This document shows positions 1-64,000 of a stretch of DNA of 64,000 nucleotides, piece after piece. The notes below the pieces were generated by a model that saw nothing but the letters and a program-made list of their open reading frames with translations, searched no databases and had not been told where the DNA came from. The position numbers were made by a program, and so were the translations under genes. Position 1 is the stretch's first letter, and each line of letters begins with the position of its first letter. This DNA comes from Paraescarpia echinospica (lineage: Eukaryota > Annelida > Polychaeta > Sabellida > Siboglinidae), in contig CM034541.1 in the NCBI GenBank assembly GCA_020002185.1, positions 48,993,480 through 49,057,479 on the forward strand, in the 5' to 3' direction.

Positions 1-1485
1 AAAGAGAACAGAGACACATGAAGGTGGACAGACTACACGTACTAAAGAGAACAGAGACACATGAAGGTGGACAGACTACACGTACTAAAGAGAACAGAGA
101 CACATGAAGGTGGGCAGACTACACGTACTAAAGAGAACAGACACATGAAGCTGGGCAGACTACACGTACTAAAGAGAACAGAGACACATGAAGGTGGGCA
201 GACTACACGTACTAAAGAGAACAGAGACACATGAAGGTGGACAGACTACACGTACTAAAGAGAACAGAGACACATGAAGGTGGACAGACTACACGTACTA
301 AAGAGAACAGAGACACATAAAGTGGACAGACTACACGTACTAAAGAGAACAGAGACACATGAAGGTGGACAGACTACACGTACTAAAGAGAATAGAGACA
401 CATGAAGGTGGACAGACTACACGTACTAAAGAGAACAGAGACACATGAAGGTGGACAGACTACACGTACTAAAGAGAACAGAGACACATGAAGGTGGACA
501 GACTACACGTACTAAAGAGAACAGAGACACATGAAGGTGGACAGACTACAGGTACTAAAGAGAACAGAGACACATGAAGGTGTGATTACACGTACTAAAG
601 AGAACAGAGACACATGAAGGTGGACAGACTACCGTACTAAAGAGAACAGAGACACATGAAGGTGGACAGACTACACGTACTAAAGAGAACAGAGACACAT
701 GAAGGTGGACAGACTACACGTACTAAAGAGAACAGAGACACATGAAGGTGGACAGACTACACGTACTAAAGAGAACAGAGACACATGAAGGTGGACAGAC
801 TACACGTACTAAAGAGAACAAAGACACATGAAGGTGGGACAGACTACACATACTAAAGAGAACAGAGACACATGAAGGTGGACAGACTACACGTACTAAA
901 GAGAACAGAGACACATGAAGGTGGACAGACTACACGTACTAAAGAGAACAGAGACACATGAAGGTGGACAGACTACACGTACTAAAGAGAACAGAGACAC
1001 ATGAAGGTGGACAGACTACACGTACTAAAGAGAATAAAGACACATGAAGGTGGACAGACTACACGTACTAAAGAGAACAGAGACACATGAAGGTGGACAG
1101 ACTACACGTACTAAAGAGAACAGAGACACATGAAGGTGGACAGACTACGCGTACTAAAGAGAACAGAGACACATGAAGGTGGACAGACTACACGTACTAA
1201 AGAGAACAGAGACACATGAAGGTGGACAGACTACACGTACTAAAGAGAACAGAGACACATGAAGGTGAAGGTGGACAGACTACACGTACTAAAGAGAACA
1301 GAGACACATGAAGGTGGACAGACTACACGTACTAAAGAGAATAAAGACACATGAAGGTGGACAGACTACACGTACTAAAGAGAACAGAGACACATGAAGG
1401 TGGACAGACTACACGTACTAAAGAGAATAAAGACACATGAAGGTGGACAGACTACAGGTACTAAAGAGAACAGACACATGAAGGC
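1..1485. repeat. 43-bp minisatellite, about 34 copies
   Basis: Tandem unit beginning AAAGAGAACAGAGACACATG, period 43 bp, with occasional 1-4 base indels and substitutions. It starts before the window. It lies left of exon 23, probably in the next intron of the A2M-like gene. ORFs across it are artefacts of repetition. Confidence 0.97.
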
Positions 1486-2213
1486 CTCAGGGAAAGAGGA
1501 GAACACAGCAGAGTTGACAATAGAATTGACTGTTGTGCCAAGTCATCAAATAAGAACAAACTCTTTTCAGTGTATAGAAAGCATTTGAACCACTTCATAC
1601 CTCTGAATACATTGGCACAAGTCATGCAATAAAATCAAATGAAATTGCATGCGATAATGTTTTGTTGTGGTTTCAAATCCAGTATTAGTAAACTTATTTT
1701 CAGGTACCCTTTATTATGTTTAAAGTTATCAGAAATGTATTTGCATTATCCAAAACAGTTAGTATATAGTATTAATTGTACGTGTAAATACAAGCCCTAT
1801 CGCCAAAATGAAGTGATATTGTGTGATGGCAACAGCTAAACCATGTGTCTGGAGAGAGTCGACTAAACGAGACTAATGCTGAGTTCACACAGAAGTTAAT
1901 GAATGTTTTTATGTCAGGTACAAAAACCCATAGTACATATACATTTAAGTAATACATGCTAATAGGAATAAAAGGTACACCATTAAAAATAATAAGTAAA
2001 ATATATAAATAAGTAAACCACACTAATAAGTTAAGAAATAAAAACAATAATAAAAATGGAAGAAAAAAAATATATGTAAAAAGATATATAACAAAGTTAC
2101 TATTTTACAACATATAGGGAATTTGACCAGCAGGACCACATGGGCCCATTAACAATTTCTCTACAGTTACACATATATTTTACCATATTATTGTCAATAT
2201 TAAGAACCTAGTT
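1486..2213. other. AT-rich stretch without recognised gene
   Basis: Between the 43-bp array and the LINE relic I see only AT-rich sequence with no family motif or splice-bounded exon. Presumed intron. Confidence 0.5.
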
Positions 2214-3205
2214 CTTCGCATGGGTTCACATATTGGACCATATGCTTGGGTTTTCCCATATTACGCCAGAGAATATAGGAATTTCTGGCTTCAGTGGGTG
2301 CCTCCTTTACATAATCGTTCCAGCCAGGTACAATATAATCTTGACACAATATTTGGTTGCATGTACTGCTAGTTTCAAGACTGGATTCCTGAAGTGCAGT
2401 GCTTATATCATCAAATTTAATAGTTTATCGATGTCACATATATTTGAGCAATCAATGTTAATGCATGTAAATGATTCTGGGATTACTACTTTGTCCAGAT
2501 GTACAGCACTACTCTTTCCATATTCTGGGATTACTACTTTGTCCAGATGTACAGCACTACTCTTTCCATATTCTGGGATTACTACTTTGTCCAGATGTAC
2601 AGCACTACTCTTTACATATTCTGGGATTACTACTTTGTCCAGATGTACAGCACTACTCTTTCCATATTCTGGGATTACTACTTTGTCCAGATGTACAGCA
2701 CTACTCTTTCCATATTCTGGGATTACTACTTTGTCCAGATGTACAGCACTACTCTTTCCATATTCTGGGATTACTACTTTGTCCAGATGTACAGCACTAC
2801 TCTTTCCATATTCTGGGATTACTACTTTGTCCAGATGTACAGCACTACTCTTTCCATATTCTCGGATATTATAATCTGGTGCTTTAGACCATTTAAAAAT
2901 AGGAAAAATGTTATCAGCACACTTTACCGCAGAGACATTGTCTTGACTTTCAGCAGTTACAAAAGTGGAGATACCAAGTCCAACAGGGAGATGATCCAAA
3001 CTAGGGCATTTATCTAAATTATGTAGATCAGTGTTCTTTGAGTGAACACTATGCGAACAAATAAAGTGATCTAACCACGACGTACAATTGTGTGCATCAC
3101 TCACATAAGTATACGTATTGCAAGTTCGGCCAAATTTTTCATAATCTGAGATAACCAGACCAACAGTGTCACACATATCAATTAGCTCCGTTTCAAAAGG
3201 AGTGT
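2214..3205 (-). mobile_element. non-LTR retrotransposon relic: endonuclease end and linker, with internal minisatellite
   Basis: Read on the minus strand, it has TYVSDAHNCTSWLDHFICS and then PSLDHLPVGL, the C-terminal motifs of an APE-type LINE endonuclease (the second is the SDH motif). A linker follows (WSKAPDYNIREY). After a frameshift near 2405 come VPGWNDYV, then AR and W-NMGKPK, the conserved segment between endonuclease and reverse transcriptase. A stop just above 3205 and loss of homology near 2214 show truncation at both ends. The 48-bp tandem repeat sits inside the linker in frame. Confidence 0.8.
2476..2860. repeat. 48-bp in-frame tandem repeat, 8 copies
   Basis: Unit beginning TCTGGGATTACTACTTTGTC, 48 bp (16 codons), 8 copies with few differences. 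On the minus strand it repeats EYGKSSAVHLDKVVIP, the LINE linker segment that normally occurs once. It therefore arose by duplication within the retrotransposon coding sequence. Confidence 0.9.
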
Positions 3206-3209
3206 TTAA

Positions 3210-3985
3210 AGCAGCAGTTTAATTGACTTAACTTTAAACCTGTTTATGACATACATGTTGCACAAGTGAAGTTGACCATTTCGGGTCGGCAGCCTTCTAT
3301 TGCGGGCAGCCATATAGTGACGTTTGCATTCGGCTGCTAGCAATAGCGGGTTCAGATATAAGCTTGCTTGCATTCAATATAACTCCCGTTTGGTTGCTAT
3401 GTGGCACCACTTGTTCCATATTGAGCGCTAGGGGAGTACCTCAGGCTTCCATTCATGTCGAAGTTGTCATACTGTTCTATTAAAAATTCCTAAGTTATTT
3501 CGTTTTTTCTGCCGACCATCGATTATGGCAATGGCTGTTTGCAGCAGCGCTGCTGATGACAATGTTTTGGAAAGTCTGATGGACAATTGTAGTGACAATT
3601 CAGGCTTAGACAAAAGCGTGTTTCGGAAGGCAATAATGTGTGTTTTCACTGACTTGTCACTGAAAGTATCGACGAAGATTGTGACGATTCTACTCCTGAA
3701 ATTGACAATATCTTCGATGGGTTTTCTAACGATGACGTCGACAATGCTGGTGACACTGAATCATCAGCAAATTTTGAATTATCCTAACTGTGGTAACCAA
3801 ATTACAAAAAAAATTACACGATCTTATCCGCTGATCATTCTAGTTCAAGAATATACCAGGTGTTCCTAAATGAAAACTTTAAAATAGCAACTGAAGTGAA
3901 ATAGGTAATAATTGTAATAACTACCAGGAAATGCCATCTGCAGTAGTCACACGGTGGTAGACCTGAAATGGCTAAACTGCTTAGT
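3210..3985 (+). pseudogene. piggyBac-like transposase N-terminus, decayed
   Basis: From ATG 3525 the plus strand reads MAMAVCSSAADDNVLESLMD, an acidic leader. After a frameshift it continues with acidic serine-rich sequence around DNIFDGFSNDDVDN. This style is typical of piggyBac transposase N-termini. The right flank (3950-3980, ACCTGAAATGGCTAA) resembles the element end seen at 31370-31388 (ACCTAAAATGGTTAA). The left end is not clear. No catalytic region remains. Confidence 0.4.
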
Positions 3986-3989
3986 TAAA

Positions 3990-4780
3990 CTGGGATAACT
4001 CTGTATGAGTGCAACATAAGGGGTGATGTGCACACGCCAATGAGAAAGATATTCTGATGCATCCTATGTTAAACTTTCTTCAATGGGATTATCACAGTGT
4101 CTGTTACTAACATGCTGTCTGATTTCTATGGGATATTCTTTATGACACGTTGCAGTAGATTGTGTTTTAAACTGACAAAACAAGTGATGAATTCTTACCT
4201 GATGGGCAGACAAATTGACTGTATGTGTACTCTATCTCTCTTCCTTCCGGCTGCAACATGCAGGTTTACATTAACAACACCCATAGCAACACAGATGGCA
4301 TATGAAGAAAGAAGACATTGACTTATCAAGAGACCATGAATTTATGCCAGCCAACTTTTGAGTTTCAAAATCCAGATGATTCAGGATTTTTTTTGAGTTT
4401 TGGCAGTTCTGTGTTCTGTTGGTTTGAACTCCAATAGATGGGGGAGGGTGATGTTGGAGATTTTAATGAGTCATACTGACTCAGGTTGGAAAATGGGGGG
4501 CTGCTGTTGGTGATCAAAAGTGAAAATTGTGTAGACTTTCTTGACAATCCAGGAAGGAGGAGGCTCACAACAAATCTTGACTCTCCTGAACAATGTGTAA
4601 TAACTTCACTTGAAATCTAACCATTACAGTATCCACCATCCACTCGTTTGTGTGAATGGTTTATTCTTTTTCGATGAAATCATAAAATAAACTACACATT
4701 TATTTTAAACTAGTCTACATTTAAAAAGGCAAAACATTTCCAGAGGGAAATTCTACTGTATCTGTCACCTCTGATAGATA
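3990..4780. other. no recognised feature
   Basis: Unassigned sequence with short open frames only. None shows a recognisable motif or consistent splice signals. Confidence 0.4.
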
Positions 4781-5253
4781 CATGTATATAACAATGTATA
4801 TAACAATGTACATAACGATGTATATAACAATGTACATAACAATGTACATAACAATGTACATAACAATGTACATAACAATGTATATAACAATGTATATACC
4901 AATGTACATAACAATGTATATAACAATGTACATAACAATGTACATAACAATGTATATAACAATGTATATAACAATGTATATAACAATGTACTTAACAATG
5001 TATATAACAATGTACATAACAATGTACATAACAATGTACATAGCAATGTACATAGCAATGTACATAACAATGTACATAACAATGTATATAACAATGTATA
5101 TAACAATGTATATAACAATGTACATAACAATGTACATAATAATGTATATAACAATGTATATAACAATGTATATAGCAATGTATATAACAATGTACATAAC
5201 AATGTACATAACAATGTATATAACAATGTATATAACAATGTATATAACAATGT
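4781..5253. repeat. 12-bp minisatellite, about 39 copies
   Basis: Unit TATATAACAATG with a TACATAACAATG variant, tandem over about 470 bp in the intron just beyond exon 23. It stays open in several frames because 12 is a multiple of 3; the apparent MYIT repeat protein is not a gene. Confidence 0.96.
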
Positions 5254-5346
5254 AGAAGAACAATGAACAATGAACAATGCCAGTATAATTAGAAACAGGT
5301 GGAATGTGACATGTCAGTGGATGTGACAGTGAATGACACAACCTAC

Positions 5347-5445
5347 CTCCACCAGTAGGACTCGGGTGACAACGTCACGACCCTTGGCCTCTGACACCAT
5401 GTCCACTCCATTCCCACATACACCCTCTCTCGTCACAGACTTGGC
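5347..5445 (-). CDS. A2M-like exon 23: end of MG7, last exon in window
   Basis: 99 nt, phase 0 to 0: AKSVTREGVCGNGVDMVSEA, then KGRDVVTRVLLVE, matching the CGTEVPSV...VIKPLLVEPEG segment of A2M. Donor GAG|GTAGG. The next exon (CUB and thioester) is not found between here and position 1. Confidence 0.94.
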
Positions 5446-8400
5446 CTGGAAATAAACAAAGCCATTTAAAGGTGCTTCCTTAATTCAATTTATTTGCTCG
5501 TCTCATTTCAAGTTAATTTATGCAAAAGCAAACCAACATTGCTAGCCTGTTTGTCATCTTTTGTATCAGTTTTTTTTGTCAAATCATCAAATAAAATGTT
5601 AATTTATTTCAATCCTGCCCAGGAATAATTCAAGTGCTTTTTCAAAATTGGAATCCTCATGCCTGATATAATTCTTGTCACAGATCTGGCCTGGAAATAA
5701 ACAAGGCAATTCAAAACAGTTGTTGTTTGGGCATTGTACTGGCTGTTGCCAAAACACTTGTTCTGATAATGGAGTATGTATTAGAGCTTTATTTCATGAA
5801 GGTGACCATGTTATGTTTAAAGCGTTATTTTCAATGGGTCACCATCAAAAAGCGGACCAGACACCAGTGCTATGCAAGAACACATTATTATATTACTATT
5901 ACCAGTGGGTAACTAGCTGAGTTATACAGCATTGCACGGAGAAAAAAGGTAGTAAAAAAAAAACTTTAGCTGTTATGTAATCCCAGGAAGATATTTTTTA
6001 CGGAGGTTAATTGACCAAACTTTGGGTGTCAACAGGCCACAGTTTCAAATTAGACTGACTAGACAGGTGAAGCTAGATCTGCTAACATGGCCGGAGTTTT
6101 ATACAAGTTTCAACGGAAAAGCTTTCTTCGTGGATGACAACATTCTTACTAGGAATTCCTTGCAATTATTTATGGATGCCTCAGGGGGCATCGGCTATGG
6201 GGCGGTGTGTGGCCCCGAATGGTTTTCTGGTAGACGGCCAATTTCTTGGAAGGACCTCAATATCACAGTGTTAGAGTTATATCCAATTGTAGCGAGATAA
6301 TTAATAAACAGACGTCCAGGGAACCTTGTGTAATGGTGTTAATGAGAAAGTTAATTCTTTCTTGCCTGCGTTATAATATTCACTTTACAGCTCACCATGT
6401 TCCAGGTCGTGACAATACTCTCGCTGATCAATTATCTTGTTGTTAGATAGACAAATTTCTGGCACTGGCTCCATGGGCCAATTCTGAACCAGCGACAGTG
6501 CCGTTTCACGTCTCCCCAGCCGCCTTAGGGACACTGTCCAGGTACTGATGCAGGCGTCATTGACATCATCATCAAAGGCCCAGTATGAGAGGGCTTGGGC
6601 AAAATTGGTAGGGTTTTTTAAATCTTTAGGCTCTGTTCCTCGGTTACCTGTGCCCATCGCCATGATGATGGGTTTTATTGCATATTTACATAATGTGGGG
6701 TATGCACCTGTGTCTATTATTTCTACAGTCTCAGCCATTTCTTATTTTCATAAAATTAATGGTTCGCAGGACCCAGCCAAGAATTTAATTATTGCCAAAC
6801 TTTTGCCTGGGGCACAGACCTTGGGAACAGTGCATGACGTCAGGTTGCCCGTGACAACGCCAATATACTTGCACAACTGATTAGTGCTCTGCCACACGTC
6901 GTTGCCTCATATTATAAATGTGCTATGTTACAGGCTATGATGGTTCTTCTATGAATGGGACCTCGATCGGGCAGATTGACACAAGGTTGCCTTAGGTTCA
7001 TATATTTCTTTTCAACAGTTTAAGCATAGCGGTAGGCAGGGCCCTCAGTCACTGCACGTCGACGGACAGTGTATTGCTGGCACTTCAATTTATCCAGCTA
7101 AATTTCTCAGAGAATTTGTTCTTGTTAGGGGTACAGGGTTGGCTCCATTAATTGCATATGCGGATGGTACTCCTATGCTATGTTGTGAGTTCGATATGCT
7201 TCTAAAACGTCTACTGGAGTTTTGTGGGTTAAGCACGAGAGTGTTTAAAGGGCACAGTTTCAGAATTGGGGCAGCAACATCAGCTGCATTACGAGGTAAA
7301 TCAGATGCACAAATTAGAGCTGCAGGTAGATGGTCATCTGATGCTTTTAGGAAGTACATTCGCATATCGTAGGGTTTTTAAATTACGTTTTATTCTCATA
7401 TTGTTACGGTGGCACTGTGGTAACAGCTTTTCCATTAGGTTTTAATTTTACTTTGTTGCGACTACAGGGGATATGGCACAGACTCTGTCAGGGGCGGCGT
7501 CTGTCGCTGTGTCTTCTGGGATAGAATGGGTGTTACACAACAGGAATATGACCGGTACTCTGACAGGGGCGGAGTTAGTGGCTGGATTTCTGTTGGGTAC
7601 TCCGAGTGGGGGGATTAGTTTGGGCTCTAACAGTGGCAGGGTCTTTTCCTAGCTTTACCTATATTTTCTGGGATAAAAGGGCGTACACTACGGGGATATG
7701 ACCAAGATTCTCACAGTTGTGGAGTTAACAGTTGTATCCCTGTTGTGTGCTCAAGAGTTGGGAATTACAATGGGCTCTGACAGTGGTGCAGTCTAAAGCT
7801 GGGGCATGAGTAATTTGTATTATACTTTAATGTTATTACCTGTAGCTTTTACTCGACGTCTGGCTTATTTGGTAGGGGTCAGTCACAATTTGGGTGACCT
7901 GGTGACGGATTGACCCCCACCCATATGGTGAATGTCACATATTAGCCAGTAGTTATTTACTTTTTAATCATAATATTATTATCAATGATATGACCACACG
8001 ATACATTTGCGAGTTATACATATTGTCTTAAATTAGCAGTGAGGGGCCGGCATGCTTGCTGTGATTATTTGTTTTATTATAGTTGTGTACAGTTACTAGT
8101 GCTGTAATGAATGTCATTAACTTGGCCTCTTTCAATCTATACTTCACTTGTCTTGTTTTTCTGCATAAAGGTAGTCATATGTCTTTTCTAATCTTAGCTA
8201 CACTATAAAACAAATGATATGACTGAATTGTAATTATTACCTTAAGTATATATCTAATGTCATCAATAATAATACCAAAAATGATGGGTTGAGTCCGGGT
8301 ATCGAACTCGGTAGCCCAGACATGCTAAGCGAGCACTTAATCGATAGGACTAATCTGTCACACTCTTTAGATCGTGTTTGTTCGAACATAAACATGTTTG

Positions 8401-11400
8401 TACGTCTTATCTTGAATTACCAATATATTTGACATATTGTGGTTTTCTTGGCAATGAGTAGCTCTTGGGTGACAACTGGACGCCCTCTTTTGTATTTTAC
8501 ATGTAGCAAACATGTCAAATGCAAAAGAGGTTGTCACTCATACTGCTGTTTTAAAATTGTGACCTCTCAGATCCTCACCACTGGACAAATTTTCAAAAAC
8601 ATCTCAAACTAGTAAATCACCCCAATGGGCCCGCTACATCACATACAAAATTTCAGCACCATATATGCAAAATTAACGGAGATATCGGTCCACAAACCGA
8701 CAGATTGAGAATCGCATTGTTTCATATTATATCTGGAGACTTGGGAGGTGACTATTAAAACAAGACGGCATAAAACAATGAAATTGTGATGCAGCAAGAA
8801 ATAAACTTACTTTGGAGCAATTGTTGAAACATATGCAACGTTTTGACCCCTCTACAGTGGATCTTGATCACGCACTGACGTCATATGACGCGGCTCAGAT
8901 TCTGGTGGAATAATCTGGTTGTAGATGGCGGGCAGGTGGTGTCCCTGATCTTGGTTCATTGTAGGGGCTCTCTGTTTGATGTAGACAGCCTCATTTACTT
9001 TTCTCTTGTGCCAGTTCTGTTCTCGGGCCAAGTTATCCATGTTGTTATCCATGTTGTTATCCATATTGTTATCCATGTTGTTATCCATTTTGTTATCCAT
9101 GGATACAAGATCCGCTGTAGACGTGTCGAAGCGTTGCGTATGTTTCAACAATTCCTCCAAAGTTTATTTCTTTAAGTCTAATGGAATCTTGGAGCCATGA
9201 ACAATACCTTTCATAAAAAGATGCTGCAGTTGAAGGAAATGAGAGTGTGGAGATCGAGAGACGTCTTACCTTCACGGTGAGGTCGACCTCTCCCAGCACC
9301 CTCACAGAGATGGTGTACTTGTGGGTCTTGGCCTCATTCCCACACACACACAGGTGTGTCTGCCGCGGTCCTACTACCTCCAGGCCCTTGGACTTCTTCA
9401 TCACCAGTTGCACCTGGTCACCAGACAATGCACTAGAATACATTTAATTCAGGTAAAACATCTAGATTGGTACATTGGCGCTAGATTGGTATCGGTAAGA
9501 CAGCCACCTCAGTAATGCAGCCACTTTGCAATTAAGGTCACTTTAGGATAGTCCCAAATTATTTCTGTAACAGAAAAGTATAGGAAATTAGTCCTGCTAA
9601 TACGGTCACCTTGCTATTCCTTTGATTGGTATATACAAATAGGTATCAAAAATACATAAGTGGGATTAAGTAAAAACTAAATATGTAAAAAATAAGTAAT
9701 GCATTTTAACAGTTAAGAGATAAATAACTTATAAACATTATAATTAGATATGTGAAATTATAATTAAATATGTAAAAAAAGATATAAAGTCACCAGTTTA
9801 GTCAACATGGAAAACAGTTAATGATCTCTCTAACATAGGCGATATTTCAATGTGATAAGTTTTGTACATGAGGCGGATTTAACTAAGTTGACCACACGTG
9901 TAACTGATTAATGTTTCTGAAATAAAAAATATTTAAAATTATAAATATTTTATTTAAAAAATAAAATATAAAAAACGTACTGCCATGCAGCCAGGCAGGT
10001 AGCTGAAGACAGTGACAGGAATGACGACCTTCTCTCCCCGCACGATGGAGTAGGGCAGGGTGAAGGAGAGGAAGAAGGGTTGGAAGGCCTTGAGGGTGGC
10101 GGGGGGTGACACCCCCAGACCAGAGGCGGGGTTCATACAGAACATGCTCCCAATCCACTCGGTGATGGTGTGGGGCACTTCCTGCTTTACGACCTTCGAG
10201 CCACTCGATCTGGAAACACGTGATTATTAGGAATAAAAACAAGGTAAGTTCTTATATCGATATTGGGTTATGTTTCAGATCTGTACAATCACCTACCCAG
10301 CCCTTTCATACAAACAATGTGCATATTTACACTCAATGTTCACCCCAGCTAGACAGCACAGACAACTTCGGTTGTCTATTTTGAAGTTACTATCTGTTCC
10401 CAGAGTTAAGACAACGGCTGGAACTCGAGCTTTTTCAGTTGCCGCGCCGACTATATGGAATTCGCTTCCCGTCAGTGTTAAATCAGCAGAAAATATTGTT
10501 ACATTTCGCCATTACCTGAAAACATATTTTTTCAATATCGCCTACCCTCCCTAGCTTCTTGGCACATCCATCCATTTGTTGACGACTTTCGCCTAGCACA
10601 CGAGTACGAGAATGCTTAATCCTTTGGTTTTATTCCGCCACTGAGCTCAGATTGTCTGAGGATACTGGCGCTGAAGAATTTATTTATTATTATTATTATT
10701 AGTGCAGTAGCCAGTCGTTAGGACGGCTCAAATCACTTTACACTTTACTCCCTGGCAGACCTGTTCACTCGAACACCACCTCAACTTTTCTGGAAAGCAT
10801 CCAGCCACGCTGCAATTAATGCGCGAAGACTATTCGTACACAAATATCCACCATTGTCTATAGCCAGGTACTCATTCATACCATACAGCTGAGTGAACTG
10901 GAGCAACGTAGAGTGAATGAACATGCCCAAAGTTCAACATGGCAGCACATGATTTGAACTTGAGTTCTCTCAGTCGAAAGTCCCAAGCTCTAGTCCCTGC
11001 ACCACTGCATTCCTCCACACATTGGGGTGGGTGCTGAAGCTGACACACATTGGGGTGGGTGCTGAAGCTGACACACATTGGGGTGGGTGCTGAAGCTGAC
11101 ACACATTGGGGTGGGTGCTGAAGCTGACACACATTCGGGTGGGTGCTGAAGCTGATACACATTGGGGTGGGTGCTGAAGCTGACAAACATTGGGGTGAGT
11201 GCTGAAGCTGACACACATTGGGGTGGGTGCTGAAGTTGACATACATTGGGGTGGGTGCTGAAGCTGACACACATTGGGGTGGGTGCTGAAACTGACACAC
11301 ATTGGGGTGAGTGCTGAAGCTGACACACATTGGGGTGGGTGCTGAAGTTGACACACATTGGGGTGGGTGCTGAAGCTGACACACATTGGGGTGGGTGCTG

Positions 11401-14400
11401 AAGTTGACACACATTGGGGTGGGTGCTGAAGCCGACACACATTGGGGTGGGTGCTGAAGCTGACACACATTGGGGTGGGTGCTGAAGCTGACACACATTG
11501 GGGTGGGTGCTGAAGCTGACACACATTGGGGTGGGTGCTGAAGCTGACACACTGAAGCTGACACACATTGGGGTGGGTGCTGAAGCTGACACACATTGGG
11601 GTGCTGGCTGCTGAAGCTTACACATTGGGGTGGCACACATTGGGGTGGGTGCTGAAGCTGACACACATTGGGGTGGGTGCTGAAGCTGACACACATTGGG
11701 GTGGGTGCTGAAGCTGACACACATTGGGGTGGGTGCTGAAGCTGACACACATTGGGGTGGGTGGAAGTGCTGAAGCTGACACACATTGGGGTGGGTGCTG
11801 AAGCTGACACACATTGGGGTGAGTGCTGAAGCTGACACACATTGGGGTGGGTGCTGAAGCTGACACACATTCGGGTGGGTGCTGAAGCTGACACACATTG
11901 GGGTGGGTGCTGAAGCTGACACACATTGGGGTGGGTGCTGAAGCTGACACACATTGGGGTGAGTGCTGAAGCTGACACACATTGGGGTGGGTGCTGAAGC
12001 TGACACACATTGGGGTGGGTGCTGAAGCTGACACACATTGGGGTGGGTGCTGAAGCTGACACACATTGGGGTGGGTGCTGAAGCTGACACACATTGGGGG
12101 TGGGTGCTGAAGCTGACACACATTGGGGTGGGTGCTGAAGCTGACACACATTGGGGTGGGTGCTGAAGCTGTCACACATTGGGGTGGGTGCTGACGCTTA
12201 CACACATTGGGGTGGATACTGAAGGTGACACACATTGGGGTGGGTGCTGAAGCTGACACACATTGGGGTGGGTGCTGAAGCTGACACACATTGGGGTGGA
12301 TACTGAAGGTGACACACATTGGGGTGGGTGCTGAAGCTGACACACATTGGGGTGGGTGCTGAAGCTGTCACACATTGGGGTGGGTGCTGACGCTGACACA
12401 CATTGGGGTGGATACTGAAGGTGACACACATTGGGGTGGGTGCTGAAGCTGTCACACATTGGGGTGGGTGCTGAAGCTGACACACATTGGGGTGGATACT
12501 GAAGGTGACACACATTGGGGTGGGTGCTGAAGCTGACACACATTGGGATGGGTGCTGATGCTGACACACATTCAATTCAACTGATGTATCCGCTATGTCG
12601 TCGTTTGCCTGTCATAATCAAAAGTTTGCACGTGACTGTCGTCAAGCTTTGCCTTTGCCAACAGTGTTGATAATGCCTGTATATGTGAATTAAATTACTA
12701 TTGCTGCAAGACATCTGATAAATCAAAACGTCCTGCATACAGTTGTCATATTAAAAACTTAGCCTTCTGTTTTTGTCATAAAGAAACACTTTTGGGATAA
12801 TTTCAAAAAATATACAAAAGAATGTCTGAGCCCACCACATGTTTGGCACCCATTTTTTTATGGCTTGATAATTTTTGTTAGGCAGCAGGTCATGTGAGGG
12901 ATAAGTCAACTCTTTTTTTTCAATTGAACAAATTAGATGTACATATGTACAAATGATAGATTTCAAATGGAAAGGGAGAAATTTGAAGTGCACTGCTCAT
13001 TAGGCACTTTACCCCAACATCAATATAACATGTGCATCATATTAATAGTGAACATAAATGTGTCGTATAATTTTAGTAACTAATGAATATACATGAAATG
13101 CAAAAGTGAAATCTACTCCACTTTCCTTAACAATAAACAATTTAGTTACACTAATTTGTACTCATCAAGAACATATTTTTTTAGATTTCTAATAGTAATC
13201 AGATTTTTTATATAATCATCTTAGCAATTCCACAATTTACTATCATACACAGATTTACACTTACACATCGAAAACACCTGTTCAAAGTAACATAATTTTC
13301 ATCAACAGCCACATAAGAATATTTCATGAAACCTAAACATGAAAACAATCATCTACAGCCACTTTTTGTTTTCACCAAATATGGTTATGTTTCCTGTTTT
13401 GCGAAAGACAACCACTTATCATGAGCCTAGGACTGGTACATCTGATGAACCAAAAACACACTGGTAGATTCTGACAGTATTTCTCATTTACTGGAAAGTA
13501 AACTATCGAACTTACCCAACATCAATCAAATCCCATAGCCACGTTTCAGGAAAGTAGTTCCGGATTTCGACAGCGGGTTCAAAGGGTACACCAGATTTTT
13601 TTACTACGACTGTGTTTTCCCCCTCCATTGGCACTGGCGCAGATGCTGAATCTATGTAAGAATATACATAAATATTTCAGAATCACAGATTTATCACCGA
13701 TAAATTAGCAAGCCTATTTAATGTGACTTGCTGCAGAAAATGCTATTAGGCATGATTGGATATGGGGACGGTTTTTTAACAAGTGGTTCTCTGTGTCTTG
13801 CAATGTTTAACCTTATAACATTATTAGGTACAGTTGATATTTGATGAAGTTGTTTAATAGTTGAATTATTGTTTAGATATTATTTCAGTTTACAGATAAT
13901 AGCAACATTGAAAAATAAAGTAGCAAATCATAACTATTGAGTTCCCATCAATAGTCACGACTCAAAAAAATCCACATTTATTATCTAACAAGAACAAGGT
14001 TTGAATAAATGTTGAAAATAAACTGTAACTATGTTTGAGAATTTCACATGCTGGTTATGACATTATGAAGCTCATTTCACTTCTACATGTTTAACGTTAG
14101 TTGTTTTCCTTAATCAGGTATTGTCTAAAGCCACAAGTTCACCAACACTTTGATAGAAGAGTTTGCTAAAAAAGAACAGAAAATAAGATGAAAGGACAGT
14201 GTCCACAGAGATGTACAAAGGGCAGCCGAACACGAGATACAGAAGAACAGTACAGTTTGAGAAGTATCTCGTTACCATAGTTAACATCACCCAAACTGTT
14301 TATAATGTCACGTTTGACCTTTTAGATTTAATTCGCTGGAAATATTAGTTGTTTTTAAGATATGAGGAATACACTGACATAGGCTGGATATGTGGGGAGA

Positions 14401-17400
14401 ATGGGAGGAGAATGATTTAACAACAAGATTTAACAAGATTGCCATCCAGAAAATTACTCTGGATGGCAGGTGGACAAGGAAGCCTTTTGGCTTATCGAGA
14501 GTCCAATACTTTTTATCTACATGTATCCCGCCTTTTTAAGGTGTGTGTCGATTTTATTTTTAAACATATTCACGCTACTAGCACCAACACAATCAGGAGA
14601 TAATCTGTTCCATTCATTTACAGTCCTTTGTGAGAATGAGAACTTTCTTATATCTAATCTACACTGCTCCTTTACTAATGTAGCTTCATGTCCTCTGGTC
14701 CTTCTATTTTTCTTAACTGAGAAAAAAATGTTTCTATCAATATTTTCATAACCATTCAATATTTTAAACACTTCTATGTGATCTCCTCTCAATCTCCTGG
14801 TCTCTAATGTTGTTAAACCACATTCTTTTAAGCGTATTTCGTAACTAAGATCCCTCAGATTTGGTATCATTTTAGTCGCTCTCCTCTGTACTCTTTCTAG
14901 CATATCTATGTCCTTCTTGCGATATGGCCTCCATGCATGTATACAATATTCTAAATGAGGCCTCACTATTGTTTTGTACAGCGGTACTATTAATTCTTTT
15001 TTTTTATACGCTATATTTCGCCTAATTAATCCAAGGATTTGATTTCCCTTTGACGCTGCAATTCCGCACTGCTCTGAAACCTTCATATCAGCACTAATGG
15101 TTAACCCCAAGTCCTTTTCTTTTACAGTAGTACTTAGAACAGTACCCCCCATTTTATATTTTACCTCTTCATTCCCATGACCTGTGTGGAGGCATTTACA
15201 TTTCCCAAAATTGAACAGCATTTGCCACTTTCCAGACCATTTGATCAACCTATCAAGATCATCTTGTAAATGCTGTCTGTCTCCATCACTTTTAATCCTT
15301 CTAAACACTTTTGTATCATCCGCAAATTTTAACACCTTGCTTGTTACATCATCGTCCAAATCGTTGATATATATTAAGAATAATATAGGTCCTAGTACTG
15401 ATCCCTGTGGTACCCCACTCAATACCGATTTCCAGTTTGAAGCCTCCCATCAACTACTACACGTTGTCTTTTGTCATTCAGCCATTTTTCTATCCAGTTT
15501 ATTATACCATTTCCTATGCCATGGGCCTTTAGCTTAAGGAGTAATCTTTGATGTGGTACTTTGTCGAAAGCTTTTTGAAAATCTAAATAGATGATATCTA
15601 CTGGTGATCCCTCATCTACCCACCTAGTGATGTCTTCCAAAAACATAACATATTTGTTAAGCATGACCTCGCTTTTAAAAACCCATGTTGAGATGGGTTT
15701 ACCAAGTTATGTTTAACAAGAAAATCCACCATGTGATCTTTAATTAGTCTTTCTAATAATTTGCAAATCACTGATGTTAAACTCACTGGTCTATAGTTCT
15801 CCGACTTGTTTCTCGAACCTTTTTTAAATAGCGGTATAATGTTTGCCTCTTTCCATTCTAAAGGAACCACTCCCTCTTCTAATGACAAATTGAAAACTGT
15901 TGCAAGCGGTACGCTAATTTGTTCTACAATTTCCAATAGTAGTTTGGGCGGAATCCCGTCCACTCCAGGTGATGTATTATCCTTCATAGCCCTTATTTTC
16001 TTAGCTACCATTTCCGAGGTTACAACTAACTGTCCTAAATAGTCTGAATCTGCCCCCTTGAACTTAGCCTCTGGTACTGGCGGTGAACTAATATCTTCCC
16101 TGGTAAACACTGAACTAAAATACTCATTCAGGTCTTCTGCCATTAAGAATCCCTCTGATATTGTATTTCCAGCACTATCTTCTAGAGGACCGACCTTATC
16201 CTGAACTTTCTGTTTGCTTCGAATATACGCATAAAAACTCTTACTGTCATGTTTTATATTACTAGCTAATTTTTTTTCATAGCTTCTCTTTGAATTTCTA
16301 ATTTCAGCTGTAGCTTGATTAAGTGCTTCTTTATAAATGTTGTAGTCTTCATCATTTCCAGTACATCTATATGACTTCCACATCATTTGTTTATACTTAA
16401 TTTTTCTAATGGCTTCTTTCGATAAGTGTTTCTTTTTAGACCGTTTCCCTTGTTTTTTGAAAGGTACAAATTTATCGACTATGCACTTAATTTCACTATT
16501 TAATGGCTGGCAAAGAAAGCAGAATGGAAGTAAAAGGAGGCCAGGAAGACTTAGACTGTGATGGGAGGACTGTGTAGAGAGACTTGGAAGGATTGGGAGA
16601 GGAGAACGAAAGCAAAAGAGAGCAGAGTGGAGAGAGCAGTGCAAGATAACAGAGAAAAAAGGAGAAAAAAGATAACTGAAATCATGGAAAGGAATCGAGG
16701 CCAGCCTCACCCCTGATGACAGGGAATCGAGGCCAACCTCACCCCTGATGACAGGGAATCGAGGCCAGCCTCACCCCTGATGATAGGGAATCGAGGCCAG
16801 CCTCACCCCTGATGACAGGGAATCGAGGCCAGCCTCACCCCTGATGACAGGGAATCGAGGCCAGCCTCACCCCTGATGACAGGGAATCGAGGCCAGCCTC
16901 ACCCCTGATGACAGGGAATCAAAAGGAGAACAACAACACTAAATTATAATGTCACATGTGACCTTTTTATACAGATGTAATTCACTGGAAATATTAGTTG
17001 TTTTTAACATATGAGGAATACACTAACGTAGGCTGGATATGAAGACAGTTGGTGGAGAGAGTAGTGCAAGATAACAACACTAAATTCAAATTTGATGCAG
17101 TAACAGACAGAGAGAAAGACACAGACAGACAGTAATATTTATTCTGTAGATGCTTAACACACCACATGTTCTACTTACAAGCAACCAAAGAGTGATGATC
17201 AGGTGCACCACCTGAAATTGAAACGTAGGAAACTATCATGTAAACATTAAGAACATAACACATGTTTTACTTATTGTGTGTAGCAGCTGCTTGTGCGAAT
17301 ACCCGACTCGGTCCTGAAATTGTACGTAAGCAATCGTCACGTGACCAGCTTTCAATGTCAACCATATTTTTCAAACCCTGGCTATCTTTTTTATCTTATG

Positions 17401-20400
17401 GACTATAACATATTAATATGCTAATTTTGGAGATATGTAAGTCCTCACAGGCACTGATGGTCACTCGCCTTTTTCTATTTTCACTCCCTTCCATGGACCA
17501 CTGGCCCCTGAACTAGCAACTGGTGATATATGTAACAAAACAAAGGTAGTTATTTGGGTTGCGTTTCCTCAACTTGCTGTGTTAATGAATCTCTTTGAAC
17601 GGATACAAATTGATGAACAATCAATACAGATTCAAGATGGCTGCGTAACACACGTCGCCGAACCAATTACTCTACTGGGTCTGTTGTGTTCCAATGGTAA
17701 GGAGTCACACAAATTCCAACAAAGGGATGTTTGGAGTCCAGAGGGTTTCTTTTGTTTATTCACAGATCATTTTGGAGGGGAAACAATGTCACCGACACGC
17801 ACGCAGCCATTAACACCAAGTTATAACAAAACGGTAAAGAACATGTTCTAATCACACAGGAAAGACTTAAAAATTCACTATGTATAGAACATTTGTAGAC
17901 CCCCAAGGCTGGCTACTTACCCAGCATGCCTCTGGCCATCACTTTCCGGTACATGATTTGGTGACCCTCGCAAGGCCGCGTCTCCAAGGTCAAATCTGAC
18001 ATCACCATTACGCCTACCTCCTGTAATAATGTTACAATGGCAAGTTGTAACATGCTGTCACGTGACACACCCAAGTTATACACACAATATTAAAACAAAG
18101 GTGATACGATCTCAGCAACTCATAGCCTCATTAACTAGGACACACGGCAGCCGCCAGTGACATATGAGGCTTTTGTGTCTTTGGCAGGTCACTCAGATGC
18201 ACATGTGACAGAACAGCAACAAGATTACGAAATATATTGTTCATGGCTCCAAGATTCCATTAGACAACAAGAAATATACTTACTTTGGAGCAATTGTTGA
18301 AAATATGTGACATTTCAACCCATCTACATCAGATCATGTGACATCAGTGGGTGAACAAGATCCGCTGTAGATGGGTCGAAGCGTCGCATATGTTTCAACA
18401 AATACTCCAAAGTAAGTATATTTCTTGCTGTCTAGAAGGAAGATTGTGTTTGTTTTCATATATTGAAAATGTGCAAGAAACAAAAAGAAACTATTTTATT
18501 ATTTTCACATTGTTGTGTTATTATAACTCAATTCGTCCTGTAGATTGTAAATAAATACTGTTTTGAAAGGGGGAAACATTTCATAAGTATTAAACTCCTG
18601 CTTGCTCCTTTTCCACAATAAATGTGAATGCAATCTAAAAATCATGTAGTTATTATGTTATTGTGGAAATAAAATCTATTGTATTTTAAATAAAATAAGC
18701 CATTTCTCTAAAATTTTCCCAAAGCTTTGATTCCCCATGACAACTGCTCAGACAAGTGACAATTCTGGTAGACAAGTAAGTTTTAAAATTGATTTGTCTT
18801 ATTTCTATCACTGCAGGATATACTCACCGTGAAAGCCATCATGGAGTCACCAAAACGTGAGAATCCACCACCAGGGAAGAAGATACTTCGTTTGCGGATG
18901 TGGGGTCTTTGTGCGGGGGCCATGTCCAAGTGACGCTCCGCCTCTACAAAAATAATGCAACATAAATTCACAAATGTACTTTCTGTATATTAATACAATA
19001 ATTTTGTGAGCAGTCTGGCAGCATCTCCTTCCCAGTGCAGAGACCTACTCACCTTTGTCTGTGTCCATTCACTTCCTTCAACCATTGGGCTATCAGGGTG
19101 CACGGTGGATTTAATTGACAGGTAGTCCGTCGGACTAGCTGACTCAGAAACAACTAGTCCTCATATTGTTTTACTAGTCCTTAAAAATCAATCATACTGT
19201 GGTATCATATATGTGTGAGTTATAGCACATAGTAAAAGTGGCTTTATTTCATAAAGAAAACAAGCCGTTTCCCATTTCAATTAAATGTTCAACTAAATGT
19301 GTCATTAATAGAAACAAATACATGTGATTTCGTAGATCCAATTGCAAAGTTATCAGAAGAAATGACTAGTTTAATCAGGGGCAGCAAACAGGAGTCGTAG
19401 ACAAGGCGATTCCAGCAGAATTTGAAGCCTGACGTCGACAAAGGACCGACATTGTCGGACTAAGTTGCATCATTTGCCCTATACTTTTCATTAGCGTTTT
19501 TTTTCCGAAGCTGACTAAACAATCAGTAACATTGCTGGCGTTTGGTAACTTGCTAAAACAATCACCCAATACAGGAATAACGCAACTACCATCACGACGG
19601 GATAGCACGTAACGATGTCAGTAACCCGCGCATGTATGTTTGTCCATCACTCATGGTCGCTAGGTGGCACTACTACGCTAACCGGATGTAAACAGCCGCC
19701 ATTTACATTCACTGCGTTCAGCAAGTTTCCGATCTGACGGTCGTACGGAATATTTAGCTGCCTGTGATAAAATGCTACCTTACTGTCTGATTTTGTTTCA
19801 TTCCATCACAACACCCAACTAGCGTATACATAGCGTAAATTAATTTACATAATAACAGCTAGTCCGATGGGACTGCTCAACTAAACATGGACTAGTCCGA
19901 TCACTGAAACTACTCGTCCGGGACGATCGGACCGGCCTTATTTCGCAGCCTGGGCTATGGTCTATCAATTGGCGATGTATTTCAAGAAAGAAATTTAGAG
20001 TTATTTACTTATGTGTTTGCTGCTCATCCAATATGCTTTGTACCAGTTGTAGAAAAATGGAAGCAGTGAAGTTAAAAAAGTAAAGGTAAGTTCTTCTATA
20101 GTACAGTATCCAGCACTGCTTAAAACGCTTTACACTTTACTCCCTGGCAGATCTGTTCAACTGAACACCATCTCGACTTCTTTGGGAAGCTTTCAACCAT
20201 GCTGCAATTAAAGCACATAAACAAATATCCTCTACTATCCATAGCCAGGGAGTCATTCATACAGCTGAGTGAACTGGAGCAACATAGAGTGAACAAACTT
20301 GCCCAAGGTTCGACACGGCAGCACATGTTTTGAACCCAGGTTCTCTCGATTGAGAGTCCATGTGTAGTGGCGTAAAAATGCCGACATCGTTATTGTGTCG

Positions 20401-23400
20401 ATCGTCAACATCTGACAAAGATTCTTCACTAAAACTATCAAATAATCTGTCCAAAACATACAGTGGTAAATCGCTAGTTGAAGTAATGCCATCCGCCATT
20501 GTGGCCACTGCACATTTTGATAATTCATAATTAAAAACTGTGAAAATCTCTGTAAACTATTATTGAGCGATAATAAACAGTGACCACTGCTGAATAGCTA
20601 ATTTATTCGCCTTGACAACCGTACACAACAAGTGGCTCCACGTAATAGATAATTATGAGTAAAAATGATTTGAATAGCAGACATCGTTAATGCCAAATAC
20701 CCGGCCTATCGTACTGAAGCATCACAGACAGTGAGGCCGGAAATCCGGCCTGCCTTACTGAAATGGTTAATGCTGTCTGTTGACACAAGCCTCTGCCAGT
20801 GACCAATTACAGATTAGTCACAGTTACCATCAAACAATAGCAGGCAGAGAATCTTATCTCCATAGTGGGGTGGGGGGTGGGGTGGGTGTAATACACAATC
20901 AATTGGCACTCTGCCATCCTAGTCCAGACAAAATGTGAACATTTAGCTTTTTGAGAGGCAATGAGGTGCCCTTAGAATGATTCAATCAAATACAAATTTC
21001 TTGTGTACAGTGACAGTACCCTAAGAGACAAAATTAGAGAAAAAGTTATTGAAAAGTTTTTGAAATAACAGAAAAGACAACCTCTGATCCAAGAAAGACA
21101 CAGACTCTGCATGTGACAGATGTTGTAGGAAAAGGGATTAGTTATGTGACGGGGTGTAGCCAGCCAGTTATAAATTGAGCTGCAGGGCTGTTCTCCTGTA
21201 GTAGACAATTTAGTTAGCAAATTTTGCATTTTAGGGCACTACCACATGAAATGTCTATGCAAAATTAGAGAAAAAGTTACTGAAGTTTTTAAAAATATAT
21301 ACAAAATGTGAAAATTTACCAGTTTTTGGGTCCTTTTTTCCATTAGCTGCCCTTAGAATGATTCAATCAAATACAGATTTCTCGTGGCAGTACCCTAAGA
21401 TACATCTATGCAAAATTAGAGAAAACGTTACTGAACGGTTTCTGAGATACGGCAGCTAATGGCGGATGGCGGACGGCAGACGGCGGACGGCAGACGCAGG
21501 GTGATGGCAATAGTCCGTTGGACCTTCGGCCCAAAGGACTAAAAATTGGGGTACGTGAAAAAAAACAGTGCCCACAGCAAACATAAGTTTAATTTGTTGA
21601 GGGCAGTGAACCAGACATTTATAGTTGAAATTAATAATAATAATAAGATAACTTCTATAAGGTATATATAAGGTATATATATATATAAGGTAGGCATTTC
21701 TGTCAAAATCAAAACACTGAGGAGACAAGACCTAGACAGCTGTTTTTGGTTCGGGTGTAGAATAGAGCTGTGCAACCTAACACCTGGTTCACTGTAATGA
21801 ATAGGGCTGTGCAACCTAACACCCGGTTCACTGTGGTGAATAGGGCTGTGCAACCTAACACCCGGTTCACTGTGGTGAATAGGGCTGTGCAAAATAACAC
21901 CTGGTTCACTGTGATGAATAGGGCTGTGCAACCTAACACCCGGTTCACTGTGATGAATAGGGCTGTGCAACCTAACACCCGGTTCACTGTGGTGAATAGG
22001 GCTGTGCAACCTAACACACGGTTCACTGTGATGAATAGGGCTGTGCAAACTAACACCCGGTTCACTGTGGTGAATAGGGCTGTGCAACCTAACACCCGGT
22101 TCACTGTGGTGAATAGGTCTGTGCAACCTAACACCCGGTTCACTGTGATGAATAGGGCTGTGCAACCTAACACCCGGTTCACTGTGATGAATAGGGCTGT
22201 GCAACCTAACACCCGGTTCACTGTGGTGAATAGGGCTGTGCAACCTAACACCCGGTTCACTGTGGTGAATAGGGCTGTGCAACCTAACACCCGGTTCACT
22301 GTGGTGAATAGGGCTGTGCAACCTAACACCCGGTTCACTGTGGTGAATAGGGCTGTGCAACCTAACACCCGGTTCACTGTGGTGAATAGGGCTGTGCAAC
22401 CTAACACCCGGTTCACTGTGGTGAATAGGGCTGTGCAACCTAACACCCGGTTCACTGTGGTGAATAGGGCTGTGCAACCTAACACCCGGTTCACTGTGTT
22501 AGTTATAAATAAAGAAAGACGTACCAAAGTCCCAGTGTCGCTTCCTGTCACAGTAGTTGTCTGGGAGACGTGGCAAGGAGTCCGCCTTGAGGTCGTATTG
22601 GCTCAAGTGCTCAAAAACCTGAAGAGACATTAGGGAATCAGGCCTTGATGCAGGATAACATTTTGTAATCAATTTGTTTTCCTTCAGTTCCTGTCTTTGT
22701 TCCATTTATGCAGGAAAAAGTTTTGACCAGTCCAAAAATGTCTAGGTATATACACATGGAAATACAATCCAGTCCAAACACACACACACATATATATACA
22801 TTTGTATATGTGTAACACACAATTATTAAAACTTAATGGACATATGAATAACAGTGACAGTCAATAATGAGTAAGTTTTTTTCTTTGCACCTCCAATTTT
22901 CACCCATCCAAATTCAATCTTCCACCCATCCAAACATGAACTCAACCCATCCAAATGACGGATGGACAGGTCTCAAGATAAAGCTATGTTGTTCTCCTCT
23001 GCCCCAACAGATGTTCAGTGCATGGATGCAAAGGCTTCGGTGCACGTCTATTGGTTTCTCAAAACTGGCATCAGGCAACACTAATTGCACACAATGTATT
23101 CAGCACATCTACCAAACTGAGATGAAAGATGGGCAAATAAGAAGATCGCAACACCTTGCAACTAAAGCCACACATGCACTATGAATGACCGAACAATTGT
23201 GTCTGCAAGGTGGCAGCAGCAGTATTGCCATTTAGAATGCATTCATTCATGAAAAATTTGTTTTCATGCATGCTTCACTAATGAAAAATGGGTGTGTATA
23301 TTGTGCGTTAATCAGGAACTATATACTGTATATGAATTATACTTGCAACGTAAACATCAAGTATTGAACAAGATTGTAGTATCGATCAATACTGAAGAAA

Positions 23401-26400
23401 TCTGGTATCGAACCAGCTCTACCTCATTCACAACTGTGTTCAAGGAAATTTTTTTACAATATTAACATGTTCAACCATGCACGTCATCTTACCTTGGCCA
23501 TGGTCAGTTGCTTGGCCCCGCCCATAATGTGGACGCTCTTGTCCACTACACTGACACTGCACAGAGAGTCTGCGTCTGCTTTCACTTTCAAATTCACTTT
23601 CGAGCCCGGCATCTTCTCCTTCTTACCAAACTGTAGCTCCACCTGTCAATGATACAAACATGAAACCCATAACAATAAACAAACTATTTTCGCCTTATTT
23701 GAATTAGCAAAAATTACCTGTGTTACACACAGAGATATGGAATATGTTTTCACAAAACTTATGTGTATTATGACTCAGTTTTGACACAGTTTGACCAGTA
23801 CTTCATCTTGTAATACCAACTTTAGTTAGTGGCTACCTGCACACAGCTGACCTTATGACTCCCAGAAGTGTGAAAAACATCTTGATGCATTTGTCTTGAG
23901 TCAATCAGACAGAGTGAGGTGACAGAGGGAAAGTCTTGCTGTTCGTTGAAAACTACTCTGGCTCAAGCACAACGTACGATATGCCATATGGGTCTGTTAA
24001 TGGTTATAATGCAGTTTAATTAAATTTGCATCCTTCCCTCCTGTTATACAATGTTGCATTTATTTTTGGATCCATTGATTATCGTGGGTAACTAATGTTT
24101 ATTATTATTATTACGTAGTAGTGGTATGAGTATTTACCTAAAAAAACTTTGCTTAGCGTATGTGTCCATTTTGGATAATGGACACATACTGGAATAATCT
24201 GACAGCCGGATAATTGTTGTACTTTTTTACTTAAGTATTGTTTGATACAAGTACTTTTACTTAAGTACTTTCTTCAGGGGATACTTTTTTTACTTAAGTA
24301 GTTTTTTTGGAGTTACTTTTACTTTTACTTAGTTACTTGATTGGAGTACTTGTACCAGCATTGCATATACCTATACACACACAGGCATAGGCTTGCTTGA
24401 TTACAGTTAGATATTAGTTTGTTTTGAATACCCAAATAAAATATTATTTAATCTTTACTAGGTAACTGCAAATTTAATGTTTGAAATAATGCATGAGTAC
24501 AAAACTGAGTTCTCAAAAGGACTGAGCTGAATAGCTGAGCCTGCAAGGGAATAGGTGTAGACTTCTACACCATCAGGAACCTGAGCTAAGAAAAGCACTA
24601 AACAAGAATTATTAGGAAAATTCATGAACATGGATGCGCAACAGTAGAGTATCGCAGCAGATGAAGACAACTCATTAAGATGCCAGAATATAACAGGTGA
24701 TGAAGCCCCAACCTAGAACAGATCAAAGAAACATGAGTTTCTACCTTGTTTTGAAGACACTTCTTGATGTTGATATTGATGTTGTCAGCAACTGTCTCCC
24801 CATCCTCTCTCACATAGTAGACAAGGACTCGACTGACGGGTGACATATTTGGTGACACTGCGATCTCAAGGACAAAGCTTGATACGTACGCGGGCAGTTT
24901 GACAGGTTTTCGTTTCGGAATCTCTCGGCCAGTGTCTGGGTCCATTTCTGTTAACAAGGTGGGTGACAGGATGAAGAGGAATCAGAGGAGCTCTTATTAA
25001 GATAACGGGCCCTTAAAGAAAATTCATCATTAAACAGAATTCGTTGTTATGTTTAGAGTTTTATAGACATACAAAAATCTGCAGTCATATCTTTTTACCT
25101 CTGCTACAGGAACAGGAAATATTGATTTCTCCGAAATACGTAATACAACAAATTAATAACATGACAAATTATAACAATGCGTCACTGTCTATTTGTGGTG
25201 TCATTAGGATCAATATTAGTAGCCGGTATACCTAGGGCCAGGCTATAGACTACACAGTATAGTAGCTTGACTAGATCAAAGTCTCAATTTGGGACGTAAA
25301 AGAACCACTGAGAGTGAGGACGACAAGCACCCTGGCAGTGACCACCCTCAGTGCCAGCATAGAAAGGTCGGCTTGGCGATAATGTTCTGAAAAAGGCTGG
25401 CTAGTTGAATGAGACCTCATCAGATCATGACATATAACCACGATGTATACAGTCTACAGACTAGTCAGTTAATAGAACGTTGCCGAGTGCTGGAAACAAC
25501 TAGAACTAGAAAGTCAAAGACAAACACAAAGTCAAAGTCGTGCCAGGTTACCCTAGTCGTCGACATCGTTTTAGTCTTCTCAACTCTAGTATATATGCCT
25601 ATCCCTGTAAATGATAGACTAGACTTAATAAATAGTATTAAATACACTAACTTAGTCTTAGTACAGTCAGTTTGCCTGACACTACAACGTAATCAGTACC
25701 TGCAATTATCCAGGCCACTATGTCTGATGTCATGTGAAATAGGAAAATAAATTTCGCGTATACAGCAGTATGTAAAGCCGACCCCCTTCCTTAAACTTGA
25801 CAATACGGGCCATGTTTGCGTGCATGCTGTTATAAACGTTTGCAGCATACGTTTCTTCTTGGCTGGTAGTGGTGCCATTTCGATCCGAGCCTTTATTTCG
25901 TGCCGCATGAGTCATGACTTCTTCTTGTTTGAGCGCCATGAACGCGGATATGCGAATTTATCGTAACCATGTTTCCTATTGGTCAGATTACGACCAGAAG
26001 CAGCGAATGAAAAACGATGTCACAACAAGCAGCGTATACATGCTGCCACCTGTTGAATACAGTGAAGCTAAATTTGAGGAGCACGGAAATGATTGATGAC
26101 GAAAGAATCCGTAATATTTTCATCCCTCGCCGTAATACCGTAATTTGAGGAGTATTTCCGGAATGATTCCGGATAATCCGGAATGGTAGGCAGGTCTGCA
26201 ATGACATTATTTGCATGACACATTCGTGAAAGCGTCCCTTTGGCACATCCTTGTGTTGAATGTATTCGGTGCACGAAATCATAGTTAAAGAGCAAAATCG
26301 CCTTATGAACCCCAGGACATAAGAAGGTTAATAGGTCACAGGTCACAGGTTAGCAACATCAGATGATGTCACACTGCATTTGAATGACAGGTGAAATACA

Positions 26401-29400
26401 TAGGACATGGTAAGTCATTCATAGGGAGCAAAATAACATGTCACAGCAAAAACTTACAAACCCTTTAGAGAATTTGTTAACAGATTTTGTGATGTACACT
26501 TTTCAAAACCGACACTGCATATTACCTGAACTGTTGCACAGACAACAGGTTTGAAACTGATTCATGATGGGCAAACATGACCTACCTGGTACTTATAAGT
26601 GTCATAAGAGAACATTATTGGAGACATTTCTGTTCTTAAGCGAACATAGTCAGATCTCATTTAACCTTTGTATTATTCATACATGTATACAGTTTTAACA
26701 AAGTTTTATAAAAATTATATTGTTCATGCATGGCTCCAAAATTAAATTTGAATAGCAAGAATTAAACTCAAATTGGAGCTGTATTTGAAACTTGCAACGT
26801 TATGACCTGTCTGCAGCGGACCATGATCACGAACTGATGTCATGTGATTTTGGCGGAATGACACTTACATCGGTGAAACTAAGACCACTCTGCCAGAGGT
26901 TTAAAGAACACACAAACCTGGGTAAGCCTACAGGAGTAGGAGATCATTATCTGACCACAGGACACTCAGTGTCCGTGGATGACACCAAGGTCTTGGCCTG
27001 AGAACAGAACTAGCACAAGAGAAAAGTAAAGGAGGTCATCTACATCAGAGAGCCCTACAATGAACAGAGACCAGGGATACCACCTGCCCGCCATCTACAA
27101 CCAGATCATTCCGCCAAAATCTACGTCACGTCACATGACATCAGTGCGTGATCAAGATCCGCTGTAGACAGATCGAAACGTTGCAAGTTTCAAATACAGC
27201 TCCAGTGTAAGTTTAATGCTTACTGTTCAAACTAATTTTAGTTTTATTTATCTTTGCATCATCTTTTAGTGTATAATCAACTTATTTAATGTAATTTAAC
27301 TTTATATTTTTTTGTCTAGTATGTTTAGCTGTTCAGCGTTTTGCTAGTCATTTGCTTTATAATTTCATTCACCTGTAATTTTACTATACAAAGGTTTGTT
27401 TATACATACTAGAATTTTTTTGTTAACTTTACTTTTTATTATTAATTTCTCTTCAATGAGATTTTATGTTTCTTAAATATTTGCCGATTTTGTAAACCCC
27501 GGTGTATAAAAGTTTATTATTATTATTATCATAAGATCACTTTAAAAGGGAATTTATGGGCACTCACCTATGTTGACGACTGCTTTCTCTGGACCAGTTA
27601 CGGAGCTATCAACGATAACCTCCTCCACCACCTCCACCCTTCCTTCCTCCTCCTCCTCCTCCTCCTCCTCCTCCTCCTCCTCTGGCTGTGTTATCACCAA
27701 CACTTCCGCCCTATTAGTTATGGGACCCGCTGCCACAATGTTTCCCCGTGACATCACCTGAAGGCATACAAAAGATAAGTCCTCATATATCATTTAGTCG
27801 ACGTAAACAACACATACAGTATAGTCAAACCTCGCGTTGTGGTCACCTCAGGAATACAGCCACCTCACTATTAAGGTCAACCTGGGGACTGAATAAAAGT
27901 GACCGGAATATCCAGGTGGTTGTATAAGCGGGATTAATTTTCTGCACTTTACTGATAGGAAAATAATTTTGGACCCCCATAAGGTGGCTGTATCACCAAG
28001 GTGGCCATAAAGTAGGGCATTGAAAGCACTTAACCCTAGGGCATTAAAAGCCCTGTAGGGCATTGAAAGCATTTAACACTTCAAAACCTGGCAAACAGTG
28101 GGACCATAAAGTGAGGTATGACTGTACTATATCTGGTCTCTAGGGCAGTGAAAGCACTTAACACTTCAACCCAAGGCAAACATTGGGACCATAAAGTGAG
28201 GTGTGACTGTACTGTATCTGGTCTCTAGGGCATTGAAAGCGTTTAACACTTCAACCCCTGGCAAACATTGGGACCATAAAGTAAGGTGTGACTGTACTGT
28301 ATCTGATCTCTAGGGCAGTGAAAGTGCTTAACACTTCAACCCCTGGGAAACATTGGGACCATAAAGTGATGTTTGTCTGTACTGTGTCTAATCTGTAGGG
28401 CATTGAAAGCACTTAACACTTCAACCCCAGGCAAACATTGGGACCATAAAGTGAGGTGTGAATGTACTGTATCTGGTCTCTAGGGCATTGAAAGCGCTTA
28501 ACACTTCAACCCCTGGCAAACATTGTGACCATAAAGTGAGGTTTGACTGTACTATATATGTTCTCTAGGGCAGTGAAAGCACTTAACACTTCAACCCCAG
28601 GCAAACATTGTGACCATAAAGTGAGGTTTGACTGTACTGTATCTGGTCTCCAGGGCACTGAAAGCGCTTAACACTTCAACCCTTGGCAATCATTGGGACC
28701 ATAAAGTGATGTTTGTCTGTACTGTGTCTAATCTGTAGGGCATTGAAAGCACTTAACACTTCAACCCCAGGCAAACATTGGGACCATAAAGTGAGGTGTG
28801 ACTGTACTGTATCTGGTCTCTAGGGCATTGAAAGCACTTAACACTTCCAACCCCTGGCAAACATTGGGACCATAAAGTGAGGTGTGAATGTACTGTATCT
28901 GGTCTCTAGGGCATTGAAAGCGCTTAACACTTCAACCCCTGGCAAACATTGGGACTATAAAGTGAGGTTTGACTGTACTATATCTGGTCTCTACGGCAGT
29001 GAAAGCACTTAACACTTCAACCCCTGGCAAACATTGGGACTATAAAGTGATGTTTGTCTGTACTGTGTCTGATCTGTAGGGCATTGAAAGCATTTAACAC
29101 TTCAACCCCTGGCAAACATTTGGACCATAAAGTGAGGTGTGACTGTACTGTATCTGGTCTCTAGGGCATTGAAAGTGCTTAAAGCTTCAACCCCTGGCAA
29201 ACATTGGGACCATAAAGTGAGGTTTGACTGTACTATATCTGTTCTCTAGGGCATTGAAAGCGCTTAACACATCAACCCCTGGCAAACATTGGGACCATAA
29301 AGTGAGGTTTGACTTTACTATATCTGTTCTCTAGGGCAGTGAAAGCGCTTAACACTTCAACCCCTGGCAAACATTGGGACCATAAAGTGAGGTGTGACTG

Positions 29401-32400
29401 TACTGTATCTGGTCTCTAGGGCATTGAAAGCGCTTAACACTTCCAACCCCTGGCAAACATTGGGACCATAAAGTGAGGTGTGAATGTACTGTATCTGGTC
29501 TGTAGGGCACTGAAAGCGCATAACACTTCAACCCTTGGCAAACATTAGGACCATAAAGTGATGTTTGTCAGTACTGTATCTGATCTGTAGGGCATTGAAA
29601 GCACTTAACACTTCAACCCCTGGCAAACATTGGGACCATAAAGTGTGGTTTGACTGTACTGTATCTGGTCTCTAGGGCATTGAAAGCGCTTAACACTTCA
29701 ACCGCTGGCAAACATTGGAACCATAAAGTAAGGTATGACTGTACTGTATCTGGTCTCTAGGGCATTGAAAGCGCTTAACACTTCAACCGCTGGCAAACAT
29801 TGGAACCATAAAGTAAGGTATGACTGTATCTGGTCTCTAGGGCATGGAAAGCACTTAACACTTCAACACCTGGCAAACATTGGAACCATAAAGTAAGGTA
29901 TGACTGTATCTGGTCTCTAGGACATGGAAAGCACTTAACACTTCAACACCTGGCAAACATTGGAACCATAAAGTAAGGTATGACTGTATCTGGTCTCTAG
30001 GGCATGGAAAGCACTTAACACTTCAACACCTGGCAAACATTGGAACCATAAAGTAAGGTATGACTGTATCTGGTCTCTAGGGCATGGAAAGCGCTTAACA
30101 CTTCAACACCTGGCAAACATTGGAACCATAAAGTAAGGTATGACTGTATCTGGTCTCTAGGGCATGGAAAGCGCTTAACACTTCAACACCTGGCAAACAT
30201 TGGAACCATAAAGTAAGGTATGACTGTATCTGGTCTCTAGGTCATGGAAAGCACTTAACACTTCAACACCTGGCAAACATTGGAACCATAAAGTAAGGTA
30301 TGACTGTATCTGGTCTCTAGGGCATGGAAAGCACTTAACACTTCAACACCTGGCAAACATTGGAACCATAAAGTAAGGTATGACTGTATCTGGTCTCTAG
30401 GGCATGGAAAGCACTTAACACTTCAACACCTGGCAAACATTGGAACAAGGTCAACTAATACCTACTGCACTTACCTGGTAGTAAAATGCAAATTCATCGT
30501 TTCCTTCTGTCGTGTAAGAAACGTTTACTTTCAGTTTGCCCAAGCATTCCTGCTCGCCGTCAATTGGAGTCATCTGCAAGAGGGATCCACTAGGCGAATA
30601 CCACTGCTTGACAGCAAAGTAGCTGCTAGGTTCGAATGGCGAGTAGTCTGACTGCGACCTCGTGAATTTGTAACGTGGTACGGTTGCCTGAAAACAGATT
30701 GATGTGTACATTGATGCCTTCAGAATGCTACTTTTAGAAACAGTTACGAAGTTTGACAGTGGCTTCACCAAGTGTAGACTGCTGATAGAGTTTGGGTCAG
30801 GGAATGTCCTCTTGAACAGGATCTACTCAAGATATTACATAACTTTAGTATCCTGTGTCTAGGTTCATCCGTCTGCTAATTGCTGCTCAATAATGGAGTG
30901 ACATATGAATCAGGTATATCTATATATATATATATATATAATAATATTTTACTTTGTTAAGCGCCACATCCAATGTTGCTCACAGCGCTTTACAACAATA
31001 TACAAATGTATGTTAAAAATAGTGCATTTCAATAAAAAACAATAGTTGTTACGTCAGAGCCTGGAAACACCACCTCTAAACGACGATGAGTTGTTATATC
31101 ATAGATAAAATAAACTAATAATAATAGTAATTAAGACAATAAATCTAGTAGAAGTAGAAAAGGAATGTGATATAAAATATCATAAAATAAAATAATTAAG
31201 ATCATAATTTTTATTATTATTTTAATAAATAAACAAACTATAATTAACATACCAGATGTTCGTATTCAAAAACTTATTTCATGGTAAAAAAGCAACTGAA
31301 AAGAAATAGGTAATATTTCTAACAACTCTGAGGGGAATGCTGTCTGCAGCAGTCACACAGCGACAGGGCTGTAGACCTAAAATGGTTAAGGTGTGAACAA
31401 TCGTGATGCATAATATATAGAAATAGCCATGAACAAATTAGTGATACACACGGTGATATCAATGTCTTGGGTGGTGGGCTGAAATGAAGGAATCTTGAAG
31501 TAGAACTGTCCCATCGCATCTGTTGTGTAGTTGTACTTCACATCTGACATGGAGCCCTTTGCGTTTTCACGCACTTTGATTGTCACCAGTTCCCCTGGCG
31601 CCGGCGTTCCATCAGGTTTTGTAGCAATACACTGCAGAAACAAACACGCGCCATCACAGTATCGTATTGCACAAAACAAATACACCCTAGAAACAAACAT
31701 GCACTTTCAGTGTAGCATCGAAAAAAACAAGTGCTACATAGTAACAGACACGTGCCGTCAGTGTCATATTGCACAAAACAAGTACACCATAGAAACCAAC
31801 ACGCACATTCATGATGTAGTATCACACAAAATAAGCATACCTTAGAAACATACATGCAGCTTTACATTTTAGACATAACAAGTGCGCAAACTCCACAAAA
31901 AACATTGCATCTTTTATTGGCTCAATACATGGTGTAGACTTGATGTTTACGATCATCAATTGCTACCAGCATCAATTTGCATTAACATGTTTCACTCACT
32001 AGGTGGCGTCACTGTAGCGATATATTTTCCCTGTGATCTGTGGCGACAACCCAACCACCCCCATATGTAATGCGTTTTGGACAAACTTATACGACTGACC
32101 CTTAGTGTTACTGTTTTACACAAAACAAATACATCAGAGAAACAAACATACACCACATGACAACAGTAAGGGCCTACTCTGTTACATAAAACAAATACAT
32201 CATCAGGCCTATTATATGTCAATACAGAACATTATCACGTGCCATGGTGCTTCTCGTCCTCGGTGGTTCTTTTACATCCCAACTTGAGACGGGACAGACA
32301 TTAATGAACCACAGGCGATATTAGTTCCCAAAGTTGAGAGTCAGCCTTCCACACCAAATGTGCTATGACTACAGGGTTTTGAACTCAGAACTCTTGCACC

Positions 32401-35400
32401 ATAGGTGGACGTCTTAACAACACACTACCGCATCTTTCATAGTAGACAACGTATGAATGCTCTCCAAGAAAGTTCCTACACCTAAACATCTTGAGACAAA
32501 CTGATGCAGAACAATAAAGCACAAACCTTTCCGTAGTAGGGCAGTCCAGGTTTGAAGTAGCTGGGAGAGTATGGCTTGAACTCCAGCTTCAGAAGTTGCT
32601 GGGTAATTTCAGCACTGCCAGTTCCATTTAGTGTAACACCTGCCAGATAATATGTGTACATTACTTGTTATGCATTTAACACCAATCCTTTGAACTTGCT
32701 GGTTGGTCCTGCAATGACAATGAAACATGTGCATCACTTTTGTCCATTGCCACTGCACCACAGGTTTTTACAAATACGTGATTGACAACTGTCTCTGACT
32801 GGATTAGGCTTTTAGCCATGCTTTTAGCTGATTTAGTGACAAGCACTCCCATAAAGAATGGCAAATATGTCATGTAAACAAACCAGCTGTGTGTTTGGCT
32901 GAATCGTAGCTTCCCAATTCAAGTTCTATTTAATTAATTTTGAACCGACAGCGTCAAAATTAATTTAATATCTCATATTAATTTCACCAAAATGAAATAA
33001 AACATGCATAAACAAAGGAGTGTATCATAGTGATTACTTGGTAGGTTTGTTTTTCATGTAATTAATCTGAGACGTGAGGAGCAAAACAATGAAACTGATG
33101 GAGGAGTTTTAATCTATTCACATATTATGTACACATCTGAACACCAGTGAACCATATTGGCGATGGGTGAAATGAATGGATGAAGTAGGTTAAATCTACG
33201 TTTAGTACTCTACCTGTGGCTTCCTCTTTGACGGACGCATCCACTGTCAATTTTGTATTGAAGATTCCAAAGTTTCGTGAAGACAACATCAGCAAAGAGG
33301 TGTTGACATTGAATTTAACACAGCCGTTAATCTGCATAAGAATATAACACTACAGTTAACAAATGCAACATATTATATTTATCCACCATCAAATAAACAG
33401 CAACCGTATAAACGATGCAAAGACAGAACCAGGTTGTTGCTCTCTTTACTGGGTAGACAGCCTTCTTATTTTACACCTGCTGTGGGCAGACAATTTGAAG
33501 ATGGCGGCAAATTGTGAATTGTATTGTATGTTGCTTGCGTTAAAATATGGACATCTCAACAACCATTGCATGAAAATACATGAAATTAATTACATTGACT
33601 ATAGAAATGAATGTTTGAATAAAATATGTTGTTAAAATTGCTGTGTTGCATTCAATTAAGTTTCAGATCTTGAAGCCAAGTTCAACAATTACGATGACAA
33701 AATAAAACATCTATTTCATCATGCTTTACCAAAAATTCTCAGAACCTACCATAACTGCTCCAGTGAAACAAATGTAGCCAGGCATGTCAGTTTTGCCAGA
33801 GTAAAACATTTATCCAATTCTGATGGTTAGTTTTCCAATTATACATAACTTTGTAAACGACATCAACGTGCGTGAAAACATAAAATAATAATTTCCAAAA
33901 TGGCTACCGTCTACCGATCATATTACTGAATGGAATGTTCCATTCCAATATAAAATCAACACCTGAAATGTTGAAAGACAACAACATCTTTCACAAATAT
34001 GTGTTCCCTTAGCATTATCAGTGTGACCAAGGTAGCAAAATTCAGCAAAAATAAATACACTAAACAAGGTGTGGACTTTGCCATGATCAAGATGGCTGCA
34101 TATATACTGCGAAATGAAGACGCCAACGACAGGTCGTCTGCTGGATATCTCCATGTCTAATTTCTCACCGACATTGTAGTTGGACGACAATAGAACTCCT
34201 CTGTGATCGTTGCCAACACTACTTATTCTGTATACATCAATGACTTAAATTTAACGGAAAACGATCTCAATAAAATTCGCCAAATGCCGCGACATGGCGG
34301 AATTCATTTTAACGAACACAATTCAACTTCCTTCCAAATAAACTCTCTTAATATAATTCACAAATTTTGCAAGATGGCAAAAGCACGATATTGCATTCTT
34401 GACCTTTATAGAATCTATTTGACCTGGTTAGTTAGAATAAAAGAAGGATTTGATCACGGTAAACAAAACCCTAGAAGCAAGTTTTTGGATGGCCTTTGAG
34501 TACGAGGGGGTGGGCGTTTTTGGATGGCCTTTGTGTACGAGGGGGTGGGCGTTTTTGGATGGCCTTCGTGTACAAGGGGGTGGGCGTTTTTGGATGGCCT
34601 TCAATCAAATATGGTAGGGGTCCAGACCATGATGTTTAAAAATTTATTATATATAAAAAAAGTCAATTTGCACTGCTGGTTTTGCTGGAAATCTGCTTAG
34701 GATCAAAAGTATTTGTGCATAAATATCATTCGATTGTTTGTTTGTTTGATGAACATAAGAAGATATGTACTTTATTAGAAAATACAAGAATAACAAACCT
34801 CATCAGCTATGTTGATGCAAGGTCGTTTCCTGCCGTAACCATAGTTACCAACAACACAGATTTTCATTTCGACATCGCCTTTCACTGGCTTGCCATACGT
34901 GTACCTGAAATAGAATAGCATAGCTTAGAAACCAGTACGTGGTTTACTTGCAACTTATCAGACAAAATTTATTTTCATTATATATTATATAGGGGATATG
35001 TTTTATTACTGCACACGAAGTCAGTCTGTTGGTGAAGAGCAGGTGAGATGACCAAACATCCTGAATTCAGACAAGTGTTTCTGAGAAAAAATGTGTATAT
35101 AAAGTGGAGTGGTGAGAGCATCGATAGATTTCAGGTTTAAATGGTTGTTATAGAACTTTGGGCAAGTGACACTTCACATTGCTCCAGTTCACTCAGTTGT
35201 GTGAATGAGTACCTGGCTATGGACAGTGGTGGATATTTGTGCACAAATAATTGTCGTGAGTAATTGCAACATGGCTGAATGCTTCTTGGTGAAGTCAAGA
35301 TGGTGTTGGACTGAACAGATGACTTGGAATGAAGTAAAGTGCATTGACAACGTGGATACCGTGGTGTATAAGAGCTTACTTTTTATAATGAAACAAGCCA

Positions 35401-38400
35401 AGAAACTGGGAATACCACCTGTGGAGCACATCTCAATTCGGTTATTTTTTTAACATAGGTCATACTTACATTGCGCATATTTCCCCTTCCACTGTTTTTG
35501 CATCAACGGGAACATAGGACGGAGGCTTGACAGTCACCTCAAACTTTGGTAACACTGAATCACAGCAAACATATACCTGACCAACAATTTCGTAAAACGA
35601 ATAAACTGAAAAAAATTGAAATACTTTTATAAGAGTTTAGTTCTTTAGTTCTTTTAAGATTCTAGGTTTTTAGTTTCTATGTAATAATTTGCAACTTTTT
35701 TTATGTTTCTATACAAACACATGCTCTCATCTTTTATTTTTCACAAATCAATTGTCCCGTCTTTTTGACCGAAAGAACATTAAAATTTCTCATTAACTGT
35801 ATACGTTTCATGAAAACGCATATATTATGTCACACACACAGACAGCAACAATTTCACAAAACGTGCTAACTTTCATGTCTACAAAATGAAAACATTAGAA
35901 ACATAAAAATGCTACTTTGACCAAAAAGGTAGCAGCACTTACCACAGTTAACGCCAGAATGGTGAACAGGTTTTTAATTCCAGTACAGATAGATAACAAA
36001 AATACAACTGTGGTCAACAGGCGGCAGCACCTAACAGCATGGGTTTAACCTGAGACAGGTATTTACAACTGATAAATTGGTGGAATTTAAACAGGGCCAG
36101 CTGGCCACTAGATTAACTAATAGTTCCAAGTCTAGAGGCCCATATTCACGACTATCATTAGCAATGGTATGGAAACAAATTGAATGGATCTGTATTAATT
36201 TAATAAATGGCCCAAATGACACAGGTTTGTTATTGAAAAAACTAAACTAGCCAATAATGGCTGTGACTGATGTAAATGGTTTCCACACAAGCTCTTCACG
36301 TGCTAAAGGGCACACTTTTGTATAATTCAAGACTGGCAAGTTACTTCTGGCTGGGGCCGGCCTACCATATTCCTTAACTTCAAATGTTCGCACGGTTCGT
36401 TTGCCTGCAACATCACCCGTGATTTTCCAATTCCCCTGAATTGGGTCATCACTGATCGCAAACTCAAAGCTGGCCAGACCTGAAATAAATAGTATTAGAA
36501 TAATTGCTTAGTGTAGTTTCCTTCAAAGCTCAAAAGATATTACATAAAATTAAAATATATAAAACTATATATTCATAAATGGATAATGATCATTCATTCA
36601 AACATATTTGTACAGTCGACATGTTAGAATATAATTTATACTAAACACCACGGTTTTATGATTACAATTAGTTTGCTCTTTCAACGTAACAATGTTCCTG
36701 TATATTAGCTTATTTGTTGACATTACCCCCAAGAAACTTACAATTTTCTATATTTTGAAATGGTTTCCGAGATGAAATGTTGATAAATACTGAAATTAGT
36801 TTTTTATTTTATTTTAATCTAATCAAAATAAAATATGTACATTACCGTTGTTTGTTTTCACGTCACTCCATTGGGCGAGGCGAGATCCACTCGGGTTTTC
36901 GATCCATACTCCCGAGATCTGTACACAACAAACGAACCATTTGTTAAACGCAAAATTTGTCAAGACCCAAACTAGTTAAGTTAGAGTTAACTAGTTTAGT
37001 TAACTCTAACTGGATCTGAATTTTCCGAGATCTGCAATTTTATGTAAAATTGTCTGATGCTGATATAAAAAGTGTATTTAAAATTTATCAAAGTAGTTTG
37101 GTATTTCTTATTTTTTTCATGTCTGTTACTTGTGTTTAGCATTAGGGCTTCCTGTGAAAAGAAATGTCAATAAAGGTGTTCATTTAGTCTGGATAGAGGT
37201 GTAAAAAATAAAGTGTTTTTGGATTAAATCAAACATTCAAACAACAATAAAAAAATGTACAGACTTGTTCTTGTAGACATATTCCATCTCACAAAAACCT
37301 CTGTTTTGTTGTTCATCGTGCATAAATAATTATAAAACCAGAAAACACAATAGCAATAACTACTTTGTACCTGATGCAATATTTAATTACATAGCATTTT
37401 CACTAAGCATAACGCAGTTCATATTTTAGTACAGTGGTGAGAATTATTACCAAACGTTAAACAATGTCACAATAAACTACTTACTTCTTCCGAAAATGGA
37501 GTCAGGCCAGACTTCACCGTCAGCATTCGGAAAAGAACTAAAACAAGTTAACAATGCTCAGCAATTTAACAAATCAAAATCTACATTTCTTTAAAAAATG
37601 TATATACATATATATTGCAACATAAGCATAATACACAATTTAAAAAACTAACATTGTCGACTCTGTATCAAAATTCAATATCACTGAAACAACCAGCAAA
37701 AATGTCTATCCCCAGATGGCGCTACACACACGCAGGCGCAGAAGGTTGTTTCCTAGAGTATTCATTCCATACCATTGCAATGACATACATTCGAGCAGGT
37801 TTTCACAATGCCACTTATGTCAAATGTCCACACCCGATCGGTTAGCTCAGAACAATCGCATCTGTATAACCTTGTGAACAATTGACTAATATCTGTCTAA
37901 CTGTGACTGTAACATATGGTATAAACCCTAAAACTCATAAGAATCCTACACTCAGTGGTTGTGCATCAATACAAAAGGGACAGTCAATCTCTAAATTGAG
38001 AAGGGATATTAAAATTGTCAACAGATGGATCGATACGCCAGGGAGTTAATGTGGATATGCAAGATTATAAAGGTACATTTTTAAACTACGGATTAATTCC
38101 TAAAGCTGTAAATTACCCAAAATGCAAACCATCTAGGAGAAAATAATTCACATGCACGCACGCACGCACGCACGCACGCACACACAAACACACGTTCATG
38201 CACACACACACTAGCTCAATCATACTTAGGTTTTAAGTCTTAATTTTTGGATCATTTAAAATTCAGTTCCTGCAACAACTGTTCCAATCGTCTTGCACAA
38301 AACAATTAAAAACCTGTCATCTTTCTACAAACTGTCACACACACTGTCTCACACAAGCATGCACACAAGCATGCACGCATGCACGCACGTACGCACGAAC

Positions 38401-41400
38401 GCACGCACGCACACACACACCCACACACCTGTCTGCCCTGGTTTGTACATCGGCTTGTCAGTCTGAATGAAAGTGAGCAGACTGCTGGCTGCAATGAGGA
38501 TTGGTGTATTGGCTGTGAAGGTGTAGTTGTGGACGACATCAACCGATGCTGCTTCTACACACAACTTCATTGTCTCCATTGGAATGTTGTCTGACATGGT
38601 GATGTCCACAACCTGGGACTGCCCTGGAACACATTTAAATGTAAAGGTAAGTTCTTATATGTTATATACATTTTACTCCTGTTGAATCGAACATTATATC
38701 GACTTCTCTGGCAAGCATTAAGCTACACTGCTATAGCCAGGTACTCCTACGTACAGCTGAGTCAACTGGAACAACAAAGAATGAATGAATTTACCCAAGG
38801 TTCGACACAGGGTCACAGAATTTGAACTCGGGTTCTCTCGGTCGAGAGCCTGAAGCTCTAGCCACTGCACCACTGTGCTCCACATGTAACATTTAACACC
38901 ATTTAACAAGACTTTATTTATACTCATTTAACAGTCAGTTTACCATTTTTTGTGTGTGATCTTTCGACTGCTATCAGCAATCTTCATCAGACAGTTACCG
39001 CTAGATGGCAACACGGCAGCCATTCTGGGCAGACGTATCACTCTGGTGTGTGTTGCCCCAGCTGCGGCCTGGGCGGCTCCACAGGTGATCACTGTACACC
39101 GTCCGTTGTTGCTGATGTTATAGTTGCACATACAGTCTGTGCATTCATCCACCCCTGACAGTTTGTGCTAATTACGTCTCATGAAAAATAAACAGACACT
39201 CACCCAAACCCTTGCACTCGTGCACTCCACATCTACTGGAAACAATACTGTAAATCTGATGTAGTAAGAGATCATCTCAGAACGTCGATGTCTGATATCA
39301 GACAAAATTATGTTCATTTGGGAAGGGAGAGTCAGAGGCAGTTTTCATCTGGCATCGTATATTGATATTTTACATTTAGGGCCGATACTGTTAATACATT
39401 GATGACATCATATCAATGTTTACAAACTTTCGTCTTGGGGTTGGGAGGACTGTGACTAGGTGAAAGTCATTTTGTCTGATATTCGACATCAACCTTCTGA
39501 GTTGATCCCTAATGCTTAATCTATATTAACCCTTTAGACCTCACAGTGTTTCGGTGTAAAGCCCCTGGTTCCTCAGAGAATTAGGTCACATTCTGAAAAT
39601 GTTTGGGAGTGTCCGTTTTTGTGGCATAGCTCTTTTATTATTGAATTTCCATTACTGCAAGTAGTAACTATTTTAAAGGACTTACAATGTTCTTCACATT
39701 GGGTGTAAATAAGCTTTTGTATGAATAACAATAGTTGTCCATATCTCAGTAGGTGTGCCAGTATTTAGGTATTTCACTACAACATGTCATATTATGAGTC
39801 ATAACTTTTTTAGGCTTCATTTCTTACTACTACAAGTTGTGTTTGTTTGAAAGATAATTTAATTACTTACATTTTGGTATAAAAGTTGTTATTATATCTA
39901 AAATAGATGTTGCACATGCTGGAGTACAATGGAAGCCTACTTGACAAATTTGCAAAGCTGAAATTAAATATGAGGTACGTCACTGTACGGAGTCTACCTT
40001 AAATGCACACCATGTTGCATATGTTGCAGTGCTGTAATTTATATGATACTAAAATGTAATTAAAACAATATTTTGGCACAACATATGTTATTGTATCATA
40101 AGTATTTTGCCCAAACAATATGTGGTAAAACAAAACCCTGTCGGACAATAATTTCTACACCGAACATGATTGACTGCTGTGTAACTTTTTTATGATCAAT
40201 ATTGTACTGCTATAACTTTATGTTATTATAAAGAGCAGATAAATGCCTACACAATGATACCTGCATTGTTAAATTCTGATGGCTAGAATGATATATACTT
40301 CATTACTGTGGAATGGGAGTGTCTGGTCACAGGCACACGTAGCTGTTAAGTGTCAGCACTACCACCCCGGGCAGCCTCGGTCAAAACAACAAGTGAACAA
40401 CAGAACAGTCCCGCAAGTTACAACACTTACAAATCATGAAATAATACAACTACAACATCGTCATACAATGTCCTAATCGAAATATAAATAGCGTATTGAC
40501 TTCGTGCAAAAATAATGAATACAGAATGCGGGACTGGTTTCGTAGCGTGTTTACAAAATGGGCGTGAACGACCAGCTTCCCTGTCAACAACAACGATCGT
40601 CCAGCCGAAGTATCGAACAAAGTCGCATATAATTACATGAACATCGATGTCTGAATCACTTTCTTCGATATCACTGTCATCACAGACACACGACTTCTGC
40701 AGACAAACGACTAGGACCAACAGACGCCATTTTTTTCTCTCAAAAACTGAAGCAGCTTGGAAAAACGCATAAAACTTTGATAAGTCGAATAGCAACATAC
40801 ACCAGAAATACCCACAATTCATTGCCAATATGTTAATGAGACATTTTGAATGTGTTTCAAAAGTATCCTCAAGAATGCGCCTCTGGAATAGATGAAACTA
40901 TGAAGCTAATCTTTTCGGGCGGGTTTGGCCGACTTGAGGAGTCGGAACTCGGGCGGGTTAGGCCGATTTGAGGTCTAATGGGTTAAACAATGCTTAAATG
41001 TGAAATAAATTATAAAACAAATCCATACCTGCTGAGAATATGAACTGCCACATTCCATATTCGTCGGATCCACGTCCAGCTTTCAAGATCAGTTTCATTT
41101 CGACGTCAAAGTCGATGTTGTGAAAGGTAACATGTACCTTCTCTGTAGCCCCCACCTGCATCTGCTTGGGGGCAGTCACAATCATGCCCCTGAAACAAAG
41201 TGACAAATCAAACTTACCATATACTTCCCATCACTGACACAATCCCTCATAACAATAGACGTACACTCCTTCCTACAGAAGTGAAACAAAGCACAACAAG
41301 ATTTTGAGTAGTGAAAAAATGCTAAAGTTGGAACTATAGCCAGTTGCGGGTACCTTCTGAAAAAACAATTTTTTGTAATTTTATAAGATGTGACCACATT

Positions 41401-44400
41401 ATTGTCACTGTAAAGTGGCTTTTGTTCATCAATCCCTCTGTGTTCGCAATTGGCAATGCCCAGTTGTGTCACTGCCAAAGCATGCAAGTTTGAATGATCA
41501 GCACCGACTCAGCACAGATAGAATACATCCAATGTCTAATGATGTCCTTTGGCTAGCGTGATGGTTATCTTTTTAGCACTACTCAAATAATCACTCTGGC
41601 GTTTGCCTGAACAAATCAATAAGTCTTCACCATTGTAGATGAATTATGAGTCAAGTGATGATTTAACTGGGTCTGTCATACAAAATTGTTTAATTAAAAA
41701 TACAGTAACTGCAAAAATAATAAACAAATGTTATTCAAGTGTTGTTAATTAAGATTTCTGACACTGAACATTTTCACTGGTTTTTTTATTATATTTATAT
41801 ATTGGCACTGTTATCAGAATATCACTGTTCCTAGTATAGCCAACTTCACAACACACTAGTAACCACTGTGTTACTACAAAACTTAGGGTCGTTTTTATGC
41901 AGTTGGGAACTACTCAAAAAACACTGATAGGTCATTCACCTAAATGTGCACCAAAAAAAATGTACATTGCCCTTGTTCCGAGCAGCTGGTGTCTCTCAGT
42001 AGCTCTACTGTTACACTGTGACACATATATTTTTCAGGGGTTGTCTCAGTTACAGTTTGTGGCCTGAGCCCAGTTCTAAAGACATCACAATGTAGGTCAA
42101 ACAATAGTGTGGTGTTCTTGCCCAACAGTGTCATGTTGACCTCCATTTTCTTCTTCTCCTTGATCCCATGTGCAGTGGGGACCACTTCACTTAGCCTGTT
42201 CTAGACAACCTCTCGATGATTTGCCCGTCAACAATTCGCCCCCTCCATGATTTGCTCTCTACATGATTCATCCCTTTCCATGAGTTGCCCTCTCCACGAT
42301 TCGCTTTCTCCATGATTTGCCCTTCTCCATGATTCATCTCTACCTATCATAATCCTCTGCCATATTCTCTCAGTCTTGGCTGTTCGTCCTCCGCCCTTCT
42401 TTTTCAAGATCTCTCCTAAAACTCCATCTTAGCTTTCCCTTCTTCTCCTCTTCTATTGTTCATGCTCTCGTGGTCAATCTCTCCTCCAGTAGGTGTCCTC
42501 CCCCATTCTCCATGTGTGTCCTGTCTATCACTGTCTCCTCCCAACTATCATAAAAAGAAGTCGTTACCCGGAAGGTTGTAGCGCTGCTGTGCGTGGCTGC
42601 TCCTGGAAATATCATAGATTTTCAATGTGATAGATTAGATGTGATTCTACATAATGTGCAATGTGCTTCATTAACAACCATGGATTCTCTGCGGAACACT
42701 TGTGAGTGGTTTTAATGCATTTTTATCTTCAATTTTAATGGTATTTTTAGGATTTTAACCTGCGGCGTGGCCGACAGAAGCACCTAAGCGGAACGGCAAC
42801 CGGTTTATTTGCTGCCTGGACCTGTGTTCGATCTGCTGGAGCATGGCATTGTCGCGATCTGCTGGAGCATGGCATTGTCACGATCTGCTGGAGCATGGCA
42901 TTGTCACGATCTGCTGGAGCATGGCATTGTCACGATCTGCTGGAGCATGGCATTGTCACGATCTGCTGGAGCATGGCATTGTCAAGATCGTTCTGCTGGA
43001 GCATGGCATTGTCGCGATCTGCTGGAGCATGGCATTGTCGCGATCTGCTGGAGCATGGCATTGTCACGATCGTTGTTGCTGGGACTAAGACAATGTTGGC
43101 AGCTGGCTATCAACGATGCTGCTTTCATAGACGTCGTTACTTAGATACAATTTCCGCCATCTTCCACGGAGCGACCGACGAGGCGGCGGAGTTGGGGTGA
43201 TGTTTAAGGCGTCATACCAGGTATGCTCAATGATGCCAATATCCGCCAAGTCATTTGAGGGCATTGAAGTAGTATTGCATCATGTTCGCGCAGCGTCGAT
43301 CATAGGAGTGTTAACGATATATCGGCAACCTTCGTCTATCCAGAAGTCTACGTGCATTACGGTGATGATCGTGCCAGCGATGCTCGCGATCTCACTGGTC
43401 TTCTCCATGAGACTGATTTCCAACAGCACGTAAATGAATCGACCCACGTAGGTGGTCACGTCCTCAACATTGTGATAAAACGAAACACGTCCGATTGTAT
43501 CGTCTCTGCCACATCAGTTGAAACTCTTTTAACTGACCATCATGTGATCCAATATGACCTTGTAACAGTCAAGCCGATGGCCGAAAAAAGATCAGCTACA
43601 GGAAATACACGGCAGTAAACAATGCTGAGTTTGTCGCAGACCTGACAACATCGCGACTGCTAACTGATCCTAGGAACTGTGTTGATGAACCGTCTCTTCA
43701 ATACAACACCTCTATCGCAGATTTGATCAACAAGCATGCACCGTTCACCAGTCGTGTTATCATCATCCGTCCCAAGACACCCTACACAACAAAAATGTGT
43801 GTTGGCCGTTTGAACAACAAATGACAAATGTCGGCGGACAGCTCACACTACGCGACAAATGTTTTTGTCACTACCGTGATCCAAGCATAGTTATTTTTAC
43901 TAAATGCATGCATGCACACCTCCGTTGGCGAATTCCCCAACTAGAATAAAATGTCGCCGATTTCGAACAAAAGAAAGCGAGCTGTAATTGCTTTGGATAC
44001 ACTCATTGTACTCCGTCGAAGAGAACTGCCGAGCTTGCCACATTTCGATAAGTTCACATTCGCGTTCGTCCATCAGCCACTCCGAAATATTGTCAATTTG
44101 TAGATCACAGTCGTCAGCATGGCAAAAATGTTGCACTGCGATTGGCTTGTTGCATTACCGACGTTGCGCAATTTACCCGCCTACACTGTACAACAAAAGT
44201 CTGGCCGATTCAATTTTCAAATCGGCCAGTCTTTTGTTGTTGGTCTGGACAACAACAGACAAAAGTTTTAGTAAGTCTTTAGACCTGCGCACATTAACAA
44301 CGATCCAGTTGAAGTCGACAAAACACCCGACTTAAAAGTTGTACAGGGTGTATAGTGTATGACATGCTTTACCGACCCTAGCGAATGCATCAATGAACTG

Positions 44401-47400
44401 TCTCCACAATGGGTCATTCCATATCAAATCAATCACTCAAAACATCACCCGACTCCAATTTTGATGAAAGTTGGCACAGGTGTTGGCTCCCATGAGAACA
44501 TCAAAATTGCAAATTATAAAGAATCTAGGTCAAATATTAATGAAGATATAAGTCACTGAACTTTGACCCGATTCGCATACTGGCCGTTACAGTAACATCC
44601 ATAACTGCTTCTAATAAAGGTAAAAAAGAAAGTAAGACATCATTGGGAAGCCAGTAAATATGTGCATATTTACATTGTTTTTCATGTAAATATAAAAGTA
44701 TCATTTATCATATGATCTTTGACTTCCGATACCCAAAAAATGTATTCTTCAATTTTTTTATTTTAATTCTACAGCATCCTATAAAAATTATCATTGTTGA
44801 AGTGTCCCGGAAAATATTAGGATGGGCAAATAATAATGTTCAGAGATACAGTAAATTTAGTACAGCCGGCAACCTATGTTTGGTATCCAGATCAGTCAAT
44901 ACCACACTGAATTTCCGAATAAACTTTTCAGATCACATAAAAAGCATGCTAAAAGGTCTCGTATAATTAAATGAGTGTACATACATCCTGTAATGTCTCA
45001 TTTAATATGTTCACATGTTTGACTTTTTCTTTGGATATCGTGTAGGTGCGACCAGTGTCAGTCGTTGGGTCTACGTTGGTGAGGAGAATACTAACTTGAA
45101 GAGTGTCACTTTGTTACGGGTAAAACTATGATGGTGTTGGACCATATGGGTGAAGGAAGGTCAGCCAGAATATTTGTTACATGTGCTAGCCTCCAGTGTC
45201 CATTGTAGATGGCTGTTACATACCGTTTGGCATCTGCCAGATGAGGACAACACTCTTGGCTGTCACAACCTCTTCCCTTTTCAGGGATGATGTAGAATAT
45301 AGTGCTACTTCCAAATGATTCAATGATAATTACTTGATGATGTGTAGATTATGTGTTCCTGCTGATGTTTTAGCTGTTTCCATACAACTGCATAAAATAT
45401 TGTTTTTTTGTAGACTGGCTTTTGGTCTGGTCTCTTGACCATTCCATCCACACCATCACGTCGTTTTTGAGAAAAGTGCTACACTGGAGTCTGCTCGTGG
45501 TGGCAGAGGTTCAGAAAGTTTTGGCAGTTTTTATACTAACCAGCACAGCCACGAGATAAGTAGACGCACAGGCAACACTGTGCACAGGCAACAGTGTGCA
45601 CAGGCAACACTGTGCACAGGCAACACTCTGTACAGGCAACACTGTGCATAGGCAACACTGTGTACAGGCAACACTGTGTACAGGCAACACTGTGCACACC
45701 AATTATATTGCTTCAATCATGAAGTAGGAAATGATTGTGTGTCACAGTTATGTTGTAATTTCTGACTTCAACATACGCGACACCATTGTTGTACACCTCT
45801 TCCAAAACACAGCATAATTGTTTTCACTGCAAAATGTACAGCTGGGCAAAGAAACATCAACTTTCCCAATGGTTGTGCTAGTTAGCATACGGACTGCGAA
45901 CACTTTCTGAACCTCTGCCGCCACCAGCAGGATTTGCGGAAATATGCGAAGTGGTACTTTTATGCAACATCACACGGAAAGGGCGCATGTGATGACGTGG
46001 GTGGAATGGAATGGTCAACAGACTTGATGCAAAAGCCAGTCTACAGACCATAATTATATGAACATTATCACACCACACCAATGTAGTCCTGTCAGTTCAC
46101 GTCAGACTATTTATTCCTGCTATCAAATTCTGCACTTTGGAAGGTATTTTCAACCACAGAAGAGTTATGAATAAGCAACTCTTCTTGCAAGCTGTTTGTA
46201 AACAGCTGAAGTAATAGCAAGAACACAGAAGGTACTATTCTTTAAGGCATAATCATTGAATCACTTGGAAGTAGCACCATATTCTATATCTTCAATGAAG
46301 AGAAGAGGTTGTCAACTTGTCACAGCACAGTGTGTTGGCCTCATTCTGGCAGACGCCAAAGGATATCTGAAAGCCATCTATGATGGATACTGGAGGCTTG
46401 CGTATGTAACAAATGTTATTCCAACTAATCTTCCTTCACCCCAAACCTCATAGTTTTACCCGTAACAAAGTGACACTCTTTGACTTAGTGATCTCCTTAC
46501 CAATGTTGACCAAACGACTGACACTGATCGCATCTACAGGATATCTAAAGAGAAAACAGAAGAGAGGCCTTGTAAAAAATGTGAACATGTTAAATGAGAC
46601 ATTCAGCATGTTTGTTATGCAATCTGAAAAGGTTACGCTGACATTCAGTGTGGTATCGACTGATCTGCAAAAATAGGTCACCCGGCTGTACTAAATTTAC
46701 TGTATCTCTGAACATTATTATTTGCCCATCCTAATATTTTCAGGGACTCATGAGCAATGATGTAGTATGCTGTAGAATAAAAATTTTAAAAATCGGAGGA
46801 TACATTTTTTGGGTATTGGAGTTCGAAGGTCATATTATGATTAACTATGCTTTTTTATTTATATGAAAAGTGTAATTTTGCAATGTAGATGTGCACCTAT
46901 TTACTGGCTTTTCAATGATATTTTACTTTCTTTTCTACCTTTATTAGAAGCAGTGTTATGCACGTTAATGTAACTGCCAGTATGTGAATCGGATCAAAGT
47001 TCAGTGACCTATATCTTCAGTAATATTTGACCTAAATTTTTTATAATCTGTGGTTTTATGTTCTTATGTGAGCCAACAACTGTGCTAAATTTCAACAAAA
47101 ATGGAGTCGGGTCGTGCAAAAATTGCCTAAAAGTGACTGCTTTGACACGGAATGACCCCAATACAACACCACTATGCGATACCTCTATAAAAAACAACTA
47201 ATGACGGCAAAATCCAAGAGTCTGCCTTTGACATGGATATATGCGTGAATGAGTCCTAGTGTCATGTCATCCCTGTTTTACAAGAACTTTTATTAATAGG
47301 CTTTTGTAATTGTATTTGAGTTATTAATAATTGGTATCCGGTTACATGAGAACAAATACAAATTATATTTACGGCAGATGTCTGAAAACATTCAGCCATT

Positions 47401-50400
47401 ACGGTAACATAATTCTCAGGAATTTCTTTATTCCCATCTCTTCTTTCAGTTCCCACATCCTCTTGTTTCATTCGTTTAGTCCTCATATTTCACACTCCAT
47501 TATTAAAGAGTTGTGAAAGAATTTTAGTATCTGCATCTTCCAACAGGACACCTTGGATACTATTTCTTGAAAGTCTTACATCAATTCAAATTTTTTGCTT
47601 CTGACATTTCACACTAGTTTCACAAAAAAGCAAACCTCTGTAATATTCAATATGACATATTGGTTCATTAGTGCATATTGATATTTTGTTCTGGTGAAAT
47701 TATCATACAAACTATAAAATTAGTTATGAAGTGCCTGGTTCAAAACTACTTGAAAAGCAGTTACACGACAGAGTTGAGAAATAGCTAGTTGACCAAACAA
47801 TTGTCTCGTCAAATTCAGACAAAAGCTTAGCCATTTGGCATTAGCCAGTACGTTGTTCGAATATTTGTCTGTGATTGTTACTAGACAGAACTGGAGCAAT
47901 TCCGATTCCAAAATAAGATTTAATAAGTTTATTCAGATTCCAATTCAAGAATCGGAATAGGAATCAACTTACGTCAACGCAACATAATTAGAATCTGAAT
48001 TGCTTTGCTTTTGGGTGGAATCAGAATTGGAATCGGTTGGTGTGATTGTGAAATCGGAAAATTGCTTACTGGAATCATCATATTTTAAATTCCATTAAAC
48101 ACTGTGGCTTTGAGATTCTGTTATATTGTCCAAGTTGTGATAAGTGCAAAAATGAATCAAGGTATTTTTATACAACGACACATGAAACTAGCTAGCACTT
48201 TGTACTGCACGGATGATTATAATATTATTATTATTAACAAGTAAGCCCTGTCAGTACTCTCACATCTAGTAAAGCTGCAGCTCACTCATAGTGCATCAAC
48301 ATTATTCAACGATTTGGGGAATTGGAATTGTTCACATGGTTCACCATTCACACAATGGTGTGGGCCTGACTGGAAAGGTTTCTTTGGTTGGTCAAGTGTG
48401 TAATCCTCTACAATGAAGCCGAGTTCATTCACAGCCTGGGGTATTCACTAAACTTGAGGAAGTTAAACAACACCTGGAACCTATGGAAAGTATCTTTGAT
48501 GCCGAGTCTGATCATGATTGGTCCTATAAGATGAGCACATCAACTACACTGGGTTGATTAAAGGAAATGCCAAGCCTCGTGATTGTTTTAATGGAATTGA
48601 CCCTCAATTGTTTACATTTGGAAAGGTGAGGCGCAACATAGACATGCACAAGAAAATCATGATTACAATTTATACAATTACATTTCCAATGTAATCAATA
48701 TGACCATGTCTATTTTGCCTTTTTAACAAATGTAACTGAGTAGGATTACTCAAGACAAGTAATTGATTACCTGGTAGGCTGATACACATCATTACTGTTT
48801 ACTGACTACAATATGTCCCATCTCAGACTATCTACATTGTACAGTAAGATATATGTATTTTTATTGTAACATGATCCCATTGTTTACTACACAGGTTATC
48901 TCAAAGGATAATCTGAGCAGCTATGGTCGGTTTTTCCCACTTAAACGAACTGTTTCTTGGCACTTCAGATAACAGAATCTCCACACATGAAGAAATCCAA
49001 AGTTCAACATTTGCTATCTCCTATACACAAACTAAAGTCAGGCTTTCATTGTGAAATATACTAATGATTAACTACATGTGACTTATTGTGAGTAACTCGC
49101 CTATTACGAATAAATATGACCGCAGCCATTACTCATTGCTCGATCATCCTAAAATGGTAACAGGTCAGAAACATCCCAGAGAGCAAATCTCATTGGATCA
49201 ATGATGGCTGCAGAAACAAAGATTGGGCCAATGATGGTTTGTCACTGGATTACCATAATTGGCTTGCCATTGAAAAACATCATTGGGCCAATGATGGTTT
49301 GTCATTGGTTTGCCATCATTGACTTGCCATTGAAAAACATAATTTGGCCAATGATGGTTTGTCATTGGTTTGGCATCATTGGCTTGCCATTGAAAACACA
49401 TCATAGGGCCAATGATGGTTTGTCATCATTGGCTTGCCATTAAACAAACATCATTGGGTCAATGATGGTTTGTTATTGGTTTGCCATAATTGGCTTGATT
49501 GTTGGCCAGATGTATCATTGCTGTATAACTACATATCAAATGCATAAGGACATTTTTATTTTATTTCACTGGAATCTTATTGGCTTCTCATTGGCCCTCC
49601 ATTGGGCCAGTACAGGGTCAATAAAGTTATCACTGGCATTATACCCAGTGCGGAGCTCAAATCATTATTGGGCCAATGAGGGAAACCAATCATTAATCAA
49701 TCCAAAGCAAATAGTGAAATGAAAAGAACACAAAAAGTTCATTAACCCTTTAGATTCCATGACCCAGCAATTGCACAAATTCAGCAAGATACATTTTCAA
49801 ATGACACTCTGACTCGAAAACTGGCCAAATACAAAGTCATGTATGACCAATAGTCCTATTTTGTTTCATAGCAAATAGAGGCAGTACCCTAATAGACTTA
49901 GCTTTAAAATGACATATTATAGATCACAATTATTTTGTAAATGGCACCACATGTACGAGTCATTCAACTGCAGCTTATCCATCAGTTGGTTGGGTATTAT
50001 GACACACTGACCAGTTGTGGGTGTTTCTGGGGTCTAAAGGGTTAACAGATGCTTGTGCAAAGTATTGAATATGTGGTGGTCTGATCAAATTAATAATAAT
50101 TAACGATCTCCAGGTAAGTCCTAAAATGCTTCCATTCGAAAAGGAAATCATGACATGAAAATTGCTGTGGACTGTTGGCACAGAAAGTTACTAAACAAAC
50201 CCTTAATAGGCCTCATCCAGTATCTAACTGGAAAATAATCACTCGCATGGAATCCTCAAGGTCATGGGAAGAAAAAAGAGAACGACGTAGTCTAGGAACA
50301 TTTGCCGGCGATAACTTGATTGGTTTGAGTTGAAGCGAAAACTAATTGGTTAGGCTACACTTGGAAACAAATTACAAGATAGCACACTTCGAAACAGGTT

Positions 50401-50941
50401 ATATGCATTAGGGTACTTATTTTTGTGATTCTATCTCGTGCCATATTTGTAGAAGTTAATAGAAGTTACCACCTTCAATTGAAGCTCTGTACATATAATA
50501 AAACAAAATCCAGCGGGTTTAATATTTGTGATTGCGTTTTTTACACGTCACGACTACTGCAGTTCAGCCTCAGGCAAGATAACAATTCTAACTTCCAAGA
50601 CAAACTTGCAATATCATAACTGACAATCATTAGTGTCATAAGAACCTCAAGTTGTGGTCAAGCCTAGATCAAGCGATGACCTGCATCGATGGGAACAGCT
50701 GCGCTTTGACATATTATGGCAGAGCAAAGTCCACCAACACCTCCCGTACATGTTCCCTGCTTCTCTCCAGAGTGAATGACAGCTCTTTCCAGGCTGCATT
50801 CCCAAACAGAGACCGATCTCTCTTTGTAACTAGCCTAGTTGCTGCATGAACGACACGCACTTACCGTTTGGCAAACGCCGGCGCCATTAACACCACAGAC
50901 GCCACGAGAGCGCGCAGGAGTAACTTGCAAAACCCGGACAT
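5347..50941 (-). CDS. alpha-2-macroglobulin family protein, 23 exons, 3' part outside window
   Basis: Secreted broad-range protease trap of the alpha-2-macroglobulin/thioester protein family. The 23 exons sum to 2976 nt (992 codons), and all intron phases match without a frameshift. Landmarks in order: signal peptide (1-24); FIQTDKPMYKPGQT in MG2 (about 130-144); FEVKEYVLPKFEV between MG2 and MG3 (about 218-231); FKPGLPYYGK opening MG4 (about 356-365); CLQNK then VELQFG in MG6 (about 623-633); the bait region (about 765-820); NYFPETWLWDLIDVG closing the bait (about 821-835); LKAFQPFFLSFTLPYSIVRG in MG7 (about 874-893). Human A2M has the same order and spacing. The thioester motif (GCGEQ) should come about 40 residues after the last codon seen, so it must lie left of the window. 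Sequons in exons 3, 9, 10, 11 and 12 fit a secreted glycoprotein. A CD109-like or insect TEP-like identity is less likely but cannot be excluded without the C terminus. Confidence 0.95.
5670..5714 (-). repeat. partial duplicate of exon 23 acceptor region
   Basis: CACAGATCTGGCCTGGAAAT followed by AAACAAGGCAATT nearly repeats the exon 23 start and its acceptor (CACAGACTTGGCCTGGAAAT at 5434-5453, then AAACAAAGCCATT). Only about 45 bp are shared, so it cannot encode a full second exon. It leaves a pseudo-acceptor about 245 bp upstream of the real one. Confidence 0.75.
5990..7375 (+). mobile_element. DIRS-like tyrosine-recombinase retrotransposon, broken
   Basis: Plus-strand pieces in several frames. 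The first is the RT-RNase H connection (LTRQVKLDLLTWPEFYTSFN, FMDASGGIGYGAV, SWKDLNITVLELYPIV). Next come the RNase H end CLRYNIHFTAHHVPGRDNTL and ADQLS, and then the recombinase N-terminal part (SSSKAQYERAWAKL and IAMMMGFIAYL). Last is the catalytic C-terminus with HSFRIGAATSAALRG and GRWSSDAFRKYIRIS (H-x-x-R and the nucleophile tyrosine). Frameshifts, a stop at 6298 and loss of the first arginine region near 6960 show it is dead. The RT palm is missing. Confidence 0.88.
7376..7960 (+). repeat. 3' region of the DIRS-like element with imperfect internal repeats
   Basis: Downstream of the recombinase stop, motifs such as GGGATATG, TCTGGGATA and GGGCTCTAACAGTGG/GGGCTCTGACAGTGG recur two or three times in about 350 bp. 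This fits the non-coding repeat region of a DIRS-type element. Its boundary is not visible. Confidence 0.45.
8286..8365 (-). repeat. tRNA-Ala(AGC)-derived SINE head or tRNA pseudogene
   Basis: On the minus strand GATTAGTCCTATCGATTAAG, then TGCTCGCTTAGCATG, then GAGTTCGATACCCGG follow the layout of tRNA-Ala: A box, anticodon arm CTCGCTTAGCATG with AGC in the loop, and B box GTTCGATACC. The anticodon and acceptor stems are mismatched, so a functional tRNA is unlikely. A T-rich, ATT-repeat stretch follows downstream, as in a SINE tail. Confidence 0.6.
8466..8541. repeat. imperfect hairpin
   Basis: GGTGACAAC...CCTCTTTTG...TACATGT is mirrored by ACATGT...CAAAAGAGG...TTGTCACT, an imperfect palindrome of about 75 bp, probably a small MITE. 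Confidence 0.5.
8788..9206 (-). mobile_element. Penelope-like element fragment with inverted ends (copy 1)
   Basis: The minus strand reads AREQNWHKRKVNEAVYIKQR, then PTMNQDQGHHLPAIYNQIIP. This is the C-terminal tail of a Penelope GIY-YIG endonuclease (E-W-KRK--EA--I and lN-D-G--l---Y). The two ends (8806-8870 and 9105-9170) are imperfect inverted copies built around GGAGCAATTGTTGAAACATA. A 12-bp repeat has expanded inside the coding part. Confidence 0.7.
9025..9101. repeat. 12-bp repeat, about 6 copies
   Basis: GTTATCCATGTT repeated in tandem within the Penelope fragment; it encodes MDNN repeats on the minus strand. Confidence 0.9.
9270..9413 (-). CDS. A2M-like exon 22: MG7
   Basis: 144 nt, phase 0 to 0: VQLVMKKSKGLEVVGP and on, ending GEVDLTVK. 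I chose the acceptor GGTGACCAG because it joins CMA to VQLV in frame, as in vertebrate CIRVSVQLE. An upstream CTAG acceptor would shift the frame. Confidence 0.9.
9505..9615. repeat. dispersed repeat related to the flank of the 85-bp array
   Basis: CAGCCACCTCAGTAATGCAG with ATTAAGGTCACTTTAGG is clearly related to 27838-27925 (ACAGCCACCTCACTATTAAG). It is therefore part of a dispersed element whose relative seeded the array in intron 12. Confidence 0.55.
9981..10209 (-). CDS. A2M-like exon 21: MG7
   Basis: 229 nt, phase 2 to 0: VPHTITEWIGSMFCMNP and LKAFQPFFLSFTLPYSIVRG, among the most conserved A2M stretches, ending YLPGCMA. Donor GCA|GTACGT. Confidence 0.96.
10262..10700 (+). mobile_element. 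LINE 3' end with ATT tail
   Basis: Plus-strand frame 10270-10554 encodes VKTTAGTRAFSVAAPTIWNS, then LPVSVKSAENIVTFRHYLKT, a C-terminus very common in Jockey/CR1-group LINE ORF2 proteins. It is followed by a short 3' UTR and a TTATTATTATTATTATT tail (10680-10700). 5'-truncated, inserted in intron 20 opposite to the host gene. Confidence 0.85.
10701..11017 (-). repeat. tRNA-derived SINE, copy A
   Basis: On the minus strand it starts with a tRNA-like head (GTGGTGCAGGGACTAGAG as A box, AGTTCAAATCATG as B box). The body contains GTTGCTCCAGTTCACTCAGC and CACCTACTC/GAGTACCTGGCTAT-type sequence. Related copies are at 20085-20365, 35150-35400 and 38640-38885. It abuts the LINE tail on one side and the 28-bp array on the other. 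Confidence 0.65.
11018..12573. repeat. 28-bp minisatellite, about 55 copies
   Basis: Unit GACACACATTGGGGTGGGTG plus CTGAAGCT, 28 bp, with point variants, a few longer junction units and a variant set (GGTGGATACTGAAGGTGACA) towards the right end. Located in intron 20. The long minus-strand ORFs (up to 435 codons) arise because the unit has no stop in three frames; they are not a gene. Confidence 0.97.
12576..13515. other. intron 20 remainder, nothing recognised
   Basis: AT-rich intronic DNA with no exon, RNA or transposon signature that I can support. Confidence 0.5.
13516..13645 (-). CDS. A2M-like exon 20: end of bait, NYFPETW motif
   Basis: 130 nt, phase 1 to 2: SAPVPMEGENTVVVKKSGVP is bait or linker, followed by VEIRNYFPETWLWDLIDVG, the invariant segment after the bait. 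Acceptor AGATTCAG, donor TTGG|GTAAG. Confidence 0.94.
14299..14393. repeat. direct repeat flanking the LINE, left copy
   Basis: GGAAATATTAGTTGTTTTTA, then a TATGAGGAATACACTGACAT stretch, repeats at 16944-17041 with about 90 percent identity by eye. The two copies bracket the LINE and the 32-bp array in the same orientation. Confidence 0.8.
14441..14467. repeat. short perfect hairpin at LINE 3' side
   Basis: GCCATCCAGA, a 7-base loop and TCTGGATGGC form a perfect 10-bp stem just beyond the 3' end of the minus-strand LINE. Confidence 0.7.
14480..16505 (-). mobile_element. CR1/Jockey-type LINE, reverse transcriptase with frameshifts
   Basis: Minus-strand reverse transcriptase: SKEAIRKIKYKQMMWKSYR and NTSPGVDGIPPKLLLEIV (RT motif 0/1), then NKSENYRPVSLTSVICKLLE. 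A frameshift near 15665 leads to DIIYLDFQKAFDKVPHQRL. A second break near 15422 leads to SGVPQGSVLGPILFLIYIND and KFADDTKVF, where the catalytic ADD is near 15315-15325. The C-terminal LEYCIHAWRPYRKKDIDMLE and LRGDHIEVFKILNGYENID follow. The endonuclease is absent (5'-truncated at about 16505). Located in intron 19, same strand as the host gene. The exact clade needs a tree. Confidence 0.92.
16510..16690 (+). mobile_element. LINE C-terminal remnant of a second type
   Basis: The plus strand reads KRRPGRLRL, a stop, then WEDCVERLGRIGRGERKQKR and AEWREQ. The GRPR-RWEDCV---L--IG----A--R--WR pattern is the usual C-terminal end of RTE-like LINE proteins. The in-frame TGA shows decay. It leads directly into the 32-bp array. 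Confidence 0.55.
16691..16920. repeat. 32-bp minisatellite, about 7 copies
   Basis: Unit GGAATCGAGGCCAGCCTCAC plus CCCTGATGACAG, nearly identical copies. It begins exactly where the preceding LINE remnant ends and is probably an expanded LINE 3' end. Confidence 0.95.
16944..17041. repeat. direct repeat flanking the LINE, right copy
   Basis: Right-hand copy of the segment at 14299-14393. Confidence 0.8.
17179..17211 (-). CDS. A2M-like exon 19: 33-nt bait-region microexon
   Basis: 33 nt, phase 1 to 1, encoding GGAPDHHSLVA. Bounded by AATTTCAG and GCTT|GTAAGT. Including it joins exons 18 and 20 in frame; skipping it also keeps the frame. It sits exactly in the protease-cleavable bait. It was recognised from splice signals and phase rather than homology, because bait sequences are not conserved. 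Confidence 0.75.
17921..18020 (-). CDS. A2M-like exon 18: entry to bait region
   Basis: 100 nt, phase 0 to 1: EVGVMVMSDLTLETRPCEGH, then QIMYRKVMARGML. The cysteine and following basic residues correspond to the stretch just upstream of the vertebrate bait. Acceptor ATTATTACAG, donor CTGG|GTAAG. Confidence 0.87.
18238..18440. mobile_element. Penelope-derived inverted-end element (copy 2, internally deleted)
   Basis: ACTTACTTTGGAGCAATTGT on the left is mirrored by CAAATACTCCAAAGTAAGTA on the right. Both arms also share the ATCTACA/TGTAGAT and GATCCGCTGTAGA segments seen in copies 1 and 3. No coding sequence remains between the arms. Confidence 0.6.
18828..18943 (-). CDS. A2M-like exon 17: pre-bait segment
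   Basis: 116 nt, phase 1 to 0: AERHLDMAPAQRPHIRKRSI, then FFPGGGFSRFGDSMMAFT. It carries a tribasic RKRS, a possible proprotein-convertase or trypsin-like cleavage point, though it lacks arginine at P4 for a full furin site. Acceptor TTTTTGTAG, donor ACG|GTGAGT. Confidence 0.88.
19115..19935. mobile_element. possible DNA transposon with GGACTAGT-type ends
   Basis: CAGGTAGTCCGTCGGACTAG near 19120 and ACTAGTCCGATCACTG through GGACGATCGGACC near 19900-19935 are related inverted motifs. The interior has a 77-codon minus-strand frame (19375-19608) that I do not recognise. Boundaries are uncertain. Confidence 0.3.
20085..20365 (-). repeat. tRNA-derived SINE, copy B
   Basis: Same family as copy A: shares TTTACACTTTACTCCCTGGC, CAGCTGAGTGAACTGGAGCA and the head with GAACCCAGGTTCTCTCGATT. 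The tRNA head is cut where it joins the piggyBac-like fragment at about 20365. Confidence 0.65.
20366..20766 (-). pseudogene. piggyBac-like 5' fragment
   Basis: A TTAA at 20767-20770 borders an end reading CCATTTCAGTAAGGCAGGCC on the minus strand. About 270 bp inside, ATG 20499 opens MADGITSTSDLPLYVLDRLF, then DSFSEESLSDVDD, an acidic piggyBac-style transposase leader. It is cut off by the SINE at 20365. Confidence 0.5.
20866..20887 (+). other. G-quadruplex-capable run
   Basis: GTGGGGTGGGGGGTGGGGTG followed by GG: four G-runs of three or more with single-T loops on the plus strand, inside intron 16. Confidence 0.7.
20930..21545. repeat. dispersed repeat with duplicated core and GACGG-rich end
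   Basis: The segment with CCCTTAGAATGATTCAATCA occurs twice (20969 and 21350), and CAAAATTAGAGAAAA occurs three times. The end is GGCGGACGGCAGACGG repeats, then a short hairpin (AGTCCGTTGGACC/GGCCCAAAGGACT) and CTAAAA. This resembles dispersed repeats of lophotrochozoan genomes; the class is unclear (SINE-like or Helitron-like). Confidence 0.45.
21766..22498. repeat. 39-bp minisatellite, about 19 copies
   Basis: Unit TAGGGCTGTGCAACCTAACA plus CCCGGTTCACTGTGGTGAA, 39 bp (13 codons), open in frames of both strands. Lies at the start of intron 16, ending 26 bp from the exon 16 donor. Confidence 0.97.
22525..22618 (-). CDS. A2M-like exon 16: MG6 before the bait
   Basis: 94 nt, phase 0 to 1: VFEHLSQYDLKADSLPRLPD and on, equivalent to VYNLLPEKDLTGFPGPLND. 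The donor is 26 bp from the 39-bp tandem array that fills the start of intron 16. Confidence 0.9.
23493..23642 (-). CDS. A2M-like exon 15: MG6
   Basis: 150 nt, phase 0 to 0: VELQFGKKEKMPGSKVNLKV, then ADADSLCSVSVVDKSVHIMG. This is the conserved S-C---VD-SV-LM strand of MG6. Donor AAG|GTAAG. Confidence 0.95.
24210..24362. repeat. ACTTTTACTTAAGTA-type low-complexity repeat
   Basis: Interspersed TACTTTTACTTAAGTA and TTACTT motifs over 150 bp, a style common at the ends of DNA transposons in aquatic animals. Intron 14. Confidence 0.55.
24745..24947 (-). CDS. A2M-like exon 14: MG5-MG6
   Basis: 203 nt, phase 1 to 0. Contains VSPNMSPVSRVLVYYVREDG (equivalent to SDIAPVARLLIYAVLPTG) and ends NIKKCLQNK, matching the vertebrate VENCLANK at an exon boundary. 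Acceptor TTGTTAACAG, donor AAG|GTAGAA. Confidence 0.95.
24950..26720. other. intron 13 left part, no recognised gene
   Basis: Several short open frames on both strands (for example 25730-25939 minus and 25914-26096 plus) show no family motif and no consistent splice borders. I see no supported feature. Confidence 0.45.
26722..27240 (+). mobile_element. Penelope-like element fragment, copy 3 (most complete)
   Basis: The plus strand encodes RPLCQRFKEHTNLGKPTGVG, then HYLTTGHSVSVDDTKVLA and, after stops, HKRKVKEVIYIREP and the lN-D-G tail: the GIY-YIG endonuclease end of a Penelope retroelement. The ends, around TTGGAGCTGTATTTGAAACT and AGTTTCAAATACAGCTCCA, are inverted copies with GATCATG/GATCAAGATCC cores. 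Confidence 0.72.
27568..27757 (-). CDS. A2M-like exon 13: MG5 with glutamate tract
   Basis: 190 nt, phase 0 to 1: VMSRGNIVAAGPITNRAEVL continues FYYQ as in vertebrate FYYLIMAKGGIVRTG. It then runs into 13 consecutive glutamates encoded by a pure GAG microsatellite, followed by GRVEVVEEVIVD. Vertebrate A2M has no such tract at the matching loop, so this is probably a slippage-expanded surface loop. Confidence 0.93.
27818..28010. repeat. dispersed element adjoining the 85-bp array
   Basis: TAGTCAAACCTCGCGTTGTG, then ACAGCCACCTCACTATTAAG. The reverse of the opening (GAGGTTTGACTGTA) recurs in every unit of the array to the right, so the array grew from the end of this element. Confidence 0.55.
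28010..30446. repeat. 80-85 bp tandem array, about 29 copies, filling intron 12
   Basis: Unit with GGGCATTGAAAGCGCTTAAC, then ACTTCAACCCCTGGCAAACA and CCATAAAGTGAGGTGTGACT. Copies up to about 29810 are about 85 bp and diverse. The last eight or nine are exactly 80 bp and almost identical after loss of a TGTAC segment, indicating recent local amplification. It occupies about 90 percent of intron 12. Confidence 0.97.
30475..30687 (-). CDS. A2M-like exon 12: MG5
   Basis: 213 nt, phase 0 to 0: begins ATVPRYKFTRSQSDYSPFEP, ends FAFYYQ, with a CLGKLKVNVSY strand and an NVS sequon. Equivalent to the A2M stretch ending LSFYYLIMAKG. The donor (CAG|GTAAGTG) is 28 bp from the end of the intron-filling tandem array. 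Confidence 0.93.
30905..31020 (-). repeat. CR1/L2-type LINE 3' tail remnant
   Basis: On the minus strand TTGTAAAGCGCTGTGAGCAA leads to GTGGCGCTTAACAAAG and an ATT-rich tail, the usual end of CR1/L2 LINEs in animals. Preceded by a TA microsatellite. Confidence 0.5.
31255..31384. repeat. piggyBac-like end fragment
   Basis: AGCAACTGAAAAGAAATAGG, a CTGCAGCAGTCACACAGCGA segment and GTAGACCTAAAATGG|TTAA (TTAA at 31385-31388) match the segment at 3885-3975. Together they define one family of element right ends. Confidence 0.5.
31452..31631 (-). CDS. A2M-like exon 11: MG4
   Basis: 180 nt, phase 0 to 0: CIATKPDGTPAPGELVTIKV, then a TTDAMGQFYFKIP strand equivalent to TDE-G---F-I in A2M. Two candidate donors overlap at the 3' end (ACC|GTGTGT or four bases on). 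Only the first keeps frame with exon 12. Confidence 0.92.
31636..31860. repeat. degenerate ~49-bp tandem repeat in intron 10
   Basis: Recurrent GCACAAAACAAATACACC, then AGAAACAAACATGCAC phrases, four to five copies, starting just outside the exon 11 acceptor. Two further relatives lie at 32110-32215. Confidence 0.7.
32527..32639 (-). CDS. A2M-like exon 10: MG3-MG4 boundary
   Basis: 113 nt, phase 1 to 0: GVTLNGTGSAEITQQLLKLE, then FKPYSPSYFKPGLPYYGK. FKPGLPY-GK is a near-universal family motif opening MG4. Contains an NGT sequon. Donor AAAG|GTTTGT. Confidence 0.95.
33214..33331 (-). CDS. A2M-like exon 9: MG3
   Basis: 118 nt, phase 0 to 1: INGCVKFNVNTSLLML and on, ending VKEEAT(G). It corresponds to the G-C---V-T strand and V-EEGTG turn of MG3. 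Acceptor CTTATGCAG, donor ACAG|GTAGAG. Contains an NTS sequon. Confidence 0.92.
34482..34600. repeat. 35-bp repeat, 3.4 copies
   Basis: TTTTTGGATGGCCTTTGTGT plus ACGAGGGGGTGGGCG repeated with few changes in intron 8. Confidence 0.93.
34799..34904 (-). CDS. A2M-like exon 8: MG3
   Basis: 106 nt, phase 2 to 0: YTYGKPVKGDVEMKICVVG and on, the YTYGKPV motif of MG3. Two cysteines (C in KIC, C in RPC) resemble the vertebrate MG3 disulfide region. Donor GAG|GTTTGT is the weakest in this part of the gene. Confidence 0.93.
35150..35420 (+). repeat. SINE body related to copies A, B and D, opposite orientation
   Basis: ATTGCTCCAGTTCACTCAGT, then GAATGAGTACCTGGCTATGG and the downstream AATGAAGTAAAGTGC match the SINE body. 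The tRNA head is missing or highly diverged. Confidence 0.55.
35470..35554 (-). CDS. A2M-like exon 7: start of MG3
   Basis: 85 nt, phase 1 to 2: VLPKFEVTVKPPSYV and on, continuing directly from FEVKEY. Donor AAT|GTAAGT. Confidence 0.95.
36366..36479 (-). CDS. A2M-like exon 6: end of MG2
   Basis: 114 nt, phase 1 to 1: GLASFEFAISDDPIQGNWKI, ending in RTFEVKEY, the canonical MG2-MG3 junction. Acceptor TTATTTCAG, donor ATG|GTAGG. Confidence 0.95.
36846..36918 (-). CDS. A2M-like exon 5: MG2
   Basis: 73 nt, phase 0 to phase 1: ISGVWIENPSGSRLAQW and on. It matches the family pattern I-DP-GNR-I-QW. Donor ACG|GTAATG. Confidence 0.9.
37485..37537 (-). CDS. A2M-like exon 4: MG2
   Basis: 53 nt; completes V and reads LFRMLTVKSGLTPFSEE, equivalent to the VKFRVVSMDENF stretch of vertebrate A2M. 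Acceptor TTGTTTTAG, donor GAA|GTAAGT. Ends phase 0. Confidence 0.9.
38155..38428. repeat. CA/GCAC microsatellites beside exon 3
   Basis: Two tracts of GCACGCACGCACACACA type (38155-38215 and 38340-38428). The second runs to the base next to the exon 3 donor. Confidence 0.95.
38429..38623 (-). CDS. A2M-like exon 3: end of MG1, start of MG2
   Basis: 195 nt, phase 1 to phase 1. Contains the family hallmark FIQTDKPMYKPGQT and an NYT sequon. Its donor (ACAG|GTGTGTGGGTG) opens directly into a GT/GCGT microsatellite, so the 5' splice site lies at the edge of a length-variable repeat. Confidence 0.95.
38640..38885 (-). repeat. tRNA-derived SINE, copy D
   Basis: The minus strand starts GGAGCACAGTGGTGCAGTGG with CTAGAGC (A box TGGTGCAGTGG), then CCGAGTTCAAATTC (B box). 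Body and tail end in AAGAACTTACC. The most intact tRNA-like head of the family in this window. Confidence 0.7.
39530..40982 (-). mobile_element. piggyBac-like transposon, decayed, TTAA borders
   Basis: Flanked by TTAA at 39526-39529 and 40983-40986. Terminal inverted repeats: CCCTTTAGACCTCA on the left, and CCCATTAGACCTCA read inward from the right. From the right end, ATG 40730 opens MASVGPSRLSAEVV. A frameshift leads into an acidic CDDSDIEESDSDIDV leader as in piggyBac transposases. The catalytic core is gone. Located in intron 2. Confidence 0.8.
41029..41189 (-). CDS. A2M-like exon 2: MG1
   Basis: Acceptor TTTGTTTCAG. Completes the arginine codon from exon 1 and reads GMIVTAPKQMQVGATEKV onward, a typical first macroglobulin strand in place of the YMVLVPS-type start of vertebrate A2M. 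Ends phase 1 at CAG|GTATGG. 161 nt. Confidence 0.9.
42230..42345. repeat. degenerate ~17-bp repeat
   Basis: CTCCATGATTTGCCCT-like phrases repeat six or seven times with many changes in intron 1. Confidence 0.6.
42831..43074. repeat. 26-bp minisatellite, 9 copies
   Basis: Unit ATCTGCTGGAGCATGGCATT plus GTCACG, with one 3-4 base insertion. Open frames across it are repeat artefacts. Confidence 0.95.
43190..43800 (+). mobile_element. LINE endonuclease relic
   Basis: The plus strand carries SFEGIEVVLHHV and VLTIYRQPSS, then after frameshifts HVNESTHVGGHVLNIVIKRN and TLLTDHHVIQYDL (the endonuclease SDH-type motif). After another shift comes YRKYTAVNNAEFVADL, ending LINKHAPFTSRVIIIRPKTP, the standard link between APE endonuclease and reverse transcriptase in Jockey/CR1-group LINEs. 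Confidence 0.75.
43813..44260 (-). mobile_element. DNA transposon fragment with possible MADF-type domain and terminal hairpin
   Basis: Minus-strand frame 43900-44136 contains ISEWLMDERECELIEMWQ, then an acidic/aromatic stretch reminiscent of the start of a MADF DNA-binding domain (E--LI--W). The right side ends in a 21-bp-arm palindrome (44190-44240). The left side begins GAACAACAAATGACAAATGT, partly similar to the palindrome arm. It probably interrupts the LINE relic. The assignment is tentative. Confidence 0.4.
44190..44240. repeat. 51-bp near-perfect palindrome
   Basis: ACAACAAAAGTCTGGCCGAT with T, a 9-base loop, and the reverse complement with a single mismatch in 21 pairs. Confidence 0.9.
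44411..47158. mobile_element. fold-back DNA transposon with >1-kb inverted arms
   Basis: Ends GGGTCATTCCATATCAAA on the left and, reading inward from the right, GGGTCATTCCGTGTCAAA. Flanked by CAAT at 44407-44410 and 47159-47162, a likely 4-bp target duplication. The arms (about 44411-45545 and 45875-47158) match each other along their whole length with scattered differences and indels. Small shared frames (for example LLTNVDPTTDTGRTYTISKE on the minus strand near 45040-45100) suggest decayed coding DNA, but I do not recognise the protein. The central loop holds the 16-bp array. Confidence 0.8.
45569..45696. repeat. 16-bp repeat, 8 copies, in the fold-back loop
   Basis: CAGGCAACACTGTGCA repeated eight times with single-base variants. 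Confidence 0.95.
47163..49190. other. intron 1 stretch without recognised gene
   Basis: AT-rich. Contains a degenerate GGAATCGGAATC-like zone at about 47900-48060 and an ATT run near 48225. No supported coding or RNA feature. Confidence 0.45.
49200..49500. repeat. 60-bp tandem repeat, about 5 copies
   Basis: Unit built from TTGGGCCAATGATGGTTTGT, then CATTGGTTTGCCATCATTGG and CTTGCCATTGAAAAACATCA. The half-units TTGGGCCAATGATGG and CCATCATTGG are mutually inverted. Related TTGGGCCA motifs continue to 49680. Confidence 0.88.
49746..50041. mobile_element. piggyBac-like MITE, 296 bp
   Basis: TTAA at 49742-49745 and 50042-50045. Inverted ends CCCTTTAGATTCCATG on the left and CCCTTTAGACCCCAGA read inward from the right, related to the element at 39530-40982. 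No coding capacity. Confidence 0.85.
50865..50941 (-). CDS. A2M-like exon 1: start codon and signal peptide
   Basis: Starts at the ATG complementary to 50939-50941 and reads MSGFCKLLLRALVASVVLM, then APAFA and K. This is a basic n-region, a hydrophobic core and a small-residue cleavage site after AFA. It ends with two nucleotides of a split codon at a strong donor (G|GTAAGTG). Intron 1, of about 9.7 kb, follows. The start is supported by the signal peptide and by the exact phase match with exon 2. Confidence 0.9.
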
Positions 50942-50958
50942 TTTACTGCAAGTGGTGT

Positions 50959-50981
50959 TTACGTCACGTGCGGGTATTTAT
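50959..50981 (-). promoter_or_regulatory. possible core promoter of the A2M-like gene
   Basis: About 20-40 bp upstream of the start codon, read on the minus strand, there is an ATAAATA box (50975-50981) followed by CACGTGACGTAA (50959-50970), an E-box overlapping a CRE-like half site. If the box were a functional TATA, the 5' UTR would be very short. A start site farther upstream, with these motifs inside the UTR, is equally possible. Confidence 0.3.
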
Positions 50982-50999
50982 CCCGCGAGTTAATCGTAA

Positions 51000-53035
51000 G
51001 GTGTCTCAACGTCACCCCTACGACCAACAATATAGTGCGTATTTGACGGACAGCACAAAAGTACGGTTCAAATCACACTTGTTTGAATTGCATGACAAAA
51101 GTCAGTTTATCGCATTAAGTTTTTTCAAAGAAAACGTTTAAATGGAAGGACTTGAACTCAACGGTTAATGCTAATGACAGTTAATGGTGAATTGATACAT
51201 TGGAGAGAAACCGGCTTCTCTTCTTAGTTCTCCGAACTTTGTACCCTGAAATTTGAGCTTAACTCGAGACGGAACTGCCGCGCTATACTAGTTGGTATAT
51301 CGTGTTCAAACAGAAATACGTGGAACTATGACGCATGTTTCTCTCGTCTCCGTCTGTTTGTAAACATTTGTGTGAGCGTATACATTCATGCAGACTGCTG
51401 ACCCATCGGCTACCAAGAATATAGTTTTATTCCACAGTTCCACCTTCTTCCCGCCACGAAAACTCCGATTGCTAGCTGATGTCCACAGAAAGCACGACTC
51501 GTTCCAGAACATATTCCGCCATCTGTCGGAAGTTTTGAATTAATCATTAAACCATCGTAAAACAGTATAGCCGACAGAGAGCAGCACATTGCGTTTAGAA
51601 CTTCACATTTTATTTGTTACCTATGGGACCGATATATATTTGTCCCAAATGTCTAATATCTGCTGTATTCATATAGGGGCCTACAATATATTTTAGTTAA
51701 ACGCCTCGAGTCGACTAAACTTTTACCTGGTATCTGACTCTGGAACGAACTGTGAGCCCCATTGAAAGGTCTGTATATATATTAATTAATGCATTCTTAT
51801 GTGCAGACTTATAATTTATATATATATATAATTATATCACGGCAGTTATCTGACAATGTATTGCCACTTTTATACATTTGCATTAGTATTGTATTAGATA
51901 TCATGCACGCATGCACACACGTAGGCCCTACTCTCGCATACACGCATGCGCGCACGTACGCACACGTGCACACGCACTCGCACACACGCACTCGCACAGA
52001 CATACACACACTCGCGCGCGCTTGTAAAGTTATAGTTAAATGTCAATTCAAAAACGAACACAACTGGGCTTGTTTGACATATGTTAGCCGGCCAGTATAT
52101 TTTCACAATTAAAGCTTGTCTATGTTAAGATCAGCCAGACGCGAAGTGACAGTGACAGTGACACTGTCGTCCAGTGGTGACACATTCTCAATACAAAACA
52201 CAACCACGTTATTTGTCAGCCATATCTTCTCACAGATTGCGCCTGCAAATTCGATGTGAAGTGGTATTTCAGAAGCGAAATGATACCCCAATTATTGCGT
52301 CAGCATCTACTTCATTTTGCCAAGTATACGACGCAGGGGCCGTTTTCCACAGGTATTTGACGTGCGCACTTGGTTCCTGCGATTGTTAAGTTACGTTTTA
52401 CGTATTACGCGCACATTATGTTTTACGTTCCGAACCACTGATTTACCTAATAAATGTGAACATTTTGACAAGATATAGGTCTTACGTCGTATTTATGGGG
52501 TCGTAGATTAACCTCTGAAAGTCTTGGCGCTCGAGGTTCTAGCCCTCTAATAGGAAAACGTTAACCTACACGCATACATACATACATACACACGCAAGCT
52601 CAATTATAAATATATAATATTCTTAAGACTTTAATAACTATTTTGAAGGTATAGTGTCTGCTAAATTGTGTTTAGTAAGCCCGTAACTACGTTCGTAATT
52701 CGAAAAATACGCCCCCGAACCATGTTCAGCTGGTAAACAAAACATCTTGTTTTAGAACACGCTTCATTGGCAATAATGCCGAGTGGGCGGGGTAAACCGC
52801 AATTCCTTTTGGTGTTCAACAATGCCCTACTTTTAACACAGAAGCCATTCTGTTACAAATTAGACGCTGACTAATTTCGGTTAGAAGAACTGACTGCCTC
52901 CCTTTAACTAATATCTTAAAATAACAAGAACGCTGCTTGTTATGGATAATAAGACTTTTTCTTCTTATAACAAGATGTGTAACCTCTGAATTAATCTTAC
53001 GTGGTTTTCTTAGAATAACATAGTCATGCACTTGT
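51000..53035. other. upstream intergenic region
   Basis: 5' of the A2M-like gene. Holds a CA/CG microsatellite at 51900-52020 (GCACGCATGCACACACG and related). Short frames such as 52109-52291 (minus) have no recognisable motif. Confidence 0.5.
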
Positions 53036-53039
53036 TTAA

Positions 53040-53341
53040 AAGACTGTGATTAGTTCAGTTGTAGTTTTTCCTCTGTGCCCGGCCGTTCCCTCTCCACCGG
53101 AAGTGGACTCTGTTGGATGTTGATGCTGTGGCCAACGACCGGTCGTTGTTTCTCCGGGGTCGCCTCGGTCCTTTGACGTCATAGCGTTGTCCCTACGACA
53201 AACATGGCGTGCAGCACTCGAGGGGCGCACAACTTGGCAGACGATCCCTGCACTGCGGGGGCCAATAAAAGAGTTCCGCTTTGCGCGCGACCATGCCGTA
53301 AACACATAAGGGGTCAGCACACTGTTGGATTTCCTGCTTGA
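53040..53341 (+). promoter_or_regulatory. CpG-rich segment with perfect CRE; possible promoter
   Basis: The only clearly CpG-dense block in the right third. It includes a perfect TGACGTCA at 53174-53181, followed 22 bp later by ATG 53204 opening a 45-codon plus-strand frame that ends at 53341 (begins MACSTRGAHNLADDPC). No homology that I recognise; it may be a promoter with a short first exon, or chance. Confidence 0.3.
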
Positions 53342-53344
53342 TTA

Positions 53345-55200
53345 CAGACGAAAAAAAGTGCAGTATATTTTTGAGAAATGATTTTTTACAATATTCACTT
53401 GCTCTGACATAAGTGCATTTGAGTAGTCAGATTTCTAGATGTGATTGTAGAAGCTGTTGACAGTAAAATTGTGTCTTTTTAGCTGATTTTACTAAGCGGA
53501 AGGGTATCTGGCAGCAATTTGGCTAGTTGACACTTTAGCCGGATTACTGCCTGAATCCAGTTGTAAATATTGACGGGTGTCATACATACAGGCATTTTGC
53601 AAGAGCTAGAGATATTATATTTTGACTAAACTCGACCAGCATGTCAATGAGATGATAATAACAGCAGGTGAAAAGTTTTCCTCTTCCATAAAAATATGGG
53701 GATCACTGCATGGTTATCACGGGACTACATTTCATCGTGAGTTGCAATTAAGATAAACAAAATCATCATGTTCTTGAAATGGAGAGAATCGCTACAAACG
53801 AAGATGTCAGGTGACGATGTCACGCCACACATTTATTATCAAGCTGGACTTTATTGCACATCTTTTAGGAAGTCAAATCAGGTGATTTTCTGACAATGGC
53901 ATATGGTTACTAACAGTCTCACAGCTCAAGACAAGGTTGCGAGCTCCTTCGCAAATCCAGTTTTACCAAAATGAAGTTCAAGCTAATGATGTCGCCATGC
54001 TCTCAAAATTTTCAACGCAACTTGAAAAGAACGAAGACCACTGTCCGTTTGCTGATGACATAATGCTACACATACTTTACATGGATGAAGCCATCCATTG
54101 ATATTCCCTAGGTCTGGAACGCTGTGAGAAAATAATGCATGCATAGTGATAATTTTTCAGTGGACGATGGAGGAGTCATCAAAGACGAAAGACAAGTTTC
54201 TTGGCTTGCGAGAGATAGTATGCTGAAAGAAGAATTTCAGGATTCAAACCCGGTGACTTTCTGACAAAAAGCTGGTGATGAATACCCATTTCGCTCTGAC
54301 TGACCTCTAATAGTCCTGATATCAATATATTGTGGATGACTTACATTTCTACAAGGATCAACATTAAAACCAACACGTGAAATATGTTGGATCTTACTGA
54401 TGACCTGCAATGAGTTCTAGCAGTGACAAAGTCTCGCATTTCAAAGGTTATCAAGAAGATGCAACTTCAACCATACACAGATACGTTAATAATCTCTAAC
54501 ATATTGTTTGTAATAAGTTTGATCTTACTTACAGGTAAGGGAGCCAAAGTATACCTAGTGGTATATATATGTTACAAATAAATATGACAATTATGCGGAT
54601 ACATTTTCTTTAAAAAAATCCTTTTATCGAATTGCTGTTTAACATTGGAGGGGTAATTACGGTCTTGTTGGCTCACGCGAGGGGTAACAGTCCCAAAGAG
54701 GTTAAATATTGTTGTTATACGGCGACAGTTTCCATAAATCTCACAATGCCGTAATCTGCGATCAAATTCAGTAATGATTACAGAAAATCTGTAATGGTAG
54801 GCAATACTGCATATTGCAAAATCACGTTTAATTGCAAACTGGTCTTATATAATAGTCCACCGAACCGTATGCCATAACATGTGTGAACAAGTCTTACTAT
54901 GATCAGGTTATTGAAGGAACACATGTCAACACGCAACTTCGCGCTAATTAAATGCTGCTTGATTAGTGGGCGTTTATTCGCGTCATGGTCAAGACGGCAC
55001 CCTTGAGGAAATTAGAGGTCTCGCGAGAATCTTCCACTTTGAAATCAAATTCTGAGTAATCTGAAAATGTTGATTGTAGTTGCAAATGTGGTGATGTTTT
55101 AATAACTCTTAGATGTATACCACTGGCACTGTCACAATTTATGTGTCAAATTTTACACACTTCAACTCTTTATGAGTACGGCGAATAATTTATACAATAG
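53345..55200. other. no recognised feature
   Basis: AT-rich intergenic sequence without long frames or visible repeats. Confidence 0.5.
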
Positions 55201-56451
55201 AGACCATTAGCTAACGCAATTAAGCGCCACGACCATACGCCAAATCTGAACGCGACCTCAAATTTGAAGTAAACCGCAGATCTGGCGTCGACGTCTAATA
55301 AAACACCATTAGCTAAGCGCGCAGTGAGCGGTTTTACGATCGGCTCCAGCAGGTAATTGTTTTCTCATATGTAGTGATTTTCTGTGTGTTATTAACAGTA
55401 AAATGCATGTACGAAATATGTAGATATATGTATATATGTGTTAACGGAACTATTTAACCTTTATTGCAATCGATAATCGCAGGAATGTAGAATTTAGAAC
55501 GCAAGAACGGCAAATGCGAACCCCAATGCAATCATTCCGGCTCGTAAAATAGGCTAAGCGAACACAAAATTGTGTTTCGAGTCCTTTTATGCCTAATCAT
55601 GATGTTTGTATACAACAGCGTGGGGTACCATAATGGGCAATATTTTCTTTAATTGGTCTAAGGTATCAGGGGACATCCATAAAGTAAATTTCTGTCAAGC
55701 TTATGCGTGGCGAGTGTATGTTTTTCATTAATAAGTTTTTTCAATCAACTGTCTGCATCTAGTCCAGTCGGCAACGTAAATATGCCATAAATCTACATTT
55801 TATATAAACCGCCAAATACAATGGTTAGGTTTCTGTTTAAAGATATATATTTTCGTAATTGCAAAAAAAAACAAGACATGCCAGCATTGCAACATAGCCA
55901 AAGTAGACAAAATGCAACCAATGACTCAACTACGTTTACAAAATAAATAAAGAAGTTTAGGTTAATATACAAAGTAGGCCCATCTAACTATATGTGTGGG
56001 CTTAATAAACATTAGATAGACATGTGTTACAATATGGTATATAGGTGCGCCTAGCCATGCATAGGTTTAACCTAAGCCTAGGCTAAGCATGTGGGGTCCA
56101 ATACACCAATGTGTATTGCATTGTTATTACGCCTCACTGCATCGCTGTAGATGAAAACAAGCAAGTCGTAGGTCTTTTTAAAAGGCGTCAAACTTGCATA
56201 TATGTAATTTATATGTCAACTGTCTTCATAGGCATGTGTTCCTAAAAGGTGTAGCTAATACTCTGTGTAGTTACATTTGAATTACCATAACTACTTATGT
56301 ACGAAATAAGTCGGCGTTTGTACTTACGCGAAATATCCATGATTGGCGTTCATACGCGAAGTCGAACGGCAGACGTAGAACTCAATTAACTTTGCGGTCG
56401 GCGTATGTTTTTTGGCGTCAGGTTTGTGCTTATTGCGTTAGCTAATGGTGT
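55201..56451. mobile_element. DNA transposon or MITE with ACCATTAGCTAACGC ends
   Basis: The left end AGACCATTAGCTAACGCAAT is matched, reading inward from the right end, by ACACCATTAGCTAACGCAAT. A second copy of the end motif (ACACCATTAGCTAAGCGC) lies inside at about 55302-55319, so one element or end is nested in another. No transposase frame is seen. The target duplication is unclear. Confidence 0.65.
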
Positions 56452-57732
56452 CTAATGTTAATGTTTACAGTAACATAGCTACAGTTAATAGATTGAGTGG
56501 CCAAACATCTAAATGTTCATTGTCATTGAACGTAGCTCTGTGACTGTGGTAATATTTCTAAAATGTTCAATCGTGTTGTTATCGTACGAACGTTCGTTGA
56601 ATTTCAGTGGATTCGATGTGTTTTTAGATTGGTAGGTGTTTCACATTCTTGCGAGACGCACACCGGGATGACGATGTCGAGGCTCTAGCTGACTTCGTTG
56701 ATCTCATGACGACTGTCTTACAACTAAATTTAACTAACTAAATTTCCTTTTGCCAGTTTTGGACATATTCAACTCTCGGCGATCTTTTACTTTCTGCCCT
56801 AAGGCTAAACACCACCAACAGCCGCCAAACTTCTCCTCTCATATCTTACATACATATACACACACTAAATTATAAAAACAATTCTCTTACCTTCCTATAA
56901 CGCTCAAAATTCACAGAACAAACTCAAGTAAAACTCGACTTCTACGGCGGCGGCTATCCGTTGCTCCGCGATTACCGTAAAATCGATATTGTATCGAGAT
57001 TCACAGAAATTCAGTACAGTGGCGCTATCTTTACGGTTTGCACAGAGCCGCGACAGTGATTCAGTGCAAAGCTGATAACGTTACATATACATTTTATTTA
57101 TAATTACTACTACACACATGTCCATGCATGTATGGATGACTGATTAATATTAGTTATGCTACTTTTATTAAATGTGTTCATACCTATTATCTAGTATAGC
57201 AGTTTAATGAGTATTTATTTATGTAATGGTGTGGTGGGAGCATAAATCGTGCATCCTAATATTTTAGGTCGTTTTAACAATAAATCTGATCACAAAAACC
57301 TAAGAGGGTGAGGAATGGCGAGATTTCAGGGACACAGTTTTTGACCTGGTACAAATTTCCCTGTCGTGAGTATAATTATTAATTTGTATACCCACAATGC
57401 ATAAAAATAAAAGTTTGTATTATATATATATATACATACATATATTAAAAGGGTCTACATGTCATACATTAAAATTAGAAGTAAAGATATTTCTTAACAA
57501 TATAATATAATATGTTTAAATATTTTAAGGATATTTTGCCTTACAGCTTGTTAATGGGATGATGTCTTTGTGAACATTACATAACGATTGAGAAGGTTTG
57601 CTCCTCTATTAAGCAAATATGAACCTAGGACATTGTTATGGTATTAGTTATTATTATACAGACCAATAGGCAACATATTAATATTCAGTAGTAGCACTCA
57701 GCATGACTGTGTCTGTATGGGGCCTTGTTTAA

Positions 57733-57808
57733 AGGAAAACAAAAGGCAACGTTGTGGTGTTAAGCACCTAAAAGAGTTAGCACAAACTAACCATTTGTAT
57801 CTACAATC
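57733..57808. repeat. left terminal inverted repeat of the Kolobok-like element
   Basis: AGGAAAACAAAAGGCAACGT, then GGTGTTAAGCACCTAAAAGA and on, about 75 bp, with around ten differences from the right end by eye. Confidence 0.88.
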
Positions 57809-58052
57809 ACGATTTTCAGTTCAGTGGTTTACTCGGAATGTACTCTTAAAGTGGAAGATTCTAACGAAATCTGCGATAACATGTATACTGCCATCTTACT
57901 GATGACGCGTTCGTTCGGCCGAAAGCAACCAATAAACGAGCAGCATTATTTTTGCCGTGTACGACACACTGTCTTGTGTAGTTCGCGTAGTTGGTTCATG
58001 TTCATGGGATGCGGTTCGTTATATTAGTATAAGTTGAGCTTACAGTGAAAAC

Positions 58053-58303
58053 GTGACTTGCAATGTGCCATACTGCTCTGCATACGGTTGTAACAATAGT
58101 ACAGCGAAGGATACTGAGCCAGAAGTGAAATAGTGGATTCACAACAGTGGACGGGCTGGTTGGATTGGAAGCCTTCGAAATACAACGAACTATGTTCAGA
58201 TCATTTTGAAGGAAATCTATATCGTCAGTTAATGACACAAGATCCGACAAAACGTCGCCGACGTCGATGTTTGAAGCCAGGTGCAGTGCCTACAATATTT
58301 TAG
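58053..58303 (+). pseudogene. THAP zinc-finger domain exon, frameshifted
   Basis: Plus strand: VTCNVPYCSAYGCNNSTAKD supplies the first two cysteines of the C2CH THAP finger. After a stop and a one-base shift, WKPSKYNELCSDHFEGNLY gives the C-x2-H pair with the invariant tryptophan region. LKPGAVPTIF is the AVPTIF box that closes the domain. The expected basic F-FP segment in the middle is lost and no in-frame ATG is seen. It is the DNA-binding N-terminus of the element's transposase. Confidence 0.85.
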
Positions 58304-59343
58304 TCACGGACCTCAGCCGTCAAAAGCGACGCATATTTTCGATCAAACGCGCCGCCGCTGAGAAATCGATCGCAAGAAGGTTAGTACCGAGTTACTTGGT
58401 ATCCAATTATAATCTGTTGAGATGCAAGATATGCTGGAGGCAAGCCAGAACAGTACCAGAATGTACTATATTGCACCACAAAGAGTTTAGACTTTAGAAG
58501 ATAGCCGAATAGCAAAAGTTAACGGCAATCAAGTCGCGTGAGCGATATTACAATAACTGATTAACATGGACTGGAATGATTGTCGTTTATAATAACATTG
58601 CAAAACTTACTGCATTTTGTGTTAAATGAACAAAAATACGTTCTGCATTCAATAATATTGCATTAGACATTGTCATATATCGAAATGTTTGGCCTATTAT
58701 TTATGTCATGTTATATAATTGGACTTCGTATATTATTATGTGTGACTACTGTTTATGTGACGAAGAATATCACTATATACTCTATTGTAAAACGTTTAAA
58801 ATGGCTTCATTTGTATTTAGTAAAATTACATAATGTTACTCAATTTTAGTTAAGGGGATACAACCCAGGTGAGTGGTTTTTATTAGAAAAACATACTAAA
58901 ATGTTTTTTTATGCCAGATTATGATAGCTTATTATGTTTACTGTGAATATATATCATTTTACAACAATTACATACCTTTAAACCACTCTTATCCATGGAA
59001 TAAGGGAGTCAGTATCAAGTAATTGTTATCCATTATGCCACATTTGATGGCCATTTTCTAAAAAAACATTTAAATTAAGCATTTGGAAGGATATCTCTAG
59101 GAGTAATTATGTGATCCAAATATAGTTATCGATGAGCTCACCAGATACACCATGTTTGTATTATAAAAATACTGGTATCACTCAATAATCATATATTGTC
59201 GAAATATCTTTAATAATATACCATGTGCACACATCTTCACTAACTTGTTTTTTTGTACACTAACAACAAAATCAGGTAACAGCTGTTGTGAAAATATCTT
59301 GAATTTGGATCAAAAATATAAATAATTGTAATTTGCATTTCAG

Positions 59344-59500
59344 CTCGATCACCACCCATCATGGGGAAAGACATCAACCGCAAGTTTACTGCGAAGGTCC
59401 GAGGCAAGGGATGCGAGGACCTCCTTCATTGGATACAGAATGTATCAAACCATCTGTGGTGGTGTTGTGCAACATGCAACAGTGATGCACAGTTGCTGAA
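59344..59500 (+). pseudogene. THAP-linked transposase-like gene, internal exon
   Basis: Bounded by TTTCAG and AA|GTAAGT; phase 1 to 2. Reads GKDINRKFTAKVRGKGCEDL, then LHWIQNVSNHLWWCCATCNS. The KGCEDL--WI--ISNHLWWC--C-GD pattern is typical of the proteins that carry N-terminal THAP domains in invertebrate and fish genomes. The preceding D-WH catalytic segment is not visible. Confidence 0.75.
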
Positions 59501-60458
59501 GTAAGTACCAAACTTGATATGTATTCATTTTATACCTGAGGCATGTCCAAAGCAACAAGTAACCTTTAGATTTGCAATCAGTAGATGATGAGTAGGGACT
59601 TGAATCCCAAATACACTAAATCAGCTCCTATGCATAACTAACATAATAAGTTTTCGAAATTAGTGCATTTCATAGGTATCCAACTCGTTTTTTTCAGGAT
59701 GGCTACTCAAAAGTACCAGCCAGCATGACTACTACCTTATCAGTAAATGTGTTTATTCAGACTTCCAAAACTGATAATGTAAATGCTGTTTACATGTTAT
59801 GTGGTAATATGTGGACCACCGACTTATGTATGGGACCAAAAATGTTACATAGTCAAAGTTCCTGATGACCAACTTTTCAGTAGTCTAGTCACTCAGATGT
59901 GAGGGGCGAATACACAGATGGATAGTGCTCATTCTGTATCACCCTACCTATTCCTTGTAACCAGTTGCTGTGTACATTTATGAGTACAGTTACTTGAATG
60001 TAATAAATTACATCTCCGTGTATAATTACATTCCAGAATGCAACTGTCTGTAATGAAATAAATAAGAGCACTTGTGTCATTATCACCAATTTTATTAAAG
60101 AAATATAAAATCAAAACATGATATCAAGATACAGTGACTGTATATACAGTAGATACAGAAATTAAGAAGAAAAAAACAAGTTATAATAAATTATGTGAAG
60201 GAATGTGATGATGGAATACCTTATTTGTAAGGATCAGTATCGGTTTACTAATGTACCAGTATGATTACCATGATTGGCCATTGTATTGTTACTAAAAACA
60301 AACAACACTTTACACAGGAAAAGCATTTTAAAGTTCACTGAATGCTACAGTCATAAGGTAAATAACAGCAGCTTACTAACAACATATAGACTGGTGTGTT
60401 ACACCAGTTGTTTGCAGACATTTTATTAGAATACTGCATGTACTATTCTTCACTGTAG

Positions 60459-60761
60459 GAATGAAAGCTAGATTGATGCTGTCTGCTCTGGCGTGGAACT
60501 ACCGACCACGTCCCAGCCCAGACAAACCTGTTGAGACTGGTGTAATGTGGTCCAAAAGTCGCAAGCAATGGGTGCTGCATAACAGACCACAGCAGGTGAA
60601 CCCACATACCCACCTACAAATGCTCACGGATCGAGTGACAGATGTGTTTATAAAGAAATATCACACTGCATCCGATCACAGTCACTGGGGCAGATGACCC
60701 AAAACCAGAGAAGGAGGATCTGCTGGCAGCAAGAGTCAGTAAATTTGTAAAGAAACAGTAA
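60459..60761 (+). pseudogene. THAP-linked transposase-like gene, last exon, frameshifted
   Basis: Acceptor CTTCACTGTAG. Reads GMKARLMLSALAWNYRPRPS, then SKSRKQWVLHNRPQQVNP, the C-terminal region of the same family. One frame stops at 60695-60697. A one-base shift restores GADDPKPEKEDLLAARVSKF, ending at TAA 60759-60761, so a single indel separates it from an intact tail. Confidence 0.72.
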
Positions 60762-60813
60762 ATACTGCCACCACCCACCTACACCTTCATAGGTCACATG
60801 TACATCGTCTAGT

Positions 60814-60972
60814 TTAGTTTTCAAGTCCAGCGTGGTATCCCTCGTGTTGTCTCCCATCGGGGACAGGGAACCTTGATCTTATTCCATGGCTGGCGCATGC
60901 TGGTAGAACTCTCTGTACCTTCGTCCCAGCTTGCCATGGATCCACCAGGTAAACTGTCTGTATGCAGCCCAC
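60814..60972 (-). pseudogene. P2X7-ballast-like gene, last exon, frameshifted
   Basis: Minus strand after acceptor CGGGTCTCAG: one frame gives AAYRQFTWWIHGKLGR and the next gives QRVLPACASHGIRSRFPVPD, then GRQHEGYHAGLEN and a stop. Both halves are conserved in the cytoplasmic domain of P2X7 and its stand-alone relatives (YR-F--W--G-LG; R--LP-C----IR--FP---G-Y-G). Their split over two frames shows at least one indel. Confidence 0.72.
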
Positions 60973-61014
60973 CTGAGACCCGAAATAAATTAGGCTCAAA
61001 TAAACATCTGACAT

Positions 61015-62046
61015 TGTAAATAAATTACATATAAAAATCGGTTCTATAACGACACCATTCCTTTATATAAATACCATTAAACATGTGTTCATCTGGAATA
61101 AGGAAATTATTGATAATTTTGCACTACAGAACAAATTATGACGGTGCAACAAACATTGTATCTATACGTTATGATAACTTAAGTGGAACAATTATAATTT
61201 GTTCTGTAGTGAGAGAGTATCACTTTATTCATACAGTAGAATACAATAAAGTGTGAAACGATAACCCAAGTACATGTGTGAATACAGTAAATAGCTATGT
61301 ATAGTAGTTTATTGTAGCAGGCTAAGGTAAATAATGACTAACGGTTAAAGTAAGTCATATTGAAAATGAACACATTTATGTATAGGATTACTTGCTGTTG
61401 AGGGAAATTTTATTTTGTAATTATTGTCATATTAGGGTGATGGTCATCATATTTAAATTAGTCTTGGGTCAAACCAGTGTGGTTCGTCTTTACATTTAGA
61501 AAGGGTGAATGGCGTTAGCAGGGCTAGTTTAGACAAGCATACGATTGAATTAGTTGTTTTGTTGGTGGTTTTATTCCAAGAGATTTTAAGAAGGTTGTCA
61601 GTCTTAGATTTGTTGGGTTCAGATACATAGCCTCTGCAACCTATTTCAATGCGTTATTCTGATTTTATTTCGTTATTGTTTACATCATGGATTAGTGCGA
61701 CATACTTGTTAGTTTTCAATACATGATCTTTCTTGACGTTAGGTTCAAATGGTAGTCAGTTCAATGATGTGAATTTGCTTAGCATGTGGATGGTAGATGA
61801 CGTATGGTAAGTCCACTAAGTAATTTCCCTGGAAGATTGTTAATAATTTGGGCATCAGGCATGAGATTGCTGATAAATTATCTATATATATTTGTATTGC
61901 TATTGCTACTATGATGTTGTATTGTGTTCATTATTAAGACATTTCAATAAATATTTAACGACACATTTCACTGGTCTTGTAACAATGCATGCACATATAT
62001 ATGTACTTGTTTGTTGGACGGTCTAATTCCCATTCTGCAGCATCAC
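61015..62046. other. non-coding interior of the Kolobok-like element
   Basis: Between the middle and last exons of the P2X7-like gene. AT-rich, no further exon that I can support, although one small exon may be missing here because the phases of the neighbouring exons and the AYRQF frame do not agree. Confidence 0.5.
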
Positions 62047-62102
62047 CTGCTCCAAACAAAGAATTCTAAATCCCCTGCTGTTTGTAATGCACAGCAGTCC
62101 AC
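62047..62102 (-). pseudogene. P2X7-ballast-like gene, middle exon
   Basis: 56 nt between TTGTTACAG and GAGCAG|GTGATG; phase 1 to 0: GLLCITNSRGFRILCLEQ. The CIT----F---CL pattern matches the segment that follows the DWC-CG-C zinc motif in this family, and its phase agrees with the first exon. Confidence 0.65.
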
Positions 62103-62861
62103 CTGTAACAAAGAATTAAGCATTTAAATAATAGTTTTACACGAATGTTAAGCAAACATGGATTATTATTCTGAACAGATTTCACAAAGAATGCATCACG
62201 ATCCTCTAACTGTATTCATCCCAGTATTATATCTGGGTCCATAGAAATATCATGCAGATTAAGGAAGGCCGTTTTGAAATGTGTCAATATTTGCACAAAA
62301 CGGTGGTCATTTTCTTTGTCACCAAAACAAATGGGGGCTCTGGCTGAAAAATGTTCGAGGTATATTTTATTCATAAGAGCCAATGTAAACTTTGGGCAGA
62401 AAAATTGCAGTATGCATAAAGTTAAAAAAATAACCTATCTACCTGCCATGTGTTTAAAAAGTAGCACTGCCACATATTGTTCATACATGCATAGCCATTA
62501 TTGCGAATGTGAAGAGTGTCGACGGGGATAGAACAAAGGGGGAGTTAATTCCTGCTTATTTTCTATCACAGCTCTGCCCTGTACAATTTTGGTTCACGTG
62601 AATCATGGAACCATTCAACTACATTTCTTTTAAAAAGTGAGGGTACAGCCATGGGTAGTATTCGAAAATGGACATGTCAAAGTTCAAACACTGAGTCCAG
62701 TGGCACTGAGAGTGAGATCTAAGTTCAATAATTCAACCAATCCCAAATGTAAAACAAGTGACGTGTCCCGGCCCGAGCGATCATCTCTCGCTGTTCATAC
62801 GCAGCCCGGAACTTAGGCTCATCGGTTATTTAAACAATAAACTAAACAGATTAATAATTAC

Positions 62862-63168
62862 CTTCACCAACAGCGTTGCTGTCGAGTAGCAACCGCCTCC
62901 TGGCAGCAAACATATTCAGTTCTTGTTCCCGAACAAGGAGATCGCTGCGGCATTTTCCACACCGACACCAGTCAATTTCATCTCGGCATGGTATGCGCCT
63001 TGACATTTCCACTGCCCGTGGGCCTTCCTGTTCGTGCCCACCGGCACGCGCCTCTGCCCTATCTTCCAACACAGGCCCTTGTTTTTGTGGTTCAAACCGG
63101 TATCCAGTTGCTTTGAAATCGATTTGGTTTTCGTTGTCTTCCGAAGAATTGGAAAGCCATCTTATTTA
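62862..63168 (-). pseudogene. P2X7-ballast-like gene, N-terminal exon
   Basis: Minus strand: SNSSEDNENQIDF, then ATGYRFEPQ (the Y-FEP leader of this family), a charged linker, and RRIPCRDEIDWCRCGKCRS, the zinc-binding core. Ends at GAAG|GTAATT. No ATG is in frame; ATG 63162 lies one base out of frame just upstream, so a single indel probably removed the start. The domain is known as the C-terminal ballast region of vertebrate P2X7 and as stand-alone proteins in many invertebrates. Confidence 0.8.
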
Positions 63169-63379
63169 CACAGTCACAGCGCATGCGCACATAGTTTAAT
63201 TGGTAAACTTACCATACTGCTACCTAACGGAGTTGGGAACAAATAGTACGCAGAAAATTGTCGAAGCGAGTTACGACAGTGTGACGTCACTTTCTTCTAA
63301 CAATGGCGTAGTCCATAGAAATTCGGTAGTTGTGTATTCAAAAATGTTTTCCTGGTAAACCCCTGACGTTAACAATTTG

Positions 63380-63454
63380 ATTGTAGTTGGAAATTGTTAG
63401 TTTGTATTAACTCTTTTAGATGCTTAACACCAAAACGTTGCCTTTTGTTTTCCT
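63380..63454. repeat. right terminal inverted repeat of the Kolobok-like element
   Basis: Ends ...ACGTTGCCTTTTGTTTTCCT followed by TTAA; reverse complement of the left end. Confidence 0.88.
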
Positions 63455-63458
63455 TTAA

Positions 63459-64000
63459 ATATACAGTGCGCTTCAGATAACTCGAACTGTCATTTTAGTT
63501 GACTTTAGCTTATGTCGATCTTTCTCTTCAGTCCCAGTCATATAAGGCGATAAAACATTGATCTTAATTAGTGGAGTTTCTTTTATCTAGAAGTATTGCC
63601 ACGGGTCTCTGGAAATTCAACGTATTCAGAATGCACTGTAATATGTACATATTTAACACATATTGGCAAAAACGAATACCTTTATTCTCAATGCTGCACA
63701 TACACATTTTCACATGTAATTGATTTACAAAGTAACACGTTTAACAAGGTGAACTGTTGGCATTTAGCAATGTGTCTGAACTCCATAATGCCAACACGAA
63801 TCTTACAAATCTTACTTAGTTCATTACCAGATTTATGCAGTATATTGGCATTTTTAATATCTTGGAGATTACAATGGGTACAATAGATAATATAGTACCC
63901 GGAATATTTCAGAGACTTGATTGCAATGTTAAACCTGACCTCTCAGTCAATTCAACCACTCATAACTTCACATGTAATTGACTTACAAAGTAACACTTTT
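63459..64000. other. right-edge flank, no recognised gene
   Basis: AT-rich; a phrase with CACATGTAATTGA and TTACAAAGTAACAC occurs twice (63712 and 63969), suggesting the start of a further repeat. Otherwise nothing supported. Confidence 0.45.

Follow-up and report, generated by a model that had tools for sequence, protein, structure and literature searches.

A decayed two-gene Kolobok-type transposon carrying relics of a THAP transposase gene and a convergent P2X7-ballast gene in the genome of Paraescarpia echinospica

A 5722-bp segment (57733..63454) of the 64,000-nucleotide stretch of the Paraescarpia echinospica genome analyzed here (contig CM034541.1; hereafter the window) is very probably a decayed, non-autonomous Kolobok of the published two-gene Kol0 kind, in which a THAP-DDE transposase gene converges on KolX, a gene for the P2X7 ballast domain. 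Its recurrence throughout the host assembly provides independent, genome-wide support for the view, already in print, that the P2X7 tail is the domain of a transposon-borne protein. Beyond the published account, it adds the convergent layout of the two genes, a count of copies and a second family that displays the transposase core motifs.

Architecture of the element

The element as a whole and the TTAA target sites that bound it, to which no strand is assigned, are followed inward by terminal inverted repeats on the left (57733..57838, plus strand) and the right (63349..63454, minus strand). The left tip, AGGAAAAC..., comes directly after the TTAA at 57729..57732, and the right tip, ...GTTTTCCT, has its last base at 63454 and is succeeded by the TTAA at 63455..63458, giving the window element AGG...CCT tips of the RR...YY form. 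The initial annotation had reported TTAA flanks and identical 20-bp termini beginning with AGG, both of which are present, the identity between the two ends encompassing the outermost 21 bp. It had also described an inverted repeat of about 75 bp; the repeat is there, but alignment extends it to about 110 bp (approximately 112 columns when gapped; an ungapped pair of 111 nt with 84% identity). Its reading of a convergent layout likewise holds, with the THAP/transposase relic on the plus strand and the P2X7-ballast relic on the minus strand. The introns of both genes are probable, as suggested by splice-like sites.

The plus-strand relic includes a THAP exon (58055..58306; PF05485), which contains an in-frame stop and frame breaks and nevertheless matches the Pfam profile at 58118-58303 with an E-value of 2.6e-8, or 1.9e-12 with the frames joined. 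Two further pieces were compared with the transposases at two other loci of the same genome, L050 and L051, which we take to be putative Kolobok transposases by way of a transposase-core probe. This probe yielded 159 matches from 1245 candidates, with L050 (49% identical) being the best among the matches listed, and the core motifs are present in both transposases. The piece termed TP2 (59340..59504, plus strand) lies after the position of the DxxH motif, whose D is lost. While TP2 returned neither a Pfam hit nor anything in a protein search, it is homologous to the L050 transposase (pairwise blastp, 9e-9) and to that of L051 (2e-8); in a tblastn search against L050 in a larger set, the family consensus obtained 3.4e-4 and the window itself 0.011. 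The third piece, TP3 (60440..60760, plus strand), matched neither L050 nor L051 significantly and gave nothing above the cut-off in Pfam; by resemblance, it is a probable C-terminal piece of the transposase.

A DDE core was not recognized in the window, in the 20 related loci fetched from the genome (see below) or in the family consensus; in this same set, the L050 and L051 transposases match only around TP2 at an E-value of 0.01. In the L010 row, the match reaches 29 residues further upstream across the stretch of the second D at 28% identity, lacking the TDRH motif and interrupted by a stop, and may be what remains of the lost core. The C/DxxH motif is also not retained, the family consensus having MMWH where L051 and L050 have DLWH and DVYH, respectively. 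Nor could the part of the transposase expected to bear the H2CH zinc finger be recognized in these copies. Further, the THAP exon is broken in all 16 rows compared, the window among them. Given the lack of a recognizable DDE core and the uniformly broken THAP exons, we judge the copies to be dead.

On the minus strand, the ballast (KolX) relic consists of a first exon (62855..63165; YRFEP...WCRCGKC, with the CC motif in another frame), a putative middle exon (62035..62102; CITNSRGF) and a last exon (60812..60972; AAYRQFTWW...PACAS). Single exons fall under the Pfam cut-off (E-values of 0.015 and 0.13), but the read-through joined over frames and exons attains 32.1 bits, above the P2RX7_C cut-off of 23.5 (E-value 1.4e-7). 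The same joined read-through matches P2X7 in the PDB (best E-value 2.8e-4), and a protein search with the ballast retrieved two matches among 28 candidates, both of them Capitella teleta proteins bearing the domain. P2X7 chains are hit at 2.4e-28 by a profile built from 21 KolX-like proteins. A search of IMG/VR for relatives of the Capitella ballast protein yielded none that could be confirmed, and the window element showed no channel part alongside its ballast relic. In the window, each of the seven conserved cysteines of the Kol0 lineage can be made out, though not in a single frame: WCRCGKC is out of frame with the CC motif, and YRQFTWW with ACAS. In two of seven rows, the distance separating the first ballast cysteines from the CC motif is divisible by three, as is the spacing inside the last exon in six of 18 rows, indicating that the frame breaks are partly common to the copies and partly not. 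Accordingly, the genes of this copy, earlier read as whole and working, are relics, as shown by the in-frame stop of the THAP exon and the dispersal of the ballast motifs over frames; the distance of 52 bp formerly given between their stops varies with the frame chosen.

These features bear on whether the element might instead be of the piggyBac type, an identity that we regard as highly improbable. PiggyBac elements also use a TTAA target, and a few of their families encode a protein resembling the end of KolX (PMC9587614). However, the same article gives the RR...YY tips, here AGG...CCT, as a feature separating Kolobok from piggyBac, and notes that the KolX-like proteins of the latter are devoid of most of the seven cysteines (PMC9587614), all of which can be read here, albeit in different frames. 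Together, the RR...YY tips, the THAP domain and the match of TP2 to the L050 and L051 transposases lead us to reject a piggyBac identity.

Recurrence of the gene pair across the genome

The initial annotation had proposed a two-gene transposon, to be checked by searching the genome with its terminal repeat. We searched the host assembly (1,083,790,144 bases in 3111 contigs) with the left terminal repeat, which gave 40 scored matches among 1224 candidates, and took 20 stretches of about 9 kb each inward of such matches, selecting them by that repeat alone. Judged by their flanks, these amount to 14 independent insertions, with L011-L013 sharing one flank and L020-L024 another. The proposal was borne out: the transposase-gene and ballast regions occur together in 11 of the 14 insertions, at different flanks. 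Ten of these 11 have TP2; in the other, L027, TP2 has been lost while THAP, TP3 and two ballast exons are kept. Piece by piece, the alignments of the 11 two-gene insertions show 87-97% identity to the window. Both ends, with TTAA on either side, are present in seven further copies, and the combination of TTAA and RR...YY is also seen at the ends found among the 20 fetched loci. In five loci (L009, L010, L017, L019 and L025), the extra length translates, as judged by eye, as LINE rather than transposase core. The ballast region was not found within the fetched stretches of the three remaining insertions (L016, L018 and L028). Of these, L016 and L018 break off in the left part of the element, with L018 retaining the THAP exon. 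L028 has two pieces of the left part separated by about 6 kb, as well as a TP2 match and a ballast exon, oriented as expected, at 12-18 kb from the left end, and may carry inserts.

The same association emerges when the genome is queried with the genes themselves. A search with TP2 returned at least 150 scored matches (538 candidates), and one with the first ballast exon likewise at least 150 (461 candidates). Among the 150 TP2 matches listed, 86 have a listed ballast match no more than 15 kb away, TP2 rows lacking a partner among the matches listed not being a demonstration of its absence. All 86 pairs are convergent, with the ballast downstream on the opposite strand at a median gap of 3435 bp; a control with shifted positions gave a mean of 0.59 pairs and a maximum of four.

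A further instance of the pair comes from L051. When the best 150 of the 159 transposase-core matches were set against the P2RX7_C matches listed (at least 150), two pairs were found within 30 kb of each other, which does not exceed chance expectation (mean 1.3, maximum five). In one of these, L051, the two genes converge closely, with 1672 bp between them. Its transposase, though broken by stops and a frame change, displays the motifs DARCDSPGH, TDRH, DLWH and HTGELE, and the ballast gene opposite it has two exons that score 62.4 bits when joined, with its second cysteine replaced by Y (WCLYGHC). The stretch fetched for L051 stops short of its ends and of any THAP exon. L051 is a second, divergent family with the same convergent pair. 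The joint presence of both regions in 11 of 14 insertions, a pairing frequency far above that of the shifted control and the L051 pair together imply that the two genes form one transposon.

It might be countered that a host ballast gene with no relation to the transposase relic came to be nested with it by chance between the terminal repeats at this locus only. The same genome does contain ballast repeats without a recognized transposase, and there are the three of 14 insertions without a ballast region in the stretch fetched. Nevertheless, chance nesting is scarcely credible and can be ruled out, since the whole element recurs at different TTAA flanks and the paired matches across the genome adopt one convergent geometry without exception. 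Finally, a KolobokP element, which likewise pairs its transposase with an opposite-strand gene, in that case for a His-Me finger nuclease, has a vanishingly small probability and is ruled out for the window copy, because terminal direct repeats of about 450 or 660 bp would be expected, whereas the direct repeats in 57000-64000 reach 34 nt at most, and because the minus-strand gene matches P2RX7_C.

Returning to the two-gene Kolobok, its family has very probably multiplied in this genome as one unit between AGG...CCT inverted repeats, inserting at TTAA. The movement would have been of the cut-and-paste kind, with a more complete relative presumably providing the transposase in trans. Binding to the terminal repeats would have fallen to the THAP finger, and KolX could have acted as a putative zinc-binding helper of transposition.

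Ballast domains in other repeats

A search of the host genome with P2RX7_C gave at least 150 matches among 1397 candidates, all above the cut-off. The best 12 of these (L029-L040) all belong to one repeat family, here called B. In addition to L041 and L036, 12 loci of this family (L042 included) align to L041 with 84-92% identity over up to 3.9 kb. The ballast gene at L049 is of another class. At an E-value of 0.01, no match to the L050 or L051 transposases was detected in family B (12 shorter loci plus two stretches of 10 kb) or in the 4.5 kb stretch of L049, and the ends of these repeats were not found in the sequence covered. The earlier suggestion that a transposon pair explains why ballast genes are so numerous is thus sustained only in part, given the two groups of ballast repeats without a transposase in the stretches fetched. 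It is conceivable, though we think it rather unlikely, that the ballast domain has escaped from the Kolobok pair and now spreads in repeats of its own, as the multi-copy family B and the L049 class might be taken to suggest. If so, KolX would serve several mobile elements as a module, beyond its role as a Kolobok accessory.

Relationship to known systems

The connection between a two-gene transposon and P2X7, presented as unreported in the initial annotation, had already been described by Kojima and Bao (2022; PMC9587614). As stated in that article, the Kol0 families of Kolobok encode a transposase along with KolX, which is clearly similar to the C-terminal ballast of P2X7; P2X7 itself arose by the fusion of a P2X4-like gene with KolX, and Nanor is probably a domesticated KolX (PMC9587614). 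By the same account, Kol0 elements of the Kolobok-1_XT type share with the window element the TTAA target, the RR...YY ends and the combination of a transposase with a KolX of the ballast fold (PMC9587614), whereas the window copies are dead and without a recognizable core. A description of the convergent KolX layout was not found in the parts of the article consulted (PMC9587614). The Xenopus XKol element is similar in its TTAA target, AG tips and the presence of a THAP domain in the transposase, but differs in that this transposase, about 783 aa in length, has both DDE and H2CH (PMC6004289); a term search of this text showed no occurrence of KolX or P2X.

Stand-alone versions of the domain have been studied from a different angle. 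Rump et al. (2020; PMC7016195) describe ballast (ZCD) proteins, short invertebrate proteins that contain the domain of the KolX relic and no other, and invoke an ancestral synteny of the stand-alone domain, which would argue for host genes; no mention of transposons was found in the portion consulted, a term search included (PMC7016195). Their count of fewer than 10 such genes per species (PMC7016195) fits badly with the at least 150 ballast matches above the cut-off in the Paraescarpia echinospica genome. The C-terminal tail of the P2X7 receptor, for its part, is a domain homologous to the KolX-like proteins, and the window element is a further member of the published lineage of two-gene transposons.

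Genomic copies of the Kolobok element

Five copies of the two-gene Kolobok transposon (L020-L024, on contig C8 of the host assembly G000, 58.2-58.43 Mb) have a single flank in common, and three of them lie at spacings of 7.4 and 8.7 kb. The five copies represent one insertion that was copied by later duplication. In two further copies, L019 and L026, the THAP exon retains a short extra segment, reading LSFLFP, which is absent from the other rows compared; these two perhaps constitute an older branch of the element family.

Other ballast genes

The host genome also holds a second multi-copy repeat family with a ballast gene, family B (loci L029-L042, e.g. L041:3273-7126). This gene is open, with a 211-aa frame in L036 scoring 103.9 bits against the Pfam P2RX7_C profile, and no transposase was recognised nearby in the stretches around L029-L042. 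Separately, a 73.9-bit P2RX7_C match at G000:C13:48300708-48300986 lies inside a 444-aa open frame, the longest among the matches listed (best 150 of 1397 candidates), which is possibly a fusion gene.

Other features of the window

The window contains four large minisatellite arrays, at 1-1484 (43-bp unit), 11016-12572 (28 bp), 21760-22498 (39 bp) and 28056-30443 (85 bp). An exon that matches the alpha-2-macroglobulin bait-region domain, at 24625-24981 (minus; PF07703, E = 1.3e-10), probably belongs to a host gene. A LINE-like reverse transcriptase in two frames lies at 14520-16770 (minus), matching Pfam RVT_1 with E = 2.3e-12, a second match (2.5e-6) being below the cut-off. The open frames at 6488-7369 (plus), for which a Pfam search returned no match, bear a likeness to a tyrosine-recombinase element.
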